Shown here: positions 1-42,291 of the stretch, in pieces | Layout of the letters: every line of letters begins with the position of its first letter | Numbering within the stretch: position 1 is the stretch's first letter | Source of the DNA: a virus | DNA: 42,291 nucleotides | Strand: one strand, 5' to 3' | IMG/VR virus record: IMGVR_UViG_3300036398_001345 | Span: 1 to 42,291 of that record | Made by a program: the position numbers and the translations under genes | Notes under the pieces: model-generated | Seen by the model: only the letters and a program-made list of their open reading frames with translations | Database searches by the model: none | Told to the model about the DNA's origin: nothing

Positions 1-2
1 GT

Positions 3-338
3 GAAGAATGGCGAGAAGGTTATACAAAGATTGAACATCCCGAATGGGGAACTGCATTTGTCCGTAGGATAGAGAGGTCGGATGCAATCAAACTATTGCG
101 TGATTGGACTTGGGATAATTACGATAACTATAACGAATCTGCATACGATATACTGGAATGGTGCATTGATATGTTGGAATCTGGTGTCAAAGGTTGGAAA
201 GATTGGACAAGTGAAGAACTTGCTGAGGAACTGAATAGAATGAACACAGATGCAGATTGGCACTATGAAAATGAAGAAGATGAAAATGGTGAAGAATGTC
301 CAGTCATTTATGAAGTTATTGATGGAGTGAAAGGATGA
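3..338 (+). CDS. Hypothetical protein, 5' end outside window
   Basis: The reading frame is open from base 3 with no stop before 338, so the gene begins upstream of the window; a TTG at 96 is only an internal codon. The visible 111 residues are acidic and rich in Trp, Asp and Glu (for example WTWDNYDNYNESAYDILEW). I do not recognise a family. It overlaps the next gene by four bases (ATGA), which suggests translational coupling in a run of small accessory phage genes. The reading frame is sound; the function is unknown. Confidence 0.7.
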   Translation, partial: EEWREGYTKIEHPEWGTAFVRRIERSDAIKLLRDWTWDNYDNYNESAYDILEWCIDMLESGVKGWKDWTSEELAEELNRMNTDADWHYENEEDENGEECPVIYEVIDGVKG

Positions 339-562
339 TGAATACCTATCAAGAATGGATGGTCATACTTGAAGATGACCACCAAGAACTGTTTACCTAT
401 GCAACTTGGGCATCTTGCCAGAGAGACGCCGAAGAGGATGCGGTATTCAACACGAACTTGCAAGGTGTCCGTAATGTGACCGCAATCCCTATGGACACAT
501 ACAGACTTGCTCTGCGAACGCCAACTAACAAAGTAAAAAATCCTTTGGCAGTCTCAAACTAA
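335..562 (+). CDS. Hypothetical small phage protein
   Basis: This is a 75-residue soluble protein of unknown function, with no recognised motif and two adjacent ATG codons at 335 and 338. An AAAGGA element sits directly upstream, and the start overlaps the previous stop (ATGA), supporting co-translation. The last codons overlap the -33 element of the promoter proposed at 544-575, so transcription of the next genes probably restarts inside this gene's 3' end. Confidence 0.65.
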   Translation: MMNTYQEWMVILEDDHQELFTYATWASCQRDAEEDAVFNTNLQGVRNVTAIPMDTYRLALRTPTNKVKNPLAVSN

Positions 563-575
563 TTCCGTATATTTG
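544..575 (+). promoter_or_regulatory. Bacteroidota-type promoter
   Basis: TTTG (544-547), a 20-base spacer and TATATTTG (568-575) match the -33 TTTG / -7 TAnnTTTG pattern of Bacteroidota vegetative promoters. It lies about 22 bases upstream of the ATG at 598. The downstream bases TATA are shared with the minus-strand promoters at 17541 and 39755. Confidence 0.7.
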
Positions 576-597
576 TATAACAATAAAGGACAAAGTG

Positions 598-840
598 ATG
601 CAACACGAAGAACTAATCATTGATGTTGGACAGAAATACAAAGGTCGTTTCATAGAAGAAGCCGAATGTCCGGAGTGCCATAGTGATCACTTTGAATGTG
701 TAGATAGTGGTATCGAAGACAATTTCTATTTTTACAGATGTGAATGCCGATGTAGTGCCATTTGGACAGAATTTCACAGACTTACTTTTGACAGTATCAT
801 AATTCACCAACCCGTAAATAAGGAGAATGACAATGCTTAA
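598..840 (+). CDS. Small zinc-ribbon-like protein
   Basis: This 80-residue protein has paired cysteine motifs, CPEC near residue 25 and CECRC near residue 50, separated by an aromatic-rich strand. That is the layout of a zinc ribbon or rubredoxin-like knuckle, so it probably binds zinc; partner and role are unknown. The ATG at 598 is preferred over the GTG at 595 because AAAGGA lies at a good distance upstream. It is the first gene after the promoter at 544-575. The metal-site call is inference from the cysteines. Confidence 0.65.
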   Translation: MQHEELIIDVGQKYKGRFIEEAECPECHSDHFECVDSGIEDNFYFYRCECRCSAIWTEFHRLTFDSIIIHQPVNKENDNA

Positions 841-1105
841 CAATGAAGAACCTATCTTTCATCATGGCTACACAAGACAAGAGATTGTTGATGCTATCAT
901 AGACTTTGAATTGGAGAACGATGTTCTACCCGATTGGCGTGAGGTATTGGAATACGGTTGGGGTGGCTATGCTTACATGGACGATGAAGCCCTGAAAGAA
1001 ATGTATGACGAATACTTTGTGGATGAACCAGTCAAACCACAAGAGGATTTATGGTCGTTCAACGATGACGGAATTGCAACCGATGGCCGAGGTAACAATG
1101 TCTAA
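833..1105 (+). CDS. Hypothetical acidic small protein
   Basis: This is a 90-residue acidic protein (…TRQEIVDAIIDFELENDV…) of unknown function. The ATG at 833 is chosen over the one at 827 because AGGAG (821-825) is seven bases upstream of 833 and too close to 827. It overlaps the end of the previous gene and the start of the next, in keeping with a translationally coupled operon. No recognised domain. Confidence 0.6.
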   Translation: MLNNEEPIFHHGYTRQEIVDAIIDFELENDVLPDWREVLEYGWGGYAYMDDEALKEMYDEYFVDEPVKPQEDLWSFNDDGIATDGRGNNV

Positions 1106-1307
1106 TCAACCAAGTCTCGAATATCTTATCGGCCTGTCAAAGCTCTCCGGTCGTTCCTTTAACCAAACGATAAATAGAATTATCGAAGGTCTTCCCGAAG
1201 AGAAAAGGCCGCCTCTCTTTGTCAGAGACGATGATGGAAGTCTTATCTCTGCGAAACAAGTGCTTCAAGAACACTTCGCACCAAAGCGTATAGGATTCAC
1301 GCCATGA
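1098..1307 (+). CDS. Hypothetical small protein, possibly helical DNA-binding
   Basis: This is a 69-residue protein. The start at 1098 (MSNQPSLEYL) has CGAGG upstream and overlaps the previous gene by eight bases. A longer in-frame extension to 1005 would lie entirely inside the previous gene and is rejected. The middle (LSGRSFNQTINRIIEGLP) has a helix-turn-helix-like pattern of a short RHH or HTH protein, but this is weak. Function unknown. Confidence 0.6.
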   Translation: MSNQPSLEYLIGLSKLSGRSFNQTINRIIEGLPEEKRPPLFVRDDDGSLISAKQVLQEHFAPKRIGFTP

Positions 1308-1438
1308 GTAATAACCTTACAGACACACTACAAATGATAGTCTTGTATGCGGTATTCATTGGAATTTTCATCCTTATACCCGCTCGAACTATCATACGAG
1401 GAATAATTGGAATCATAAAACATATCAAGGAAAAATAA
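1304..1438 (+). CDS. Tiny single-pass membrane protein
   Basis: This is a 44-residue protein with one strongly hydrophobic segment (about residues 11-27) followed by a basic, Ile-rich amphipathic tail (TIIRGIIGIIKHIKEK). It overlaps the previous stop by four bases and shares one base with the next start (TAATG). The tight coupling to real neighbours is the main evidence that it is a gene. It may sit in the inner membrane; role unknown. Confidence 0.55.
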   Translation: MSNNLTDTLQMIVLYAVFIGIFILIPARTIIRGIIGIIKHIKEK

Positions 1439-1629
1439 TGGAATACCTAACATTCACCTTACTCTTTATCGCGGCCGTTGCAGGTGTCACTGCAACCGCA
1501 CTAATGATTATCTACCACATAAACCGTAAATGGTTATGGGCTCGTGATGCCGGTTGGTTACACGCGGACATTTGTAGATATGCCCTATGGGCTTCTATTG
1601 CAACTGCGGTGTTGGAGTTGTACCTATGA
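1438..1629 (+). CDS. Small membrane protein
   Basis: This 63-residue protein has an N-terminal transmembrane helix (about residues 4-26) and a second hydrophobic segment at the C-terminus (about residues 46-61), so it may be a two-pass protein. AAGGA precedes the ATG. It is coupled to both neighbours by one- and four-base overlaps. It belongs to a run of five tiny membrane proteins, which are often early host-takeover or envelope proteins in phages. No family recognised. Confidence 0.6.
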   Translation: MEYLTFTLLFIAAVAGVTATALMIIYHINRKWLWARDAGWLHADICRYALWASIATAVLELYL

Positions 1630-1796
1630 GTGATATAATCATATCCGTATTGTTTGCGTCTGTCTTTACATTCGGAACGGTGACTTGGATTGATTGGATT
1701 AACCGTAGAAAAATGAAATGGTCATTGAGAAACCCACAACATAATAATAGTGAGTGGGAATTTATTAAACATATTTTAAGGAGACATGGACGATGA
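1626..1796 (+). CDS. Tiny single-pass membrane protein
   Basis: This 56-residue protein has one N-terminal hydrophobic helix (about residues 3-21) followed by a basic stretch (NRRKMKW) that would favour a cytoplasmic C-terminus. The ATG at 1626 overlaps the previous stop as ATGA. An in-frame extension to 1587 is rejected because it lies inside the previous gene and has no ribosome site. Unknown function. Confidence 0.6.
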   Translation: MSDIIISVLFASVFTFGTVTWIDWINRRKMKWSLRNPQHNNSEWEFIKHILRRHGR

Positions 1797-1930
1797 AAGT
1801 CTATGTACTTTACAACCAAAGATTTTGTGAGATTCGTGGTGTCTATTCATCACATGATCTGGCAATGGAGAACTCGGAATACGGAACAGACTTTATATTT
1901 GAATGTGAACTTGACGAGGTATTCGCATGA
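1793..1930 (+). CDS. Tiny hypothetical protein
   Basis: This 45-residue protein starts MKVYVLYNQRFCEIRGVYSS and ends in an acidic tail. AGGAG is nine bases upstream, and both ends overlap neighbours by four bases (ATGA). The start (beta-strand, polar, then SSHDLAMENSE) resembles short phage proteins of the type VYVV…GVFSS…A. That resemblance is from memory and not strong. Function unknown. Confidence 0.55.
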   Translation: MKVYVLYNQRFCEIRGVYSSHDLAMENSEYGTDFIFECELDEVFA

Positions 1931-2082
1931 TGTTGTTTCGTGGTAAACCTGGAGTGTGGACAGAGGATAGTCCAAGAACTATTGATATTCTAATGAACAT
2001 AGTCCTATGGTTAGTAGGATTGACTGTGTTGAATACTATATTGATTGGCATGATACTGTGGTTCATATTTTCAAACAGATAA
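1927..2082 (+). CDS. Tiny membrane protein
   Basis: This is a 51-residue protein with a short polar N-terminus and a long hydrophobic region (about residues 21-48) that could form one or two membrane helices. It overlaps the previous gene by ATGA. No family recognised; it is part of the membrane-protein cluster at 1.3-2.3 kb. Confidence 0.55.
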   Translation: MMLFRGKPGVWTEDSPRTIDILMNIVLWLVGLTVLNTILIGMILWFIFSNR

Positions 2083-2100
2083 GTGGTGAGGTATGTAACA

Positions 2101-2122
2101 AACTCAAACGAAGTTTGAAGTT
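2101..2122 (+). repeat. Short inverted repeat / RNA hairpin
   Basis: TCAAAC-GAA-GTTTGA, extended by AAC…GTT with one bulged base, lies in the 75-base gap between two small genes. There is no T-run, so it is a poor terminator. It may be an mRNA stability or regulatory hairpin. Confidence 0.35.
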
Positions 2123-2157
2123 GGAACATACCGAACACAATAACAAAGGAGAATGAT

Positions 2158-2313
2158 ATGGATGAGCAACCAAAGACAATTCTGGAAAACCGCGGCGACC
2201 GCATGACAAATTTGTTAATCGGTTTGGGGTTGGTGAACGCAATACTATTTCTATTCATTAGTGATAGGTTTCTATCCGCGATTCGAGGTTTCCTATCAGT
2301 ATTTGGAGAATGA
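2158..2313 (+). CDS. Tiny single-pass membrane protein
   Basis: This 51-residue protein has a polar N-terminus (MDEQPKTILENRGDR) and one hydrophobic helix (about residues 17-34). AAAGGAG lies eight bases before the ATG at 2158. It ends one base before the next start. Unknown function; it is the fifth tiny membrane protein in this cluster. Confidence 0.6.
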   Translation: MDEQPKTILENRGDRMTNLLIGLGLVNAILFLFISDRFLSAIRGFLSVFGE

Positions 2314-2314
2314 T

Positions 2315-2644
2315 ATGAAAAACATAACGACAGACATGATACATACATGGATTGACCAATGTGATTCTCAACTGAAACTATTACAGAACGCAAAGGATTT
2401 CATTCACCGTGAATACTATCAGAAGGATTCTATAACATATTCGGTGGAAGAAGATTTACAAGACTATTTTGGCAATCTTATCCGAGAACATAAAACAAAG
2501 AAACAAATGTTAGAACAGATGTTAATTCATTGTGAAACTGAAAATATTGTGGAACTGTTTGGTTATGTGTTAGAGGATAGGGTTGTGGATAAACTTCCAG
2601 AATACCTACGGAAAGAGTTTTACAATTTCGTATACGAGATTTGA
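2315..2644 (+). CDS. Hypothetical helical protein
   Basis: This is a 109-residue, predominantly helical, charged protein. The start MKNITTDMIH at 2315 has GGAG upstream; the longer frame to 2261 overlaps the previous gene and is rejected. It ends five bases before tRNA-Leu, so the tRNA may be processed from the same transcript. No recognised domain. Confidence 0.65.
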   Translation: MKNITTDMIHTWIDQCDSQLKLLQNAKDFIHREYYQKDSITYSVEEDLQDYFGNLIREHKTKKQMLEQMLIHCETENIVELFGYVLEDRVVDKLPEYLRKEFYNFVYEI

Positions 2645-2649
2645 TAAAC

Positions 2650-2732
2650 AGTCCGGTGGCGAAATGGCAGACGCACAAGACTTAAAATCTTGGGAAGGCA
2701 ACTTCGTGCGGGTTCGAGTCCCGCTCGGACTA
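2650..2732 (+). tRNA. tRNA-Leu (anticodon UAA)
   Basis: All parts of a class II tRNA can be folded by eye. The acceptor stem is AGTCCGG paired with TCGGACT (one G-U pair). The anticodon arm is CAAGA-CTTAAAA-TCTTG, reading anticodon TAA. There is an extra arm GAAG-GCAA-CTTC and a T arm GCGGG-TTCGAGT-CCCGC, with discriminator A. The long variable arm and A73 fit leucine. CCA is not encoded and must be added by the host enzyme. It would serve UUA codons, which are common in this AT-rich genome. Confidence 0.93.
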
Positions 2733-2737
2733 CACTA

Positions 2738-2774
2738 ATGGGTAGTGGTTTTTTAATCACTACCCATATTTATT
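2738..2774 (+). terminator. Rho-independent terminator after tRNA-Leu
   Basis: A ten-base stem ATGGGTAGTG / CACTACCCAT with a ten-base T-rich loop is followed by ATTTATTTT. It closes the small-gene and tRNA transcript. Confidence 0.75.
2766..2774 (+). promoter_or_regulatory. ATATTTATT motif upstream of lysis genes
   Basis: This is a one-mismatch member of a recurring ATATTTATA element (see findings). It lies 38 bases before the holin-like start at 2813 and overlaps the T-tract of the preceding terminator. It is a candidate late promoter element. Confidence 0.35.
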
Positions 2775-2812
2775 TTGGTAGATATGTTTTATTTATTATA
2801 TGAGGTTATATC

Positions 2813-3076
2813 ATGTTAGATACCTTAAAGACATTCATACCATTACTTGTTTTGTCCGTCATCGCAATCGGTGCAACATTTGGGGATGGTAACTTCAGCA
2901 CATTCGCTGTTGGTTTAAGTAAGTATGCACTTGCCGTTGGAGCTGCATGGTTTGTTGATTCATACTTAATCAAGGAGGTAAAGACCCGTGAGATACTTGC
3001 AGAAAATCCTGTTGCTTACGCTATTTGGTTGTTTGCTAACATCCTTACCGCTGCCCTCTGTTTCTCAAACAGTTGA
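2813..3076 (+). CDS. Holin-like membrane protein
   Basis: This 87-residue protein has three hydrophobic segments (about residues 8-24, 30-52 and 66-84), a size and topology typical of class I holins. It lies directly upstream of, and overlaps by 89 bases, an exported CHAP endolysin, which is the classic lysis-gene arrangement. It would form the membrane lesion that times lysis. The identity rests on topology and context only, since holins have little sequence conservation. It starts with GAGG upstream of ATG 2813. The downstream gene's ribosome site is embedded in its coding sequence. Confidence 0.6.
   Translation: MLDTLKTFIPLLVLSVIAIGATFGDGNFSTFAVGLSKYALAVGAAWFVDSYLIKEVKTREILAENPVAYAIWLFANILTAALCFSNS
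2972..2979 (+). promoter_or_regulatory. Strong Shine-Dalgarno deciding a GTG start
   Basis: AAGGAGGT, the full anti-SD complement, lies eight bases before the GTG at 2988. It sits inside the holin-like gene and fixes the start of the CHAP endolysin. Confidence 0.8.
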
Positions 3077-3569
3077 ACAGACAGACGGTGAAAGAGTAAG
3101 GAACATTGCTTACGGATTCGTTGGAACGAAAGAAGAAGGAAACAACAGCGGTTATTGGGTAAACCGATTTCTAAAATCGGTTGGGTTAAGACCAGGTAAT
3201 CAATGGTGTGGAGCATTCGTTTCGTTTTGTCTTGATAGTGCTAAAATAAAGACTATGCGTGTTCGTTCTGGTTTAGCCAGAAACTTCATCACAAAGAACA
3301 AGACAATCCGTGCCACAAAGGTTGTACAAAACAATATGACTATTCCTATGGGAACTGTATTAGTTTGGCGTAGGGGAACAACAATGTTTGGTCATGTTGG
3401 GTTTGTTGATAAATGGAAAGGACAAAGTGGAACTACCATTGAAGGTAACACAAGTTCCGGTAAAAGTGGTAGAGAATGGGATGGTGGTGGTGTTTGGTAT
3501 CGTAAGAGAACAATCAATCCATACAACTATTTCCGAATAACAGATTTTGCCCTATTAGACCAACGATAA
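2988..3569 (+). CDS. Exported CHAP-domain endolysin
   Basis: This 193-residue cell-wall hydrolase probably cleaves peptidoglycan peptide or amide bonds. The N-terminus (residues 1-26) is a signal sequence: basic MRYLQK, hydrophobic LLLTLFGCLLTSL, then SVSQ. LFGC is close to a lipobox, so lipidation cannot be excluded. The CHAP domain follows, with catalytic Cys in NQWCGAFVSF (Cys74), His in FGHVGFV (about 136) and the acid/Asn site in IEGNTS (about 152-154). GTG is the start codon, supported by AAGGAGGT. Export means lysis may depend on host Sec rather than on large holin holes. A second lysin (GH19) is encoded at 12745-13350. Confidence 0.85.
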   Translation: MRYLQKILLLTLFGCLLTSLPLPSVSQTVEQTDGERVRNIAYGFVGTKEEGNNSGYWVNRFLKSVGLRPGNQWCGAFVSFCLDSAKIKTMRVRSGLARNFITKNKTIRATKVVQNNMTIPMGTVLVWRRGTTMFGHVGFVDKWKGQSGTTIEGNTSSGKSGREWDGGGVWYRKRTINPYNYFRITDFALLDQR

Positions 3570-3573
3570 AATT

Positions 3574-3612
3574 AAGGTGAGTTTTTACTCACCTTTTTAT
3601 TTTTTGCTTGTT
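3574..3612 (+). terminator. Rho-independent terminator after lysis genes
   Basis: A nine-base stem AAGGTGAGT / ACTCACCTT with a TTTT loop is followed by TTTATTTTTT. It is a strong terminator just after the CHAP gene stop. Confidence 0.85.
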
Positions 3613-3638
3613 TGTTACCGATTGATTTTGTATATTTG
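3607..3638 (+). promoter_or_regulatory. Probable Bacteroidota-type promoter
   Basis: TATATTTG at 3631-3638 matches the -7 element. The -33 is imperfect: CTTG at 3607 with a 20-base spacer, or TTTG at 3611 with a 16-base spacer. It lies between the terminator and the gene at 3706. Confidence 0.5.
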
Positions 3639-3662
3639 TTTATGGTTTTCTCACATTATACC

Positions 3663-3671
3663 ATATTTATA
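3663..3671 (+). promoter_or_regulatory. ATATTTATA motif
   Basis: This is an exact copy of the recurring ATATTTATA element, 34 bases before the ATG at 3706. It is a candidate late promoter element (see findings). Confidence 0.4.
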
Positions 3672-3705
3672 TTCACAATGTTTTAGTGTTATAGGTTAGT
3701 GTGTT

Positions 3706-4410
3706 ATGAATAAGAAGAAGGGAAGACCACCTTTAATCCTAACGGAAGCACAAATCCGTTATGCGATGCAAAATAGTTTTGGTAATAAAGATGCGGCCAG
3801 ATTCCTCAAAGTTGATTACAGAACATATAAAGGATGGGCAAAACAACATATCGACAGCGAGACTGGTAAGACTTTGTTTGAACTACATTCAAAGATTGGT
3901 ATTCCGCTCACAAGAGAAAAGAAAGATGACAAGTGGAATGGTAAATCATTTGATTGTAACAAGGGTTACAAAGAAAAGTTAGAGGACATACTTGACGGTA
4001 AATACCCAGCGTATGAAACTAAAAAGTTAAGAAAACGGTTATTACTATCTGGATGGATTCCATGCGAATGTTCTGCGTGTGGTTGGAATGAACCTCGTAT
4101 GACTGATGGTAACTATCCACTACTGATAGACTTCATTGATAATAATTGGCGTAATTGTAAGTTAGATAACTTGCGTCTCTTATGTTTTAATTGTTACTTC
4201 AATCTTGTAAGGACACCATCGACATCATATCAAGGATGGACATACGGAACAGTCTCAAAGACACCTTGGTATGGCGAGAAACGCCCGAGAGACGGCAGAT
4301 ACCGTAGAAGATTGGAAGAGAGAATCAAGCAACAAGAACAAAAGAAAAAAGAAGAACAAGAAAAATTTTTTGATTGGAATGAAGATGATATTGATATATC
4401 AGAAAAATAG
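3706..4410 (+). CDS. AT-hook / HTH / degenerate HNH zinc-finger protein
   Basis: This is a 234-residue putative DNA-binding protein. It begins with an AT-hook-like KKKGRPP, followed by a homeodomain-like helix-turn-helix (about residues 15-50, DAARFLKVDYRTYKGW). A zinc-binding HNH-type module spans about residues 119-170, with CECSAC and CFNC cysteine pairs and the conserved DNLRLLC strand. The catalytic positions are changed: the expected LxHHxDG is LLIDFID, and the final CxxCH is CFNCYF. It therefore probably binds DNA without cutting it. The C-terminus is a charged coiled coil (about 200-225). It could be a transcription regulator or a decayed homing nuclease. Confidence 0.7.
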   Translation: MNKKKGRPPLILTEAQIRYAMQNSFGNKDAARFLKVDYRTYKGWAKQHIDSETGKTLFELHSKIGIPLTREKKDDKWNGKSFDCNKGYKEKLEDILDGKYPAYETKKLRKRLLLSGWIPCECSACGWNEPRMTDGNYPLLIDFIDNNWRNCKLDNLRLLCFNCYFNLVRTPSTSYQGWTYGTVSKTPWYGEKRPRDGRYRRRLEERIKQQEQKKKEEQEKFFDWNEDDIDISEK

Positions 4411-4418
4411 GAAAGAGT

Positions 4419-4946
4419 ATGGATGAAGAACTAATAAATAAACTTGGACTTGATTTTAACAAAATAATTTATGCCGATAACGGTGATATAAATTATGATG
4501 GAGACATTGATCTAAGATCACTTGGATTGGATGAAATACCAATACAGTTTGACAAAGTTTTTGGAAATTTTTATCTATCAGGAAATAAAATAAAATCATT
4601 AAAAAACTCACCAAAATTTGTTGGTGGTGATTTTAGATTTGGATTTAATTTAATAGAGGATTTAAACTATTCACCATGTATTATTTCTGGAAATTTTTAC
4701 GGTGCATATAATAATATCTCGTCACTTCATGGTATTCCAAGAATAATAGGAAGAAATATTTACTTACATAAAAATTCAGGAAATTTTGAATGGAGTGTAG
4801 TTGATACTTTAATAAAACAAAAAAATGGAAGAATCGGTGGTCAGATATACACAGAAGACCAAATGGAAAATAGAGAAGAGACTATGATATACATAAATGG
4901 AAAATTTAATAAAAAATTTAGTCACTTACTTAAAAAAGAGGATTGA
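4419..4946 (+). CDS. Leucine-rich-repeat-like protein A
   Basis: This 175-residue protein is the first of three tandem paralogues. After an N-terminal segment (DNGDINYDGDIDLRSLGL) it has about four repeats of about 21 residues with consensus GxFxxxxNxixSLxxxPxxV, a compact LRR-like solenoid. The C-terminal 50 residues are outside the repeats. Such repeats usually bind protein, but no partner can be named. The coding sequence is noticeably more AT-rich than the gene before it. It is followed eight bases later by paralogue B. A fourth family member lies at 35509-36264. Confidence 0.7.
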   Translation: MDEELINKLGLDFNKIIYADNGDINYDGDIDLRSLGLDEIPIQFDKVFGNFYLSGNKIKSLKNSPKFVGGDFRFGFNLIEDLNYSPCIISGNFYGAYNNISSLHGIPRIIGRNIYLHKNSGNFEWSVVDTLIKQKNGRIGGQIYTEDQMENREETMIYINGKFNKKFSHLLKKED

Positions 4947-4953
4947 GTAGATT

Positions 4954-5550
4954 ATGAATAATGGCAAATTAAATATAGATAGTAAATACATAATTAAAAA
5001 TGAAAATGGAAATGATGACTACTACGGTGATATTGATATATCTGGTCTAAATTTAGAAAAAATACCATTTTATTTTGAAAATGTATATGGTGATTTTGAT
5101 TGTTCTAATAATAAATTAAAGTCATTGATGAATTGTCCCATGAATGTTGAAGGTAGTTTTTCTTGTTATATGAATGAATTAACAAATTTGATTGGTGGTC
5201 CAAAAAAAGTTGGTAAAAATTATATCTGTTCTGCAAACAAACTAATATCATTATTAGGTGCACCATCTATAATATTTGAAGATTTTTTTTGTAATGTTAA
5301 TGAATTGGAAAGTTTAGAATACACCCCAATAACCATTGTTGGAAATTACAACTGTTCAAAAAATCCAATAAAAAATATACAATTCATGCCAAAAACAGTT
5401 GGTAAAGATTTTTATTGTGACATATATGTTTTAGATATAGATATACAAGAACTAATGAATGTTAATGGTGATATTATCAATTCTGATAGTATGCGAGATA
5501 TATTTGATGTTCCAGATGATGCACCAAGATGGTTATATGATGGAGTATAA
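4954..5550 (+). CDS. Leucine-rich-repeat-like protein B
   Basis: This 198-residue paralogue of its neighbours shares the N-terminal pattern NGNDDYYGDIDISGLNLEKIP and about five 21-residue repeats (e.g. YGDFDCSNNKLKSLMNCP). The repeats match the consensus GxFxCxxNxLxSLxGxPxxV well, with a Cys after the first strand in most units. The solenoid is probably a recognition surface. It lies four bases upstream of paralogue C. Function unknown; tandem duplication is evident from the sequence. Confidence 0.7.
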   Translation: MNNGKLNIDSKYIIKNENGNDDYYGDIDISGLNLEKIPFYFENVYGDFDCSNNKLKSLMNCPMNVEGSFSCYMNELTNLIGGPKKVGKNYICSANKLISLLGAPSIIFEDFFCNVNELESLEYTPITIVGNYNCSKNPIKNIQFMPKTVGKDFYCDIYVLDIDIQELMNVNGDIINSDSMRDIFDVPDDAPRWLYDGV

Positions 5551-5554
5551 AAAT

Positions 5555-6277
5555 ATGAATGCAGATTATGATATAGAAAAAATGGTAGATATTTTAGAAC
5601 TGGATAAGGACATGATAAGTTTTAATATGGATGGTTCTATAAACTACAATGGAAGTATAGATGTAATACACAAAAAAGATTTGAAAAAAATAGAAATAAA
5701 AATAAAAAGAGTCAATGGTAATTTTTCAATAAGTCATTCTGAATTAGAAAGTTTAGAGAATTGTCCAGATTATGTCAATGGTAGTTTTCATATTTCATTT
5801 ACTAAGATAAAAAGTCTCAAAGGATCACCAAAAAAGGTAGGTAAAAGTTTTGGATGTGGTGGAAACTTATTGGAATCGTTGGATGGATGTACACAATATA
5901 TTCCGAAAGAATTTGTCTGTTCTCATAATAAACTAAAAAACTTAATAGGTGGACCATCATTTGTAGGCGAATCTTATTATGCAAATGATAACGAAATTAT
6001 ATCATTTGAAGGTGCACCAAAAATGATTCCAGAAACTTTTTACATACCAAATAATAAATTGAAGACATTTGAACATTGTCCAAAATTTATAGGTGGAAGA
6101 TTTAATTGTTCACATAATGATTTTGAAAATTTGGATAATTTTCCACAGATAGTTGGAAGATCTGTTTTTTATTCTGGAAAGAAAAAAACTATCACAAGAG
6201 AAATGATAAATAGTGTTTGTTCTATTGGAGAGCAACTTGTAACATCGGATGGATTGGAGTGGTGGTTAGAAGATTAA
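5555..6277 (+). CDS. Leucine-rich-repeat-like protein C
   Basis: This 240-residue protein is the longest of the tandem trio, with about seven 21-residue repeats (NGSFHISFTKIKSLKGSP, PKEFVCSHNKLKNLIGGP and others) after an N-terminal half repeat (DGSINYNGSIDV). The ATG at 5555 is chosen because GGAG lies nine bases upstream; the open frame to 5459 would overlap paralogue B by about 90 bases. The repeats are regular and each starts at the same phase, so they can be aligned by eye. Unknown role, possibly binding a host or virion protein. Confidence 0.7.
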   Translation: MNADYDIEKMVDILELDKDMISFNMDGSINYNGSIDVIHKKDLKKIEIKIKRVNGNFSISHSELESLENCPDYVNGSFHISFTKIKSLKGSPKKVGKSFGCGGNLLESLDGCTQYIPKEFVCSHNKLKNLIGGPSFVGESYYANDNEIISFEGAPKMIPETFYIPNNKLKTFEHCPKFIGGRFNCSHNDFENLDNFPQIVGRSVFYSGKKKTITREMINSVCSIGEQLVTSDGLEWWLED

Positions 6278-6314
6278 ATTGTATTATGTTTTGTTAAATT
6301 AAATGGAGGTTTTT

Positions 6315-6608
6315 ATGCGTTTACGCCCATTGTTGGATAATGTGGTAATTAAACCATCGAAGAAAGAAGAAGTAACAACAGGTGGTATTATTATTCCAGA
6401 TACCGGCACCGAAGGTCCAGTTCGTGGTGAAGTCATCGCAGTTGGACCAGGTAACTATACCGAGAAAGGAGAATACATACCAATGAATGTTTCAGTTGGT
6501 GATGAAGTTCTATATGGTACAAAACTATACGGAACAGAAGTATCGGTTGATGATAACAAATATCTTATCATCAGACAAAGTAATATTTTAGCAGTTATTG
6601 AAAAATAA
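6315..6608 (+). CDS. groES: Co-chaperonin GroES
   Basis: This is a 97-residue Hsp10, the heptameric lid of the GroEL cage. It starts MRLRPLLDNVVIKP, has the mobile loop with hydrophobic tripeptide (EVTTGGIIIPDT, about residues 18-29), and has the conserved GxVxxVGxG, VGDEVLYG and YLIIRQSNILAVIE strands. The length is standard. The ATG at 6315 follows GGAGGT by four bases; the ATG at 6303 is rejected because it precedes that site. The groEL gene follows after 33 bases, so this is a bicistronic chaperonin operon inside a phage genome, perhaps for folding the capsid or other phage proteins. Confidence 0.95.
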   Translation: MRLRPLLDNVVIKPSKKEEVTTGGIIIPDTGTEGPVRGEVIAVGPGNYTEKGEYIPMNVSVGDEVLYGTKLYGTEVSVDDNKYLIIRQSNILAVIEK

Positions 6609-6638
6609 TTTATGTAAAACATATTGGAGGTTATTTAA

Positions 6639-8270
<1,632 letters not shown>

Positions 8271-8291
8271 TAACAAATTAAAATGAAATAT

Positions 8292-8320
8292 AAACCCGTT
8301 CAAACAGAACGGGTTTTTTA
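8292..8320 (+). terminator. Rho-independent terminator after groEL
   Basis: A ten-base stem AAACCCGTTC / GAACGGGTTT with an AAACA loop is followed by a T-run. It ends the chaperonin operon. Confidence 0.88.
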
Positions 8321-8327
8321 ATTTACA

Positions 8328-8336
8328 ATATTTATA
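8328..8336 (+). promoter_or_regulatory. ATATTTATA motif adjoining a start codon
   Basis: This exact copy of the recurring element ends three bases before ATG 8340. No ribosome site is visible upstream of that ATG. If the motif is a -10-type element, the transcript would be leaderless or nearly so. Confidence 0.4.
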
Positions 8337-8339
8337 TGT

Positions 8340-8570
8340 ATGATAAAATTAAAAGACATATTATTTGAATCATTTGAACCCGTTAGAGATAAAAAAGGAT
8401 CTCTAATAGGAATGATATTTACAATGGCCGACGGCAGAAAGATATTCCGAAGCGGTAGAGGTAAAATGTTGGGCATTTATTACCCAAAAACAAATGAAAC
8501 AAGAGATCATACTGGAACATTAGTTGGTAGAGGAAATCTTTTAACCTCACTAATAACCATATACAAGTAA
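8340..8570 (+). CDS. Small putative head-packaged protein
   Basis: This is a 76-residue protein whose first ten residues (MIKLKDILFE) match a short N-terminus shared by several unrelated proteins in this genome. That sequence resembles the T4 internal-protein capsid-targeting propeptide with cleavage after Glu. The remainder (KKGSLIGMIFTMADGRKIFRSGRGKML) is basic and small; no family recognised. There is no Shine-Dalgarno upstream, but the conserved N-terminus supports this start. Packaging is inference from the motif. Confidence 0.6.
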   Translation: MIKLKDILFESFEPVRDKKGSLIGMIFTMADGRKIFRSGRGKMLGIYYPKTNETRDHTGTLVGRGNLLTSLITIYK

Positions 8571-8608
8571 CAAAAACAAACTGTATCGAGTATGTAAAAA
8601 GGATAATC

Positions 8609-9388
8609 ATGGCAATTCCATCGTTAGCATCGTTAATAAAAAGAAGAGATTTGAGTGGTGTAGTATCTGATACCGTTTCTTATCTTGCATCCCAAGTTGG
8701 TAAAAAGGTTTTATTTATTACCACATCCACTCGTTACCCATTTAATACTGGATATGATAAGGGTGGCGTTGAAAATGAACTACCAAAATCAACCGAATTG
8801 GCGCTGTATATTAAGGAAACTATACCCAATAAATCGGTTTGGTTGGACATCCCACAGTTAAAAATAGTGCCTTGCGAGGGAAATGTATCTCATAAAAGTG
8901 GTAATTCTTGTGGTGTTTTGGACGCCAAATTGAATAGGAAGGACAAAAACCCCACAGGCCACCATAGATGTTGGGCAAGCGTAAATGACCCCTCAGATCA
9001 ACTTTGGCGAGTCTCCAGGGACATATTTGACACCGATATTGTCCTATTTTTCTCCTCTATTCGTTGGGGACAGACCAATTCCGAGTATCAGAAGTTAATA
9101 GAAAGACTTACATGGTTAGAAAACCGTCATAGTACATTAGGTGAATCTAACCTACTTGAAGACAAACAAGCGGGTTTTATTTGCATCGGACAGAACTGGA
9201 ACGGTGCAAATGTAACTCGTATTCAAAAAGATGTATTAAGTTACTACGGATTCCAAACACCAGACAGTTTATTTTGGAATTGGCAGTACACAACCGATAA
9301 TAGTGATGAATCACAACAATCATATAAAATGTCAGATAAACAATTTCATTTAGATTTGGGAATACCTTATGTGGAGATTAAGAAATGA
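8609..9388 (+). CDS. Flavodoxin-like / NAD(P)H-FMN reductase-like protein
   Basis: This 259-residue protein has a likely flavodoxin fold. VLFITTSTRYPF (about residues 34-45) resembles the phosphate-binding start. DTDIVLFFSSIRWGQTNSEY resembles the middle strand and loop that contact flavin in NADPH-dependent FMN reductases. FICIGQNWNGANV and YYGFQTPDSLFWNW resemble the C-terminal half. It probably binds FMN and carries out a redox reaction of unknown substrate. AAGGA precedes ATG 8609. The middle (about 8860-9070) looks richer in G+C than the surrounding genes, a hint of separate origin. It overlaps the next gene by four bases. Confidence 0.55.
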   Translation: MAIPSLASLIKRRDLSGVVSDTVSYLASQVGKKVLFITTSTRYPFNTGYDKGGVENELPKSTELALYIKETIPNKSVWLDIPQLKIVPCEGNVSHKSGNSCGVLDAKLNRKDKNPTGHHRCWASVNDPSDQLWRVSRDIFDTDIVLFFSSIRWGQTNSEYQKLIERLTWLENRHSTLGESNLLEDKQAGFICIGQNWNGANVTRIQKDVLSYYGFQTPDSLFWNWQYTTDNSDESQQSYKMSDKQFHLDLGIPYVEIKK

Positions 9389-10551
9389 TTAAATTAAAAA
9401 ACTTATTAAATGAAGATACGAAAGCCGCTCAACAGAGAAGACGAAAATTTCGTATGATATTTGAAGGTGGGGAAGTTGGTTTTGAATTAGATGCACAAGA
9501 GTTTGCAGAACTTAATAATGTTGCGAAAGAAGTTGGTGCAGATATTACTCCATTCGTTGAAATGGAATTGGAAGAAAAAGAAAAACCAAAATATCTACAA
9601 ATGACATCTGCGGAATTAGAAGAAGGCGGTTATGTTCTTAAAATTGACAAATCGGTTTTCGATGGTGTTGAAGAAATAGTAGACTTAGGAATGTCTGCAA
9701 AGAAATGGTATGAAGAAATGAATCAAAAAATATTAAGTGCAATGGATGAATCTGATGGTTGTTTGTTTTTATTACTATTGGGAATATTTGCGTCATTCGC
9801 TAGATTGTCCGATAACTTCAAATTAGCATCACAAGTTTATACCGGAATCAAGAAAGATTTATCTGATCCAAAAACAGAAGCACAGTTGTTAAGAATGATC
9901 CAAATGTCAAGTTCAGAACTCTATCAAAGTATAAAACAAAGAAATGAGTTTAAGAATCTTGCAACAGTAAAAGGTATGATTAAAGGAAACAAAAGTCTTC
10001 CAACTGTTCTACCAAACATATTAAGAACATTGAGACTATACAAAGAAAAAGGATATAACTTTCAAAAAACAGACCTTGCACAAGAGTTGGGTAAACATAT
10101 CAAACCAACAACTGGTGAATTGATGGACACAAAAGTTATATCATCAGAGAAGATATTGGCGTTCTGTCTTAATCTACTAGATCCAACTTACAAAATGGAA
10201 TCAGGATGGATGCCAGTAACTATGGATATTTGGATGGCAACATTCTTTTATCCTCAATTATCTACCGCAGAAAAGAGAAAGATACTTGCACAAAATAGAA
10301 GTTATCAGTATCTATCCAAAAAGACACACGAACTTGCAGAGAAGTTTAACATGGAACCGTTAGAGATACAAGCAATCCTTTGGGTAGGAACTATTAGAAA
10401 GAAGAAAGGTGATGGTTACTTATCAACATTCGACCAAGCAATACAACACAACCTTGATAAGTTCAAGATTAAAGTTGATGAACTTAAAGAATCTGGTAAA
10501 GTATTTGAAGAAATAATAAGACTGATTGGTAGTAAGGCGTTTGAAGGATAA
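9385..10551 (+). CDS. Putative virion or head-packaged protein
   Basis: This is a 388-residue protein with N-terminus MIKLKNLLNEDTK, which matches the shared propeptide-like sequence (cleavage would follow Glu10). The body is mostly helical, with one hydrophobic stretch (CLFLLLLGIFASFA, about residues 127-140). The C-terminal part (MPVTMDIWMATFF … MEPLEIQAILWVGTI) resembles, from memory, a helical segment in other phage proteins of unknown function. The start overlaps the flavodoxin-like gene by ATGA. It is the last plus-strand gene before the convergent terminator. No enzyme motif seen. Confidence 0.6.
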   Translation: MIKLKNLLNEDTKAAQQRRRKFRMIFEGGEVGFELDAQEFAELNNVAKEVGADITPFVEMELEEKEKPKYLQMTSAELEEGGYVLKIDKSVFDGVEEIVDLGMSAKKWYEEMNQKILSAMDESDGCLFLLLLGIFASFARLSDNFKLASQVYTGIKKDLSDPKTEAQLLRMIQMSSSELYQSIKQRNEFKNLATVKGMIKGNKSLPTVLPNILRTLRLYKEKGYNFQKTDLAQELGKHIKPTTGELMDTKVISSEKILAFCLNLLDPTYKMESGWMPVTMDIWMATFFYPQLSTAEKRKILAQNRSYQYLSKKTHELAEKFNMEPLEIQAILWVGTIRKKKGDGYLSTFDQAIQHNLDKFKIKVDELKESGKVFEEIIRLIGSKAFEG

Positions 10552-10555
10552 AAAG

Positions 10556-10585
10556 AAACCCCTCGATTTCGAGGGGTTTTTTATT
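10556..10585. terminator. Bidirectional terminator between convergent operons
   Basis: A ten-base stem AAACCCCTCG / CGAGGGGTTT with an ATTT loop is followed on the plus strand by TTTATT and flanked on the other strand by a shorter T-run. Plus- and minus-strand genes converge here. Confidence 0.88.
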
Positions 10586-10866
10586 TAGAAGATGTCTTGT
10601 TTCAAATCATTTGTTATTATATTAAGAAAGTCTACGCCCTTAATAGTCAATGAACAATCACTAAATCTTATTCTATTCTTAATAGAAGTTACAATATCAT
10701 AATCATATTTTCTTTTATCTTTTATCTTATGCAATTTTAGTAATACCCAATCTACCTTTTCCAAAACATCTTCTTTTTGTTCTTGTGTTTTATATGGAGT
10801 GTTTTCCGTATATCCCAAATCAGATACATCATCTATTTCTAAACTTGCCCAAAACGATTCTAACAT
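10585..10866 (-). CDS. Hypothetical protein
   Basis: This is a 93-residue protein, acidic at the N-terminus and basic in the middle (HKIKDKRKYDYD), with no recognised motif. It is the last gene of the long minus-strand block, two bases after the 624-residue gene, and it ends at the bidirectional terminator. It is likely co-expressed with that gene. Function unknown. Confidence 0.6.
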   Translation of the reverse strand: MLESFWASLEIDDVSDLGYTENTPYKTQEQKEDVLEKVDWVLLKLHKIKDKRKYDYDIVTSIKNRIRFSDCSLTIKGVDFLNIITNDLKQDIF

Positions 10867-10868
10867 AA

Positions 10869-12743
10869 TTAGCTCTCTGCAAGAATCTTAGAAACAGAAT
10901 CTCCACTTATAGTGCTATCACTTTCAACTGCAAAGGTAAATTCAGATCCACTATTACATTTGAATGAAATGTAATTGTAAACAAAATCTTTGTCCATAGG
11001 TGTAGAACGGGTTGAACCTTTGTAATCAGAAAGACTAAACATTGATATACTATAATATGTAGAAACTCCACCAGATTTACCTTGAACTGGTTTAATTTTA
11101 AGACCAATAATTGGCAAGGTCTTTATAGAACTAAAATACTCTGCCATCTTATTAGTATGTTTAACTTCATACTTATCACGAGAACCGTACTTTATTATTT
11201 TTATACCATTGTATTTTATTAACGGAACATCTATTGCCCCACCAAATATTGCTTCTGCATTTATTTCTGTTGCAAACTTTATCAAATTAACAACTGCTGT
11301 TTTTGTATCGGACTTTTTAACAGTTTTTAGATAATCATTTACCATGTTGTTTAACATTGATATAGCAACAAAGTTTGCATTTGACATTAAGATATTCTTT
11401 AATTCTTTACGAGTAAATGTTATTGGATTTGTTCCAGATACCAACACAGAACATTTTTTAGAAGTCTTTCCAGTTGTTGATACTTTTTGTTCTTTTGCCT
11501 TTTTGACTGAATCAATGATACCCTTTATTCTTTTTAGTTCCTCATTAAACTCACGATTCTTTTCTGGTAAACTTTCAAACTTAACTCTAAAAAAGTTCTT
11601 AGTAGAATACTCTTTAACAGTATTCTGAAATTCATTGAATATCTTATTGTATTGTTTTGTATCATTATCAAATTTGGAATACCAATTCAATAATTGATCT
11701 CTGAAGCAGGATGTTATTTGGATAGGTTCGTCCTCACTGGCTTCTGTTATTGCTTTACCAGAACGATTCATATGTTCTACTATTTCCTTATCAAACTCCG
11801 CCAACACTTCCTCAGCATCCTCAGACATTTCCTTTACTTCAACTTGTGCCTCAACTACACTTTCACTTGTAGGTGAAAATATATTAACTATATGTGACTT
11901 TATTTCCTTAGACCAATCAGTAAATTCGGTCATATATCCTTTGACTTTTTTTACGAAGTTTGAACCACTATCTTTCATCTTTGATATTGCATTCTTTATC
12001 ATATCAGCAACACCTTCGTTTGTAGGTGTAGGTAAAACATTGATTCCAAATTTTGATTGGAATAAAGTAGTAACTTTCCCAACACGACCTTCTAATGCCT
12101 TCAAACTCACACACGCCATTACTGTACTACCGTCTTTCAATTTTATCAAGGACTCTCCAGCGGGCTTCATACCTTTCAATAAATCACCTTGGAATGCATC
12201 TTGAACACTTCCAGGACCCCAAAATAAAACAACATCTGCAGTAAATGTTTTACTTTGTTGATTGTACTTTGATACAGATTTTAACTTTGCATAAAACTTA
12301 GTTATATTGGCGTGAATAAATCCATCAATCTTATTACCGCCATACAATTCTTTTAGAGTTGGTGCACCGGGATCAACTGTTCCTGCAATAACAACATCTT
12401 TAAATGTTTGGAATGCCTTTTTATCATTCTTTATTTTTGCCAACAATGTAAGTAACCAATCTTTACCAGCAGGATCCCAATCGTAATTTTTATTGAGTAT
12501 TGAAATCATATCATTTGCAGTTAGATTTTCCTTATCTGTTACTGCAAATATCAATGGTATGGTTTCAAAAACCTTTGTTTTATTTGATAGACTTTTCCAA
12601 GAATCTCTGATTATCTTTTCATTGGGATTCATTTTTTCATCGGCTTTCGGTGCCTCGTTAATATATTTTTTCTTACCGATGGTCACATTAACCGAATCAA
12701 TTATTTTATCGGCTCTTTCTAAAAGTTTAAGTTTAGAATACAT
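10869..12743 (-). CDS. Large putative virion-associated protein
   Basis: This 624-residue protein is the largest unknown in the window. Its N-terminus, MYSKLKLLERADK followed by KKYINEAPKAD, carries a possible prohead-protease site (INE/A). A middle region (FTADVVLFWG … STVMACVSLKALEGRVGK, about residues 168-223) vaguely recalls a PD-(D/E)xK nuclease core (Asp, then SLK), which is speculation. A long charged helical segment (about 285-330) and two more mixed domains follow. GGAG precedes ATG 12743. It lies next to the lysozyme and tail-collar genes, so a structural or injected role is likely but unproven. Confidence 0.55.
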   Translation of the reverse strand: MYSKLKLLERADKIIDSVNVTIGKKKYINEAPKADEKMNPNEKIIRDSWKSLSNKTKVFETIPLIFAVTDKENLTANDMISILNKNYDWDPAGKDWLLTLLAKIKNDKKAFQTFKDVVIAGTVDPGAPTLKELYGGNKIDGFIHANITKFYAKLKSVSKYNQQSKTFTADVVLFWGPGSVQDAFQGDLLKGMKPAGESLIKLKDGSTVMACVSLKALEGRVGKVTTLFQSKFGINVLPTPTNEGVADMIKNAISKMKDSGSNFVKKVKGYMTEFTDWSKEIKSHIVNIFSPTSESVVEAQVEVKEMSEDAEEVLAEFDKEIVEHMNRSGKAITEASEDEPIQITSCFRDQLLNWYSKFDNDTKQYNKIFNEFQNTVKEYSTKNFFRVKFESLPEKNREFNEELKRIKGIIDSVKKAKEQKVSTTGKTSKKCSVLVSGTNPITFTRKELKNILMSNANFVAISMLNNMVNDYLKTVKKSDTKTAVVNLIKFATEINAEAIFGGAIDVPLIKYNGIKIIKYGSRDKYEVKHTNKMAEYFSSIKTLPIIGLKIKPVQGKSGGVSTYYSISMFSLSDYKGSTRSTPMDKDFVYNYISFKCNSGSEFTFAVESDSTISGDSVSKILAES

Positions 12744-12744
12744 T

Positions 12745-13350
12745 TCAAATTACTCCGAGTATCTTAGCAAACTTTGTTGTATATTTTATACGGTCTTGTA
12801 AACCGTTTGTTCCACCATTTATTCTTTTGGTTAATTCAAGCATGACTTGTTCTGTCATACCCTTATCGGATATTGTGTTCAGTTTATTCTTGTAGAAAAA
12901 CCATCCGGCAGATAATAGTGGATATTTTGTTTCAACAAAATTTGGATTCAACATAATATCTTCGTTTACAAATTTATCAAACGCGGAGTAGTTGTTCCTT
13001 CCAGTTAATTGAATATATCCTCTGCCACGAAATTTCCAACCATCGTGAGTTCCCTCTGAACCATTTCCCATTCTATCAGCATAAACCCTCGATGCAATCC
13101 TTTCTGGATTTCTAGCATACGCCTCTGCCAGTCCTGGTTGCTTGAAATACTTCGGGAAGGTTGCAATTAAACCTTTGGTTGAATAGTTCAAATTTTCTGA
13201 TTTAAACTTAAAGTTACCACTTTCATGTGCACACTGGCCCAAAAAATGTGATAACCGTATAGGTGTATTCATTTCAAATTTATCCACAACTGATTGGATT
13301 TCACCATATACACCATCTGGTATCTGTCCTTTCAATTTACTAATGTCCAT
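12745..13350 (-). CDS. GH19 chitinase-like lysozyme (endolysin)
   Basis: This is a 201-residue glycoside hydrolase family 19 enzyme of the phage lysozyme type, cleaving the peptidoglycan glycan backbone. The catalytic Glu43 lies in FLGQCAHESGNF and a second acid, Glu52, in SENLNYS. The hallmark FRGRGYIQLTGRNNY (about 107-121) and INGGTNGLQDR near the C-terminus are present. ATG 13350 is chosen over an upstream TTG at 13374, which lies in the previous gene. There is no signal peptide, so it would need a holin, or act as a virion-associated lysin given its tail-gene neighbours. It complements the exported CHAP enzyme at 2988-3569. Confidence 0.9.
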   Translation of the reverse strand: MDISKLKGQIPDGVYGEIQSVVDKFEMNTPIRLSHFLGQCAHESGNFKFKSENLNYSTKGLIATFPKYFKQPGLAEAYARNPERIASRVYADRMGNGSEGTHDGWKFRGRGYIQLTGRNNYSAFDKFVNEDIMLNPNFVETKYPLLSAGWFFYKNKLNTISDKGMTEQVMLELTKRINGGTNGLQDRIKYTTKFAKILGVI

Positions 13351-13351
13351 C

Positions 13352-13750
13352 TTAGTCACCAGTCCAATGTTCAACTCTAACTGGAACTACTATTGTGTTA
13401 CCAACCTCTTGTGGTTTACTTGGAAAATGGTCTGTATTGTAATTATTCCACTTCTCACACAAATCACTGGCAATTCTCCAAGCATCCTTTTTGAGTTGTT
13501 CTATATCTGGCATATCCATTTTCATCGGTTGTTTGAAACCAAAAATTATAGTCATATATGTAGTTCCACGATTGGATGAAAAACCACGCTTATCTTGTTC
13601 TATTTTCAATACGGTCAATACCGGATGATTTATTTTATAGTGCATATCTGCCTTTGAAGGTGCAGTTGGTGCAACATCCATTGGTGCTTCTTTTAATTTA
13701 TCTTTGAAACTATCTTGAAGATGTCTTCCTTCATTTACTAAATCTTTCAT
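13352..13750 (-). CDS. Putative head-packaged or virion protein
   Basis: This 132-residue protein starts at ATG 13750, supported by AAGGA upstream and by the N-terminus MKDLVNEGRHLQDSFKDKL. That N-terminus closely parallels MKDLVQEGRNIQDKF of the unrelated repeat protein at 35509-36264. KEAP near residue 22 could be a second protease site. The rest (strands TVLKIEQDKRGF, TTYMTIIFGF, then TIVVPVRVEHWTGD) is a small alpha/beta domain of unknown function. It ends one base before the lysozyme gene. Confidence 0.6.
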   Translation of the reverse strand: MKDLVNEGRHLQDSFKDKLKEAPMDVAPTAPSKADMHYKINHPVLTVLKIEQDKRGFSSNRGTTYMTIIFGFKQPMKMDMPDIEQLKKDAWRIASDLCEKWNNYNTDHFPSKPQEVGNTIVVPVRVEHWTGD

Positions 13751-13760
13751 AGGATATTCC

Positions 13761-14054
13761 TTAATCAAATTGTGGATATAAACCTTCTGTTGCAATATAA
13801 TATGGAATGTATGGTTTACCATTATACATATCACCTGTATTTAGATGTATTGGGTTTCCATGTTCATCTTTTGGTCTCAAATCTGGAACAGCAAAGTGGT
13901 CACGACCATCGCCACCAAATTGAAATCCAATCAATGAAAATAATGCTTCATGGTTTCTAACCGGTAAAACTTGTCCATTGCAATGTTCCCAACCCAACAA
14001 AACACGGTTGAATTGATATGGGAATTGCATTATTGCTCCAATGTAAACTTCCAT
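13761..14054 (-). CDS. Phage tail-collar domain protein
   Basis: This 97-residue protein matches the tail-collar / microcystin-dependent-protein fold seen in short phage fibre tips: MEVYIGAIMQFPYQFN, then WEHCNGQVLPVRNHEALFSL, IGFQFGGDGRDHFAVPDLR. This core usually forms the receptor-proximal part of short tail fibres. The protein is much shorter than full fibre proteins, so it may be a cap or one domain of a multi-gene fibre. ATG 14054 follows GGAG by seven bases, and the ATATTTATA element lies 36 bases upstream; an upstream in-frame start at 14102 is rejected. Confidence 0.85.
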   Translation of the reverse strand: MEVYIGAIMQFPYQFNRVLLGWEHCNGQVLPVRNHEALFSLIGFQFGGDGRDHFAVPDLRPKDEHGNPIHLNTGDMYNGKPYIPYYIATEGLYPQFD

Positions 14055-14090
14055 ACTATAACTCCATATATTAAATGTAAAATTACCACA

Positions 14091-14099
14091 TATAAATAT
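14091..14099 (-). promoter_or_regulatory. ATATTTATA motif
   Basis: Read on the minus strand this is an exact ATATTTATA, 36 bases before the tail-collar start at 14054. It is a candidate late promoter element. Confidence 0.42.
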
Positions 14100-14109
14100 C
14101 AATCAAAAC

Positions 14110-14145
14110 TAAAATAAACAGAAATCGCCAGACATAATCTGGCGA
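14110..14145 (-). terminator. Rho-independent terminator (minus strand)
   Basis: A stem TCGCCAGA / TCTGGCGA with a five-base loop is followed on the minus strand by a T-rich tract (TTTCTGTTTATTTT). It ends the transcript of the exported-protein pair at 14179-15791. Confidence 0.8.
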
Positions 14146-14178
14146 CTTCGTAACTCCTTCTACACATGGCAGACGAGA

Positions 14179-15354
14179 TTATTCCACAACAACCCATTTA
14201 GTTCCATTGAACCAAAGTGTTCTGGATTGATTTGGCCACAATGGATAATCGAGTGCTGTATCTGTTCCCCAATCTATATTTCTAATTGTAACAGTATTTG
14301 CAGTTGAGCCATTGAAAATTGTGACGAGCTGACCAACACTTGGACCCGTAGGGGAGACAATGTTGTAGTCCACCGCAACACGACTGACAACCCATCTTGA
14401 ATTACCAGCGAGAGTTGTTGGTGCGACTGTATGGATTGTGACACTACTTGTTCTATGTTGTGGATTAACTTCCCATGAGATACCGTTTGTACCTCTTGTA
14501 GCATAAGAACCGACCGGTGCAGTTTCTCCACCTTCGAGAGCAAATAAGTTAATTGCACCTCGTTGGACATTGCGTGATGTAACCGTTGAATCCACCAGAA
14601 AGGTAGCGGTGTCTGCCTTAACAGAACGAGCAGCGTTTGTAGCAAAAGCCGATGTAGAAGAGAAGTCTGCATGATTCGCGTCAAGTGCAAACAATGATGT
14701 ATCTGCAAACTTAGCATGAGTTCCGTTTAAGGAATAGAATGAAGTATCGGACTTAGCAGAGTGTGCAGCCGTTGAAGCGTAGGTTGCCAAGTCTGAAAGA
14801 GTTGCCTTACCAGCGGCTCTACTTGTATCTGAATATCCACTCGTATTTGAACGATTACTGACTGCAGTTGAGTCTGCAAAACCAGCAGTTAATGAACGAT
14901 TTGCATTTACTGCATGTGCAGATTTATTTGAACTATCTGACAATTTAGCTCTATCGGATGTTTGTGAATGTTTTGCCTCAGCAGCTTCAAGCGCATAAGT
15001 TGAAAGAAGTGCATAAGGAACTGTTCTGATTTGTAATCTACCGAGTGTTACACCATTTACATAAGCATAAACAAAAAGTTTCTTACCGTAGTTATCAATT
15101 AGAATATTGTCTGCAACATTCTCGATAACATAATTGATAATACCATTGTTGATTTCAATATCAACATTCTCACGATACCAAAGTGCATTAGAATTAAGAT
15201 GTGAATTTTCATCGAAAGAACTATCTGCAATATAAACAGAAAACTTCGAGTTAATATCTGTTCCAGCAGGTGCATGTGCTTGATACTGAATGTTTGTCCC
15301 TGCAAATGCATTGACTGCAATCAAAGTAAAGATTGCCAAAAAAACTTGTTTCAT
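14179..15354 (-). CDS. Exported repeat protein, fibre- or adhesin-like
   Basis: This is a 391-residue protein with a clear signal peptide (MKQVFLAIFTLIAVNAFA, residues 1-18). An N-terminal domain ends RTVPYALLSTYALEAAEA, a junction phrase seen in many Bacteroidota/Ignavibacteria secreted proteins. A Ser/Ala/Asp-rich region (about 125-256) contains 15-residue repeats such as SDTSFYSLNGTHAKF and ADTSLFALDANHADF. The C-terminal beta domain (VGQLVTIFNGS … LWFNGTKWVVVE) resembles fibre-tip modules. It has GAGG before ATG 15354 and is co-transcribed with the T9SS-tagged gene upstream. A signal peptide is unusual for a virion fibre, so it may be displayed on or released from the infected cell. Confidence 0.65.
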   Translation of the reverse strand: MKQVFLAIFTLIAVNAFAGTNIQYQAHAPAGTDINSKFSVYIADSSFDENSHLNSNALWYRENVDIEINNGIINYVIENVADNILIDNYGKKLFVYAYVNGVTLGRLQIRTVPYALLSTYALEAAEAKHSQTSDRAKLSDSSNKSAHAVNANRSLTAGFADSTAVSNRSNTSGYSDTSRAAGKATLSDLATYASTAAHSAKSDTSFYSLNGTHAKFADTSLFALDANHADFSSTSAFATNAARSVKADTATFLVDSTVTSRNVQRGAINLFALEGGETAPVGSYATRGTNGISWEVNPQHRTSSVTIHTVAPTTLAGNSRWVVSRVAVDYNIVSPTGPSVGQLVTIFNGSTANTVTIRNIDWGTDTALDYPLWPNQSRTLWFNGTKWVVVE

Positions 15355-15368
15355 TTTTTCCTCATTGT

Positions 15369-15791
15369 TTAATTAAAAATAACTTTTGTTGAATATCCTT
15401 GTTTATCCCATGTTGTAATTCTGATATAGAATACACCACGATTTGGCAATGTAATTGTATTCGATACACCACCAATAGTTTGAATAACCACTTTACCGTA
15501 TACATCCGTTACTTGTATTGATGCTATATTATCAACACCGAATGATACTACACCGTCTGGCGTTGGGTTAGGGTACGCCAATACACCAAAATTATTTGTT
15601 TCTTCTACGGAAAGTGCTACTCTGTTTGGAACACGAATACCGATGTGAAACTTATTCTTGTAACCTGCAACTACTTGTCCAAGTGTTGCATTACCATTAC
15701 CACCACTAACGATTGATTTAAGTAGGTGTGGTTTGGTATCACTCGCAGTTAGTATGCCAACTGCGAGGAATAAGGCAATGATATATCTCAT
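15369..15791 (-). CDS. Secreted protein with T9SS C-terminal sorting domain
   Basis: This 140-residue protein has a signal peptide (MRYIIALFLAVGILTA) and a C-terminal Por/type IX secretion sorting domain (about residues 70-140): VLAYPNPTPDG, then IQVTDVYGKVV, TITLPNRGVFYIRITT and final KVIFN. The domain normally directs outer-membrane export by the host T9SS and attachment to the surface. The stretch between (SGGNGNATLGQVVAGYKNKFHIGI) resembles short secreted proteins of the same phyla. It has AAAAGGAG and a matched promoter (15825-15855). It probably came from a Bacteroidota-type host. Role in infection unknown. Confidence 0.82.
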   Translation of the reverse strand: MRYIIALFLAVGILTASDTKPHLLKSIVSGGNGNATLGQVVAGYKNKFHIGIRVPNRVALSVEETNNFGVLAYPNPTPDGVVSFGVDNIASIQVTDVYGKVVIQTIGGVSNTITLPNRGVFYIRITTWDKQGYSTKVIFN

Positions 15792-15824
15792 TGTCTAAAC
15801 TCCTTTTGAAAATTATTAACTATA

Positions 15825-15855
15825 CTAATATAAGAAATTTTAAGATGAGATCAAA
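15825..15855 (-). promoter_or_regulatory. Bacteroidota-type promoter
   Basis: On the minus strand TTTG (15855-15852), 19 bases, then TATATTAG (15832-15825). It is placed 33 bases before the start of the T9SS-domain gene at 15791. The -7 element matches that of the gp44 promoter. Confidence 0.65.
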
Positions 15856-15862
15856 GTAAAAA

Positions 15863-16195
15863 TTAACCTGATGGGTTGGCATCACGAATTTTTTCTTTTA
15901 TCCATTCATACGCTTCTTCATTGTGAGCATTAACTCTCCACTCTTTTACTACATGATAATCAATATCATGTGTTCCAAATGGACGAACATCACATATTTT
16001 AGCAACATGACCAGTTTCAAATTGAATATGCCATGCGACCTTTTCCACACCGTCAAATTCATCACCTGCATCAACGGTAAATGTTGGCTGTCCAAATGCC
16101 TTAACCAAGTGTCTATATTCACATTCCATAACGCCTACTTGTGGTGTCATTTTTACCACAATATCCTTACCCATTCTGTGTCTGGGATAACTCAT
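15863..16195 (-). CDS. Conserved phage-type hypothetical protein
   Basis: This is a 110-residue small alpha/beta protein. Its core (FGQPTFTVDAGDEFDG, VAWHIQFETGHVAKICDV, then WRVNAHNEEAYEWIKEKI) resembles a small protein common in T4-like and other phages, with the pattern G-x-P … D … W-x-I-x-F-x-x-G-x-V-A-x-I. I recall that family only as hypothetical. AGAGG lies before ATG 16195. No catalytic motif is evident. Confidence 0.65.
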   Translation of the reverse strand: MSYPRHRMGKDIVVKMTPQVGVMECEYRHLVKAFGQPTFTVDAGDEFDGVEKVAWHIQFETGHVAKICDVRPFGTHDIDYHVVKEWRVNAHNEEAYEWIKEKIRDANPSG

Positions 16196-16244
16196 AATAA
16201 CCTCTTGTAATTATTTTTTCAATAATATATTTAGTAAAACTGTA

Positions 16245-16412
16245 TTAAAATTCGCCTTTTAATAATAAACCTACGGCCATCCGTATAAACTCTATACCGA
16301 TAGCAATAGGAAAGCCAATCATAAATGTAAATAGAATAGTAACAATAGAATAGAATAGATATACAAACGGTGTTACTATACCGTAAGCAAAAAACTCAAA
16401 AAACTTTTTCAT
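16245..16412 (-). CDS. Tiny membrane protein
   Basis: This is a 55-residue protein starting MKKFFEFFAYGIVTPF, with hydrophobic segments at about residues 10-36 and 37-50, probably one or two membrane helices. AAAGG lies five to six bases before the ATG at 16412. The frame fills a gap of more than 230 bases that would otherwise be empty. Function unknown; a holin-type or envelope role is possible but there is no specific evidence. Confidence 0.5.
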   Translation of the reverse strand: MKKFFEFFAYGIVTPFVYLFYSIVTILFTFMIGFPIAIGIEFIRMAVGLLLKGEF

Positions 16413-16431
16413 AAAAACCTTTGGGATTATA

Positions 16432-16710
16432 TTATTTTGTTAATTCATCAACAAGGAATCTATAATCAACATTACTCAAATTGATTAACCCCTTCACTAT
16501 CTGTAAATCAATATCTTTTAATTTTCTTTGTATAAATTTTTTTAAACAATCTTTAATTAAAGGTGATATTGAATCTATAAATTGGTCTGTATTTAGATGT
16601 CCAATGTTATCTGAAAATAATTGTTCTTCATCTATGATACATAACAAATCATCATGCAATGATTTATCTATTTTTGTTAAGTCAATAACCGTTCTTGTAT
16701 CAAAATTCAT
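16432..16710 (-). CDS. Hypothetical protein
   Basis: This is a 92-residue acidic, helical protein with no recognised motif. The start overlaps the previous gene by 11 bases and has no clear ribosome site, so it may be translated by coupling. Function unknown. Confidence 0.55.
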   Translation of the reverse strand: MNFDTRTVIDLTKIDKSLHDDLLCIIDEEQLFSDNIGHLNTDQFIDSISPLIKDCLKKFIQRKLKDIDLQIVKGLINLSNVDYRFLVDELTK

Positions 16711-16900
16711 AGCTTTGAAAAGATGGTGAATTAAATTCCATGAAAGATATTCCAGTCAAATAAGAATATAGAAACGATTTTATTTGATCATCTGTCAAAT
16801 CATTATCTCTATAATTTCTCAATTCCTTTTCAGTTATATTTACGCGGGCTCCATCTTGGGAATAAAATACCCAACCATTTGAAAATATAAATGGTATCAT
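16700..16900 (-). CDS. Hypothetical protein
   Basis: This is a 66-residue protein (MIPFIFSNGWVFYSQDGARVN …) with a beta-rich start and a helical middle (TEKELRNYRDNDLTDDQIKSF). AAGGA lies upstream. It is placed seven bases after the acidic-tail gene, probably in one operon. No family recognised. Confidence 0.55.
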   Translation of the reverse strand: MIPFIFSNGWVFYSQDGARVNITEKELRNYRDNDLTDDQIKSFLYSYLTGISFMEFNSPSFQSYEF

Positions 16901-16906
16901 GTATTA

Positions 16907-17509
16907 TTAAATTCCTTCTTCATCGAAGTCATCGAAGTCTTCTTCATCATAGTATTCTTCGTCATCATCATCGAAGTCATCAAAGTCATCGAAATCATCT
17001 GCATCTTCAATGTCAGTTTCATCCCATGCATCTTGATCATCGTACTCTTCCTCTTCTACTTCATCCCATTCCATTTCATCTTTTACATTATCTTCCATAT
17101 CTTCAACTCCATTAAAGTATTTCATATAACCATGAACTGCATCCATGTAGTTTTCTGCAATAGAAAGTTTATATTGAACCCAATCTTCGAGTTGCATACC
17201 TTCGTCAATCATGTGATATAATTCATTAGCTTTTTCCATGATTGCTAGTAATTGAGCTTTAGCCATTTTACCTTCGCCTTCATAGTCATGGTTTTCGTTT
17301 ATTTTATTGAGTTCATTGAATAATGCCTGCTCCGCAGCCAAAACTATATTATTAGCAACTTTATTCTTTTTTGGATTACCTTTAACCTTACCAGCAATTT
17401 TAACTGCCTCATAAAGGTCACCTGTAAGTTCTTTGATTTTTTTCTTTTGTTTTTCTTCTTTCAAAACACTAACCGTTTCTTCAATTATCATTTTCTTTAT
17501 AGGATTCAT
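16907..17509 (-). CDS. Helical protein with long acidic tail
   Basis: This is a 200-residue protein. Residues 1-135 are helical and include MAKAQLLAIMEKANELYHM and LEDWVQYKLSIAENYMDAV, a pattern I recall from small virion-associated proteins of many phages. Residues 140-200 are almost entirely Asp/Glu with DFDDFDDFDDDDEE repeats. The N-terminus (MNPIKKMIIEE) may be a weak variant of the propeptide-like sequence. Acidic tails can mimic DNA or bind basic proteins; a head-core or anti-restriction role is only speculation. ATG 17509 follows GGAG by seven bases. A strong promoter and palindrome lie directly upstream. Confidence 0.6.
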   Translation of the reverse strand: MNPIKKMIIEETVSVLKEEKQKKKIKELTGDLYEAVKIAGKVKGNPKKNKVANNIVLAAEQALFNELNKINENHDYEGEGKMAKAQLLAIMEKANELYHMIDEGMQLEDWVQYKLSIAENYMDAVHGYMKYFNGVEDMEDNVKDEMEWDEVEEEEYDDQDAWDETDIEDADDFDDFDDFDDDDEEYYDEEDFDDFDEEGI

Positions 17510-17521
17510 TTGGCTCTCCAA

Positions 17522-17538
17522 TACCTAATTTTTAGGTA
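17522..17538 (-). repeat. Palindrome at the promoter start region
   Basis: TACCTAA-TTT-TTAGGTA is a perfect seven-base inverted repeat immediately downstream of the -7 element at 17541-17548. It could be an operator or a 5'-UTR hairpin. Confidence 0.5.
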
Positions 17539-17540
17539 TA

Positions 17541-17571
17541 CAAATATACTAAAATTATTCTAAAATACAAA
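17541..17571 (-). promoter_or_regulatory. Bacteroidota-type promoter
   Basis: On the minus strand TTTG (17571-17568), 19 bases, then TATATTTG (17548-17541), followed by TATAC. This is a textbook -33/-7 pair driving the gene at 16907-17509. Confidence 0.75.
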
Positions 17572-17576
17572 GCAAA

Positions 17577-18056
17577 TTATTCTTCATCTAAAATATCCTG
17601 CATACCACCGAATAAATAGTCAAGTTCATCATCACTTTCATCGCTTGGTATAAAGTCACTTTGTCCAACTCTTGTATCTATATCAACGAATGAATCGAGA
17701 AAAGCATCTTTATCCGGAGATATGTATGTTTTTCTCTTCATAATGGGTTCAACCATTGCAACAAATGCATTCTTTTCAGCATCAGTTGTTGGTTGTTTTA
17801 CTTTATTTTTCAATCTCATAGTATCTTTTGGCGAATATGATGTTACTCTGTGACCGAATACATCCTCTTTCACCATATCAATAAGATAGTTTGCATCATT
17901 TATTTCTTTATACATCCTTTTACCTCGTTTCTTTTTTCTTCCAGCACAATGTGCCTTCTGACTAAATCCCTTTGGTCTTTTACAATTTATAGACTTCTTG
18001 TATTTATCAGACCACTTTTCTAATAGAATCGATATTTCATCATCAAATGTATTCAT
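17577..18056 (-). CDS. Hypothetical protein with Cys/His basic motif
   Basis: This 159-residue protein has an acidic N-terminus (FDDEISILLEKWSDKYKKS). It is followed by a compact motif INCKRPKGFSQKAHCAG and a basic run RKKKRGKR (about residues 23-47), then an acidic remainder. I recall the C-x-x-PKGFSQxAHCxG phrase from several phage proteins but not with a known function. It might bind nucleic acid or zinc. No ribosome site is present; the ATATTTATT element ends three bases before the ATG. Function unknown. Confidence 0.55.
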   Translation of the reverse strand: MNTFDDEISILLEKWSDKYKKSINCKRPKGFSQKAHCAGRKKKRGKRMYKEINDANYLIDMVKEDVFGHRVTSYSPKDTMRLKNKVKQPTTDAEKNAFVAMVEPIMKRKTYISPDKDAFLDSFVDIDTRVGQSDFIPSDESDDELDYLFGGMQDILDEE

Positions 18057-18059
18057 AGT

Positions 18060-18068
18060 AATAAATAT
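18060..18068 (-). promoter_or_regulatory. ATATTTATT motif adjoining a start codon
   Basis: Minus-strand ATATTTATT ends three bases before ATG 18056 and touches the stop of the Nudix gene. The same three-base spacing is seen at 8328-8336. Confidence 0.35.
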
Positions 18069-18499
18069 CAGAGTCTTTTAATTGCATCTAAAATTTGTGG
18101 TGCCATTGGTTCTGGAAGATTATCTTTCGTGAACCAATTAACATCTTCATGTTCCCAATCTATCTTAACAAAAAATCTTTTTTTAACTGTATACAGAAAT
18201 AAAAAATACATCCTATCATCTGCAAAGTATCTATCTATACAGGTCAATTTTGCATCACTTGGTATTTGGTGCGTAGTTTCTTCAAAGAACTCTCTACGAG
18301 CACACTCTTCCATTGATTCAAGACTGTTTACATTCACTTCGCCAGATGGAACTGACCAATGACCACCGAGATAATGTGCCTTAGATGTTCTCTTTGTTAA
18401 AAGAAATTCACCACCGGTGGTCACTACAAGAACACCAGATGCTCCTGGTTTTTTTATTTTAGAAAGTTCTTCTGGTGTTATATCATTTATATTAGCCAT
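18068..18499 (-). CDS. Nudix hydrolase
   Basis: This 143-residue pyrophosphohydrolase cleaves nucleoside diphosphates linked to another group. The Nudix box is readable: Gly53-Glu54, then Glu61, a seven-residue gap, Arg69-Glu70-Phe-Phe-Glu73-Glu74. There are two extra residues between the first Gly and Glu61 relative to the usual G-x5-E. The N-terminal strand SGVLVVTTGGEFLLTKR and GGHWSVPSGE fit the fold. The substrate cannot be told from sequence; candidates are oxidised dNTPs, nucleotide sugars (relevant to the adjacent sugar island) or NAD/RNA caps. It overlaps its upstream neighbour by eight bases. Confidence 0.88.
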   Translation of the reverse strand: MANINDITPEELSKIKKPGASGVLVVTTGGEFLLTKRTSKAHYLGGHWSVPSGEVNVNSLESMEECARREFFEETTHQIPSDAKLTCIDRYFADDRMYFLFLYTVKKRFFVKIDWEHEDVNWFTKDNLPEPMAPQILDAIKRL

Positions 18500-18686
18500 G
18501 TTTACTCAAAGATTGATTATATTTTCCGTTTTTTAATCTACTGTATATCATAATCAACTCGACTTCTGACATATCATCAAGGTGTTTTTTACCGACCACA
18601 CTCTGACACCATGACATAAATTTCTTATCACCATCCCAAGATATTCCCATTTTATCTGCAATACTATGTATATCTTTTGGTGTCAT
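18492..18686 (-). CDS. Small conserved phage-type protein
   Basis: This is a 64-residue helical protein. The pattern MTPKDIHSIADKMGISWDGD … FMSWCQSVVGKKHLDDMSEVEL recalls small phage proteins with a GKxHLDDM phrase, some related to Mu Gp16-like regulators; this is from memory and uncertain. It overlaps both neighbours by four to eight bases in a tight operon. Confidence 0.55.
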   Translation of the reverse strand: MTPKDIHSIADKMGISWDGDKKFMSWCQSVVGKKHLDDMSEVELIMIYSRLKNGKYNQSLSKHG

Positions 18687-18871
18687 CTTTGGTATGGAAA
18701 AATATCATTTAATTTTTGTCTTCTTTTGTTACAACCGCAATCTTCTTTACCGACTGCCTTAGCAACTGACTCTGCAACTCTGTCCAAACCAACTGCATTA
18801 GTAATCTTTGCAATAGTATCACCAAGACCCTTTGATTCTTGATTTTCTGTCTGTTGTGTTTGTTCACTCAT
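18683..18871 (-). CDS. Small Cys-Gly-Cys protein of phage type
   Basis: This is a 62-residue protein. A polar N-terminus is followed by an amphipathic helix (LGDTIAKITNAVGLDRV) and the terminal motif EDCGCNKRRQKLNDIFPY. I recall similar CGC-x-KR-x-x-x-LN-x-x-FPY endings in small phage proteins of unknown function. ATG 18871 is preferred to the in-frame 18880 because AGGTGG lies upstream. The paired Cys could bind metal. No function assigned. Confidence 0.6.
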   Translation of the reverse strand: MSEQTQQTENQESKGLGDTIAKITNAVGLDRVAESVAKAVGKEDCGCNKRRQKLNDIFPYQR

Positions 18872-18893
18872 AATAACCACCTTTTTATTAGTT

Positions 18894-19250
18894 TTACTTT
18901 AATGTAATTAAATATTTTAGTTTATTAAATTCAGCCAACATTTCGTCACGAATATTGAGTAAGTCTGTATCTGATTGTTGATTCAATACATTACTCAATC
19001 CAATAAGATATGATACAGTTTCGTCTATAAAAGATATAATATCCTTTTCATTTCTGTTGTATACTTTGAATTGTATAGCAGGAACTCTACCGTATTTCCC
19101 CATAAGAACTTCAACAAATGAATCGATTAAATCACCCATAGCATCATATGTCCCACCGTATGCTTGATGGCGTGCATATGATTTTGTTTGCCAATGGAAG
19201 AATCTTAGTTGTGTTTGAATAGCCACAAGTGTGCTTGCTATTTCATGCAT
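18894..19250 (-). CDS. Dps/ferritin-like small helical protein (DUF5856-like)
   Basis: This 118-residue four-helix protein begins MHEIASTLVAIQTQLRFFHWQTKSYARH. The phrase HWQT…YARHQAYGGTYDAMGDLID resembles the N-terminal helices of Dps-type ferritins and the phage DUF5856 family. It lacks the length and full set of metal ligands of a real Dps (about 160 residues), so iron storage is not assured. GGAGATTATC precedes ATG 19250, and the ATATTTATA element is 33 bases upstream. It may bind DNA or metal in the infected cell or virion; that is inference. Confidence 0.6.
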   Translation of the reverse strand: MHEIASTLVAIQTQLRFFHWQTKSYARHQAYGGTYDAMGDLIDSFVEVLMGKYGRVPAIQFKVYNRNEKDIISFIDETVSYLIGLSNVLNQQSDTDLLNIRDEMLAEFNKLKYLITLK

Positions 19251-19283
19251 GATAATCTCCAAAATTAAATAATGTATTCCCAA

Positions 19284-19292
19284 TATAAATAT
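19284..19292 (-). promoter_or_regulatory. ATATTTATA motif
   Basis: Minus-strand ATATTTATA, 33 bases before ATG 19250 and just after the end of the sugar island's last gene. It is a candidate late promoter element. Confidence 0.42.
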
Positions 19293-19302
19293 AGTCTTAA
19301 TC

Positions 19303-20091
19303 TCAAATAATATACTTTGAAATCATTTTAGAGTTATTAAGTGTATTGTGTTTGGCTCTTTCACCCCACTTGTATTCAAAATATTGATGACAGTTGTGTT
19401 CTTCCATTCGAGACTTATGTATTTGTTCATCTGATTTAGCAGAGACGGAAACGAAATGATAGAAGTGCGTAGAATAATCTCTTGACATTTTCATACCACT
19501 TAACTCACATTTCAAAAAGAAATCCCAATCTGCAACATACCCAGCTTGTGATGGATAACTTTCATCAAACCCACCTACTTTCAAAAAGTCTTTCTTGAAC
19601 ATAAGAATTGGAAAAGTACATCCAGAATCATCCATAGTATTTTTTGAGGACACCATTTCGGAATAATCCCAAAACTTTTCCACATCAAAACTATCGGGAG
19701 TTCTTCCCAAATCCTTTATGATAAATTGTCTGAACATACTTGGATATGGTTCTATTTGATTGGGTGATACAACTTCGTTCTCTAACATATTCATAGTCAA
19801 TAGTTCATCCCAATTTTTAGGGAAAACATTGTCATCGTTCACTATTAGAATCTTGTTATGTGTAGAATTATACACACCTAAATTAGTGGCACGGCAAGTA
19901 CCAACATTCTGTTCTAAATTAAGAACAAGTATGTTGTCACTATGTTTTTCCAGAATATCCTTATTAACATCGTATGTTCCATCAACAACTACAACTATTT
20001 CATTATCATTCTTTTGTCCTTTTATTGCAGATGTTAAACATAGGTCTAACGAAGATGGTGATTTGTAAGTTGGTATTATTACCGAAATCAT
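19303..20091 (-). CDS. Family 2 glycosyltransferase
   Basis: This is a 262-residue GT-A, inverting-type glycosyltransferase that moves a sugar from a nucleotide-sugar donor. The N-terminus MISVIIPTYKSPSSL with EIVVVVDGTYD (Asp37) and the metal-binding NDDNVFP (Asp86-Asp87) are standard GT2 elements. GGFDESYPSQAGYVADWDFFLK is the acceptor-side motif. It is the last gene of the 11-kb island and overlaps the upstream gene by four bases. Acceptor and sugar unknown. Confidence 0.85.
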   Translation of the reverse strand: MISVIIPTYKSPSSLDLCLTSAIKGQKNDNEIVVVVDGTYDVNKDILEKHSDNILVLNLEQNVGTCRATNLGVYNSTHNKILIVNDDNVFPKNWDELLTMNMLENEVVSPNQIEPYPSMFRQFIIKDLGRTPDSFDVEKFWDYSEMVSSKNTMDDSGCTFPILMFKKDFLKVGGFDESYPSQAGYVADWDFFLKCELSGMKMSRDYSTHFYHFVSVSAKSDEQIHKSRMEEHNCHQYFEYKWGERAKHNTLNNSKMISKYII

Positions 20092-20774
20092 AGACTACCC
20101 CAATCAACCAATGGGGAAACAAATGGATTTTCACAATGGGTGGAGTATCCTGGAATACAAGATATTAAATTAGATCCCTCTTTCCATAAATGAGTAAACT
20201 TTGTATGATCATAACCATCGTGAGTAACATCTGGTCTACAATATAACTTATGAATATCCCAATGAGTTTTAAATGTACTCATTTTTCCTGCATAGGTATT
20301 ACAAGTAGATGGGGTTGATCTCCAATGTGATAGTTTACTAACGAGAATCTTAGACTGCAATGGATCATACATTGGTAAAAAGTATTTATCAGGATGGTCA
20401 TATAAAGTAACATAATCAACATTAAACGATTGGAAAGCATCCATCATTACTAAATCCCATCCAGGTCTATGCATATAATCATCTTCAACTAAATAAACTA
20501 TTGTGTCTGCATCTAAATCTTTTGTGACTACTGTTTCTAATAAGAAGTCAAAACTTGCATGGTCTGATCCTCCTGAAAACTCTATTACTTCATTTCCACG
20601 AAAATCTACATGATGGTTTTCCATTTTACCATCAAGACAAACGGTTATGTCTACATTATCGGTCATCAAAGAATCAAAACATTTTTGAAACGAAAACCAT
20701 TCTGGTTTAACATCATTTTTTCTATCTGCAGATTTATTATTATGTCTAACAAATATGTGAATTGGTTTATTCAT
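20088..20774 (-). CDS. GT-A type glycosyltransferase
   Basis: This 228-residue protein has the fold signature of a GT-A transferase with an acidic metal site VYLVEDDYMHRPGW (Glu97-Asp98-Asp99), here EDD instead of DxD. The downstream HDGYDHTKF and CIPGYSTHCE phrases recall capsule/LPS-type glycosyltransferases of large phages and giant viruses. AAAGGTGG precedes the ATG. It overlaps its neighbours by four and eight bases. Donor and acceptor cannot be named. Confidence 0.65.
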   Translation of the reverse strand: MNKPIHIFVRHNNKSADRKNDVKPEWFSFQKCFDSLMTDNVDITVCLDGKMENHHVDFRGNEVIEFSGGSDHASFDFLLETVVTKDLDADTIVYLVEDDYMHRPGWDLVMMDAFQSFNVDYVTLYDHPDKYFLPMYDPLQSKILVSKLSHWRSTPSTCNTYAGKMSTFKTHWDIHKLYCRPDVTHDGYDHTKFTHLWKEGSNLISCIPGYSTHCENPFVSPLVDWGSL

Positions 20775-21453
20775 GGCACACCCACCTTTCAGAAATAATT
20801 GGTCTAATTGGATTCAAATTATTATCTATGCCGTATCGAGGATATAGATGTAATTTTGTTTCCTTACAATTTAAAAATTCTACCATATAAAATGTAGCCG
20901 TACTTACTGTGTGAAATTCTTTTGAATTTTCTATAACCTTACCCCAATCTAACAGAGTAAAACCATCGATGTAATCCATCTGTATTACTTTATTATTACT
21001 TTCTGGTGTAATTGATATTTTATATTTCAAATCAGGTGATGCAAAATTACAATTAACTAATGTATATTCTTCACCTTCTTTCAATCCTAATTTTTCATAC
21101 AGTTCATTTTCTTTATCATAATTTCTATTCCACTTTAAAGTTTTCCATTCGGAAATATCTTCTGATACATAATGGTACTTTGCACCCATACAATCGAGTT
21201 TAATACCCATAGAACGAAGTATATTTTCCGCATTTAGAAAATCTATCTTTTCAACCAATGAATATATTGGTTCATTTCTATATTTAGACATTTCTATAAA
21301 TGTTGTATTTGGTAGAACCAAATAATCTTTTATCCAAATATATTCATCGTTTACTGGCCAAATGACATCGTAATCTAATTTGGATATGATAGGTGATATG
21401 AAAAGAATATCACCTATCCCAAACGGTTGCATTATTATTATATTTTCTTTCAT
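20767..21453 (-). CDS. GT-B (family 9-like) glycosyltransferase
   Basis: This 228-residue protein starts MKENIIIMQPFGIGDILFISPII, which matches the N-terminal GxGD loop of ADP-heptose:LPS heptosyltransferase-like enzymes. VNCNFASPDLKYKI and the C-terminal HTVSTATFYMVEFLNC fit the donor-binding half. It is short for the family (usually 300 or more), so one lobe is reduced. It probably transfers a sugar within the island's glycan pathway. Function beyond the fold is inference. Confidence 0.55.
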   Translation of the reverse strand: MKENIIIMQPFGIGDILFISPIISKLDYDVIWPVNDEYIWIKDYLVLPNTTFIEMSKYRNEPIYSLVEKIDFLNAENILRSMGIKLDCMGAKYHYVSEDISEWKTLKWNRNYDKENELYEKLGLKEGEEYTLVNCNFASPDLKYKISITPESNNKVIQMDYIDGFTLLDWGKVIENSKEFHTVSTATFYMVEFLNCKETKLHLYPRYGIDNNLNPIRPIISERWVCHE

Positions 21454-21457
21454 TGTA

Positions 21458-22210
21458 TTACATCAACTGAATTTTTTTAAAATATGATAATGTTTCTGAG
21501 TTAAACATATTGGGTTGTAGTTTGTTTTTAATGCTACCACCGGCTTGATGTAAAACTTTAACCACTTTATTGTTTAGTATAAGTTCATCATTTACTACTT
21601 GAATTTCTTTCCAAGAATCCCAATGTGTCTTTTCTCCCCAAACATTTGATATACCATAATAAACATTACTATCTACTGGATCAAGCATCTTGTGTGTCCA
21701 ATCTTCTTCATGCACCATTCTATTCAATATAGATTGTTCTTGGAATGGCATTATGTTTCCAAATGATAAATTGTATTCTATCCATTTCTCTAAAAAAGAT
21801 TTATTAGTTACACCAACCAAACCACAGTTAAGATATGTGTCCCAACTATATTTTTCAAAAATAGCAGAATCCTTTCCTGCCTTTTTGAAATCGTTGTTAT
21901 TTCGGACACCGATTATATCGTAGTTCAAATTATCTTCATCCAACAGTTCATCTAATTTTCCAGTTATTATACAGTCTGCATCAAAATGAACTACCATATC
22001 GTATTCATCTATCAACTGCATTGATATTGCAGGATGTACTGTTGTCCAATTAAAATTTTCATGTGAATCGAAAATAGTCTGTATCTGTTCCGAATTAAAT
22101 ACATAAAATGGTATATCCGGATGAAAGTGTTTTGCGGACTTCAATAATTTATCAGCACCTATTGTAAAAAACCAATCGTCAGAAACATGAGTACAAAATG
22201 CTACATTCAT
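21458..22210 (-). CDS. Family 8-like glycosyltransferase
   Basis: This is a 250-residue GT-A enzyme with the DxD metal motif in VVHFDADCIITG (Asp77, Asp79) and the typical conserved phrases YLNCGLVGVTNKSFLEKW and FQEQSILNRM. A C-terminal HQAGGSIKNKLQP loop fits the His-containing C-terminal metal/donor site (HxxG-x-x-K) of retaining GT8 enzymes. AGAGGA precedes ATG 22210. It overlaps the transketolase Pyr-domain gene by four bases. The sugar is unknown. Confidence 0.75.
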   Translation of the reverse strand: MNVAFCTHVSDDWFFTIGADKLLKSAKHFHPDIPFYVFNSEQIQTIFDSHENFNWTTVHPAISMQLIDEYDMVVHFDADCIITGKLDELLDEDNLNYDIIGVRNNNDFKKAGKDSAIFEKYSWDTYLNCGLVGVTNKSFLEKWIEYNLSFGNIMPFQEQSILNRMVHEEDWTHKMLDPVDSNVYYGISNVWGEKTHWDSWKEIQVVNDELILNNKVVKVLHQAGGSIKNKLQPNMFNSETLSYFKKIQLM

Positions 22211-22689
22211 AATATCCTCTTTGATAAGTTAAGATAAACTGGACCCTGTTCTGAAAAAGTTGAATGTAAATCTTCGATTAACTCATTTTCATCTTCTGGT
22301 CTTTTATATTGTATGTTTTCAAAATATTTTAATATATCATCATCGTGTCCCCAATGTGTAAACCCATCGTGTGAATAGTCTTTATCTCTTCCAGATGCAA
22401 CTAATTTTATATTTAATTTTTCACGATTAACATAATTGCGTATTAACTCCATTGGTCTGAAAACTATAAATGGTGTTATACTATATGCAATAGGAATCTT
22501 TCCAGTATAAGATAACCCAACACACATACCAATCATCAGTTGTTCCGATGAACCACAATTTATGAAATTGTTTGGATATTTTTCCTTGAAAGAATCGAAT
22601 AAACCATACCCTAAATCAGCAGTTACCAGAATTATGTTTGGATTTTTTTCTACTTGATTTTCTAAATATTCTACAAATCTTTTCCTCAT
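22207..22689 (-). CDS. Transketolase-like Pyr-domain subunit
   Basis: This 160-residue protein corresponds to the pyrimidine-binding (Pyr) domain of a thiamine-diphosphate transketolase. The cofactor-activating Glu is in INCGSSEQLMIGMCVGLSY (about residues 46-64). ITPFIVFRPMELIRN and DGFTHWGHDDDILKYF match the rest. The third, C-terminal transketolase domain is absent; the protein stops just after GPVYLNLSKR. It should pair with the PP-domain subunit at 23237-23893 to form one active site. ATG 22689 replaces an upstream TTG. The methyltransferase gene 22711-23244 lies between the halves. Confidence 0.8.
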   Translation of the reverse strand: MRKRFVEYLENQVEKNPNIILVTADLGYGLFDSFKEKYPNNFINCGSSEQLMIGMCVGLSYTGKIPIAYSITPFIVFRPMELIRNYVNREKLNIKLVASGRDKDYSHDGFTHWGHDDDILKYFENIQYKRPEDENELIEDLHSTFSEQGPVYLNLSKRIL

Positions 22690-22710
22690 AATTAAAACCA
22701 AGATAGTTGA

Positions 22711-23244
22711 TTAAAAATTTCCAATTACAATTCTATACCAATCAACAAATTTTATAGTATATTTTTCATTAGAGCTGAAAGGGAAATATTTACTATAAGC
22801 CGTAAATACTTCTGGCTTATTCGTGTCATCCATGAATATCATTCCACGAGTGCCTTTCAATAAATCTAAACTGAAATCAATATCTATGATAACATCTTCA
22901 TGTATATGAGAACCGTCAATCATTATGGTTTGTACATCATTCAATTTTATATTAGACTTAATAAAGTCTGCAGTTGTCATTTCGTAATGAGTTATATTTG
23001 GCAAGTTCATATTTGATAAAGCAACTTCTCTTATATGAGGCATTGATTCGCCTCTATTTTTATGTGAAATCCAAGAAGTAAAACCATCTTCTATAAATGG
23101 ATCAATTACATAAAAATGTTTTTGTGGAAACTCTAATGCCAAAGAACGGACTCCCTCACCATCAAATGCACCTATTTCCAAATGATTCCCACCAAAAGTA
23201 TTCAGTTCATATTTCAATACTTCATAGTTAATTGGACTAAGCAT
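22711..23244 (-). CDS. SAM-dependent methyltransferase
   Basis: This is a 177-residue class I (Rossmann) methyltransferase of the small FkbM/Methyltransf_24-like kind. Motif I is HLEIGAFDGEGVRSL; the acidic position after strand 2 is VIDPF; later IMIDGSHIHEDVIIDIDFSL and GMIFMDDTN. It probably methylates a sugar or glycan intermediate. It is unusually placed between two transketolase subunit genes, overlapping the PP-domain gene by eight bases. AAAGGAG precedes ATG 23244. Confidence 0.78.
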   Translation of the reverse strand: MLSPINYEVLKYELNTFGGNHLEIGAFDGEGVRSLALEFPQKHFYVIDPFIEDGFTSWISHKNRGESMPHIREVALSNMNLPNITHYEMTTADFIKSNIKLNDVQTIMIDGSHIHEDVIIDIDFSLDLLKGTRGMIFMDDTNKPEVFTAYSKYFPFSSNEKYTIKFVDWYRIVIGNF

Positions 23245-23893
23245 TCACTATCTCCTTTATTTTATTTTTTAATTCTGTTAATATATCGTTATTTGCACTC
23301 GTATAGTGTGCAGCCAATTCGTGTTTCCAACTCAAAAGTTCACTAACATCTGTCTTATGGATAACAACATTTTCCAAAAACGATTTTAGTCTTTTTTCCA
23401 ATTTATCACAATCAACCGATTGATATGCAGACCAACCATTTATATTACAATGTATTGTTATATTTTCTACATTAGAATCACTTATGAATCTAAGAGATTC
23501 CCATATCGAACCTTCTGCACATTCACCATCTGATATTACACAATGAACTGTTATATTTTTATTACCAACTGCAATACCAGTTGCAACGGTTATACCTAAC
23601 CCAAGACTGCCAGTAGCAACATCAATATAGTTATCAATATCTCTATCTGGATGAATACCATGTTTAACTAACAACTGTTCAGCATCAACTCCATAAAAAT
23701 GTTCCAATACAACATACAATGCCAATCCAGCATGACCATTTGATAGTACAACTTTATCATCCACTCCCTTCTTAGAATAAATGTCAAACAATATTGGTAG
23801 TGTAGTTAAACAGCTACCGAGATGTCCGAGATTATGTTTTACGCTTATATCAACAAGTCTATACATTAACTGATAAACGATTGGTTCTCTCAT
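23237..23893 (-). CDS. Transketolase-like PP-domain subunit
   Basis: This 218-residue protein matches the N-terminal, diphosphate-binding domain of transketolase: LGHLGSCLTTLPILFDIY, VVLSNGHAGLALYVVLE, TGSLGLGITVATGIAVG. The ThDP metal motif reads SDGECAEGSIWESLRF followed by the Asn in HCNING. It would transfer two-carbon ketol units, plausibly onto a nucleotide sugar to build a branched or keto sugar. AAGGAG precedes ATG 23893. The matching Pyr-domain subunit is at 22207-22689. Confidence 0.85.
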   Translation of the reverse strand: MREPIVYQLMYRLVDISVKHNLGHLGSCLTTLPILFDIYSKKGVDDKVVLSNGHAGLALYVVLEHFYGVDAEQLLVKHGIHPDRDIDNYIDVATGSLGLGITVATGIAVGNKNITVHCVISDGECAEGSIWESLRFISDSNVENITIHCNINGWSAYQSVDCDKLEKRLKSFLENVVIHKTDVSELLSWKHELAAHYTSANNDILTELKNKIKEIVNA

Positions 23894-23905
23894 TGAAAAA
23901 ACTCC

Positions 23906-24463
23906 TTAATGTTTAAAGATTACCAATAAACCTCTATGGCATCTTTCGTTTGGTAATGTTGATTTGTTGAATAATACATGATGTAAATTACTATTCTTAC
24001 ATTCTTCAAGAATTTCAAGAAGATTTGGAAAACTACCATCTATTTCTGGAAACAAATTAACATCATGGTAAATCAATATTCCATTTGGTAACAATAGATT
24101 ATCATAAACATATCTGAACCATTCGTTTGTGTGATGATGGTCTGCATCTGACAGTATGAAATCATATTTATCTTTGGTTGAAAATACAAAATCCTTTTCA
24201 TCCGATGTAACAATGTTAATCTTTTCACCATACCTTTCTTTAACTTCTATTGGCATAGCCCTTCCGAAATCAATCCAATTATCTACTAATGTATAACTTG
24301 GATTATTGCCATTGTAAGCAATCGCCTCGAGTATATTATCTGTTGCTCTACCACCACCTACACCAAGTTCTAATATTTTTTCTGACTTATGTGATGCAAC
24401 TAATCCTGCAACTAAATGTGCATGACAGACATCAATCTTTACATTTTCATTATTACCAAACAT
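23906..24463 (-). CDS. SAM-dependent methyltransferase
   Basis: This 185-residue class I methyltransferase has motif I ILELGVGGGRATDNILEAI, TLVDNWIDFGRA after strand 2, ILSDADHHHTNEWFRYVYD with the acidic/His cluster typical of metal-dependent O-methyltransferases of the Methyltransf_24 group, and LIYHDVN. ATG 24463 is preferred to 24475 because GGAG is seven bases upstream. It lies between the epimerase and the transketolase, so an O-methylated sugar is a reasonable guess. Confidence 0.78.
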   Translation of the reverse strand: MFGNNENVKIDVCHAHLVAGLVASHKSEKILELGVGGGRATDNILEAIAYNGNNPSYTLVDNWIDFGRAMPIEVKERYGEKINIVTSDEKDFVFSTKDKYDFILSDADHHHTNEWFRYVYDNLLLPNGILIYHDVNLFPEIDGSFPNLLEILEECKNSNLHHVLFNKSTLPNERCHRGLLVIFKH

Positions 24464-24464
24464 A

Positions 24465-25310
24465 CTAATCTCCAATTTTTAATTTATGTAATTCGTTTAG
24501 TCCATCTTCAAGACTATACTTTGGAAAATATTTATACTTATCTTTCAACTTTGATATATCAGCAACCCAAGATTTAATCGTATCGAATGTTCTCATTTTA
24601 TCTTCTATTAAATTAACATCAATACTATAACCGAATATATCACTTAATATATCGTAAACCTCTTTGTTTGTCCATTGACTGCCAAAACCTATATTAACAA
24701 CATCACCCTTAATCATTTCGGAATCAGAATTTGATATTACTAAAAGAGCATCTACAAAGTCATCTATGTAAATAAAATCATGTACACCGGGTGATATTGT
24801 TATGGATTCTTTTTTTACAAATTTATCAAATAATGTTGGTATAAATCTGTGTGATTTTTCATAAAGACCATATACTGAAAAGGGTCTTACCGTAACTATC
24901 GGTTTGTTATATCTGGATGCAAATCCTTTACATAACATTGTTCCAGATGATTTTGTTGCAGAGTATATTGTATTTGGTTCTAAATAATCATCCTCTGACA
25001 TGGGTTTGTTTTTTGTTCCATACTCAGATGATGAACCACAATAAACAAATGCCTTGTAATTTACATCTTTCGTTTGTTCAAGTAAGTTGTAAGTAAACAT
25101 GACATTCGACTCGAACATAGAATCTTCATCATAGATTTCAGCAGCAAAATGGAATATGTAATCCGGATTAAATGATTTAATTTTTTTTACCAAACTGTAA
25201 TCTCTTTTTATTTCCATTACATCACAGTTGATAAACCTTTCAAGTAAATGTTTACCGAGAAATCCAGTTGATCCGGTTATTACAATTTTTTTATTTTCAA
25301 TATTATGCAT
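24465..25310 (-). CDS. NAD-dependent sugar epimerase/dehydratase
   Basis: This is a 281-residue extended short-chain dehydrogenase acting on nucleotide sugars. The NAD-binding ITGSTGFLGKHL (Gly13, Gly16, Gly19), the HFAAE strand, catalytic Ser in CGSSSEYG, Tyr116-xxx-Lys120 in YSATKSSG, and RPFSVYGLYEKSHRFIP are all present. The exact reaction (4-epimerase, 4,6-dehydratase, reductase) cannot be fixed by eye. ATG 25310 overlaps the end of the upstream methyltransferase gene by eight bases; the longer frame is rejected. Confidence 0.88.
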   Translation of the reverse strand: MHNIENKKIVITGSTGFLGKHLLERFINCDVMEIKRDYSLVKKIKSFNPDYIFHFAAEIYDEDSMFESNVMFTYNLLEQTKDVNYKAFVYCGSSSEYGTKNKPMSEDDYLEPNTIYSATKSSGTMLCKGFASRYNKPIVTVRPFSVYGLYEKSHRFIPTLFDKFVKKESITISPGVHDFIYIDDFVDALLVISNSDSEMIKGDVVNIGFGSQWTNKEVYDILSDIFGYSIDVNLIEDKMRTFDTIKSWVADISKLKDKYKYFPKYSLEDGLNELHKLKIGD

Positions 25311-25794
25311 TTTCGCCAAACACCATGAAAGCATTATTCAAATCAATACCAGATGTGAATATGTTTTTATACCCTTTATCTTCCATATAGTCATGTATTA
25401 TCTGTGGTGTAAATATATTCAAGTGTTTTAAGTTATTCCAAGGTCTCCAATAGACTTGTGAATAATCTGGAAGATACAAAAACAATACACCGCCTGATTT
25501 CAATTTAGTTGTCCAGTAATCCAAAACATCAACCCAGTTATTAAGGTGTTCAAGGCAGTGTGAAGAAAATACATAGTCCAAATTATTATATGGAATGTTC
25601 ATAGCATCCCATTCATTTATCACAGGATCAATTGGATGTGCTCCCGGAAAAGCCCATTCTTCTCTATTACATCCAATATCAACACCCACTCCTTTACAAA
25701 CTTGTTGTGCATAAGGTATTGCAAATCTTGAAGCATAACCTTCACTTTGAAACTTTGGATAGGTTTTTCCTTTATATGTTATTGTTTCAATCAT
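25303..25794 (-). CDS. SAM-dependent methyltransferase (Methyltransf_11-like)
   Basis: This is a 163-residue class I methyltransferase. Motif I is GVGVDIGCNREEWAFPGAHPID; motif II/III is DYVFSSHCLEHLNNWVDVLD; and LKSGGVLFLYLPD follows. The C-terminal NLKHLNIFTPQIIHDYMEDKGY is the usual acceptor-side part of capsular and sugar methyltransferases. It sits between a GT2 gene and the epimerase with four- to eight-base overlaps. GAGG precedes the ATG. Substrate unknown. Confidence 0.82.
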   Translation of the reverse strand: MIETITYKGKTYPKFQSEGYASRFAIPYAQQVCKGVGVDIGCNREEWAFPGAHPIDPVINEWDAMNIPYNNLDYVFSSHCLEHLNNWVDVLDYWTTKLKSGGVLFLYLPDYSQVYWRPWNNLKHLNIFTPQIIHDYMEDKGYKNIFTSGIDLNNAFMVFGENA

Positions 25795-26413
25795 GGATTT
25801 CCTCGTAAAATTTGTTTTGATTTTCTTGACGGTCTATTGTTTTTGAATGGAATAAACAAAATTCCTTTTCCTCTGGAAAAGCAGAATATGTTTCGTATCC
25901 TGATAGTCTTTCGTGTACTTTATTTTTCCAAACAATTTCTTCTTTGTTTTTGTATATTCGTGTTTGATAATCTGGCCAATTTATTCTACCAATTTCATCA
26001 ACTCTCCAACCCCATTTTTTAATATGTTCTTCTGTTATACCATCCACTAAGTTCCATCTTGGAACCAAAAACATATCAACATCATTATCAATGAGTAGTT
26101 CGTGTAAATTATCTATCATGTCTCCAGACGGAAGTTCATCTGCATCTATATTGAATATCCATTTTTGTGTACAATGACTTTTCAAATTGTTTTTGAATTG
26201 TGCAAAATCTTTATCTAATGGAAATTCTATAACCTTAAAGTTTTTTATAGTATCTCTGTATGAATCTATAACACTTCTAACAGCAGATGTAACGGCCATC
26301 GTGTCCATTTGAACAACTATTTCATCATCATCTTTTAATTTATCTTTAAGAAATCGCAACAAAACATTCAAATCCATGTCTTCATTACAGGTGGTAATAG
26401 TATATGAAATCAT
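25787..26413 (-). CDS. Family 2-like glycosyltransferase
   Basis: This is a 208-residue GT-A protein. It starts MISYTITTCNEDMDL and has the DxD site FNIDADELP (Asp90, Asp92). Its end (VWKNKVHERLSGYETYSAFPEEKEFCLFHSKTI, split here as WKNKVHERLSG and LFHSKTI) matches the family of WaaE/KdtX-like glycosyltransferases. It overlaps neighbours by four and eight bases, indicating a single transcript. The sugar donor is unknown. Confidence 0.8.
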   Translation of the reverse strand: MISYTITTCNEDMDLNVLLRFLKDKLKDDDEIVVQMDTMAVTSAVRSVIDSYRDTIKNFKVIEFPLDKDFAQFKNNLKSHCTQKWIFNIDADELPSGDMIDNLHELLIDNDVDMFLVPRWNLVDGITEEHIKKWGWRVDEIGRINWPDYQTRIYKNKEEIVWKNKVHERLSGYETYSAFPEEKEFCLFHSKTIDRQENQNKFYEEIHD

Positions 26414-27720
26414 TTTGTATCTTCTCCAGAAACCGGTGTTATTTTTTTAAGTTTAGGTAAATTGATAGAAACTTGTTGTGCAAATTTAGGCAATCTATCA
26501 TTTAGTATCTTAATAAATTTGTTATGCATTTTTTCATATGACCAAAGATTTTCAACCTCTCTAACGGATAACTTAGAGTTTCTTAAAAATTTAGTATAGT
26601 TGTTAAAAACATCATACAATACTTTTGATGCGTCTTGATAGTTTACAGTAAACCATTGTGTTCCTGCGTTTATTACACTCTGCCAAACTGCACTTGGATG
26701 GACGGGTTTTAATTCACCTTTCAAATGAGTGTGGAAATTCTGATTAACAAAGTCTACATGACCACTCCATCCTGAAACAATGATTGGTTTACCACTTGCC
26801 ATAAATTCAGCAATAGGTCTACCGTAACCCTCACCTTTTGTAAATGAAACAAATGCCTTAACTTTCTTGTGATTGTATAGAGAGTTCATTTCTTCATCAG
26901 TCAATTCACCGTGAATAAGATATATGTTTGGCATATCAGTTTTTTTAGTCATTTGTTTTATCAAATTTATCTTTTCAATAACTCTACTTTTATCAGTTGT
27001 TGAAAATGTTCCACATGATGTCTTTAATAAAAGAGCAGGTTTTTTAGGTTGACCAGAAAATGTTTCTATGAATGTATAAATCAAACCAGATATGTCTTTT
27101 CTATCTTGTCCAAAGTCACCTTTAAGCCAATGTCCTACAAAAAGAAATGCAAAATCTTCTTCCATTTGATTAAGAGTTTCTTCTATACCAGAGTTCATTT
27201 CGATTGACTTATTGTAAATATCCAATCGAACACCTTCGTGTAAAACTTCAACAGGTGTTGTAAGTTTCAAAATATCAATAGCAGTATTTGTAACTTTATC
27301 GTGTTTAGTATATGATGTTTCATCAAAAACTTTTTTAGCGTGTTTCGATGGAACTATAACTAAATTCATTTTATTACAACCATCAATCCATTCTGGAGAA
27401 CAAGCATCTGTTTCAACTCCAGCAGTAATACCAACATTATACTTACCAACAGGTTGAAATTCATTTGGTATAGTACATTGCATCCAAATATCAGGTTGTC
27501 TGTTTAATGGTTCTGTCCTCACCAAATCCAATATAAGTTTATCATCTTGTTTGTTTGGATTCAATGCATTCATTGGAGTATCGCCCCAATTTATTGAAAT
27601 GACACTTATATTAAACTTATCCATTTTTATCAAGGAAAGTAACAAATCTCTTGCGTGGGATCCATAACCACTCATTGTAGCAACCGGTCCACAAAATACT
27701 AATTCTGGTCTATAATTCAT
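26410..27720 (-). CDS. GT-B (family 4-like) glycosyltransferase
   Basis: This is a 436-residue GT-B glycosyltransferase. The N-terminal glycine loop is FCGPVATMSGYGSHARDLLL, the hinge AGVETDACSPEWIDGCNKM is followed by VIVPSKHAKKVF, and the donor-site EX7E-type motif reads EGYGRPIAEFMASGKPIIV, followed by GHVDF. The length is normal for the family. It is one of three consecutive large GT-B genes (26410-30562). AAGGA precedes ATG 27720. Acceptor unknown. Confidence 0.87.
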   Translation of the reverse strand: MNYRPELVFCGPVATMSGYGSHARDLLLSLIKMDKFNISVISINWGDTPMNALNPNKQDDKLILDLVRTEPLNRQPDIWMQCTIPNEFQPVGKYNVGITAGVETDACSPEWIDGCNKMNLVIVPSKHAKKVFDETSYTKHDKVTNTAIDILKLTTPVEVLHEGVRLDIYNKSIEMNSGIEETLNQMEEDFAFLFVGHWLKGDFGQDRKDISGLIYTFIETFSGQPKKPALLLKTSCGTFSTTDKSRVIEKINLIKQMTKKTDMPNIYLIHGELTDEEMNSLYNHKKVKAFVSFTKGEGYGRPIAEFMASGKPIIVSGWSGHVDFVNQNFHTHLKGELKPVHPSAVWQSVINAGTQWFTVNYQDASKVLYDVFNNYTKFLRNSKLSVREVENLWSYEKMHNKFIKILNDRLPKFAQQVSINLPKLKKITPVSGEDTK

Positions 27721-27730
27721 ATTGTAATCC

Positions 27731-29167
27731 TTAAACTTTGTATAATCCGTAACGACTTCTTGGGTTGAAGTTGTTCAAACAATTATTTATACTTTCTACT
27801 ATTCTTTTACCCATATTCTTACTTTCCATTCCAACCTTTTCATCCATCATATATTTACGACCTTTCAATCCTGCAATCTTTCTGTCTTCCTTTGATGTCT
27901 GATACCACTCATAAAGTGCCTGACCAATATCTCTGAAATCAGCTCTGTCATCGAAAATGTATGGAGTTGGAACAGAACCTTGAACTGATATATTTGATGG
28001 CCACACGGGCTTAACCCATTCACCATGTTGTAAATGTCCCCATTCATCCTTTCTATGCAAAGTATGTACTTTAATGTAATCATCTTCTGTAAAATACTCA
28101 TTTGTTTCTGGATTGATAAAACCACATTGGTCTTGCAATCCACCTGTAACATTCACCACAACAGGTGTTCCAGATATAATAGATTCCGCAGTAGCAAGTC
28201 CAAACCCCTCATTTGAAGCCATGTTGATAACAACATCTGCATTATTGTAAAGGATATTCAACTTTCTTGATTCTATAATTCTATCATCAAATAAAACTTG
28301 ATATTCATTACACAATTCACCAACAAGTGAAACCAAATCTGTTCCATTTGGATCAATAGGTTGGGTATGCATAAATAAAACACAATCTTCTGCCGCATTA
28401 CCACCGTTCTTGTCTACGAGTTGGCAAAAATGTTTGTATGCAAGAACAACATCTCCTGGATGTTTACGATGAATATTTCTATTGTTCCACATAACAACAA
28501 ACTTATTAGGATTTTCACCACGAATTTTTTTACTTTCTTCTTGTAGTTCATTCCAATCATTATGTTGTTCTGTTTCATTTGCATTTATTGGATAGAAAAT
28601 ATTTGAATTGATTCCATGTGGTACATAAGTAATTCTACCATTAGATGTACTTTCACCTATTCTATTGAATATTCTATTATTTATACCATAAGTTTGTTTT
28701 GAAATCGCCATTAACAAATCACAACTAGCATACGCATCTTTATTCCACATAGGATCAGTTGCAGTATTTCCAATCAATCCTGCACCATCCCATATATTCA
28801 AATAAAGTAATGGAATATATTGACGAATTTCATGTTCCATATTATACAACCATCCCCAAAATCTTGGATCAGTAAAGTGTAATATTGCATCTGGCTTTTC
28901 CATATCAATTAGTCTTCTCAAAGTCAATGGATCACCATATCCATCGTGTGCATATATCTTAGATGACGCATCTGGAACACCTGTTATTTGTGCAGCATCA
29001 TCTGATAAATCGAAAATCTTTCCTTTATCTGGATGATTTATAGCGGCACCTAATTGAACCCAATCAAATTCTTTTATAGTATTCAAAACTATATCTCTCG
29101 ATACAGTTGCAATACCAGATGTAAGTCTCAAATCATCTGACAGTAATAATATCTTTTTCTTTGCCAT
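27731..29167 (-). CDS. GT-B (family 4-like) glycosyltransferase
   Basis: This is a 478-residue GT-B transferase. Its start MAKKKILLLSDDLRLTSGIATVSRDIV has the typical GIA/V donor-side loop. The middle contains LLMAISKQTYGI and VVMWNNRNIHRKHPGDVVLAY, and the EX7E motif is in NEGFGLATAESIISGTPVV, followed by NVTGGLQDQ. AAAGG precedes ATG 29167. It is in an operon with the neighbouring GT genes. Sugar and acceptor are unknown. Confidence 0.88.
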   Translation of the reverse strand: MAKKKILLLSDDLRLTSGIATVSRDIVLNTIKEFDWVQLGAAINHPDKGKIFDLSDDAAQITGVPDASSKIYAHDGYGDPLTLRRLIDMEKPDAILHFTDPRFWGWLYNMEHEIRQYIPLLYLNIWDGAGLIGNTATDPMWNKDAYASCDLLMAISKQTYGINNRIFNRIGESTSNGRITYVPHGINSNIFYPINANETEQHNDWNELQEESKKIRGENPNKFVVMWNNRNIHRKHPGDVVLAYKHFCQLVDKNGGNAAEDCVLFMHTQPIDPNGTDLVSLVGELCNEYQVLFDDRIIESRKLNILYNNADVVINMASNEGFGLATAESIISGTPVVVNVTGGLQDQCGFINPETNEYFTEDDYIKVHTLHRKDEWGHLQHGEWVKPVWPSNISVQGSVPTPYIFDDRADFRDIGQALYEWYQTSKEDRKIAGLKGRKYMMDEKVGMESKNMGKRIVESINNCLNNFNPRSRYGLYKV

Positions 29168-29176
29168 GTGAAACCT

Positions 29177-30562
29177 TTATATGTTAAAAAACTTTTGTGT
29201 TGTAGTTGATGAAACACCGTTCATGTTAATAAGCATTTTACGGTATGGTTTGAATTTGTAACCCATTTGTTCTAACGAAGAATTAAACCAATCTTCCGAG
29301 TAACTATCTTTATTTCTTTTACCGTTTGAAACTATTGTTTGTATATCACGAACAAAGTTATCAAGTCTATTCATATCTCTTGTTAATCGTATCAATCTTA
29401 ATCTTCGTCTGTTATATTCTTCTTCATCTTTTTCTAATCTTTGAATCTCTAATATAAGACTTTTTAATGAATTTTCCAAATCATTTATATCATAAGATAA
29501 AACTAATTCAGCAAATTCCGTTCCCTTGAACAAATCAATGTATGTTTTATCGTAGATTGGAATAGTCATCAAGTTCTTTTCTATCTGTGCATATTCAAAT
29601 CTTGGTGTGATAAACATTCCAAAGAAAGGCACTTTTGTATTTGTTGTTGATATACTAAATCTACAACCAGTTAAAAAGTCCATCATACTTTCCATCGTGT
29701 ATGTTCCAGCAAGTATCATGGGTTTGTGGTTATCGAAAACTTTGAATACAGTTGGATCCAAATCATAGTCTGGTAGGAATGTATCACTAAAAGTTTTACG
29801 AGAAACATTCGCGTGTTCTGCCAATATCTTTACATGATTAAAATAATTTTCAGGTGAGTATGTGTTTCCAATGTGAACCAATTTCTTACCAGACAGGTCT
29901 TTCAATCCCATCTTACCCATTGTTTCTACTATTGGTTTGAAGTTTCCATGTCCTTTGAATTTGGCGTAGTAAGCACATTCTGAAATGTATGGTAATTCTT
30001 TTTTATTTTCCCATGATTTCTCAATCCACTTGTCATAAATACTCATGTCAATATAACCACCGACTTGAAAAGTATAGTTGGAAGTTCCTCTCATTCCAAT
30101 ATATTCTTTCAAGGCATCTACAAAGAATGGTGTGTATGTTAAGTAGTAATCACTATATTTTATGAATGCCGGAACACAAATGGTATTGAAGTGCATGCCT
30201 TCATACGGATATATCTCGTGGTCAAAGAATGCAGTTATAGTATTCAACTTACAATACATCTTTGCCAATTCAATCAGTCTTTCTCTATGTTCTGGTTTTC
30301 TTTTTTGAATACCATCAACATCGTAGATAAATTTGTTTAGATTCAAAACAACAATATCATAACCCTCTAACTTATTTTTCAATTCAGTTATTTCCATTTC
30401 GGAAATATCTATACAGTTCTGATATTCAGATTTGAAATTGTTTGTTTCACTTGGATTGAAATAAAATGTATCAACACTATCAAGTGATGATATATTTTTA
30501 GTGAATGTATGTATTCCCCTATAAACTGATAGGTCAATGATTGCTAATTGAGCTATTTTCAC
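29177..30562 (-). CDS. GT-B-like protein, faintly like T4 alpha-glucosyltransferase
   Basis: This is a 461-residue protein. The pattern HTFTKNI near the N-terminus, YYAKFKGHGNFKPIVETMGK in the middle and RFEYAQIEKNLMTIPIYDK near residue 330 parallels the order of conserved phrases in T4 DNA alpha-glucosyltransferase (VTKFS; W-K-G-F; E-Y-T-H-L-E-L-G … IPVF). This is visual similarity only. If right, it would glucosylate modified phage DNA or another acceptor. GTG is the start, overlapping the ribbon-helix-helix gene (GTGA), with AGGTG upstream. It is the first sugar gene of the island. Confidence 0.5.
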   Translation of the reverse strand: MKIAQLAIIDLSVYRGIHTFTKNISSLDSVDTFYFNPSETNNFKSEYQNCIDISEMEITELKNKLEGYDIVVLNLNKFIYDVDGIQKRKPEHRERLIELAKMYCKLNTITAFFDHEIYPYEGMHFNTICVPAFIKYSDYYLTYTPFFVDALKEYIGMRGTSNYTFQVGGYIDMSIYDKWIEKSWENKKELPYISECAYYAKFKGHGNFKPIVETMGKMGLKDLSGKKLVHIGNTYSPENYFNHVKILAEHANVSRKTFSDTFLPDYDLDPTVFKVFDNHKPMILAGTYTMESMMDFLTGCRFSISTTNTKVPFFGMFITPRFEYAQIEKNLMTIPIYDKTYIDLFKGTEFAELVLSYDINDLENSLKSLILEIQRLEKDEEEYNRRRLRLIRLTRDMNRLDNFVRDIQTIVSNGKRNKDSYSEDWFNSSLEQMGYKFKPYRKMLINMNGVSSTTTQKFFNI

Positions 30563-30711
30563 GAAACACCTAAACTTCCGGTTAAATGATTAAGAATTAG
30601 TTTTTCTATCAATCCACTCAATTTATATCCATTATCATGGCAATATTTTACCAATTCTTCTTTGAGTTGATTTCGTATTTGAATACTGGAGTATTTTGAT
30701 TTTGCGTCCAC
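30559..30711 (-). CDS. Ribbon-helix-helix (Arc/MetJ-type) DNA-binding protein
   Basis: This is a 50-residue protein, too short for most gene finders. Its core SIQIRNQLKEELVKYCHDNG followed by YKLSGLIEKLILNHL has the strand-helix-helix spacing of RHH repressors (alternating polar/nonpolar beta strand SSIQIRNQL, then two helices with the G-Y-K-L-S turn). GTG 30711 is the likely start, with AGAG upstream. It overlaps the next gene by four bases. A palindrome lies 25 bases upstream, suggesting autoregulation of the sugar operon. Function is inferred from the motif. Confidence 0.65.
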   Translation of the reverse strand: MDAKSKYSSIQIRNQLKEELVKYCHDNGYKLSGLIEKLILNHLTGSLGVS

Positions 30712-30735
30712 AACATTCTCTAATGATTAAACATA

Positions 30736-30751
30736 TACATATAAGTATGTA
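30736..30751 (-). promoter_or_regulatory. Palindromic candidate operator
   Basis: TACATA-TAAG-TATGTA is a perfect six-base inverted repeat in the 78-base gap upstream of the ribbon-helix-helix gene. It is a plausible binding site for that regulator. Confidence 0.4.
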
Positions 30752-30789
30752 ATAATTTTAGAAAACATTAGAAAATAGTAGATTTATTT

Positions 30790-31701
30790 TTAGAACGGTA
30801 AAGTATTTCTTTTTTCTTTCGGACAGAGTTCTTCTTTATTATTAAACTCACAGTATTTACAATTTGAATAATCACGACCAGCTTCTGGTGTTTGTATAAC
30901 ATCTAAACGATATTCACCTTCTTCTGTAAAGTTTGTTGTGATAAACTCTGCAATTTCTTTTTTAATATTGTTCTGCGAAACTTTGCCGTTGGATGGTTCA
31001 AATCTTTGAACTCTCTGTTTCATTGCTTCATATTCAGCATCTTCCATTATTTTACGGCGAAGAATTAAATACTCGATATGTATTTCTTCGGGACTAACAC
31101 CGTATTGTTTTGCATAATATGTTTTGTAAAGTATCAACTGTGATGTTTTTACTTTATCTGTCTTTGCATATTTGTTCCAACCATTTGTGCTAGTTTTGAA
31201 ATCATATATGTATATCTCACCGGTCTTTGTATTTCTGATTACCAAATCAAGAAACCCAACTAATCGTACCGTTGGATGACTTTCAAGTGGAACTATGTTT
31301 AGCGGAACTTCTATACCAACCAATTCATAATCTTTCTTTTGAAAGAAATCTGCACGATGTGCTTTAAACCATTGAAGAATTTGAACACCATCGGAATAGT
31401 ATTCTTTCAACTCTTTATCATTTGAGAAATGAATACCCTTTGATTCTTCGAGTAATTTTTTATATTCACCACGAATACCAGTGTGTAACATTTCATCGAG
31501 GTCAAGTTTATTTGCCTCAACTATTGATTTCTCATAAATGTTTTTCACATACTCTTGTAACACTTCATGCATTACTGTTCCGAAAAGGGCAGCAGTTGAT
31601 GGTTGAAATGTATAGTGTTTATCTATGTAATTGAGTTTCCATCTATTAGGACAGACTTTCCACATTTGATATTGTGAGAAAGATACTTTACGATTAGGCA
31701 T
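30790..31701 (-). CDS. PD-(D/E)xK exonuclease, RecB/Cas4-like
   Basis: This 303-residue nuclease has a PD-(D/E)xK core: SFSQYQMWKVCPNRWKLNYI at the start, GTVMHEVLQEY with the motif His (about residue 45), Asp in VGFLDLVIRN (about 151), IYDFKTS giving DxK, and a QLILYKTYY motif (QxxxY). Four Cys (Cys17, and the C-terminal NCKYCEF … LCP set) fit the Fe-S cluster of AddB/Cas4-type nucleases. It likely degrades or processes DNA ends in replication or recombination. It overlaps the LYHYT gene by eight bases. Confidence 0.85.
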   Translation of the reverse strand: MPNRKVSFSQYQMWKVCPNRWKLNYIDKHYTFQPSTAALFGTVMHEVLQEYVKNIYEKSIVEANKLDLDEMLHTGIRGEYKKLLEESKGIHFSNDKELKEYYSDGVQILQWFKAHRADFFQKKDYELVGIEVPLNIVPLESHPTVRLVGFLDLVIRNTKTGEIYIYDFKTSTNGWNKYAKTDKVKTSQLILYKTYYAKQYGVSPEEIHIEYLILRRKIMEDAEYEAMKQRVQRFEPSNGKVSQNNIKKEIAEFITTNFTEEGEYRLDVIQTPEAGRDYSNCKYCEFNNKEELCPKEKRNTLPF

Positions 31702-32182
31702 TCATTTTTTTCACGGTTAATGGTACAAATAAATTTACGATTGGTAAACCACCGGTAACATAATAGACACCGATGAATTTTTGTTTTGCCATACGCAATA
31801 GTGAATCTATATTTAAAACATTATAGTTCATAGAATGTTTTATCATATTAAACACATCTTTATTTTTTGCTTCAAGAGAGTTTGGATTATTTACATATTC
31901 ATTTACACTATCTGTTAAATTCAGTATATTGGATCCATTGACTTCACCAACATAAAGATTTTTAGTTTTAACCATCCTTTCAGTTTTGTTCAAGTCTGTA
32001 TAATAAAATACTCTTGGAACATCTGAAATTTTGTAGTCATTATTTGTCCAAAAAGATTTATTTTTTATAGCAATTTGAGGATCAAGTATTACTGAATCAC
32101 CCATTTCATTTTGTGTATAATGATATAACTTAACTGATCCAGAAAGTGTAATCTCCTCTTTAATCAAATCTTTAAGCTTCAC
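31694..32182 (-). CDS. LYHYT-motif protein with propeptide-like N-terminus
   Basis: This is a 162-residue protein. GTG 32182 is chosen because GGGAG lies seven to eight bases upstream and the resulting N-terminus MKLKDLIKEE matches the shared propeptide-like sequence. A longer ATG start would lie deeper in metK. The start is inside the 3' end of metK (11-base overlap). The mature part begins SVKLYHYTQNEMGDS, resembling the HYT strand of ADP-ribosyltransferase-like toxins, with WTNNDY, VPRVFYYTDL and GVYYVTGGLPIVNLFVPL later. No full ART catalytic triad is clear, so enzyme status is uncertain. It could be an injected effector. Confidence 0.6.
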   Translation of the reverse strand: MKLKDLIKEEITLSGSVKLYHYTQNEMGDSVILDPQIAIKNKSFWTNNDYKISDVPRVFYYTDLNKTERMVKTKNLYVGEVNGSNILNLTDSVNEYVNNPNSLEAKNKDVFNMIKHSMNYNVLNIDSLLRMAKQKFIGVYYVTGGLPIVNLFVPLTVKKMNA

Positions 32183-33314
32183 CAATTTTCTCCCATTCAA
32201 ATTCATTATTTCCAAAGTGGCCTTTCTTTGCCGTTTGTAAATAAATAGGAGTTTTTAATTTTAATCTTTCTATTATTTTACTTGGTGTCAAATCTTGTTC
32301 TGTTAAATTTCCAAGACCATATTCCTTTCCTGTTGTTGGATCGTAGATTCTATATGAAACTGGATATTCTTCTCCGATTGCATAAGCAAGTTGAACCTTA
32401 ATCTTCTTTGCTTCTGGATTTTCATTCAGAGTTTTCTTGGCAATATATCTTGCCATATAAGCGGCACTTCTATCAACTTTACTTGGATCCTTTCCAGAGA
32501 AAGCACCACCACCAATCTCACAATCAGCACCATATTGATCAACAACAATCTTTCTACCAGTCAATCCACAATCCGAAATAGGTCCACCAATATTCCATTC
32601 ACCGGCAGGATTGATAAAATATCTTGTATTTTTTGTGAACAAACTTCTAAGACTTGATGGTATTTCTCTGAATACTTCTGGTAGTATCATTGAATGAAAC
32701 ATAGTTTGTAATCTTTCCAAGTTGATTTTTTCACTATGACACATAGACATAACAACATTATCAACGGAAACGGCTCTACCATTTTCAAATACAATAGATA
32801 CTTGACTCTTCATATCAGGACGAAGAATATCTTCATTCTTATAGTGATTTTTAACAAGTTTGTAAGCAACATCGATTAGTTTCTTTGCTAAGTAAATTGG
32901 TATTGGCATTCCATTTGGTGTTTCTCTTGTAGCGAATCCAAACATGATTCCTTGATCACCCGCAGTTGTGATTTCACCTTTATCAACTGCACCGTTTATT
33001 TCAGGTGATTGTGCACTCAAATTAAAATGTATGTTGCAGGTATAACCATTAAAACCAATTTCTTTTGTAGTATAACCAATATCACAAATAGTTTTACGAA
33101 CTATTCCAGTCAAGTCCACTTTTGATAAAGAAGCAGTTGATGTTATTTCACCAGCAACATATACATCAGTATCTTTTACCATCACTTCACAGGCAACTTT
33201 TGAATTTGGATCCTTACTTAAATAAGCATCCAATACTGCATCTGAAATCTGGTCAGCAATTTTATCAGGATGACCAGGTGAAACATATTCCGAAGTCCAT
33301 ACATATTTACTCAT
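32172..33314 (-). CDS. metK: S-adenosylmethionine synthetase
   Basis: This 380-residue enzyme makes SAM from methionine and ATP, at standard full length. Active-site elements are intact by eye: EYVSPGHPDKIADQISDA, VAGEIT, AQSPEI, the AGDQGIMFGFA motif, LRPDMKSQVS, GGPISDCGLTGRKI and the phosphate loop GGGAFSGKDPSKVDRSAAY. It shares a base with the upstream Nmad1 stop (TAATG) and sits in the replication-proximal operon. MetK is uncommon in phages; here it could feed the two DNA methyltransferases and three sugar methyltransferases in the same window. Confidence 0.97.
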   Translation of the reverse strand: MSKYVWTSEYVSPGHPDKIADQISDAVLDAYLSKDPNSKVACEVMVKDTDVYVAGEITSTASLSKVDLTGIVRKTICDIGYTTKEIGFNGYTCNIHFNLSAQSPEINGAVDKGEITTAGDQGIMFGFATRETPNGMPIPIYLAKKLIDVAYKLVKNHYKNEDILRPDMKSQVSIVFENGRAVSVDNVVMSMCHSEKINLERLQTMFHSMILPEVFREIPSSLRSLFTKNTRYFINPAGEWNIGGPISDCGLTGRKIVVDQYGADCEIGGGAFSGKDPSKVDRSAAYMARYIAKKTLNENPEAKKIKVQLAYAIGEEYPVSYRIYDPTTGKEYGLGNLTEQDLTPSKIIERLKLKTPIYLQTAKKGHFGNNEFEWEKIGEA

Positions 33315-33685
33315 TATTTACCCCACTTACCAGATTGAACAAGTTGTGCAATAATACCATATACAGAAATATCTTTGAATGTATCATCAAGACTTTCACC
33401 AACGGCATCTTTTGATCCAAACATAATCATTTGTTTGTATCGATTTATTTTATCATTTAATCTGAAAAACAAACCTTGTAGGGAAAGTTTACGGTCTTCC
33501 TCTCTTTCAAGGGAACTACCCATTGATATATTATCGGGTCCATAATTACTTTGTTTTGCACAAAACAATTCATATTGTGCCTGTTGAATACGCTTAAATT
33601 CCGCAGTCATAACAGGAAATTTCTTTTCCATTTCACCCACAACTTCTGATTGTTTCATACTTAAATCTCTTTCGGTAATTGCCAT
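33314..33685 (-). CDS. Nucleotide modification associated domain 1 (Nmad1/DUF1599) protein
   Basis: This 123-residue helical protein matches the DUF1599/Nmad1 pattern: FCAKQSNYGPDNIS, LSLQGLFFRLNDKINRYKQM, VGESLDDTFKDISVYGI. The family is MazG-like (all-alpha NTP pyrophosphatase fold) and occurs beside phage base-modification genes. It may hydrolyse a host dNTP or process a modified one. ATG 33685 is preferred to 33700 because GAGG precedes it. It lies between gp62 and metK. The family call is good; the activity is inferred from relatives. Confidence 0.75.
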   Translation of the reverse strand: MAITERDLSMKQSEVVGEMEKKFPVMTAEFKRIQQAQYELFCAKQSNYGPDNISMGSSLEREEDRKLSLQGLFFRLNDKINRYKQMIMFGSKDAVGESLDDTFKDISVYGIIAQLVQSGKWGK

Positions 33686-33696
33686 TTTAGTATTCC

Positions 33697-34149
33697 TCAT
33701 TTTACAGTCTTTAATTGTTTTTCAAATTTTTTAATATCTGCTTCAGGTGTTCCATATTGTTTTAGTATATCAATCAATTCATCTGGATTTTCTTTTGCCA
33801 GATATTTGATATACCCATAAACTTCGTTCCTTCCCAATTCATAATGGTTACAAAATACCGATACCATTTCTGGTTCAATATCTATTTTGTTTTTACCTTT
33901 TATGTATTTGAGAAAGAACGATTTTTTTGGGAGGACATCATGTAAAAGTTTATAGTAATCCTTTGAAGATAGTATTCCATTTGAATATGTTTGAAACTCA
34001 TTTATGGCTTCAACAAATTCAGGTTCCATTGAAAAGAAACGAGCAATCATATAGTTGCTCCAAGATTTTGTATCTTCTTCGGATAGTTCTTCCCATTTCG
34101 TTTTACGAATGGTAACACCTTTTATGTGATCAAATAAACTTTTTGCCAT
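33697..34149 (-). CDS. 62: Clamp-loader small subunit (gp62-like)
   Basis: This is a 150-residue helical protein. The phrase WSNYMIARFFSMEPEFVEAINEFQ and KKSFFLKYIKGKNK resemble gp62 of marine T4-like phages, where gp62 pairs with gp44 to load the gp45 clamp. Position supports this: it follows gp44 with only the zinc-ribbon gene between. The protein is shorter than T4 gp62 (187), as in other distant relatives. TTAAGGA precedes ATG 34149. Sequence conservation of this subunit is low, so some doubt remains. Confidence 0.68.
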   Translation of the reverse strand: MAKSLFDHIKGVTIRKTKWEELSEEDTKSWSNYMIARFFSMEPEFVEAINEFQTYSNGILSSKDYYKLLHDVLPKKSFFLKYIKGKNKIDIEPEMVSVFCNHYELGRNEVYGYIKYLAKENPDELIDILKQYGTPEADIKKFEKQLKTVK

Positions 34150-34157
34150 GATAGTCC

Positions 34158-34424
34158 TTAATCATTAAGTTGTTGTCTTTTACTTGGTAAAAATTCATCG
34201 TTAATATTTCCACATTCTAAACAAGCATAAGTTGGAATTGGAATAATACCTTCTTGTCCTGTTGGTGAAAGCAATGCAGAAATCTTTTTAAAGAATGTAA
34301 CTTCGTGGAAAAATTTATTTCCACACTTTGAACAAGAAATATCACTTGCTTGATTCAAGTCAATGTTCACTTGTTGCTGTTGTTGTGGTACTTCACTACC
34401 ACCATTGATGTCATAAATACCCAT
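34158..34424 (-). CDS. Small zinc-ribbon protein of T4-like phages
   Basis: This 88-residue protein has two CxxC pairs: SCSKCGNKFFHEV and ACLECGNINDEF. The intervening KKISALLSPTGQEGIIPIP matches a small protein that I recall between gp44 and gp62 or nearby in cyanophage-type T4-like genomes. It probably binds zinc; role in replication unknown. The start at 34424 is preferred (AGGAG six bases upstream) over the adjacent ATG at 34427; it overlaps gp44's stop. Confidence 0.72.
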   Translation of the reverse strand: MGIYDINGGSEVPQQQQQVNIDLNQASDISCSKCGNKFFHEVTFFKKISALLSPTGQEGIIPIPTYACLECGNINDEFLPSKRQQLND

Positions 34425-35365
34425 CATTTTCTCCTTTGTTCAATTTCCATAATAATTTGAATAAACATAGCCATGGCATTTATTTCATGGTCTACAACAA
34501 AACTGTCTTTGTATTGTGCTTCTGCAATAATCAAAATGATAGTTGAAACAAAACCATTGGCAAATGTATCAACATTATCATATAGATAACGAAACATCTG
34601 ATTAAAGTCTCTGACATGATTATCAGCAAGTAACTGACGAATACCATCGAACTTTTCTTTTTTACTTTTACTTGATTTCAGAACATCTAAAATAGATGAA
34701 AGATAATTATGTTCTACCAAAGTTGTTTCATCCAATTTCAAAACACCACCGATAACACATCTTTGAGTTGTGTTAATCACACGGCGAATATCTGGATAAG
34801 ATTGATTGATGATTGTTACAAGACTATCTTTCTCATACTTTACACTTTCACCATCAAGAATTTTTACAAGATGTGATGCAACTTCTTTCTTTGACGGTGG
34901 AACTATATTGAATATCTGACAACGAGACTGAATAGGATCGATAATCTTATCTACATAGTTACAAGTCAAAATGAAACGAGTTGTCTTACTGAATGTTTCG
35001 ATAACATTACGAAGTGCTGCCTGAGCATTCGGTGTCATGTAATCACATTCATCAAGAATAATCAGCTTCAATCCACCGAAACCAATCGAAGAAGCAAACT
35101 GTTTGATTTTATCACGAACAGTATCTACCGAGTTTTCATCGGAAGCATTGATATAAATGTAGTTATCTTTTGCAATAGTATTTGCAACAATCTTAGCAAG
35201 TGTGGTTTTACCACTACCAGCATCACCATAGAGTAGTAAGTGAGGAACATCATTCGTGTCAATATACTGTTGAAATGTTGCCTTTACCGTATCATTGCCA
35301 ACATAAGTGTCAAGTGTCTGTGGACGATACTTTTCATTCCAAATTGTGTGTGAGGGGTTAAACAT
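34424..35365 (-). CDS. 44: Clamp-loader ATPase subunit (gp44)
   Basis: This 313-residue AAA+ protein of the RFC small-subunit type opens the sliding clamp and loads it at primer ends. It has IWNEKYRPQTLDTYVG (RFC box), Walker A GDAGSGKTT (about residues 47-55), Walker B LKLIILDECD (about 98-107), sensor 1 RFILTCNY and the arginine-finger SRC motif in QSRCQIF. It has its own promoter (35397-35428) and AAGG before the ATG. The gene order gp45, gp44, gp62 is T4-like with insertions. Confidence 0.95.
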   Translation of the reverse strand: MFNPSHTIWNEKYRPQTLDTYVGNDTVKATFQQYIDTNDVPHLLLYGDAGSGKTTLAKIVANTIAKDNYIYINASDENSVDTVRDKIKQFASSIGFGGLKLIILDECDYMTPNAQAALRNVIETFSKTTRFILTCNYVDKIIDPIQSRCQIFNIVPPSKKEVASHLVKILDGESVKYEKDSLVTIINQSYPDIRRVINTTQRCVIGGVLKLDETTLVEHNYLSSILDVLKSSKSKKEKFDGIRQLLADNHVRDFNQMFRYLYDNVDTFANGFVSTIILIIAEAQYKDSFVVDHEINAMAMFIQIIMEIEQRRK

Positions 35366-35396
35366 AACATACCTTAATGATTGATAATTTCATATA

Positions 35397-35428
35397 CTAA
35401 TATACAAAATTTCTAGATAAGATCCAAA
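35397..35428 (-). promoter_or_regulatory. Bacteroidota-type promoter for gp44
   Basis: On the minus strand TTTG (35428-35425), 20 bases, then TATATTAG (35404-35397), 31 bases before ATG 35365. The leader contains AATCATTAAGG as in gp45. Confidence 0.62.
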
Positions 35429-35444
35429 ACATTTCTAAAAATAA

Positions 35445-35477
35445 AGGTTGGCATTAAATATAAAATAATGCCAACCT
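35445..35477 (-). terminator. Rho-independent terminator (minus strand)
   Basis: A twelve-base stem AGGTTGGCATTA / TAATGCCAACCT with a nine-base loop is followed on the minus strand by TTATTTTTA. It separates the LRR-like gene from the gp44 promoter. Confidence 0.85.
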
Positions 35478-35508
35478 AATAATTTTATTGAATTATATTG
35501 TGTATAAT

Positions 35509-36264
35509 TTAGCCATTGTATTCCTCATACTTAGGACCAAAATTAAAGCTATCTGCTTGTATATTTTTTAGTGCCCATTTTATTTCAGACTTTCCAATTT
35601 TATTGTTATTACTGGCCATAAAAGTTTCCTTGACAATTTTTGGGCCACCTTTGAATGAAGTAAGGAGGTTGAAAGAACAATCAAAAACACCATTAACGGT
35701 AGCTGGTGATCCTTCGAGTGATACCAGATTATTGTAATTACACATAAATGTTTTGCAAGATGATGGAGCACCTTTCAAAGATTTCAAAGAATTACCTGAA
35801 ACATTATATCGCCCACCAACTTTTTTTGGACAACCTTCCAATGATATTAGTTTTGTATTATCGCTAATTTCAACATCACCATCAACAACTTCTGGTGCAC
35901 CTTTCAATGATTTTATTTGAGTTCCCTGACACATAAAATCACCATGAACTATTTTCGGAGAACCCTCTAATGACAAAAGAGTGGAATTTTTACAAATAAA
36001 GTCTCCCTTTACTTCGCCAAATTTAACAAGAAGTTGTTTCATTCCTGTTTTTTCAAGATGTAATCCAACATTCACATCTACCGTTAAATCTGCATTTATT
36101 TTACAATATTTAAGAGGAATTGACATTTCTTTAAGAGCAACTTTCACTTCTTGTATTGTTGTTGGAAAACTTATCTCTTTTAATACTACATTCTCCGCAA
36201 ATCCAGTTCTGAATTTGTCTTGAATGTTTCTACCTTCTTGTACCAGATCTTTCATCTTTATCAT
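35509..36264 (-). CDS. LRR-like repeat protein with propeptide-like N-terminus
   Basis: This 251-residue protein begins MIKMKDLVQEGRNIQDKF, nearly the same as the start of the unrelated protein at 13352-13750. After a linker domain (about 25-80) it has six or so 21-residue repeats with GDFxCxxxxLxSLxGxPxxV (e.g. HGDFMCQGTQIKSLKGAP). It is the fourth member of the family found in tandem at 4419-6277, but only this one carries the N-terminal sequence. CGGAG precedes ATG 36264 and the ATATTTATA element is 35 bases upstream. It may be a packaged protein with a binding solenoid. Confidence 0.7.
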   Translation of the reverse strand: MIKMKDLVQEGRNIQDKFRTGFAENVVLKEISFPTTIQEVKVALKEMSIPLKYCKINADLTVDVNVGLHLEKTGMKQLLVKFGEVKGDFICKNSTLLSLEGSPKIVHGDFMCQGTQIKSLKGAPEVVDGDVEISDNTKLISLEGCPKKVGGRYNVSGNSLKSLKGAPSSCKTFMCNYNNLVSLEGSPATVNGVFDCSFNLLTSFKGGPKIVKETFMASNNNKIGKSEIKWALKNIQADSFNFGPKYEEYNG

Positions 36265-36299
36265 ATTATACTCCGAAAAAAAATACTATTTGTATACCA

Positions 36300-36308
36300 T
36301 ATAAATAT
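36300..36308 (-). promoter_or_regulatory. ATATTTATA motif
   Basis: Minus-strand ATATTTATA, 35 bases before ATG 36264, between the methyltransferase stop and the LRR-like gene. It is a candidate late promoter element. Confidence 0.42.
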
Positions 36309-36311
36309 AAT

Positions 36312-37376
36312 CTATTTTTGAAAAACAAAGATTGGCTCTCTTTTATACCCTGCACCCATGACGGCAGATAGTATCAGTTGTAGGGTATCGGTGTGAGTAA
36401 AGCCAACTAAGTTGGCATACTTTATAGTCATTTCTTCGAGGTCTTTATACTTTGGTGTGTTGGCTATGTTGATTAACATATAGCCACCTTTTTTAAGACC
36501 ATGATAACAATTCCGAAATGTTCCTTGAAGAAATCCAGAACCCCAATCTTCTCTCGTTGGAAACTTATTGTATGACTGTGTTTCTTCATCTGCATATTTC
36601 TCTGTATCAAAATATGGTGGTGAAGTGAAACATAAGTCTAATGTTTCTGCCTCTGGAAGATAGTCCTCTGAACCCATCATGTTTAATTGAATATCTTTCC
36701 CAAGATAATCAAAGTCATCACGAAGTTTACAAAGTCCTTCAAATGTTTTCGTAGATGGTTCTGTTCCGATATAAGTTTTGATGTATGGTGATGCAAGAGC
36801 ACCAACCAATCTTCCACCCCAACCACAAGACATATCCCACATTACACCATCACCACCAAAGTTTTTATAGATGACACCGGCTGCTGTTGGTCTGAAATTA
36901 GAAACACCTTGAACACCAGAATATATTTTAAGTGATTGACGCAAACGGTTTTCTTGAAAAGTACCACCCCAATGTTTTGATAACCATTTCAAACATTTAC
37001 GAATAGTCATTTTGAATGTTTGGTCATTCAGAAAATTATCCATAGGAGACATTTTAGAATTGCCACACTTTACTTCCATTGCATGAGGAAAGTATGACCA
37101 CGCCAATCGAAGTCCGTTCATGGTTTGAATTATATCACCGTCTTTGAAAATAGAATCATAATCAAACTGTTGAAGTTTTCTCATGTGTTCATGTTTTTCT
37201 TGTTCGGTGATTTTCATATACGGATAACCATGTTTGCGGTAATACTGAAAGATACAATCAATAGTATCATCCAATTCTCTTTTACCGGCAAAGTATTCAC
37301 CCGTTTCTTTCCACAGACGAACTTCTAGCGGATCAACATCAAAAAATTTACTTAAACTATCACTATTGGGTTTCAT
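36312..37376 (-). CDS. DNA methyltransferase (TSPPY type), second of tandem pair
   Basis: This 354-residue protein has both signature motifs of amino-group DNA methyltransferases: SAM-binding WDMSCGWGGRLVGAL (about residues 197-211) and catalytic DLCFTSPPYFDTEKY (about 262-276). TSPPY rather than DPPY suggests N4-cytosine or N6-adenine methylation, or a derived base-modifying activity. It is a diverged paralogue of the upstream gene, sharing GWGGR and the C-terminal REPIFVFQK / HEPIFVFWK ending. ATG 37376 is chosen; the upstream in-frame start lies inside the preceding gene. Confidence 0.85.
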   Translation of the reverse strand: MKPNSDSLSKFFDVDPLEVRLWKETGEYFAGKRELDDTIDCIFQYYRKHGYPYMKITEQEKHEHMRKLQQFDYDSIFKDGDIIQTMNGLRLAWSYFPHAMEVKCGNSKMSPMDNFLNDQTFKMTIRKCLKWLSKHWGGTFQENRLRQSLKIYSGVQGVSNFRPTAAGVIYKNFGGDGVMWDMSCGWGGRLVGALASPYIKTYIGTEPSTKTFEGLCKLRDDFDYLGKDIQLNMMGSEDYLPEAETLDLCFTSPPYFDTEKYADEETQSYNKFPTREDWGSGFLQGTFRNCYHGLKKGGYMLINIANTPKYKDLEEMTIKYANLVGFTHTDTLQLILSAVMGAGYKREPIFVFQK

Positions 37377-37377
37377 A

Positions 37378-39000
37378 TTATGGTTTCCAAAAAACAAAAA
37401 TCGGCTCGTGCTTAAACCAGGAACCATTAAACAAAACTTTATTTGTTAATCTTTCAGGATCGGAATTACCAATCATCTTTGTCATCAACATACCAATCTT
37501 ACCTTTATATTCCATACCAAGTGATTTCAATATCTCGATGGAATCTTCTTCAAGATGTATTGTTTTATTTGCAGATACTTTGATATTTGCAATGTTCCAA
37601 CAAAGGTATCTATCATTCTTCAAATATCTAAAAGCAGTTTCAAGTGTTGGACGAAGAAAGTTATCTCTCCAATCTGCATATTCTCCATGTGATTTGTATG
37701 ATTGTGTATCATCATCTGAATACATTTCACGATTGAAATATGGTGGTGATGTGAAAACAAAATCCAACTTACCTTCATACTTTTGGAATTTAGGATTATG
37801 TTGTATCAATTCAGAACCATCTTGGAAAACTTCGTATGTGTGGTTTTCTTTTACATCAAAAAATCTTGACGATAGAGAACTTCCTTTTTCACCAATAGAT
37901 TTCAAATAAAAATCAGCAAGATATTCATAACGAGTAATTCCCAAATCAGGAATAGAATTATCTGTATTTGGATCCGTTCCAACATAATGTATAGGACGAC
38001 TTACAGACATAGCACCAAGTATTCTACCACCCCAACCTGCACTTGGATCATATACTGTAACAGTTTCACTTGCAGGAATATGTTTTGTAAAATGCTCATA
38101 CAAAAACTTTGCAGTCATTGGTGGAAAGTTTACAGCTGGTTGTGAGAACGAAATACGGAATATCTGGAATGCCTGTGGAAACAGTTTCACATTCTTATCA
38201 AATACACGAACAAGGAATACATTTACTCTTGGTTCTTCACCATCTTTTTTAATCATAAATGTATCGGTGAGTTCATCTATATCACCAAGATAGAATGTCA
38301 TACTTTCATCAAGTATTCCATCCTTAACAAATTCACGAATTTGATCGGCTTTGATTGTAAGATACTTTGTATATTTTTTGTTGTATGTTTCAAGGGTACA
38401 AGATATTTTTGAAATACGCAATCCTTGTCCATCGAATCTACCATCACCGTTCTTGAATGCTAAAAAGAAATCTCGAAGTGTTTCTCCCTCACGGAAGTAT
38501 GGATTTTTAATTTGATTCGATGAAATTGATTTACTGTATAAATACATTGAGTCATTGTAAAGAGTTCTTTTCATAACATGACTGAATGTATCTTTCATTT
38601 CATCAGTAAAGAAGTCATAGATTGATCTAGATGTATCTTCTGATGTTCCACTGGCAATTTTTGTTTTCAACATCGTTGGAAAGAATTGATTAGCAGCAGA
38701 ACCGTTTTTAGAAAAATTGGCAATGACGCCGATGATGTCAGCGTCATTACCTTTTTCTGGACTATGAAAAATCTTTGATGTATTGAATTGACGGAGTTTT
38801 GAAAATGACTGAACGATTTCTTCCTCACTTCTGCCAACGAGTGGCGGTTTGCCGTTTTCGTCCCAATCTTTCAAAAATCTTTGACGCAATTCTTCTACCC
38901 ATTCTGTGAATTTATCCATATCGTATGAAACCAATTCACCGTATGTTATATTTGATGGCCAAGATAAAACATCACTTTTTTCATAGAAATATTTTTTCAT
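37378..39000 (-). CDS. DNA methyltransferase (TSPPY type), first of tandem pair
   Basis: This is a 540-residue protein. A unique N-terminal region of about 315 residues precedes the methyltransferase core: YDPSAGWGGRILGAMS (SAM site), YVGTDPNTD and FVFTSPPYFNREMYSDDDTQS (quoted as FTSPPYFNREMY, catalytic loop). It shares the core and ending HEPIFVFWK with its downstream paralogue. The N-terminal region may be the target-recognition or a separate activity. It overlaps the sliding-clamp stop by one base (TAATG), placing modification in the replication operon. Confidence 0.85.
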   Translation of the reverse strand: MKKYFYEKSDVLSWPSNITYGELVSYDMDKFTEWVEELRQRFLKDWDENGKPPLVGRSEEEIVQSFSKLRQFNTSKIFHSPEKGNDADIIGVIANFSKNGSAANQFFPTMLKTKIASGTSEDTSRSIYDFFTDEMKDTFSHVMKRTLYNDSMYLYSKSISSNQIKNPYFREGETLRDFFLAFKNGDGRFDGQGLRISKISCTLETYNKKYTKYLTIKADQIREFVKDGILDESMTFYLGDIDELTDTFMIKKDGEEPRVNVFLVRVFDKNVKLFPQAFQIFRISFSQPAVNFPPMTAKFLYEHFTKHIPASETVTVYDPSAGWGGRILGAMSVSRPIHYVGTDPNTDNSIPDLGITRYEYLADFYLKSIGEKGSSLSSRFFDVKENHTYEVFQDGSELIQHNPKFQKYEGKLDFVFTSPPYFNREMYSDDDTQSYKSHGEYADWRDNFLRPTLETAFRYLKNDRYLCWNIANIKVSANKTIHLEEDSIEILKSLGMEYKGKIGMLMTKMIGNSDPERLTNKVLFNGSWFKHEPIFVFWKP

Positions 39001-39719
39001 TAGTTATTATCCAATTTTACTAAATAATACTTTGCTTCAAAGTCATCAATATCAAATTCAACTTTTGCCAAACCTTGTGAAGAAACTTTAATACTTCCAC
39101 CATTGAGGTCTTTGTTAGCAGCAAGAATACCATTGAAGTATTTTGCAGAGAAACTAATTGGATCAATATCACCATTAGCATTACATTCAATATCAATAGA
39201 GATACGATTTGAATTTGTGTTTGAATAACCAAGAACAATCTGATATTTGTTTAGTTTCTCGTTCTTCAATACGGTGAACTTTTCAATATCAGATAAAGCA
39301 GATTTTGCCTTAATGAATTTATCAATAAATTCTTTTGTAATTGTAATATCCAATTCAAAAGGTGGCAATTCTTTGAGGTCTGGTGCAGGTGGAATAACTG
39401 CAAGGTCAGCCAACATATAATTCACAGTAGTTGATTTATCATCAATAGTCAATGAGAATGCCTTATCACCAGCACCATTAACTTGAAAATTTACTGTGTT
39501 ACCAAGAACACCCAACAAACTTACAAGTAGGTCTGTATTGTAAACCCCAAACTTCCAAGCATCACCTTGAAAACTTTTTAACTTAACTTCGCCCACAACA
39601 CACTTATCATCGGAAATAAAACGAGTAGATAGACCACCGTTCACATTCCAAGCAACAGATTGAATCAACTTACCCAAGTGATACTTGCTGATAAAGTTGA
39701 GCAACTTTGATTTTTCCAT
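39000..39719 (-). CDS. 45: Sliding clamp (gp45)
   Basis: This is a 239-residue T4-type processivity clamp, expected to trimerise around DNA and tether the gp43 polymerase. FSAKYFNGILAANK, the LADLAVIPPAPDL linker and the C-terminal FEAKYYLVKLDN are typical of gp45 in T4-like phages, and length is standard. It has a strong promoter (39755-39785) placed over the end of the polymerase gene and a leader with AATCATTAAGGA before the ATG. In T4, gp45 is also the late-transcription coactivator. Confidence 0.93.
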   Translation of the reverse strand: MEKSKLLNFISKYHLGKLIQSVAWNVNGGLSTRFISDDKCVVGEVKLKSFQGDAWKFGVYNTDLLVSLLGVLGNTVNFQVNGAGDKAFSLTIDDKSTTVNYMLADLAVIPPAPDLKELPPFELDITITKEFIDKFIKAKSALSDIEKFTVLKNEKLNKYQIVLGYSNTNSNRISIDIECNANGDIDPISFSAKYFNGILAANKDLNGGSIKVSSQGLAKVEFDIDDFEAKYYLVKLDNN

Positions 39720-39754
39720 AACAGAAATCCTTAATGATTAGAAAATAATGTATA

Positions 39755-39785
39755 CAAATATACGAAAAAAATTTGAATTATCAAA
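39755..39785 (-). promoter_or_regulatory. Bacteroidota-type promoter for gp45
   Basis: On the minus strand TTTG (39785-39782), 19 bases, then TATATTTG (39762-39755), 35 bases before the gp45 ATG. It overlaps the last codons of the polymerase gene. Confidence 0.75.
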
Positions 39786-42291
39786 ACGAAAAAAACTTTT
39801 GTGCAACTTTTTTATTCTCTGTTGGGAAATCCCACTTCATTGCCTCATAGAAATTTCTTAACTTGCCATCCAATTCCGATACAAATAATTCGTTGGCATC
39901 AAAATGTTCTTTGATAAACTCAATGATTTCTTCTGGATCCGAATCACCACGAAACGCCAACTCCTCTAAACCATATTTGTTATTTTTCAAATAAGCAATC
40001 TTAACTTTATCACCATTCTTAATAGGTGCAAACTTTGGAGGACAACCAAATACTTTCAACAAATTATTGTAATTCATAGCAGCCTTGATGTGTGACGGCG
40101 TTCCCTTACCAAACTTACCGAGAACATCATCGCCAACCATACTGGCATATTTTTTAATGTCTTTGATTGAAGATGTTTTTGCAACTTCTGAAAACAAAAC
40201 AGTATTCAAATTTCTTTTGAAAGTCAATATGTTTTCATCAATTTCCTCTTTGTCTTTATCTTTCAGAATATCAACCATGACATCTTTCATAAGTTTCTGA
40301 AATGATTTGGGGAACGATGAACGAACAATATCCAAACCTTTCACTTCTAACTTATCCATTGGAACACCGTTATCAGAAATAATCCAAAGTGCATATCTCT
40401 TTTTCTTTTGCCAGAAACCAGTTCTACCAATCATTTCTTGTTTGATTTCCAAACGATGTTTTTCTGTGTTGAATATCTTTTTAGCAAATACATCATAAAA
40501 TTGATTAACATAGTTTTGAACTTCCGTTGCAATCTCATAAATCTTTGGTGTCATCAATTCGATGTTGTCTGTATCAATGTCCGGAAATCTATTCTTAACA
40601 AGTGGGAGACATGAAACAAACACGGAATCAGTATCAACATATTGAACATAATCAGTATCATCCGTTTTCAATTCTTTGTTGTATTTCATATTGATTGCCG
40701 CTTCTGTTTTCTTAATCACAGTTTGACCAGAAAGAGTAACGGCTTCCGCATTATCAATATCATAAAAACGAAATGCTGGTAGACCTAAAATACCATACAT
40801 AGAATTGAGCAGAATCTTTTGAACGAGCTGTCTTTTCTTATAGAACTCATATTTTGCAGTGTCACCGGCTTTACCCCATTTCTTCATTTCATCTTTGTAT
40901 TCAACCCTTTTATCAAACCAATCTGAAAGAATTGCGGGTATGAGACCTGTTCGTTCTGAACTATACATAACACCGTTTGATGCAACCGTATATTTGAATT
41001 TATCCAAAAATGCCTTTAACTTTTCTTTCGATACTCTTTCACCACCAACAATATATTCATCAACATTACCACGAAGAAATTCTTCTGCATTCCAATTCTC
41101 AATCTTCGCAATCTTTGTTTCCGGTGAAATGTTTAATGTCATAATGATTGACGGATAAAGTGATGTTAAGTCCAAGTCATACATCCACTCATATCTACCA
41201 GGCACAGGATCCTTAACGAATGCTCCAATGAATCCTTTCTCTCCACTATCTTTTAATTCTTGCATCTTCTCTTGTCTATCTGCTGGTTTGTTTGGTGCAA
41301 CAACCCCACCAATGTGTTTCAGATATGTAAGCATAGCACCTTCAAGATACTTTGATGAATAAACAAAATCCTCATAAGGAACATGACCAACATGAGCAAT
41401 ACCTCTAACCAAATCAATGTATTGTAATTTCTTATCTAATTCAATTACCAACTCAACATCCGTTATGTTATAGTTGATAAATGTTTCAATATCATTTTCC
41501 ATTAAGTCATCAAGATTTCCTTCGTATTCAATCTTTCCTCTACCGAGTTCCGTATTACAAACATAGTTTAGGGCATAGGATGGCAATTCCTTATATGAGA
41601 ACTTTTTATACACCGTCATATAATCCAATACCGATGTTCCACCGATTGTGTATCTATTACGGTATGGTGAATAAAACATTTCACCAATTACAGAAAGATT
41701 ATTTGCCTGTTTCTTACCGAGAACTCTTTTGATACGATTGTACAAATATGGAATATCGAATGCATCACAATTCCAACCCGTCATAACATGAGGTTGTATT
41801 TCTTGAACAGCATCTATGAATTTTAATAACAAAGTTTTTTCATCAGAACACGCAACAACTGTTTTGTTATCCGTAGTTTTTGATTCCAATTTTCTTTTTT
41901 TATCCAATACAAGAATTGTATAATGGTCTGTTGCAGAATCATGGTAAGCAATAGATGTTACTTCATTGTTTCCTTGTGTTGGATCCGGAACACCTGTAAT
42001 CATTTCAACCTCAATATCGAATGTCATCGTGACAATTCCTTTTGAAGGCATATCTGAATCACCATACATATCAACAAGAATACGAGTAGTCTCTGCAATA
42101 TCAGATTCAAACAAGTCTGGATCATTCTTGATAAAGTTTGTAACCTTTGAAAGTTTATCTCCATACAAAGAAACATATTTGCCATTAGGATCTTTCTTGT
42201 AAGCATACGGAGTATATTCAAAGTGCATTAAACCTTTGACATCATCCCAAACCCATGCTTCTTTTGTATTTGTTTTTACGAAAATGTTTTG
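39781..42291 (-). CDS. 43: Family B DNA polymerase (gp43), N-terminus outside window
   Basis: This is the replicative polymerase with 3'-5' proofreading. The frame is open through the window edge for 21 codons beyond the Met at 42228 (…KTNTKEAWVWDDVKGLMHF), so that Met is internal and the N-terminus is missing. Exo I is MTFDIEVE, Exo II GWNCDAFDIPYL, Exo III YNITDVELV. Polymerase motif A is DLDLTSLYPSIIM, motif B QKILLNSMYGILG, motif C YVDTDSVFV. All catalytic acids are present. The C-terminal QKFFSF may be the clamp-binding tail. The visible 836 residues fit a slightly short T4-type enzyme. Confidence 0.97.
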   Translation of the reverse strand, partial: QNIFVKTNTKEAWVWDDVKGLMHFEYTPYAYKKDPNGKYVSLYGDKLSKVTNFIKNDPDLFESDIAETTRILVDMYGDSDMPSKGIVTMTFDIEVEMITGVPDPTQGNNEVTSIAYHDSATDHYTILVLDKKRKLESKTTDNKTVVACSDEKTLLLKFIDAVQEIQPHVMTGWNCDAFDIPYLYNRIKRVLGKKQANNLSVIGEMFYSPYRNRYTIGGTSVLDYMTVYKKFSYKELPSYALNYVCNTELGRGKIEYEGNLDDLMENDIETFINYNITDVELVIELDKKLQYIDLVRGIAHVGHVPYEDFVYSSKYLEGAMLTYLKHIGGVVAPNKPADRQEKMQELKDSGEKGFIGAFVKDPVPGRYEWMYDLDLTSLYPSIIMTLNISPETKIAKIENWNAEEFLRGNVDEYIVGGERVSKEKLKAFLDKFKYTVASNGVMYSSERTGLIPAILSDWFDKRVEYKDEMKKWGKAGDTAKYEFYKKRQLVQKILLNSMYGILGLPAFRFYDIDNAEAVTLSGQTVIKKTEAAINMKYNKELKTDDTDYVQYVDTDSVFVSCLPLVKNRFPDIDTDNIELMTPKIYEIATEVQNYVNQFYDVFAKKIFNTEKHRLEIKQEMIGRTGFWQKKKRYALWIISDNGVPMDKLEVKGLDIVRSSFPKSFQKLMKDVMVDILKDKDKEEIDENILTFKRNLNTVLFSEVAKTSSIKDIKKYASMVGDDVLGKFGKGTPSHIKAAMNYNNLLKVFGCPPKFAPIKNGDKVKIAYLKNNKYGLEELAFRGDSDPEEIIEFIKEHFDANELFVSELDGKLRNFYEAMKWDFPTENKKVAQKFFSF

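Follow-up and report, generated by a model that had tools for sequence, protein, structure and literature searches.

A gene for a protein with a sorting domain of the host's type IX secretion system (T9SS), when carried by a phage, raises the question of what so small a product could do for the infected cell and whether it acts alone. The gene considered here, gene 3, comes from the IMG/VR virus record IMGVR_UViG_3300036398_001345, and the whole stretch of 42,291 nucleotides that was analysed is referred to as the window.

The sorting domain of gene 3

The initial annotation, made from the letters alone, had placed an open reading frame at positions 15369 to 15791 and described its product as carrying a signal peptide and a Por-type C-terminal sorting domain (CTD). 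The reading frame is real and its coordinates are right; it lies on the minus strand, where the reading from 15791 to 15369 yields a protein of 140 amino acids beginning with MRYIIALFLAVGILTASDTKP, and the plus strand of the same interval contains many stop codons. The protein consists of a signal-peptide-like N-terminus, a conserved domain of around 50 amino acids and a T9SS type A CTD. Hydropathy and a conserved pattern mark residues 1 to 17 (15741..15791, minus strand) as signal-peptide-like: Lys, Arg or Asn at residue 2, a hydrophobic core with a 9-residue hydropathy of up to 3.0 and a TAS/TAG|DT end, all of which is an assignment by pattern only. Residues 18 to 66 (15594..15740, minus strand) form the conserved domain with the pattern SGGN.NA..GQV.AG..N..H.GIR.P...SV, for which the model confidence is low. 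The CTD spans residues 72 to 138 (15378..15578, minus strand).

The HMM search against type A sorting-domain models that had been proposed for this gene gave a divided result: NCBIfam TIGR04183 (T9SS type A sorting domain) matched residues 72 to 138 with 30.1 bits (E 3.6e-7), above its curated cut-off of 23 bits, and Pfam PF18962 reached 19.9 bits, which is below its gathering score of 27 bits. A relative of gene 3 in locus L017 scores 38.4 bits with PF18962 and thus lies above the gathering score. In the AlphaFold model, the C-terminal half is folded (pLDDT about 80), and residues 16 to 74 are modelled without confidence. The top three PDB matches of this model, 8glk, 8gl6 and 8gl8, are T9SS complexes in which the matching parts are the substrate CTDs of NucA, RemA and RemZ, with TM-scores by target length of 0.65 to 0.73 and E-values of 1e-3 to 5e-3. 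A TIGR04183 score over the cut-off and the fold of a T9SS CTD confirm that gene 3 carries a genuine sorting domain of type A, as the initial annotation had held. The remark that the non-sorting part is very short, about 50 residues, is likewise correct; this part is also the best conserved portion of the protein, with a mean pairwise identity among the gene 3 copies of 0.72 against 0.52 for the CTD.

A survey of other phages for the same domain, which had been suggested together with the HMM search, revealed relatives of gene 3 in 19 further viral contigs. Two IMG/VR scans yielded 18 loci with 47 to 91% identity over the best segment, and a third scan with gene 8, the partner described below, as query added locus L137 with a divergent gene 3 copy. 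TIGR04183 matches, one per record, were present in 17 of the 18 related virus records and exceeded the cut-off in 15; two of the 18 copies lie under the cut-off, and a third is cut short where its contig ends. Residues 1 to 66 of the window and L006 proteins are 92% identical and their CTDs 46%, which argues that CTDs are exchanged between phages as a module. The same picture of a nearly unchanged N-terminal part and a differing CTD is seen when the window gene (15369-15791) is compared with L006, L007, L008, L009 and L013. In INPHARED, the only T9SS-sorting-domain-like stretch matching the queries used lies at 298396-298650 of LR745206, a 634-kb uncultured phage. The BFVD database also contains a phage protein named after the T9SS sorting domain.

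The partner gene and the pair in phages

Clustering of all open reading frames around gene 3 in the window and the 18 loci revealed that gene 3 has a constant companion. The same gene, gene 8, follows directly in all 18 phages with downstream sequence, which are 16 IMG/VR loci, the window and L137. The picture of a solitary cargo gene is thus incomplete: gene 3 opens a strict unit of two genes, and the second of these encodes a larger, putatively secreted and fibre-like protein. In the window, gene 8 (14179..15354, minus strand) starts 14 bases downstream of gene 3 and encodes a protein of 391 amino acids; its copies across the phages range from 387 to 406 amino acids. Gene 8 begins with a signal-peptide-like segment, after which come an N-terminal domain, a rod of repetitive sequence and a C-terminus rich in beta structure. 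The signal-peptide-like start is conserved and has a Bacteroidota-style …VTLSAQ|T end in several copies, and a search for a sorting domain with the Pfam and TIGR04183 models found none in gene 8. The N-terminal domain covers residues 19 to 118 (15001..15300, minus strand) and is homologous to the N-terminal domain of secreted Bacteroidota fibres. The beta-rich tip (about residues 284 to 391; 14182..14505, minus strand) has a weak match to Phage_depo_C (PF25692; 18 bits, under the cut-off) and a low-confidence model. Structure matches of gene 8, the best of which in the PDB is a phage depolymerase, were set aside because the model has a pLDDT of 46. Neither gene 3 nor gene 8 matches a PHROG family, and no relative of gene 8 was found among the isolated phages in INPHARED.

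Gene 3 and gene 8 behave as a cassette, since they are kept together in a phage with otherwise different surroundings and are absent from an otherwise syntenic site. The first case is L018, whose contig encodes tape-measure-like and endolysin genes and whose DNA polymerase is just 29% identical; the pair is retained there, and the other neighbours differ except for a related endolysin. The second case is the Microcystis phage Mel-JY01, in which the genes from polB through the endolysin stand in the same order. The upstream neighbour of gene 3 in the window, here called neighbour 7 (cluster 7; 15863..16195, minus strand; 110 amino acids), has a homologue in Mel-JY01; there, a polypeptide deformylase comes next and then the endolysin, and the pair is absent from this site. 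The endolysin serves as the downstream syntenic anchor (12745..13374, minus strand; phrog_181, E 4.7e-65) and has its Mel-JY01 counterpart at 92920. In L137, the order is neighbour 7, a deformylase-like gene, the divergent gene 3 and gene 8. Directly after the pair, L137 also carries a gene (L137:7277-11512) for a secreted protein of 1411 amino acids with an IgGFc_binding domain (PF17517, E 1e-44) and Ig-like domains.

Chromosomal counterparts in Bacteroidota

A direct search of bacterial genomes with the phage gene 3 alignment gave 190 pattern hits, none of which was confirmed, and relatives were therefore approached via bacterial families. With gene 8 as query, 296 Bacteroidota genomes were searched, which led to a secreted protein of 578 amino acids in genome G313. 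It adjoins a protein of 195 amino acids with a signal peptide, the motif series …VIVSGG…GQ…HQGFWVP…SVDEP and a CTD. Small proteins of this GFWVP type were traced through the order of G313 (123 genomes), and a fibre gene with a gene-8-like N-terminal domain lies next to them in 27 of 27 loci that extend 400 bases or more downstream. Among 14 genomes of this order examined for 16S, rRNA was found in three. In a phylum-wide sample, the fibre gene is found immediately 3' of the small T9SS protein in 26 of 29 loci. The same holds for 59 of 64 loci of a second, independently chosen family of short T9SS proteins, the SVGQ type, whose presence was established at 80 genome loci. Adjacency to a fibre gene played no part in the selection of either small-protein family, and a comparison of the two shows them to be related (0/200 shuffles). 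The chromosomal pair is present at L020-L099 and L151-L180; a further example is L142:1795-2382 with its downstream fibre.

The fibre N-terminal domains of phages and bacteria align with a probability of 94.7% in hhalign (E 6e-8; 0/200 column shuffles), and an HMM of the bacterial domain places all 17 phage gene 8 copies at ranks 1 to 17 of 559 phage open reading frames, followed by a clear fall to noise. Homology of the gene 8 N-terminal domain with that of the Bacteroidota fibres is therefore, at the level of sequence comparison, well supported. Taken alone, the Bacteroidia branch aligns poorly with the gene 8 domain, and a search for the domain in eight Bacteroidota genomes returned two weak matches (E 0.03 and 0.07), both to unrelated proteins. 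The 50-residue domain of gene 3 shares the motif order GG, GQ, G..P and SV.E with the bacterial small proteins, and comparisons with their domain gave 4/200 and, after re-cutting of the alignments, 2/200 shuffles. A first HMM comparison with the SVGQ family showed nothing (E 0.28), and an HMM search for the gene 3 domain gave top ranks, yet with a best E-value of 0.14 that stems in part from CTD residues. Homology of the gene 3 domain with the bacterial GG-GQ-G domain is thus only suggestive, and the case for homology of the pair as a whole is made by gene 8, together with the order of the genes and their architecture.

Stalks and tips of the bacterial fibres are changeable, with Lcl_C, Fib_succ_major or collagen parts, and some of these fibres are up to 1,364 amino acids long. 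In eight bacterial fibres scanned, a signal peptide was present and a sorting domain was not found. SprA is encoded in 12 of 12 tested genomes carrying the chromosomal pair. Phage and chromosomal pairs are alike in gene order, orientation, the short gap, the parts of both proteins and the homologous fibre N-terminal domain. They differ in that the proteins of the phages are smaller, at 140 and 391 amino acids compared to about 160-200 and 350 to more than 1300, that the phage fibre has another tip and that the small-protein domain is just suggestively homologous. Conserved as it is across Bacteroidota, the chromosomal pair may be an undescribed surface system in itself, and as such larger than the phage finding.

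These counterparts also bear on whether gene 3 and gene 8 could be virion proteins, i.e., tail-fibre parts whose signal-like N-termini and CTD serve assembly or docking to PorV/SprA during adsorption. Gene 8 indeed resembles a fibre, and its neighbours include a gene with a tail-collar domain and the endolysin; however, the secretory N-termini of both proteins are conserved across the phages, with the AQ|T end in several, the bacterial counterparts are chromosomal, and neither protein belongs to a PHROG family. Five of the chromosomal loci adjoin a putative glucose-6-phosphate isomerase gene, which is our own reading of its sequence. A role in the virion is accordingly considered improbable.

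Host group, proposed mode of action and known systems

Mel-JY01 has the closest named DNA polymerase (62%), and its recorded host is a cyanobacterium, Microcystis elabens, which would be without a T9SS. If the host of the window phage were a cyanobacterium as well, the sorting domain would be a non-functional relic. The polymerase and the shared gene order fit such a host, but 19 relatives retain the CTD, and the promoter-like sites point elsewhere. Two patterns, TTG-N18-21-TANNTTTG and TTTG-N18-21-TANNTTNG, represent the Bacteroidota promoter consensus and are called here the first and the second pattern. A site of this type, TTTG-N19-TATATTAG (15825..15855, minus strand), is located 34 bases before the gene 3 start codon, and 8 of the 18 related loci have the strict pattern at the corresponding place. 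Upstream of the window genes, the second pattern was observed three times compared to 0.12 expected (0/200 shuffles), and the first pattern was found 11 times in Mel-JY01 compared to 0.34 expected. The Microcystis phage LMM01 showed no enrichment and a Synechococcus phage at most a marginal one. Six intergenic sites, including that of gene 3, lie in the window 20 to 68 bases ahead of gene starts on the same strand. The positive controls were weak: of two known Bacteroidota phages, one had only the -7 motif and the other nothing, and the two-part motif was not enriched at the chromosomal-pair loci. Mel-JY01 itself encodes a protein annotated as 'major paralogous domain', a Bacteroidota/Fibrobacter-type domain, which also speaks against a cyanobacterial host. 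Such a host for the window phage is thus very improbable.

The initial annotation took the sorting domain as a mark of the host group, and a Bacteroidota-type host is backed by this domain, the promoter-like site and the relatives of the pair in SprA-bearing genomes; a Bacteroidota host of this phage group is likely, as judged from these sequence features. Since Bacteroidota-type promoter-like sites are strongly enriched in Mel-JY01 (PP395634, L100-L103), its recorded host deserves a check; it may be wrong and stem from a non-axenic culture. The gene 3 start regions contain a strong Shine-Dalgarno-like AAGGAG, which is unusual for Bacteroidota hosts, and ribosomal protein bS21 (PF01165) is encoded in the records of L003, L010, L011 and L017 and in Mel-JY01.

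Taken together, gene 3 probably represents the small member, with the sorting domain, of a two-gene cassette for surface display that is carried by T4-like phages of T9SS-bearing Bacteroidota. The phages probably captured this cassette, and its products would be exported and re-dress the infected cell. Gene 3 and gene 8 are most likely co-transcribed from a host-type promoter, which would allow expression by the host polymerase without a phage factor. Both products bear Sec-type signal peptides, as predicted from their N-termini. Type A CTDs are recognized by the PorV shuttle (PMC12618676), and with its type A domain the gene 3 product would be carried across the outer membrane by PorV and the SprA translocon, after which it could be released or fixed to the surface. 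Gene 8, rod-like with a beta-rich tip and devoid of a sorting domain, would most likely reach the surface or stay there by binding gene 3, probably via the conserved 50-residue domain of the latter. The cassette was probably captured from a Bacteroidota chromosomal pair, a direction we infer, and appears to travel between phages as one unit. A likely benefit would be an altered surface of the infected cell, e.g., one that blocks other phages or changes attachment.

Alternatively, gene 3 could be an independent T9SS cargo acting alone in superinfection exclusion or as a decoy, with gene 8 as a neighbour of separate function. The architecture of gene 3, with signal peptide and CTD, is complete in itself, its CTD has been swapped while the N-terminal part was kept, and there are precedents for phage T9SS cargo with differing payloads. 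In Cryophage, the T9SS type A cargo varies between phage variants, and superinfection exclusion was already proposed for it (PMC7468147). However, the pairing with gene 8 holds in all 18 phages, one of which differs in its other neighbours, and it recurs on chromosomes, and the mature non-sorting part of gene 3 is a stretch of around 50 residues without a confident fold. A lone cargo is thus unlikely, and the two-gene cassette remains the preferred reading. The Cryophage payloads are an endoglucanase, a GH39 protein and a PA14 protein (PMC7468147), whereas the payload here is a conserved 50-residue domain together with a secreted fibre. Open reading frames with T9SS sorting domains have also been described in crAss-like phages (PMC6949934); these likewise are T9SS domains in Bacteroidota phages, but they are located near BACON-domain reading frames and head genes, and no such pair was described (PMC6949934).

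Compared to characterized type A cargo (TIGR04183/PF18962), such as the F. johnsoniae proteins NucA, RemA and RemZ, gene 3 has a similar, predicted signal peptide and the same YPNP start and beta-sandwich CTD of about 70 residues; unlike these, it is encoded by a phage and has a dissimilar mature part of only about 50 residues. Type B T9SS substrates and their cognate PorP/SprF shuttles (PMC12618676, PMC9143113) resemble the pair in that a substrate is linked genetically to a partner that determines its surface location; here, however, the sorting domain belongs to type A, and a secreted fibre takes the place of the outer-membrane shuttle. In a literature search, mostly outside subscription papers, no account of such a pair was found for either phages or bacteria. 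Phage T9SS cargo was already known from Cryophage and crAss-like phages, and the phage-borne pair appears to be new. Phage use of the host T9SS has so far been mentioned a few times and with varied payloads; here, one payload occurs in 19 related contigs and always with the same partner.

In a wider and more tentative reading, a surface-display system of two proteins, so far undescribed, might be common to Bacteroidota and their phages; in it, a small type A T9SS protein would be the export ticket or anchor for a modular fibre without a sorting domain, and the miniature copy of the phages would re-dress infected cells. Export or anchoring of such a fibre by a small protein with a sorting domain is a concrete, testable proposal. 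If true, a widespread and apparently unnamed surface system would account for many short hypothetical T9SS proteins, and a minimal, phage-derived version of it would be available for study.

Three further features of the window and its relatives were observed. Just upstream of the conserved block, a glycosyltransferase-like gene cluster (window 19303-30562, minus strand) varies among the relatives and might be a surface- or DNA-modifying module. A phage S-adenosylmethionine synthetase is encoded at window 32172-33314 (minus strand; phrog_1569, E 5e-106) and is also present in Mel-JY01. In G013, the record of L017, the DNA polymerase is in two pieces (53165-54082 and 54888-56453) with about 800 bases between them, which possibly represent an intron, an intein or an insertion.

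Follow-up and report, generated by a model that had tools for sequence, protein, structure and literature searches.

Gene content of the island

The window, a 42,291-nucleotide stretch of viral DNA (IMG/VR record IMGVR_UViG_3300036398_001345), is a fragment of a T4-like phage genome and carries, between positions 19303 and 30562, a densely packed run of 14 minus-strand genes. Genes are named here by their first coordinate, and every feature located below lies on the minus strand. The initial annotation gave the same coordinates and strand but counted thirteen genes, where its own classes (eight glycosyltransferases, three methyltransferases, one epimerase/dehydratase and two transketolase chains) add up to 14. 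Eight of the 13 junctions overlap, by 4–32 bases, and the remaining five are gaps of 4–12 bases, which bears out its description of nearly every junction as overlapping or close. It had also read the run as a glycan or hypermodification island set near phage replication genes. Glycan assembly in that setting is supported, and a clamp loader (phrog_168, 4.5e-86), a clamp (phrog_223) and a PolB polymerase (phrog_262, 8.4e-184) are indeed found in the contig. TATAAATA late promoters occur on both strands, scattered and without pattern.

Ten genes of the island match Pfam families above cut-off (19303, 25787, 26410, 27731, 22711, 23906, 25303, 24465, 23237 and 22207), and these include the three SAM methyltransferases, the single sugar epimerase/dehydratase and the two-subunit transketolase, all as initially annotated. 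Genes 22711 (22711–23244) and 23906 (23906–24475) encode Methyltransf_24-type SAM methyltransferase-like proteins, with 30.2 and 37.7 bits respectively against a cut-off of 26.3, and gene 25303 (25303–25794) a SAM methyltransferase of the Methyltransf_23 family (4.9e-10). The product of gene 24465 (24465–25334) is an NAD-dependent nucleotide-sugar epimerase/dehydratase (PF01370, 2.1e-36) whose closest solved structure is 6zl6 (8.4e-26); it reaches none of the NCBIfam equivalog cut-offs, and its exact type is thus left general. An S-adenosylmethionine synthetase with three Pfam domains (32172–33314), patchily distributed among related loci (12 of 85), lies beyond the island and could possibly supply the methyl donor.

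Six of the eight proposed glycosyltransferases stand (two GT4, two GT2, one GT8 and one of GT-A fold), whereas genes 20767 and 29177 do not. The two GT4 proteins and one GT2 form a conserved core that is described below; the other GT2 protein, encoded by gene 19303 (19303–20091; PF00535, 1.3e-17), belongs to a variable cassette. Gene 20088 (20088–20774) matches no Pfam or other family. Its AlphaFold model (pLDDT 74), however, adopts a GT-A fold in Foldseek and VIA-align comparisons, with best Z scores of 13.3 to a Leptospira glycosyltransferase and 13.1 to SpsA, and EDDY, HWR and DH residues are invariant across 18 sequences. Its assignment as a GT-A fold glycosyltransferase-like protein therefore holds up at the level of a predicted model. 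Gene 21458 (21458–22210) likewise holds up as putatively GT8-like, from a sub-cut-off Pfam match (1.3e-4), a match to NCBIfam PRK15171 (2.3e-7) and an hhalign probability of 43% to E. coli WaaJ.

Gene 20767 (20767–21453) has no Pfam, NCBIfam or PDB match, an hhalign probability of 1.4% to GT9, and a single weak PHROG match of no known function; it is 88% identical to its counterpart in locus L089, with a pN/pS of 0.13. Gene 29177 (29177–30562) encodes a 461-residue protein of no known family that matched nothing in family or PDB searches, gave hhalign probabilities of 0.1–0.5% to four glycosyltransferase sets (GT4, GT9 and E. coli glycosyltransferases among them), and yielded an AlphaFold model of pLDDT 39, which was left out of further use.

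A split transketolase

The ThDP-binding and pyrimidine-binding domains of transketolase are encoded on separate genes, as is characteristic of split-chain enzymes. Gene 23237 (23237–23893; PF00456, Transketolase_N, 2.7e-8) provides the ThDP-binding chain, which matches PDB 3mos (7.4e-14) and the split-chain 6yak (9.6e-10), and gene 22207 (22207–22701; PF02779, Transket_pyr, 4.3e-16) the pyrimidine-binding chain, which matches the split-chain 6yaj (1.1e-18). Both are homologous to the two chains of the Carboxydothermus enzyme (6yaj, 6yak). The second chain of that enzyme, however, has 341 residues, whereas the 164-residue product of gene 22207 aligns only to residues 41–193 and consists of the pyrimidine domain alone, with the C-terminal third domain absent; a further difference is the methyltransferase gene that lies between the two chain genes in the window. 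Both chains recur in the related locus L002, where the pyrimidine-binding one has 158 residues. A bacterial source was sought by genome scan, but only two distant matches emerged (33% and 27%) and none was accepted. The Clostridium match adjoins a gene that resembles a transaldolase by eye, that is, central metabolism. A literature search for "split transketolase" with "gene cluster" returned no paper.

A variable cassette beside a conserved core

The island had been annotated as one unit, but comparison with related viruses divides it into two parts, a division invisible from a single sequence. As judged by where DNA homology to relatives ends, the region 19303–25800, which begins with gene 25303 and ends at a Dps-like gene (18894–19283; phrog_858, 2.3e-19), is a hypervariable cassette, and the region 25787–30562 is conserved. 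In blastn comparisons with eight relatives, homology on the right-hand side restarts at 25797–25806, and the left-hand block stops at 19292–19309 in seven of the eight, running on to 20091 in G011. The Dps-like gene closes the cassette downstream, at a fixed position, in every one of the 14 complete loci, a boundary by which these loci were themselves selected; one of them, G003, was read across contig ends that do not overlap, on the assumption of circular permutation.

In these 14 loci the cassette comprises 2–17 genes (1.6–13 kb) from 62 families, 26 of which are confined to a single locus. The initial view of the island as large for a phage needs to be read beside this upper figure of 17 cassette genes in related phages, and beside the 15 genes of the cyanophage P-SSM2 cluster. 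The family of the GT2 gene 19303 is present in nine of the 14 loci, and is the final cassette gene in five of these. A family scan covering 150 of 153 cluster representatives identified, among the first 25 of 125 families listed, epimerases, GDP-mannose dehydratase, DegT aminotransferases, hexapeptide transferases, cytidylyltransferase, GT29 and UDP-glucose dehydrogenase. NeuB occurs in eight of 30 records.

Exchange of the cassette is apparent between viruses with near-identical backbones, where 19 of 39 pairs have no cassette family in common and 28 have at most one. G007 and G009, for example, are 99% identical in both the nuclease and gene 29177 but share none of 23 cassette families, and G003 and G008, with a nuclease identity of 100%, share none of 20. 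With a fixed core beside an interchangeable block, near-identical viruses appear able to build different sugar coats, and in this respect the swapping would appear to parallel the exchange of surface antigens by bacterial strains.

The conserved part contains core GT2 (25787–26413; PF00535, 4e-9), core GT4b (26410–27720; PF00534, Glycos_transf_1, 1.8e-6; phrog_2170, 2.9e-22) and core GT4a (27731–29167; PF20706, 3.6e-7; PF00534, 1.2e-6), followed by gene 29177 and by the fixed upstream neighbour, a PD-(D/E)XK nuclease (30790–31701; PF12705, 8.2e-24). The order nuclease-GT4a-GT4b-GT2 is conserved across 85 related loci, whose ORFs were called with our own script. The nuclease is present in 83 of these, GT4b in 77, GT2 in 56 and a relative of GT4a in all 85, the last figure being partly a matter of choice since 80 of the loci were fetched by means of GT4a (at least 80 such loci exist). 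Single-linkage clustering at 30% identity over 86 loci, the window included, gave 84 nuclease, 88 GT4a, 78 GT4b and 62 GT2 members. The carriers form a group of large bacterial viruses, uncultured and widespread in metagenomes. The closest solved chain to GT4a is the chlorovirus glycosyltransferase B736L (3oy2; 6.9e-9 over 59 residues), and PADLOC assigned no defence system to the core glycosyltransferases. The trio was not found in the cyanophage records searched, and a literature search short of full texts found no published description of it.

Synonymous divergence from the relative G023 rises about five-fold from backbone to core glycosyltransferase genes, from a dS of 0.22 in the clamp loader to 1.14, 1.21 and 0.91 in GT4a, GT4b and GT2, values above 1 being near saturation. 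In some pairs of loci, core glycosyltransferase divergence is out of step with cassette type, which counts against the reading proposed below. All cassette and core genes compared have a pN/pS of at most 0.42. Gene 29177, by contrast with the trio, has a backbone-like dS of 0.19; present in 23 of 85 loci with a median identity of 95%, it is near-invariant where it occurs and on these comparisons belongs with the backbone, not the cassette. Scarcity of Shine-Dalgarno sequences, which 13 of 141 genes have in G003, was rejected as evidence on the host, as just 3 of 11 genes have them in the T4 control.

Function of the locus

Comparison of the loci shows that the trio stays beside the nuclease and replication genes while the outer cassette is exchanged wholesale between related phages at fixed edges. 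We suggest that this is a phage-borne, serotype-like glycan locus, with a conserved core and swappable outer sugars, acting in the cytoplasm and probably on a virion protein, and give this reading a probability of about one half. Soluble enzymes would work in the host cytoplasm, where GT4a, GT4b and GT2 would attach a common core to one acceptor present throughout the group and lengthen it there. The cassette enzymes would then make cassette-specific sugars and cap this core; in the window the product would be an epimerised sugar, possibly two-carbon-extended or branched through the split transketolase, together with methylated sugars. Two further steps are the least certain: a virion protein would serve as the acceptor, and the replacement of one glycan type by another may be under selection by whatever recognises the particle surface, such as lectins or receptors of the host, other phages, grazers or immune factors. 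A virion protein is the target left by elimination and analogy. Collagen-like Gly-Ser/Thr repeats, which are Ser/Thr-rich, were considered as a shared acceptor, but occur only in Microcystis phage Mel-JY01 and G007, two of 30 records, and were therefore rejected as a general one.

The initial annotation had allowed three targets, DNA, virion proteins and the host surface. A proposal made for jumbo cyanophage clusters is that their enzymes remodel the LPS or capsule of the infected host, for instance against superinfecting phages, and passages of PMC7824862 present similar clusters in this way. The cassette enzymes do resemble those of O-antigen loci in type, gene 25303 has relatives within cyanophage sugar clusters, and a relative of gene 20088 adjoins an annotated sulfotransferase. 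Yet no polytopic membrane protein is encoded by 467 cassette genes, none having two or more segments predicted by a Kyte-Doolittle window rather than a trained predictor, where the controls RfbX and WbbH gave nine and six; these genes, of at least 100 residues, come from 78 mostly incomplete loci other than L005 and L006. The 14 complete loci, with 191 genes, likewise yielded no flippase- or polymerase-like membrane protein. The cassettes thus do not encode a full lipid-linked surface pathway and would depend on machinery borrowed from the host, and we consider host-surface remodelling unlikely. The P-SSM2 cluster also lacks membrane proteins, and the published reading has the same gap; soluble glycosyltransferases could act on host lipid-linked intermediates with a host flippase, a point that counts against the virion target.

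Glycosylation of a hydroxylated DNA base by the trio and cassette, as protection against restriction, would suit the proximity of the PolB, clamp and clamp loader genes. This closeness to replication genes, among which T4 has a DNA glucosyltransferase, counts against a virion target. Sugar-sensing restriction enzymes could select for varied sugars, and diversification would then be expected with a DNA target also. A divergent ThyA homologue is present in G003, G004 and G008, adjoining asparagine-synthase-like and PLP-enzyme genes in the first two. However, a search that recovered T4 gp42 found no ThyA-family gene in Mel-JY01 or RM378, relatives with complete genomes, nor in G015 (168 kb) or at the syntenic place in G011, and this lack of a T4-type hydroxymethylase in complete relatives tends to disfavour glucosyl-hydroxymethyl DNA. 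The window, itself a genome fragment, has no ThyA-fold hydroxymethylase; a search for Tet/JBP oxygenases gave no match, its positive control being silent as well. No known DNA-glycosyltransferase Pfam family occurs among the island's 14 genes, and up to 17 cassette genes, with nonulosonic-acid genes besides, would seem extravagant for a base. DNA modification thus seems to us quite improbable. The same enzymes would equally suit a secreted or diffusible sugar-derived metabolite, as a second cyanophage cluster is read as a secondary-metabolite system in part of PMC7824862, or a glycan on RNA or a non-virion phage protein. This is very improbable; no assembly-line, ligase or transport gene was seen among the island's 14, and a conserved glycosyltransferase trio would imply a conserved macromolecular acceptor.

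The initial observation is thus confirmed in part and its interpretation supported in part, the complete surface pathway and glucosyl-hydroxymethyl DNA being disfavoured and the virion target retained. The more specific form of the serotype-like reading, in which tailed phages have virion glycotypes, with a core glycan on a particle protein and an outer part switched whole by allelic cassette exchange under selection by particle-surface recognition, falls somewhat short of an even chance. If it is right, these phages, which are widespread in metagenomes, have a particle surface whose chemical diversity does not depend on the protein coat, and host range, recognition by lectins or immune factors, and competition between phages may hinge on a swapped cassette of a kind usually classed as "auxiliary metabolism" in genome comparison. 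The group would also supply unusual soluble glycosyltransferases that act on a single conserved acceptor with a wide range of outer sugars, and the long-standing puzzle over the role of phage "LPS genes" could be put to the test in an isolated relative, Flavobacterium phage immuto.

Comparison with known systems

The order nuclease-GT4a-GT4b-GT2 recurs in immuto (MW353176) and Mel-JY01 (PP395634), followed in each by a different sugar cassette. That of immuto includes DegT aminotransferases and that of Mel-JY01 has four genes, compositions unlike that of the window; Mel-JY01 has in addition a 1227-residue glycosyltransferase/methyltransferase protein near its structural genes. No published paper on Mel-JY01 was found in a literature search. 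Virion glycosylation in mycobacteriophages was reportedly described by Freeman in 2023, and viral DNA glycosyltransferases are said to be the subject of Pyle 2024.

The closest known kind is the cyanophage sugar cluster. Clusters of the P-SSM2 type are likewise found in T4-like phages and encode soluble epimerases, methyltransferases and glycosyltransferases, and they are polymorphic between related viruses according to a portion of PMC7824862. The window shares this polymorphism, and has an NAD epimerase/dehydratase, several glycosyltransferases and T4-like replication genes; relatives of gene 25303 at 63–67% (tblastn) lie in clusters of Synechococcus phages S-T4, Sf-CH5 and Sf-CH8. It differs in its core trio, fixed flanks, cassette exchange at a fixed core and split transketolase. 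No sugar kinase or nucleotidyltransferase was detected among the island's 14 genes at E ≤ 0.01. Both are annotated in some cyanophage clusters, where they are frequent, not strictly defining. Four core glycosyltransferase groups are described in another aquatic phage lineage in a section of PMC12619734.

The enzyme classes are alike in Wzx/Wzy loci, for which E. coli K-12 rfb served as control, but the phage locus is virus-carried and lacks all three membrane components, flippase, polymerase and initiating transferase. Wzx/Wzy O-antigen and capsule loci have fixed flanks and a swappable middle. Serotype-converting prophages carry a gtrABC cassette with a GtrA flippase and a membrane-anchored GtrB, of which the sole trace here is a weak 85-residue phrog_841 match in gene 19303 (6.2e-4), without a predicted membrane segment. 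In chlorovirus PBCV-1, as outlined in parts of PMC7826918, the virus's own glycosyltransferases and methyltransferases act in the cytoplasm and build a conserved core with virus-specific decorations; that virus infects eukaryotes and has a proven acceptor, the major capsid protein, whereas here a virion protein is a probable acceptor. The plan of conserved core enzymes and variable outer enzymes is present here. We know of no cassette exchange at fixed edges in chloroviruses. It is plausible, at somewhat less than even odds, that virion glycotypes of tailed phages are the prokaryotic-virus counterpart of both bacterial serotype loci and chlorovirus capsid glycans.

Gene content and setting of the island

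The island comprises 14 minus-strand genes, from 30562 to 19303, in which eight of the 13 junctions overlap and the other gaps are of 4–12 bases. The tight packing described in the initial annotation therefore stands, although its count of 13 genes does not. Family scans identify two GT2 and two GT4 glycosyltransferases, together with the three methyltransferases, single epimerase/dehydratase and two-chain transketolase already proposed. Six of the eight glycosyltransferases originally claimed are retained: to the GT2 and GT4 enzymes are added gene 21458 (genes are named by start coordinate), assigned to GT8 on weaker yet mutually consistent matches, and gene 20088, whose predicted model has a GT-A fold (pLDDT 74). 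Family, PDB and hhalign comparisons gave no backing for 20767 or 29177 as glycosyltransferases. The parts list is ordinary; it is the population structure that is unusual.

The window spans an entire IMG/VR virus record (42,291 bases). The surrounding genes, which include clamp loader subunits, clamp, PolB, GroES/GroEL and SAM synthetase, indicate a T4-like phage. Among isolates, Microcystis phage Mel-JY01 and Flavobacterium phage immuto come closest; the stated Microcystis host is odd beside relatives that infect Flavobacterium and Rhodothermus (PP395634.1). Megablast of the island against phage records returned no matching record, and among 50,697 such records the core GT2 occurs in five and the first GT4 enzyme, GT4a, in seven. 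Two neighbouring N6/N4 DNA methyltransferase-like genes (36312–39000), flanked by clamp and clamp loader, could use the same SAM supply, that of the synthetase at 32172–33314. Genes 4419, 4954, 5459 and 35509 (spanning 4419–6277 and 35509–36264) group by similarity into one cluster, a small family of repeated proteins.

A conserved core and a variable cassette

Querying IMG/VR with GT4a gave at least 80 loci, 80 of which, with locus L002 and four phage records, made 85 for comparison with the window. Relatives of the PD-(D/E)XK nuclease (30790–31701) are found in 83 of these 85 loci, and relatives of GT4b (26410) and GT2 (25787) in 77 and 56. The order nuclease-GT4a-GT4b-GT2 recurs, with GT4a at 27731 in the window, and the content downstream varies by locus. 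Within this cassette (19303–25800), 22207 has relatives in one locus and 23237 in three, and 21458, 22711 and 23906 in none of the 85. The stretch past GT4b in 78 loci holds 491 genes; outside the core trio, full-length genes of at least 100 residues fall into 153 clusters, 77 of them confined to one locus.

The 461-residue product of 29177–30562, which has no known relative beyond the group, is 92–98% identical over 22 relatives and is missing from most of the 85 loci. Its place between nuclease and GT4a is taken in Mel-JY01 and some other loci (L041, L034–L044, L003) by an IMP-dehydrogenase/GMP-reductase-like gene, from a cluster of 11, that perhaps serves GDP-sugar supply.

After extension of 14 contigs, 14 loci were complete from nuclease to Dps-like gene (18894–19283 in the window), Mel-JY01 and the window included. 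Their GT2-to-Dps intervals hold 2–17 genes in 1.6–13.0 kb and 62 cassette families, of which 26 are each confined to one locus. Immediately ahead of Dps lies a 19303-like gene in five loci and a member of family c42 in four; the immuto cassette also ends with a c42 relative, annotated there as a glycosyltransferase. The window's methyltransferase-epimerase-transketolase cassette start recurs on different backbones, in L007 and L041. Counterparts of 22711 to 20088 also stand on a short contig, L089, at 88–94% protein identity, with one extra gene ahead of the last. In G011 a second site of cassette-type genes (epimerase, GT-like) adjoins GroEL (16243–19300; L126).

The commonest Pfam families among 150 cluster representatives include epimerases, GDP-mannose dehydratase, methyltransferases, GT2, DegT aminotransferases, hexapeptide transferases, cytidylyltransferase, GT29 sialyltransferase and UDP-glucose dehydrogenase, and eight of 30 records encode NeuB. 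The L002 cassette looks like a nonulosonic-acid pathway, several of its families being judged by eye. The window, in contrast, carries a split transketolase, both chains of which match the solved Carboxydothermus split enzyme; the ThDP motif and catalytic Glu region are visible by eye in the sequence. Other pathways contain split enzymes by which two carbons are added, and a two-carbon transfer on to a sugar is the natural guess for its putative role.

Exchange of cassettes

Among 13 loci (Mel-JY01 excluded), clamp loader identity of 94% or more together with nuclease identity of 84% or more singles out 39 pairs. Despite these near-identical backbones, 28 of the 39 pairs have at most one cassette family in common, and 19 have none. 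G007 and G009 have none of 23 families in common, with nuclease and 29177 proteins 99% identical; G003 and G008 have none of 20, with nucleases 100% identical. DNA alignment of the window with eight relatives restarts at 25,797–25,806 in all eight, and at the other cassette edge stops at 19,292–19,309 in seven. In G011 it runs on to 20,091, the last cassette gene being common to both; G010 also has this gene in common, as a block of its own, and a weak island appears at about 19,800–20,170 in G002, G007 and G013. In a ninth comparison, with L007, which has the start of the cassette in common, alignment extends to 24,466.

The c11 cassette type lies on two backbones, G003/G004 without 29177 and G002/G007/G013 with it, and the c85 type is found in G009, L010 and also L044, where the IMP-dehydrogenase-like gene replaces 29177. 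Measured against G023, synonymous divergence reaches 1.14, 1.21 and 0.91 in GT4a, GT4b and GT2, compared with 0.22 for the clamp loader and 0.19 for 29177, so that the trio resembles old, exchanged alleles and 29177 the backbone. GT4 divergence and cassette type do not always go together (85% and no common family in G004/G008; 79% and nine in G003/G004). Values of pN/pS of 0.05–0.42 in every core and cassette gene compared indicate purifying selection. We conclude that a glycan locus with cassette exchange is well supported (probability about 0.85). GT4a, GT4b and GT2 would together assemble a shared core on a single acceptor, and the cassette enzymes would modify NDP-sugars and both lengthen and methylate the outer portion.

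The likely acceptor

The initial annotation left DNA, virion protein and host surface as targets. A lipid-linked surface glycan is possible if host export is borrowed, but no protein with two or more predicted membrane segments is encoded by 467 cassette genes or by the GT4a-to-Dps stretch of the 14 complete loci (191 genes), in a scan that gave nine segments for RfbX and six for WbbH, the E. coli controls. Glycosylation of a hydroxymethyl base in DNA would be favoured by the divergent ThyA homologue in G003, G004 and G008. However, a search that finds the T4 gene detected no ThyA-family member in the complete Mel-JY01 and RM378 genomes, and the homologue is absent from the syntenic place in G011; this patchiness makes such a base an unlikely acceptor for the whole group, barring its origin by another route. 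By exclusion, and from chlorovirus precedent, we rate a virion protein as the acceptor at even or slightly better odds.

In G003 and G004, genes for the ThyA homologue, an asparagine-synthase-like protein and a PLP enzyme adjoin near PolB (G003 23071–26106; L115 3071–6106) and may serve a hypermodification of DNA bases apart from the glycan locus; these three genes are absent as a set from G011, and G003 also carries ThyX. Near structural genes, Mel-JY01 encodes a 1016-residue Gly-Ser/Thr collagen-like protein (L087 2–3052) and, close to it, a 1227-residue protein with a GT4b-like domain, annotated as an FkbM methyltransferase (4747–8430), a candidate pair of fibre and its own glycosylating enzyme.

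Relation to known systems

In chloroviruses, the capsid protein bears a conserved core glycan with virus-specific decorations (PMC7826918), a precedent that the proposed virion-protein glycan would fit. Sugar clusters are already known in T4-like phages: those of cyanophages are likewise soluble and polymorphic and have been interpreted as surface-polysaccharide systems directed against competing phages (PMC7824862). The 25303 methyltransferase is 63–67% identical to genes within such clusters, and one gene of Synechococcus phage S-SRM01 is 41% identical to 20088, pointing to a common gene pool; the core trio was not seen in cyanophage records. What is new, and sets the window's group apart from the cyanophage clusters, is the combination of fixed flanks and fixed core with unit-wise exchange, and the transketolase cassette.
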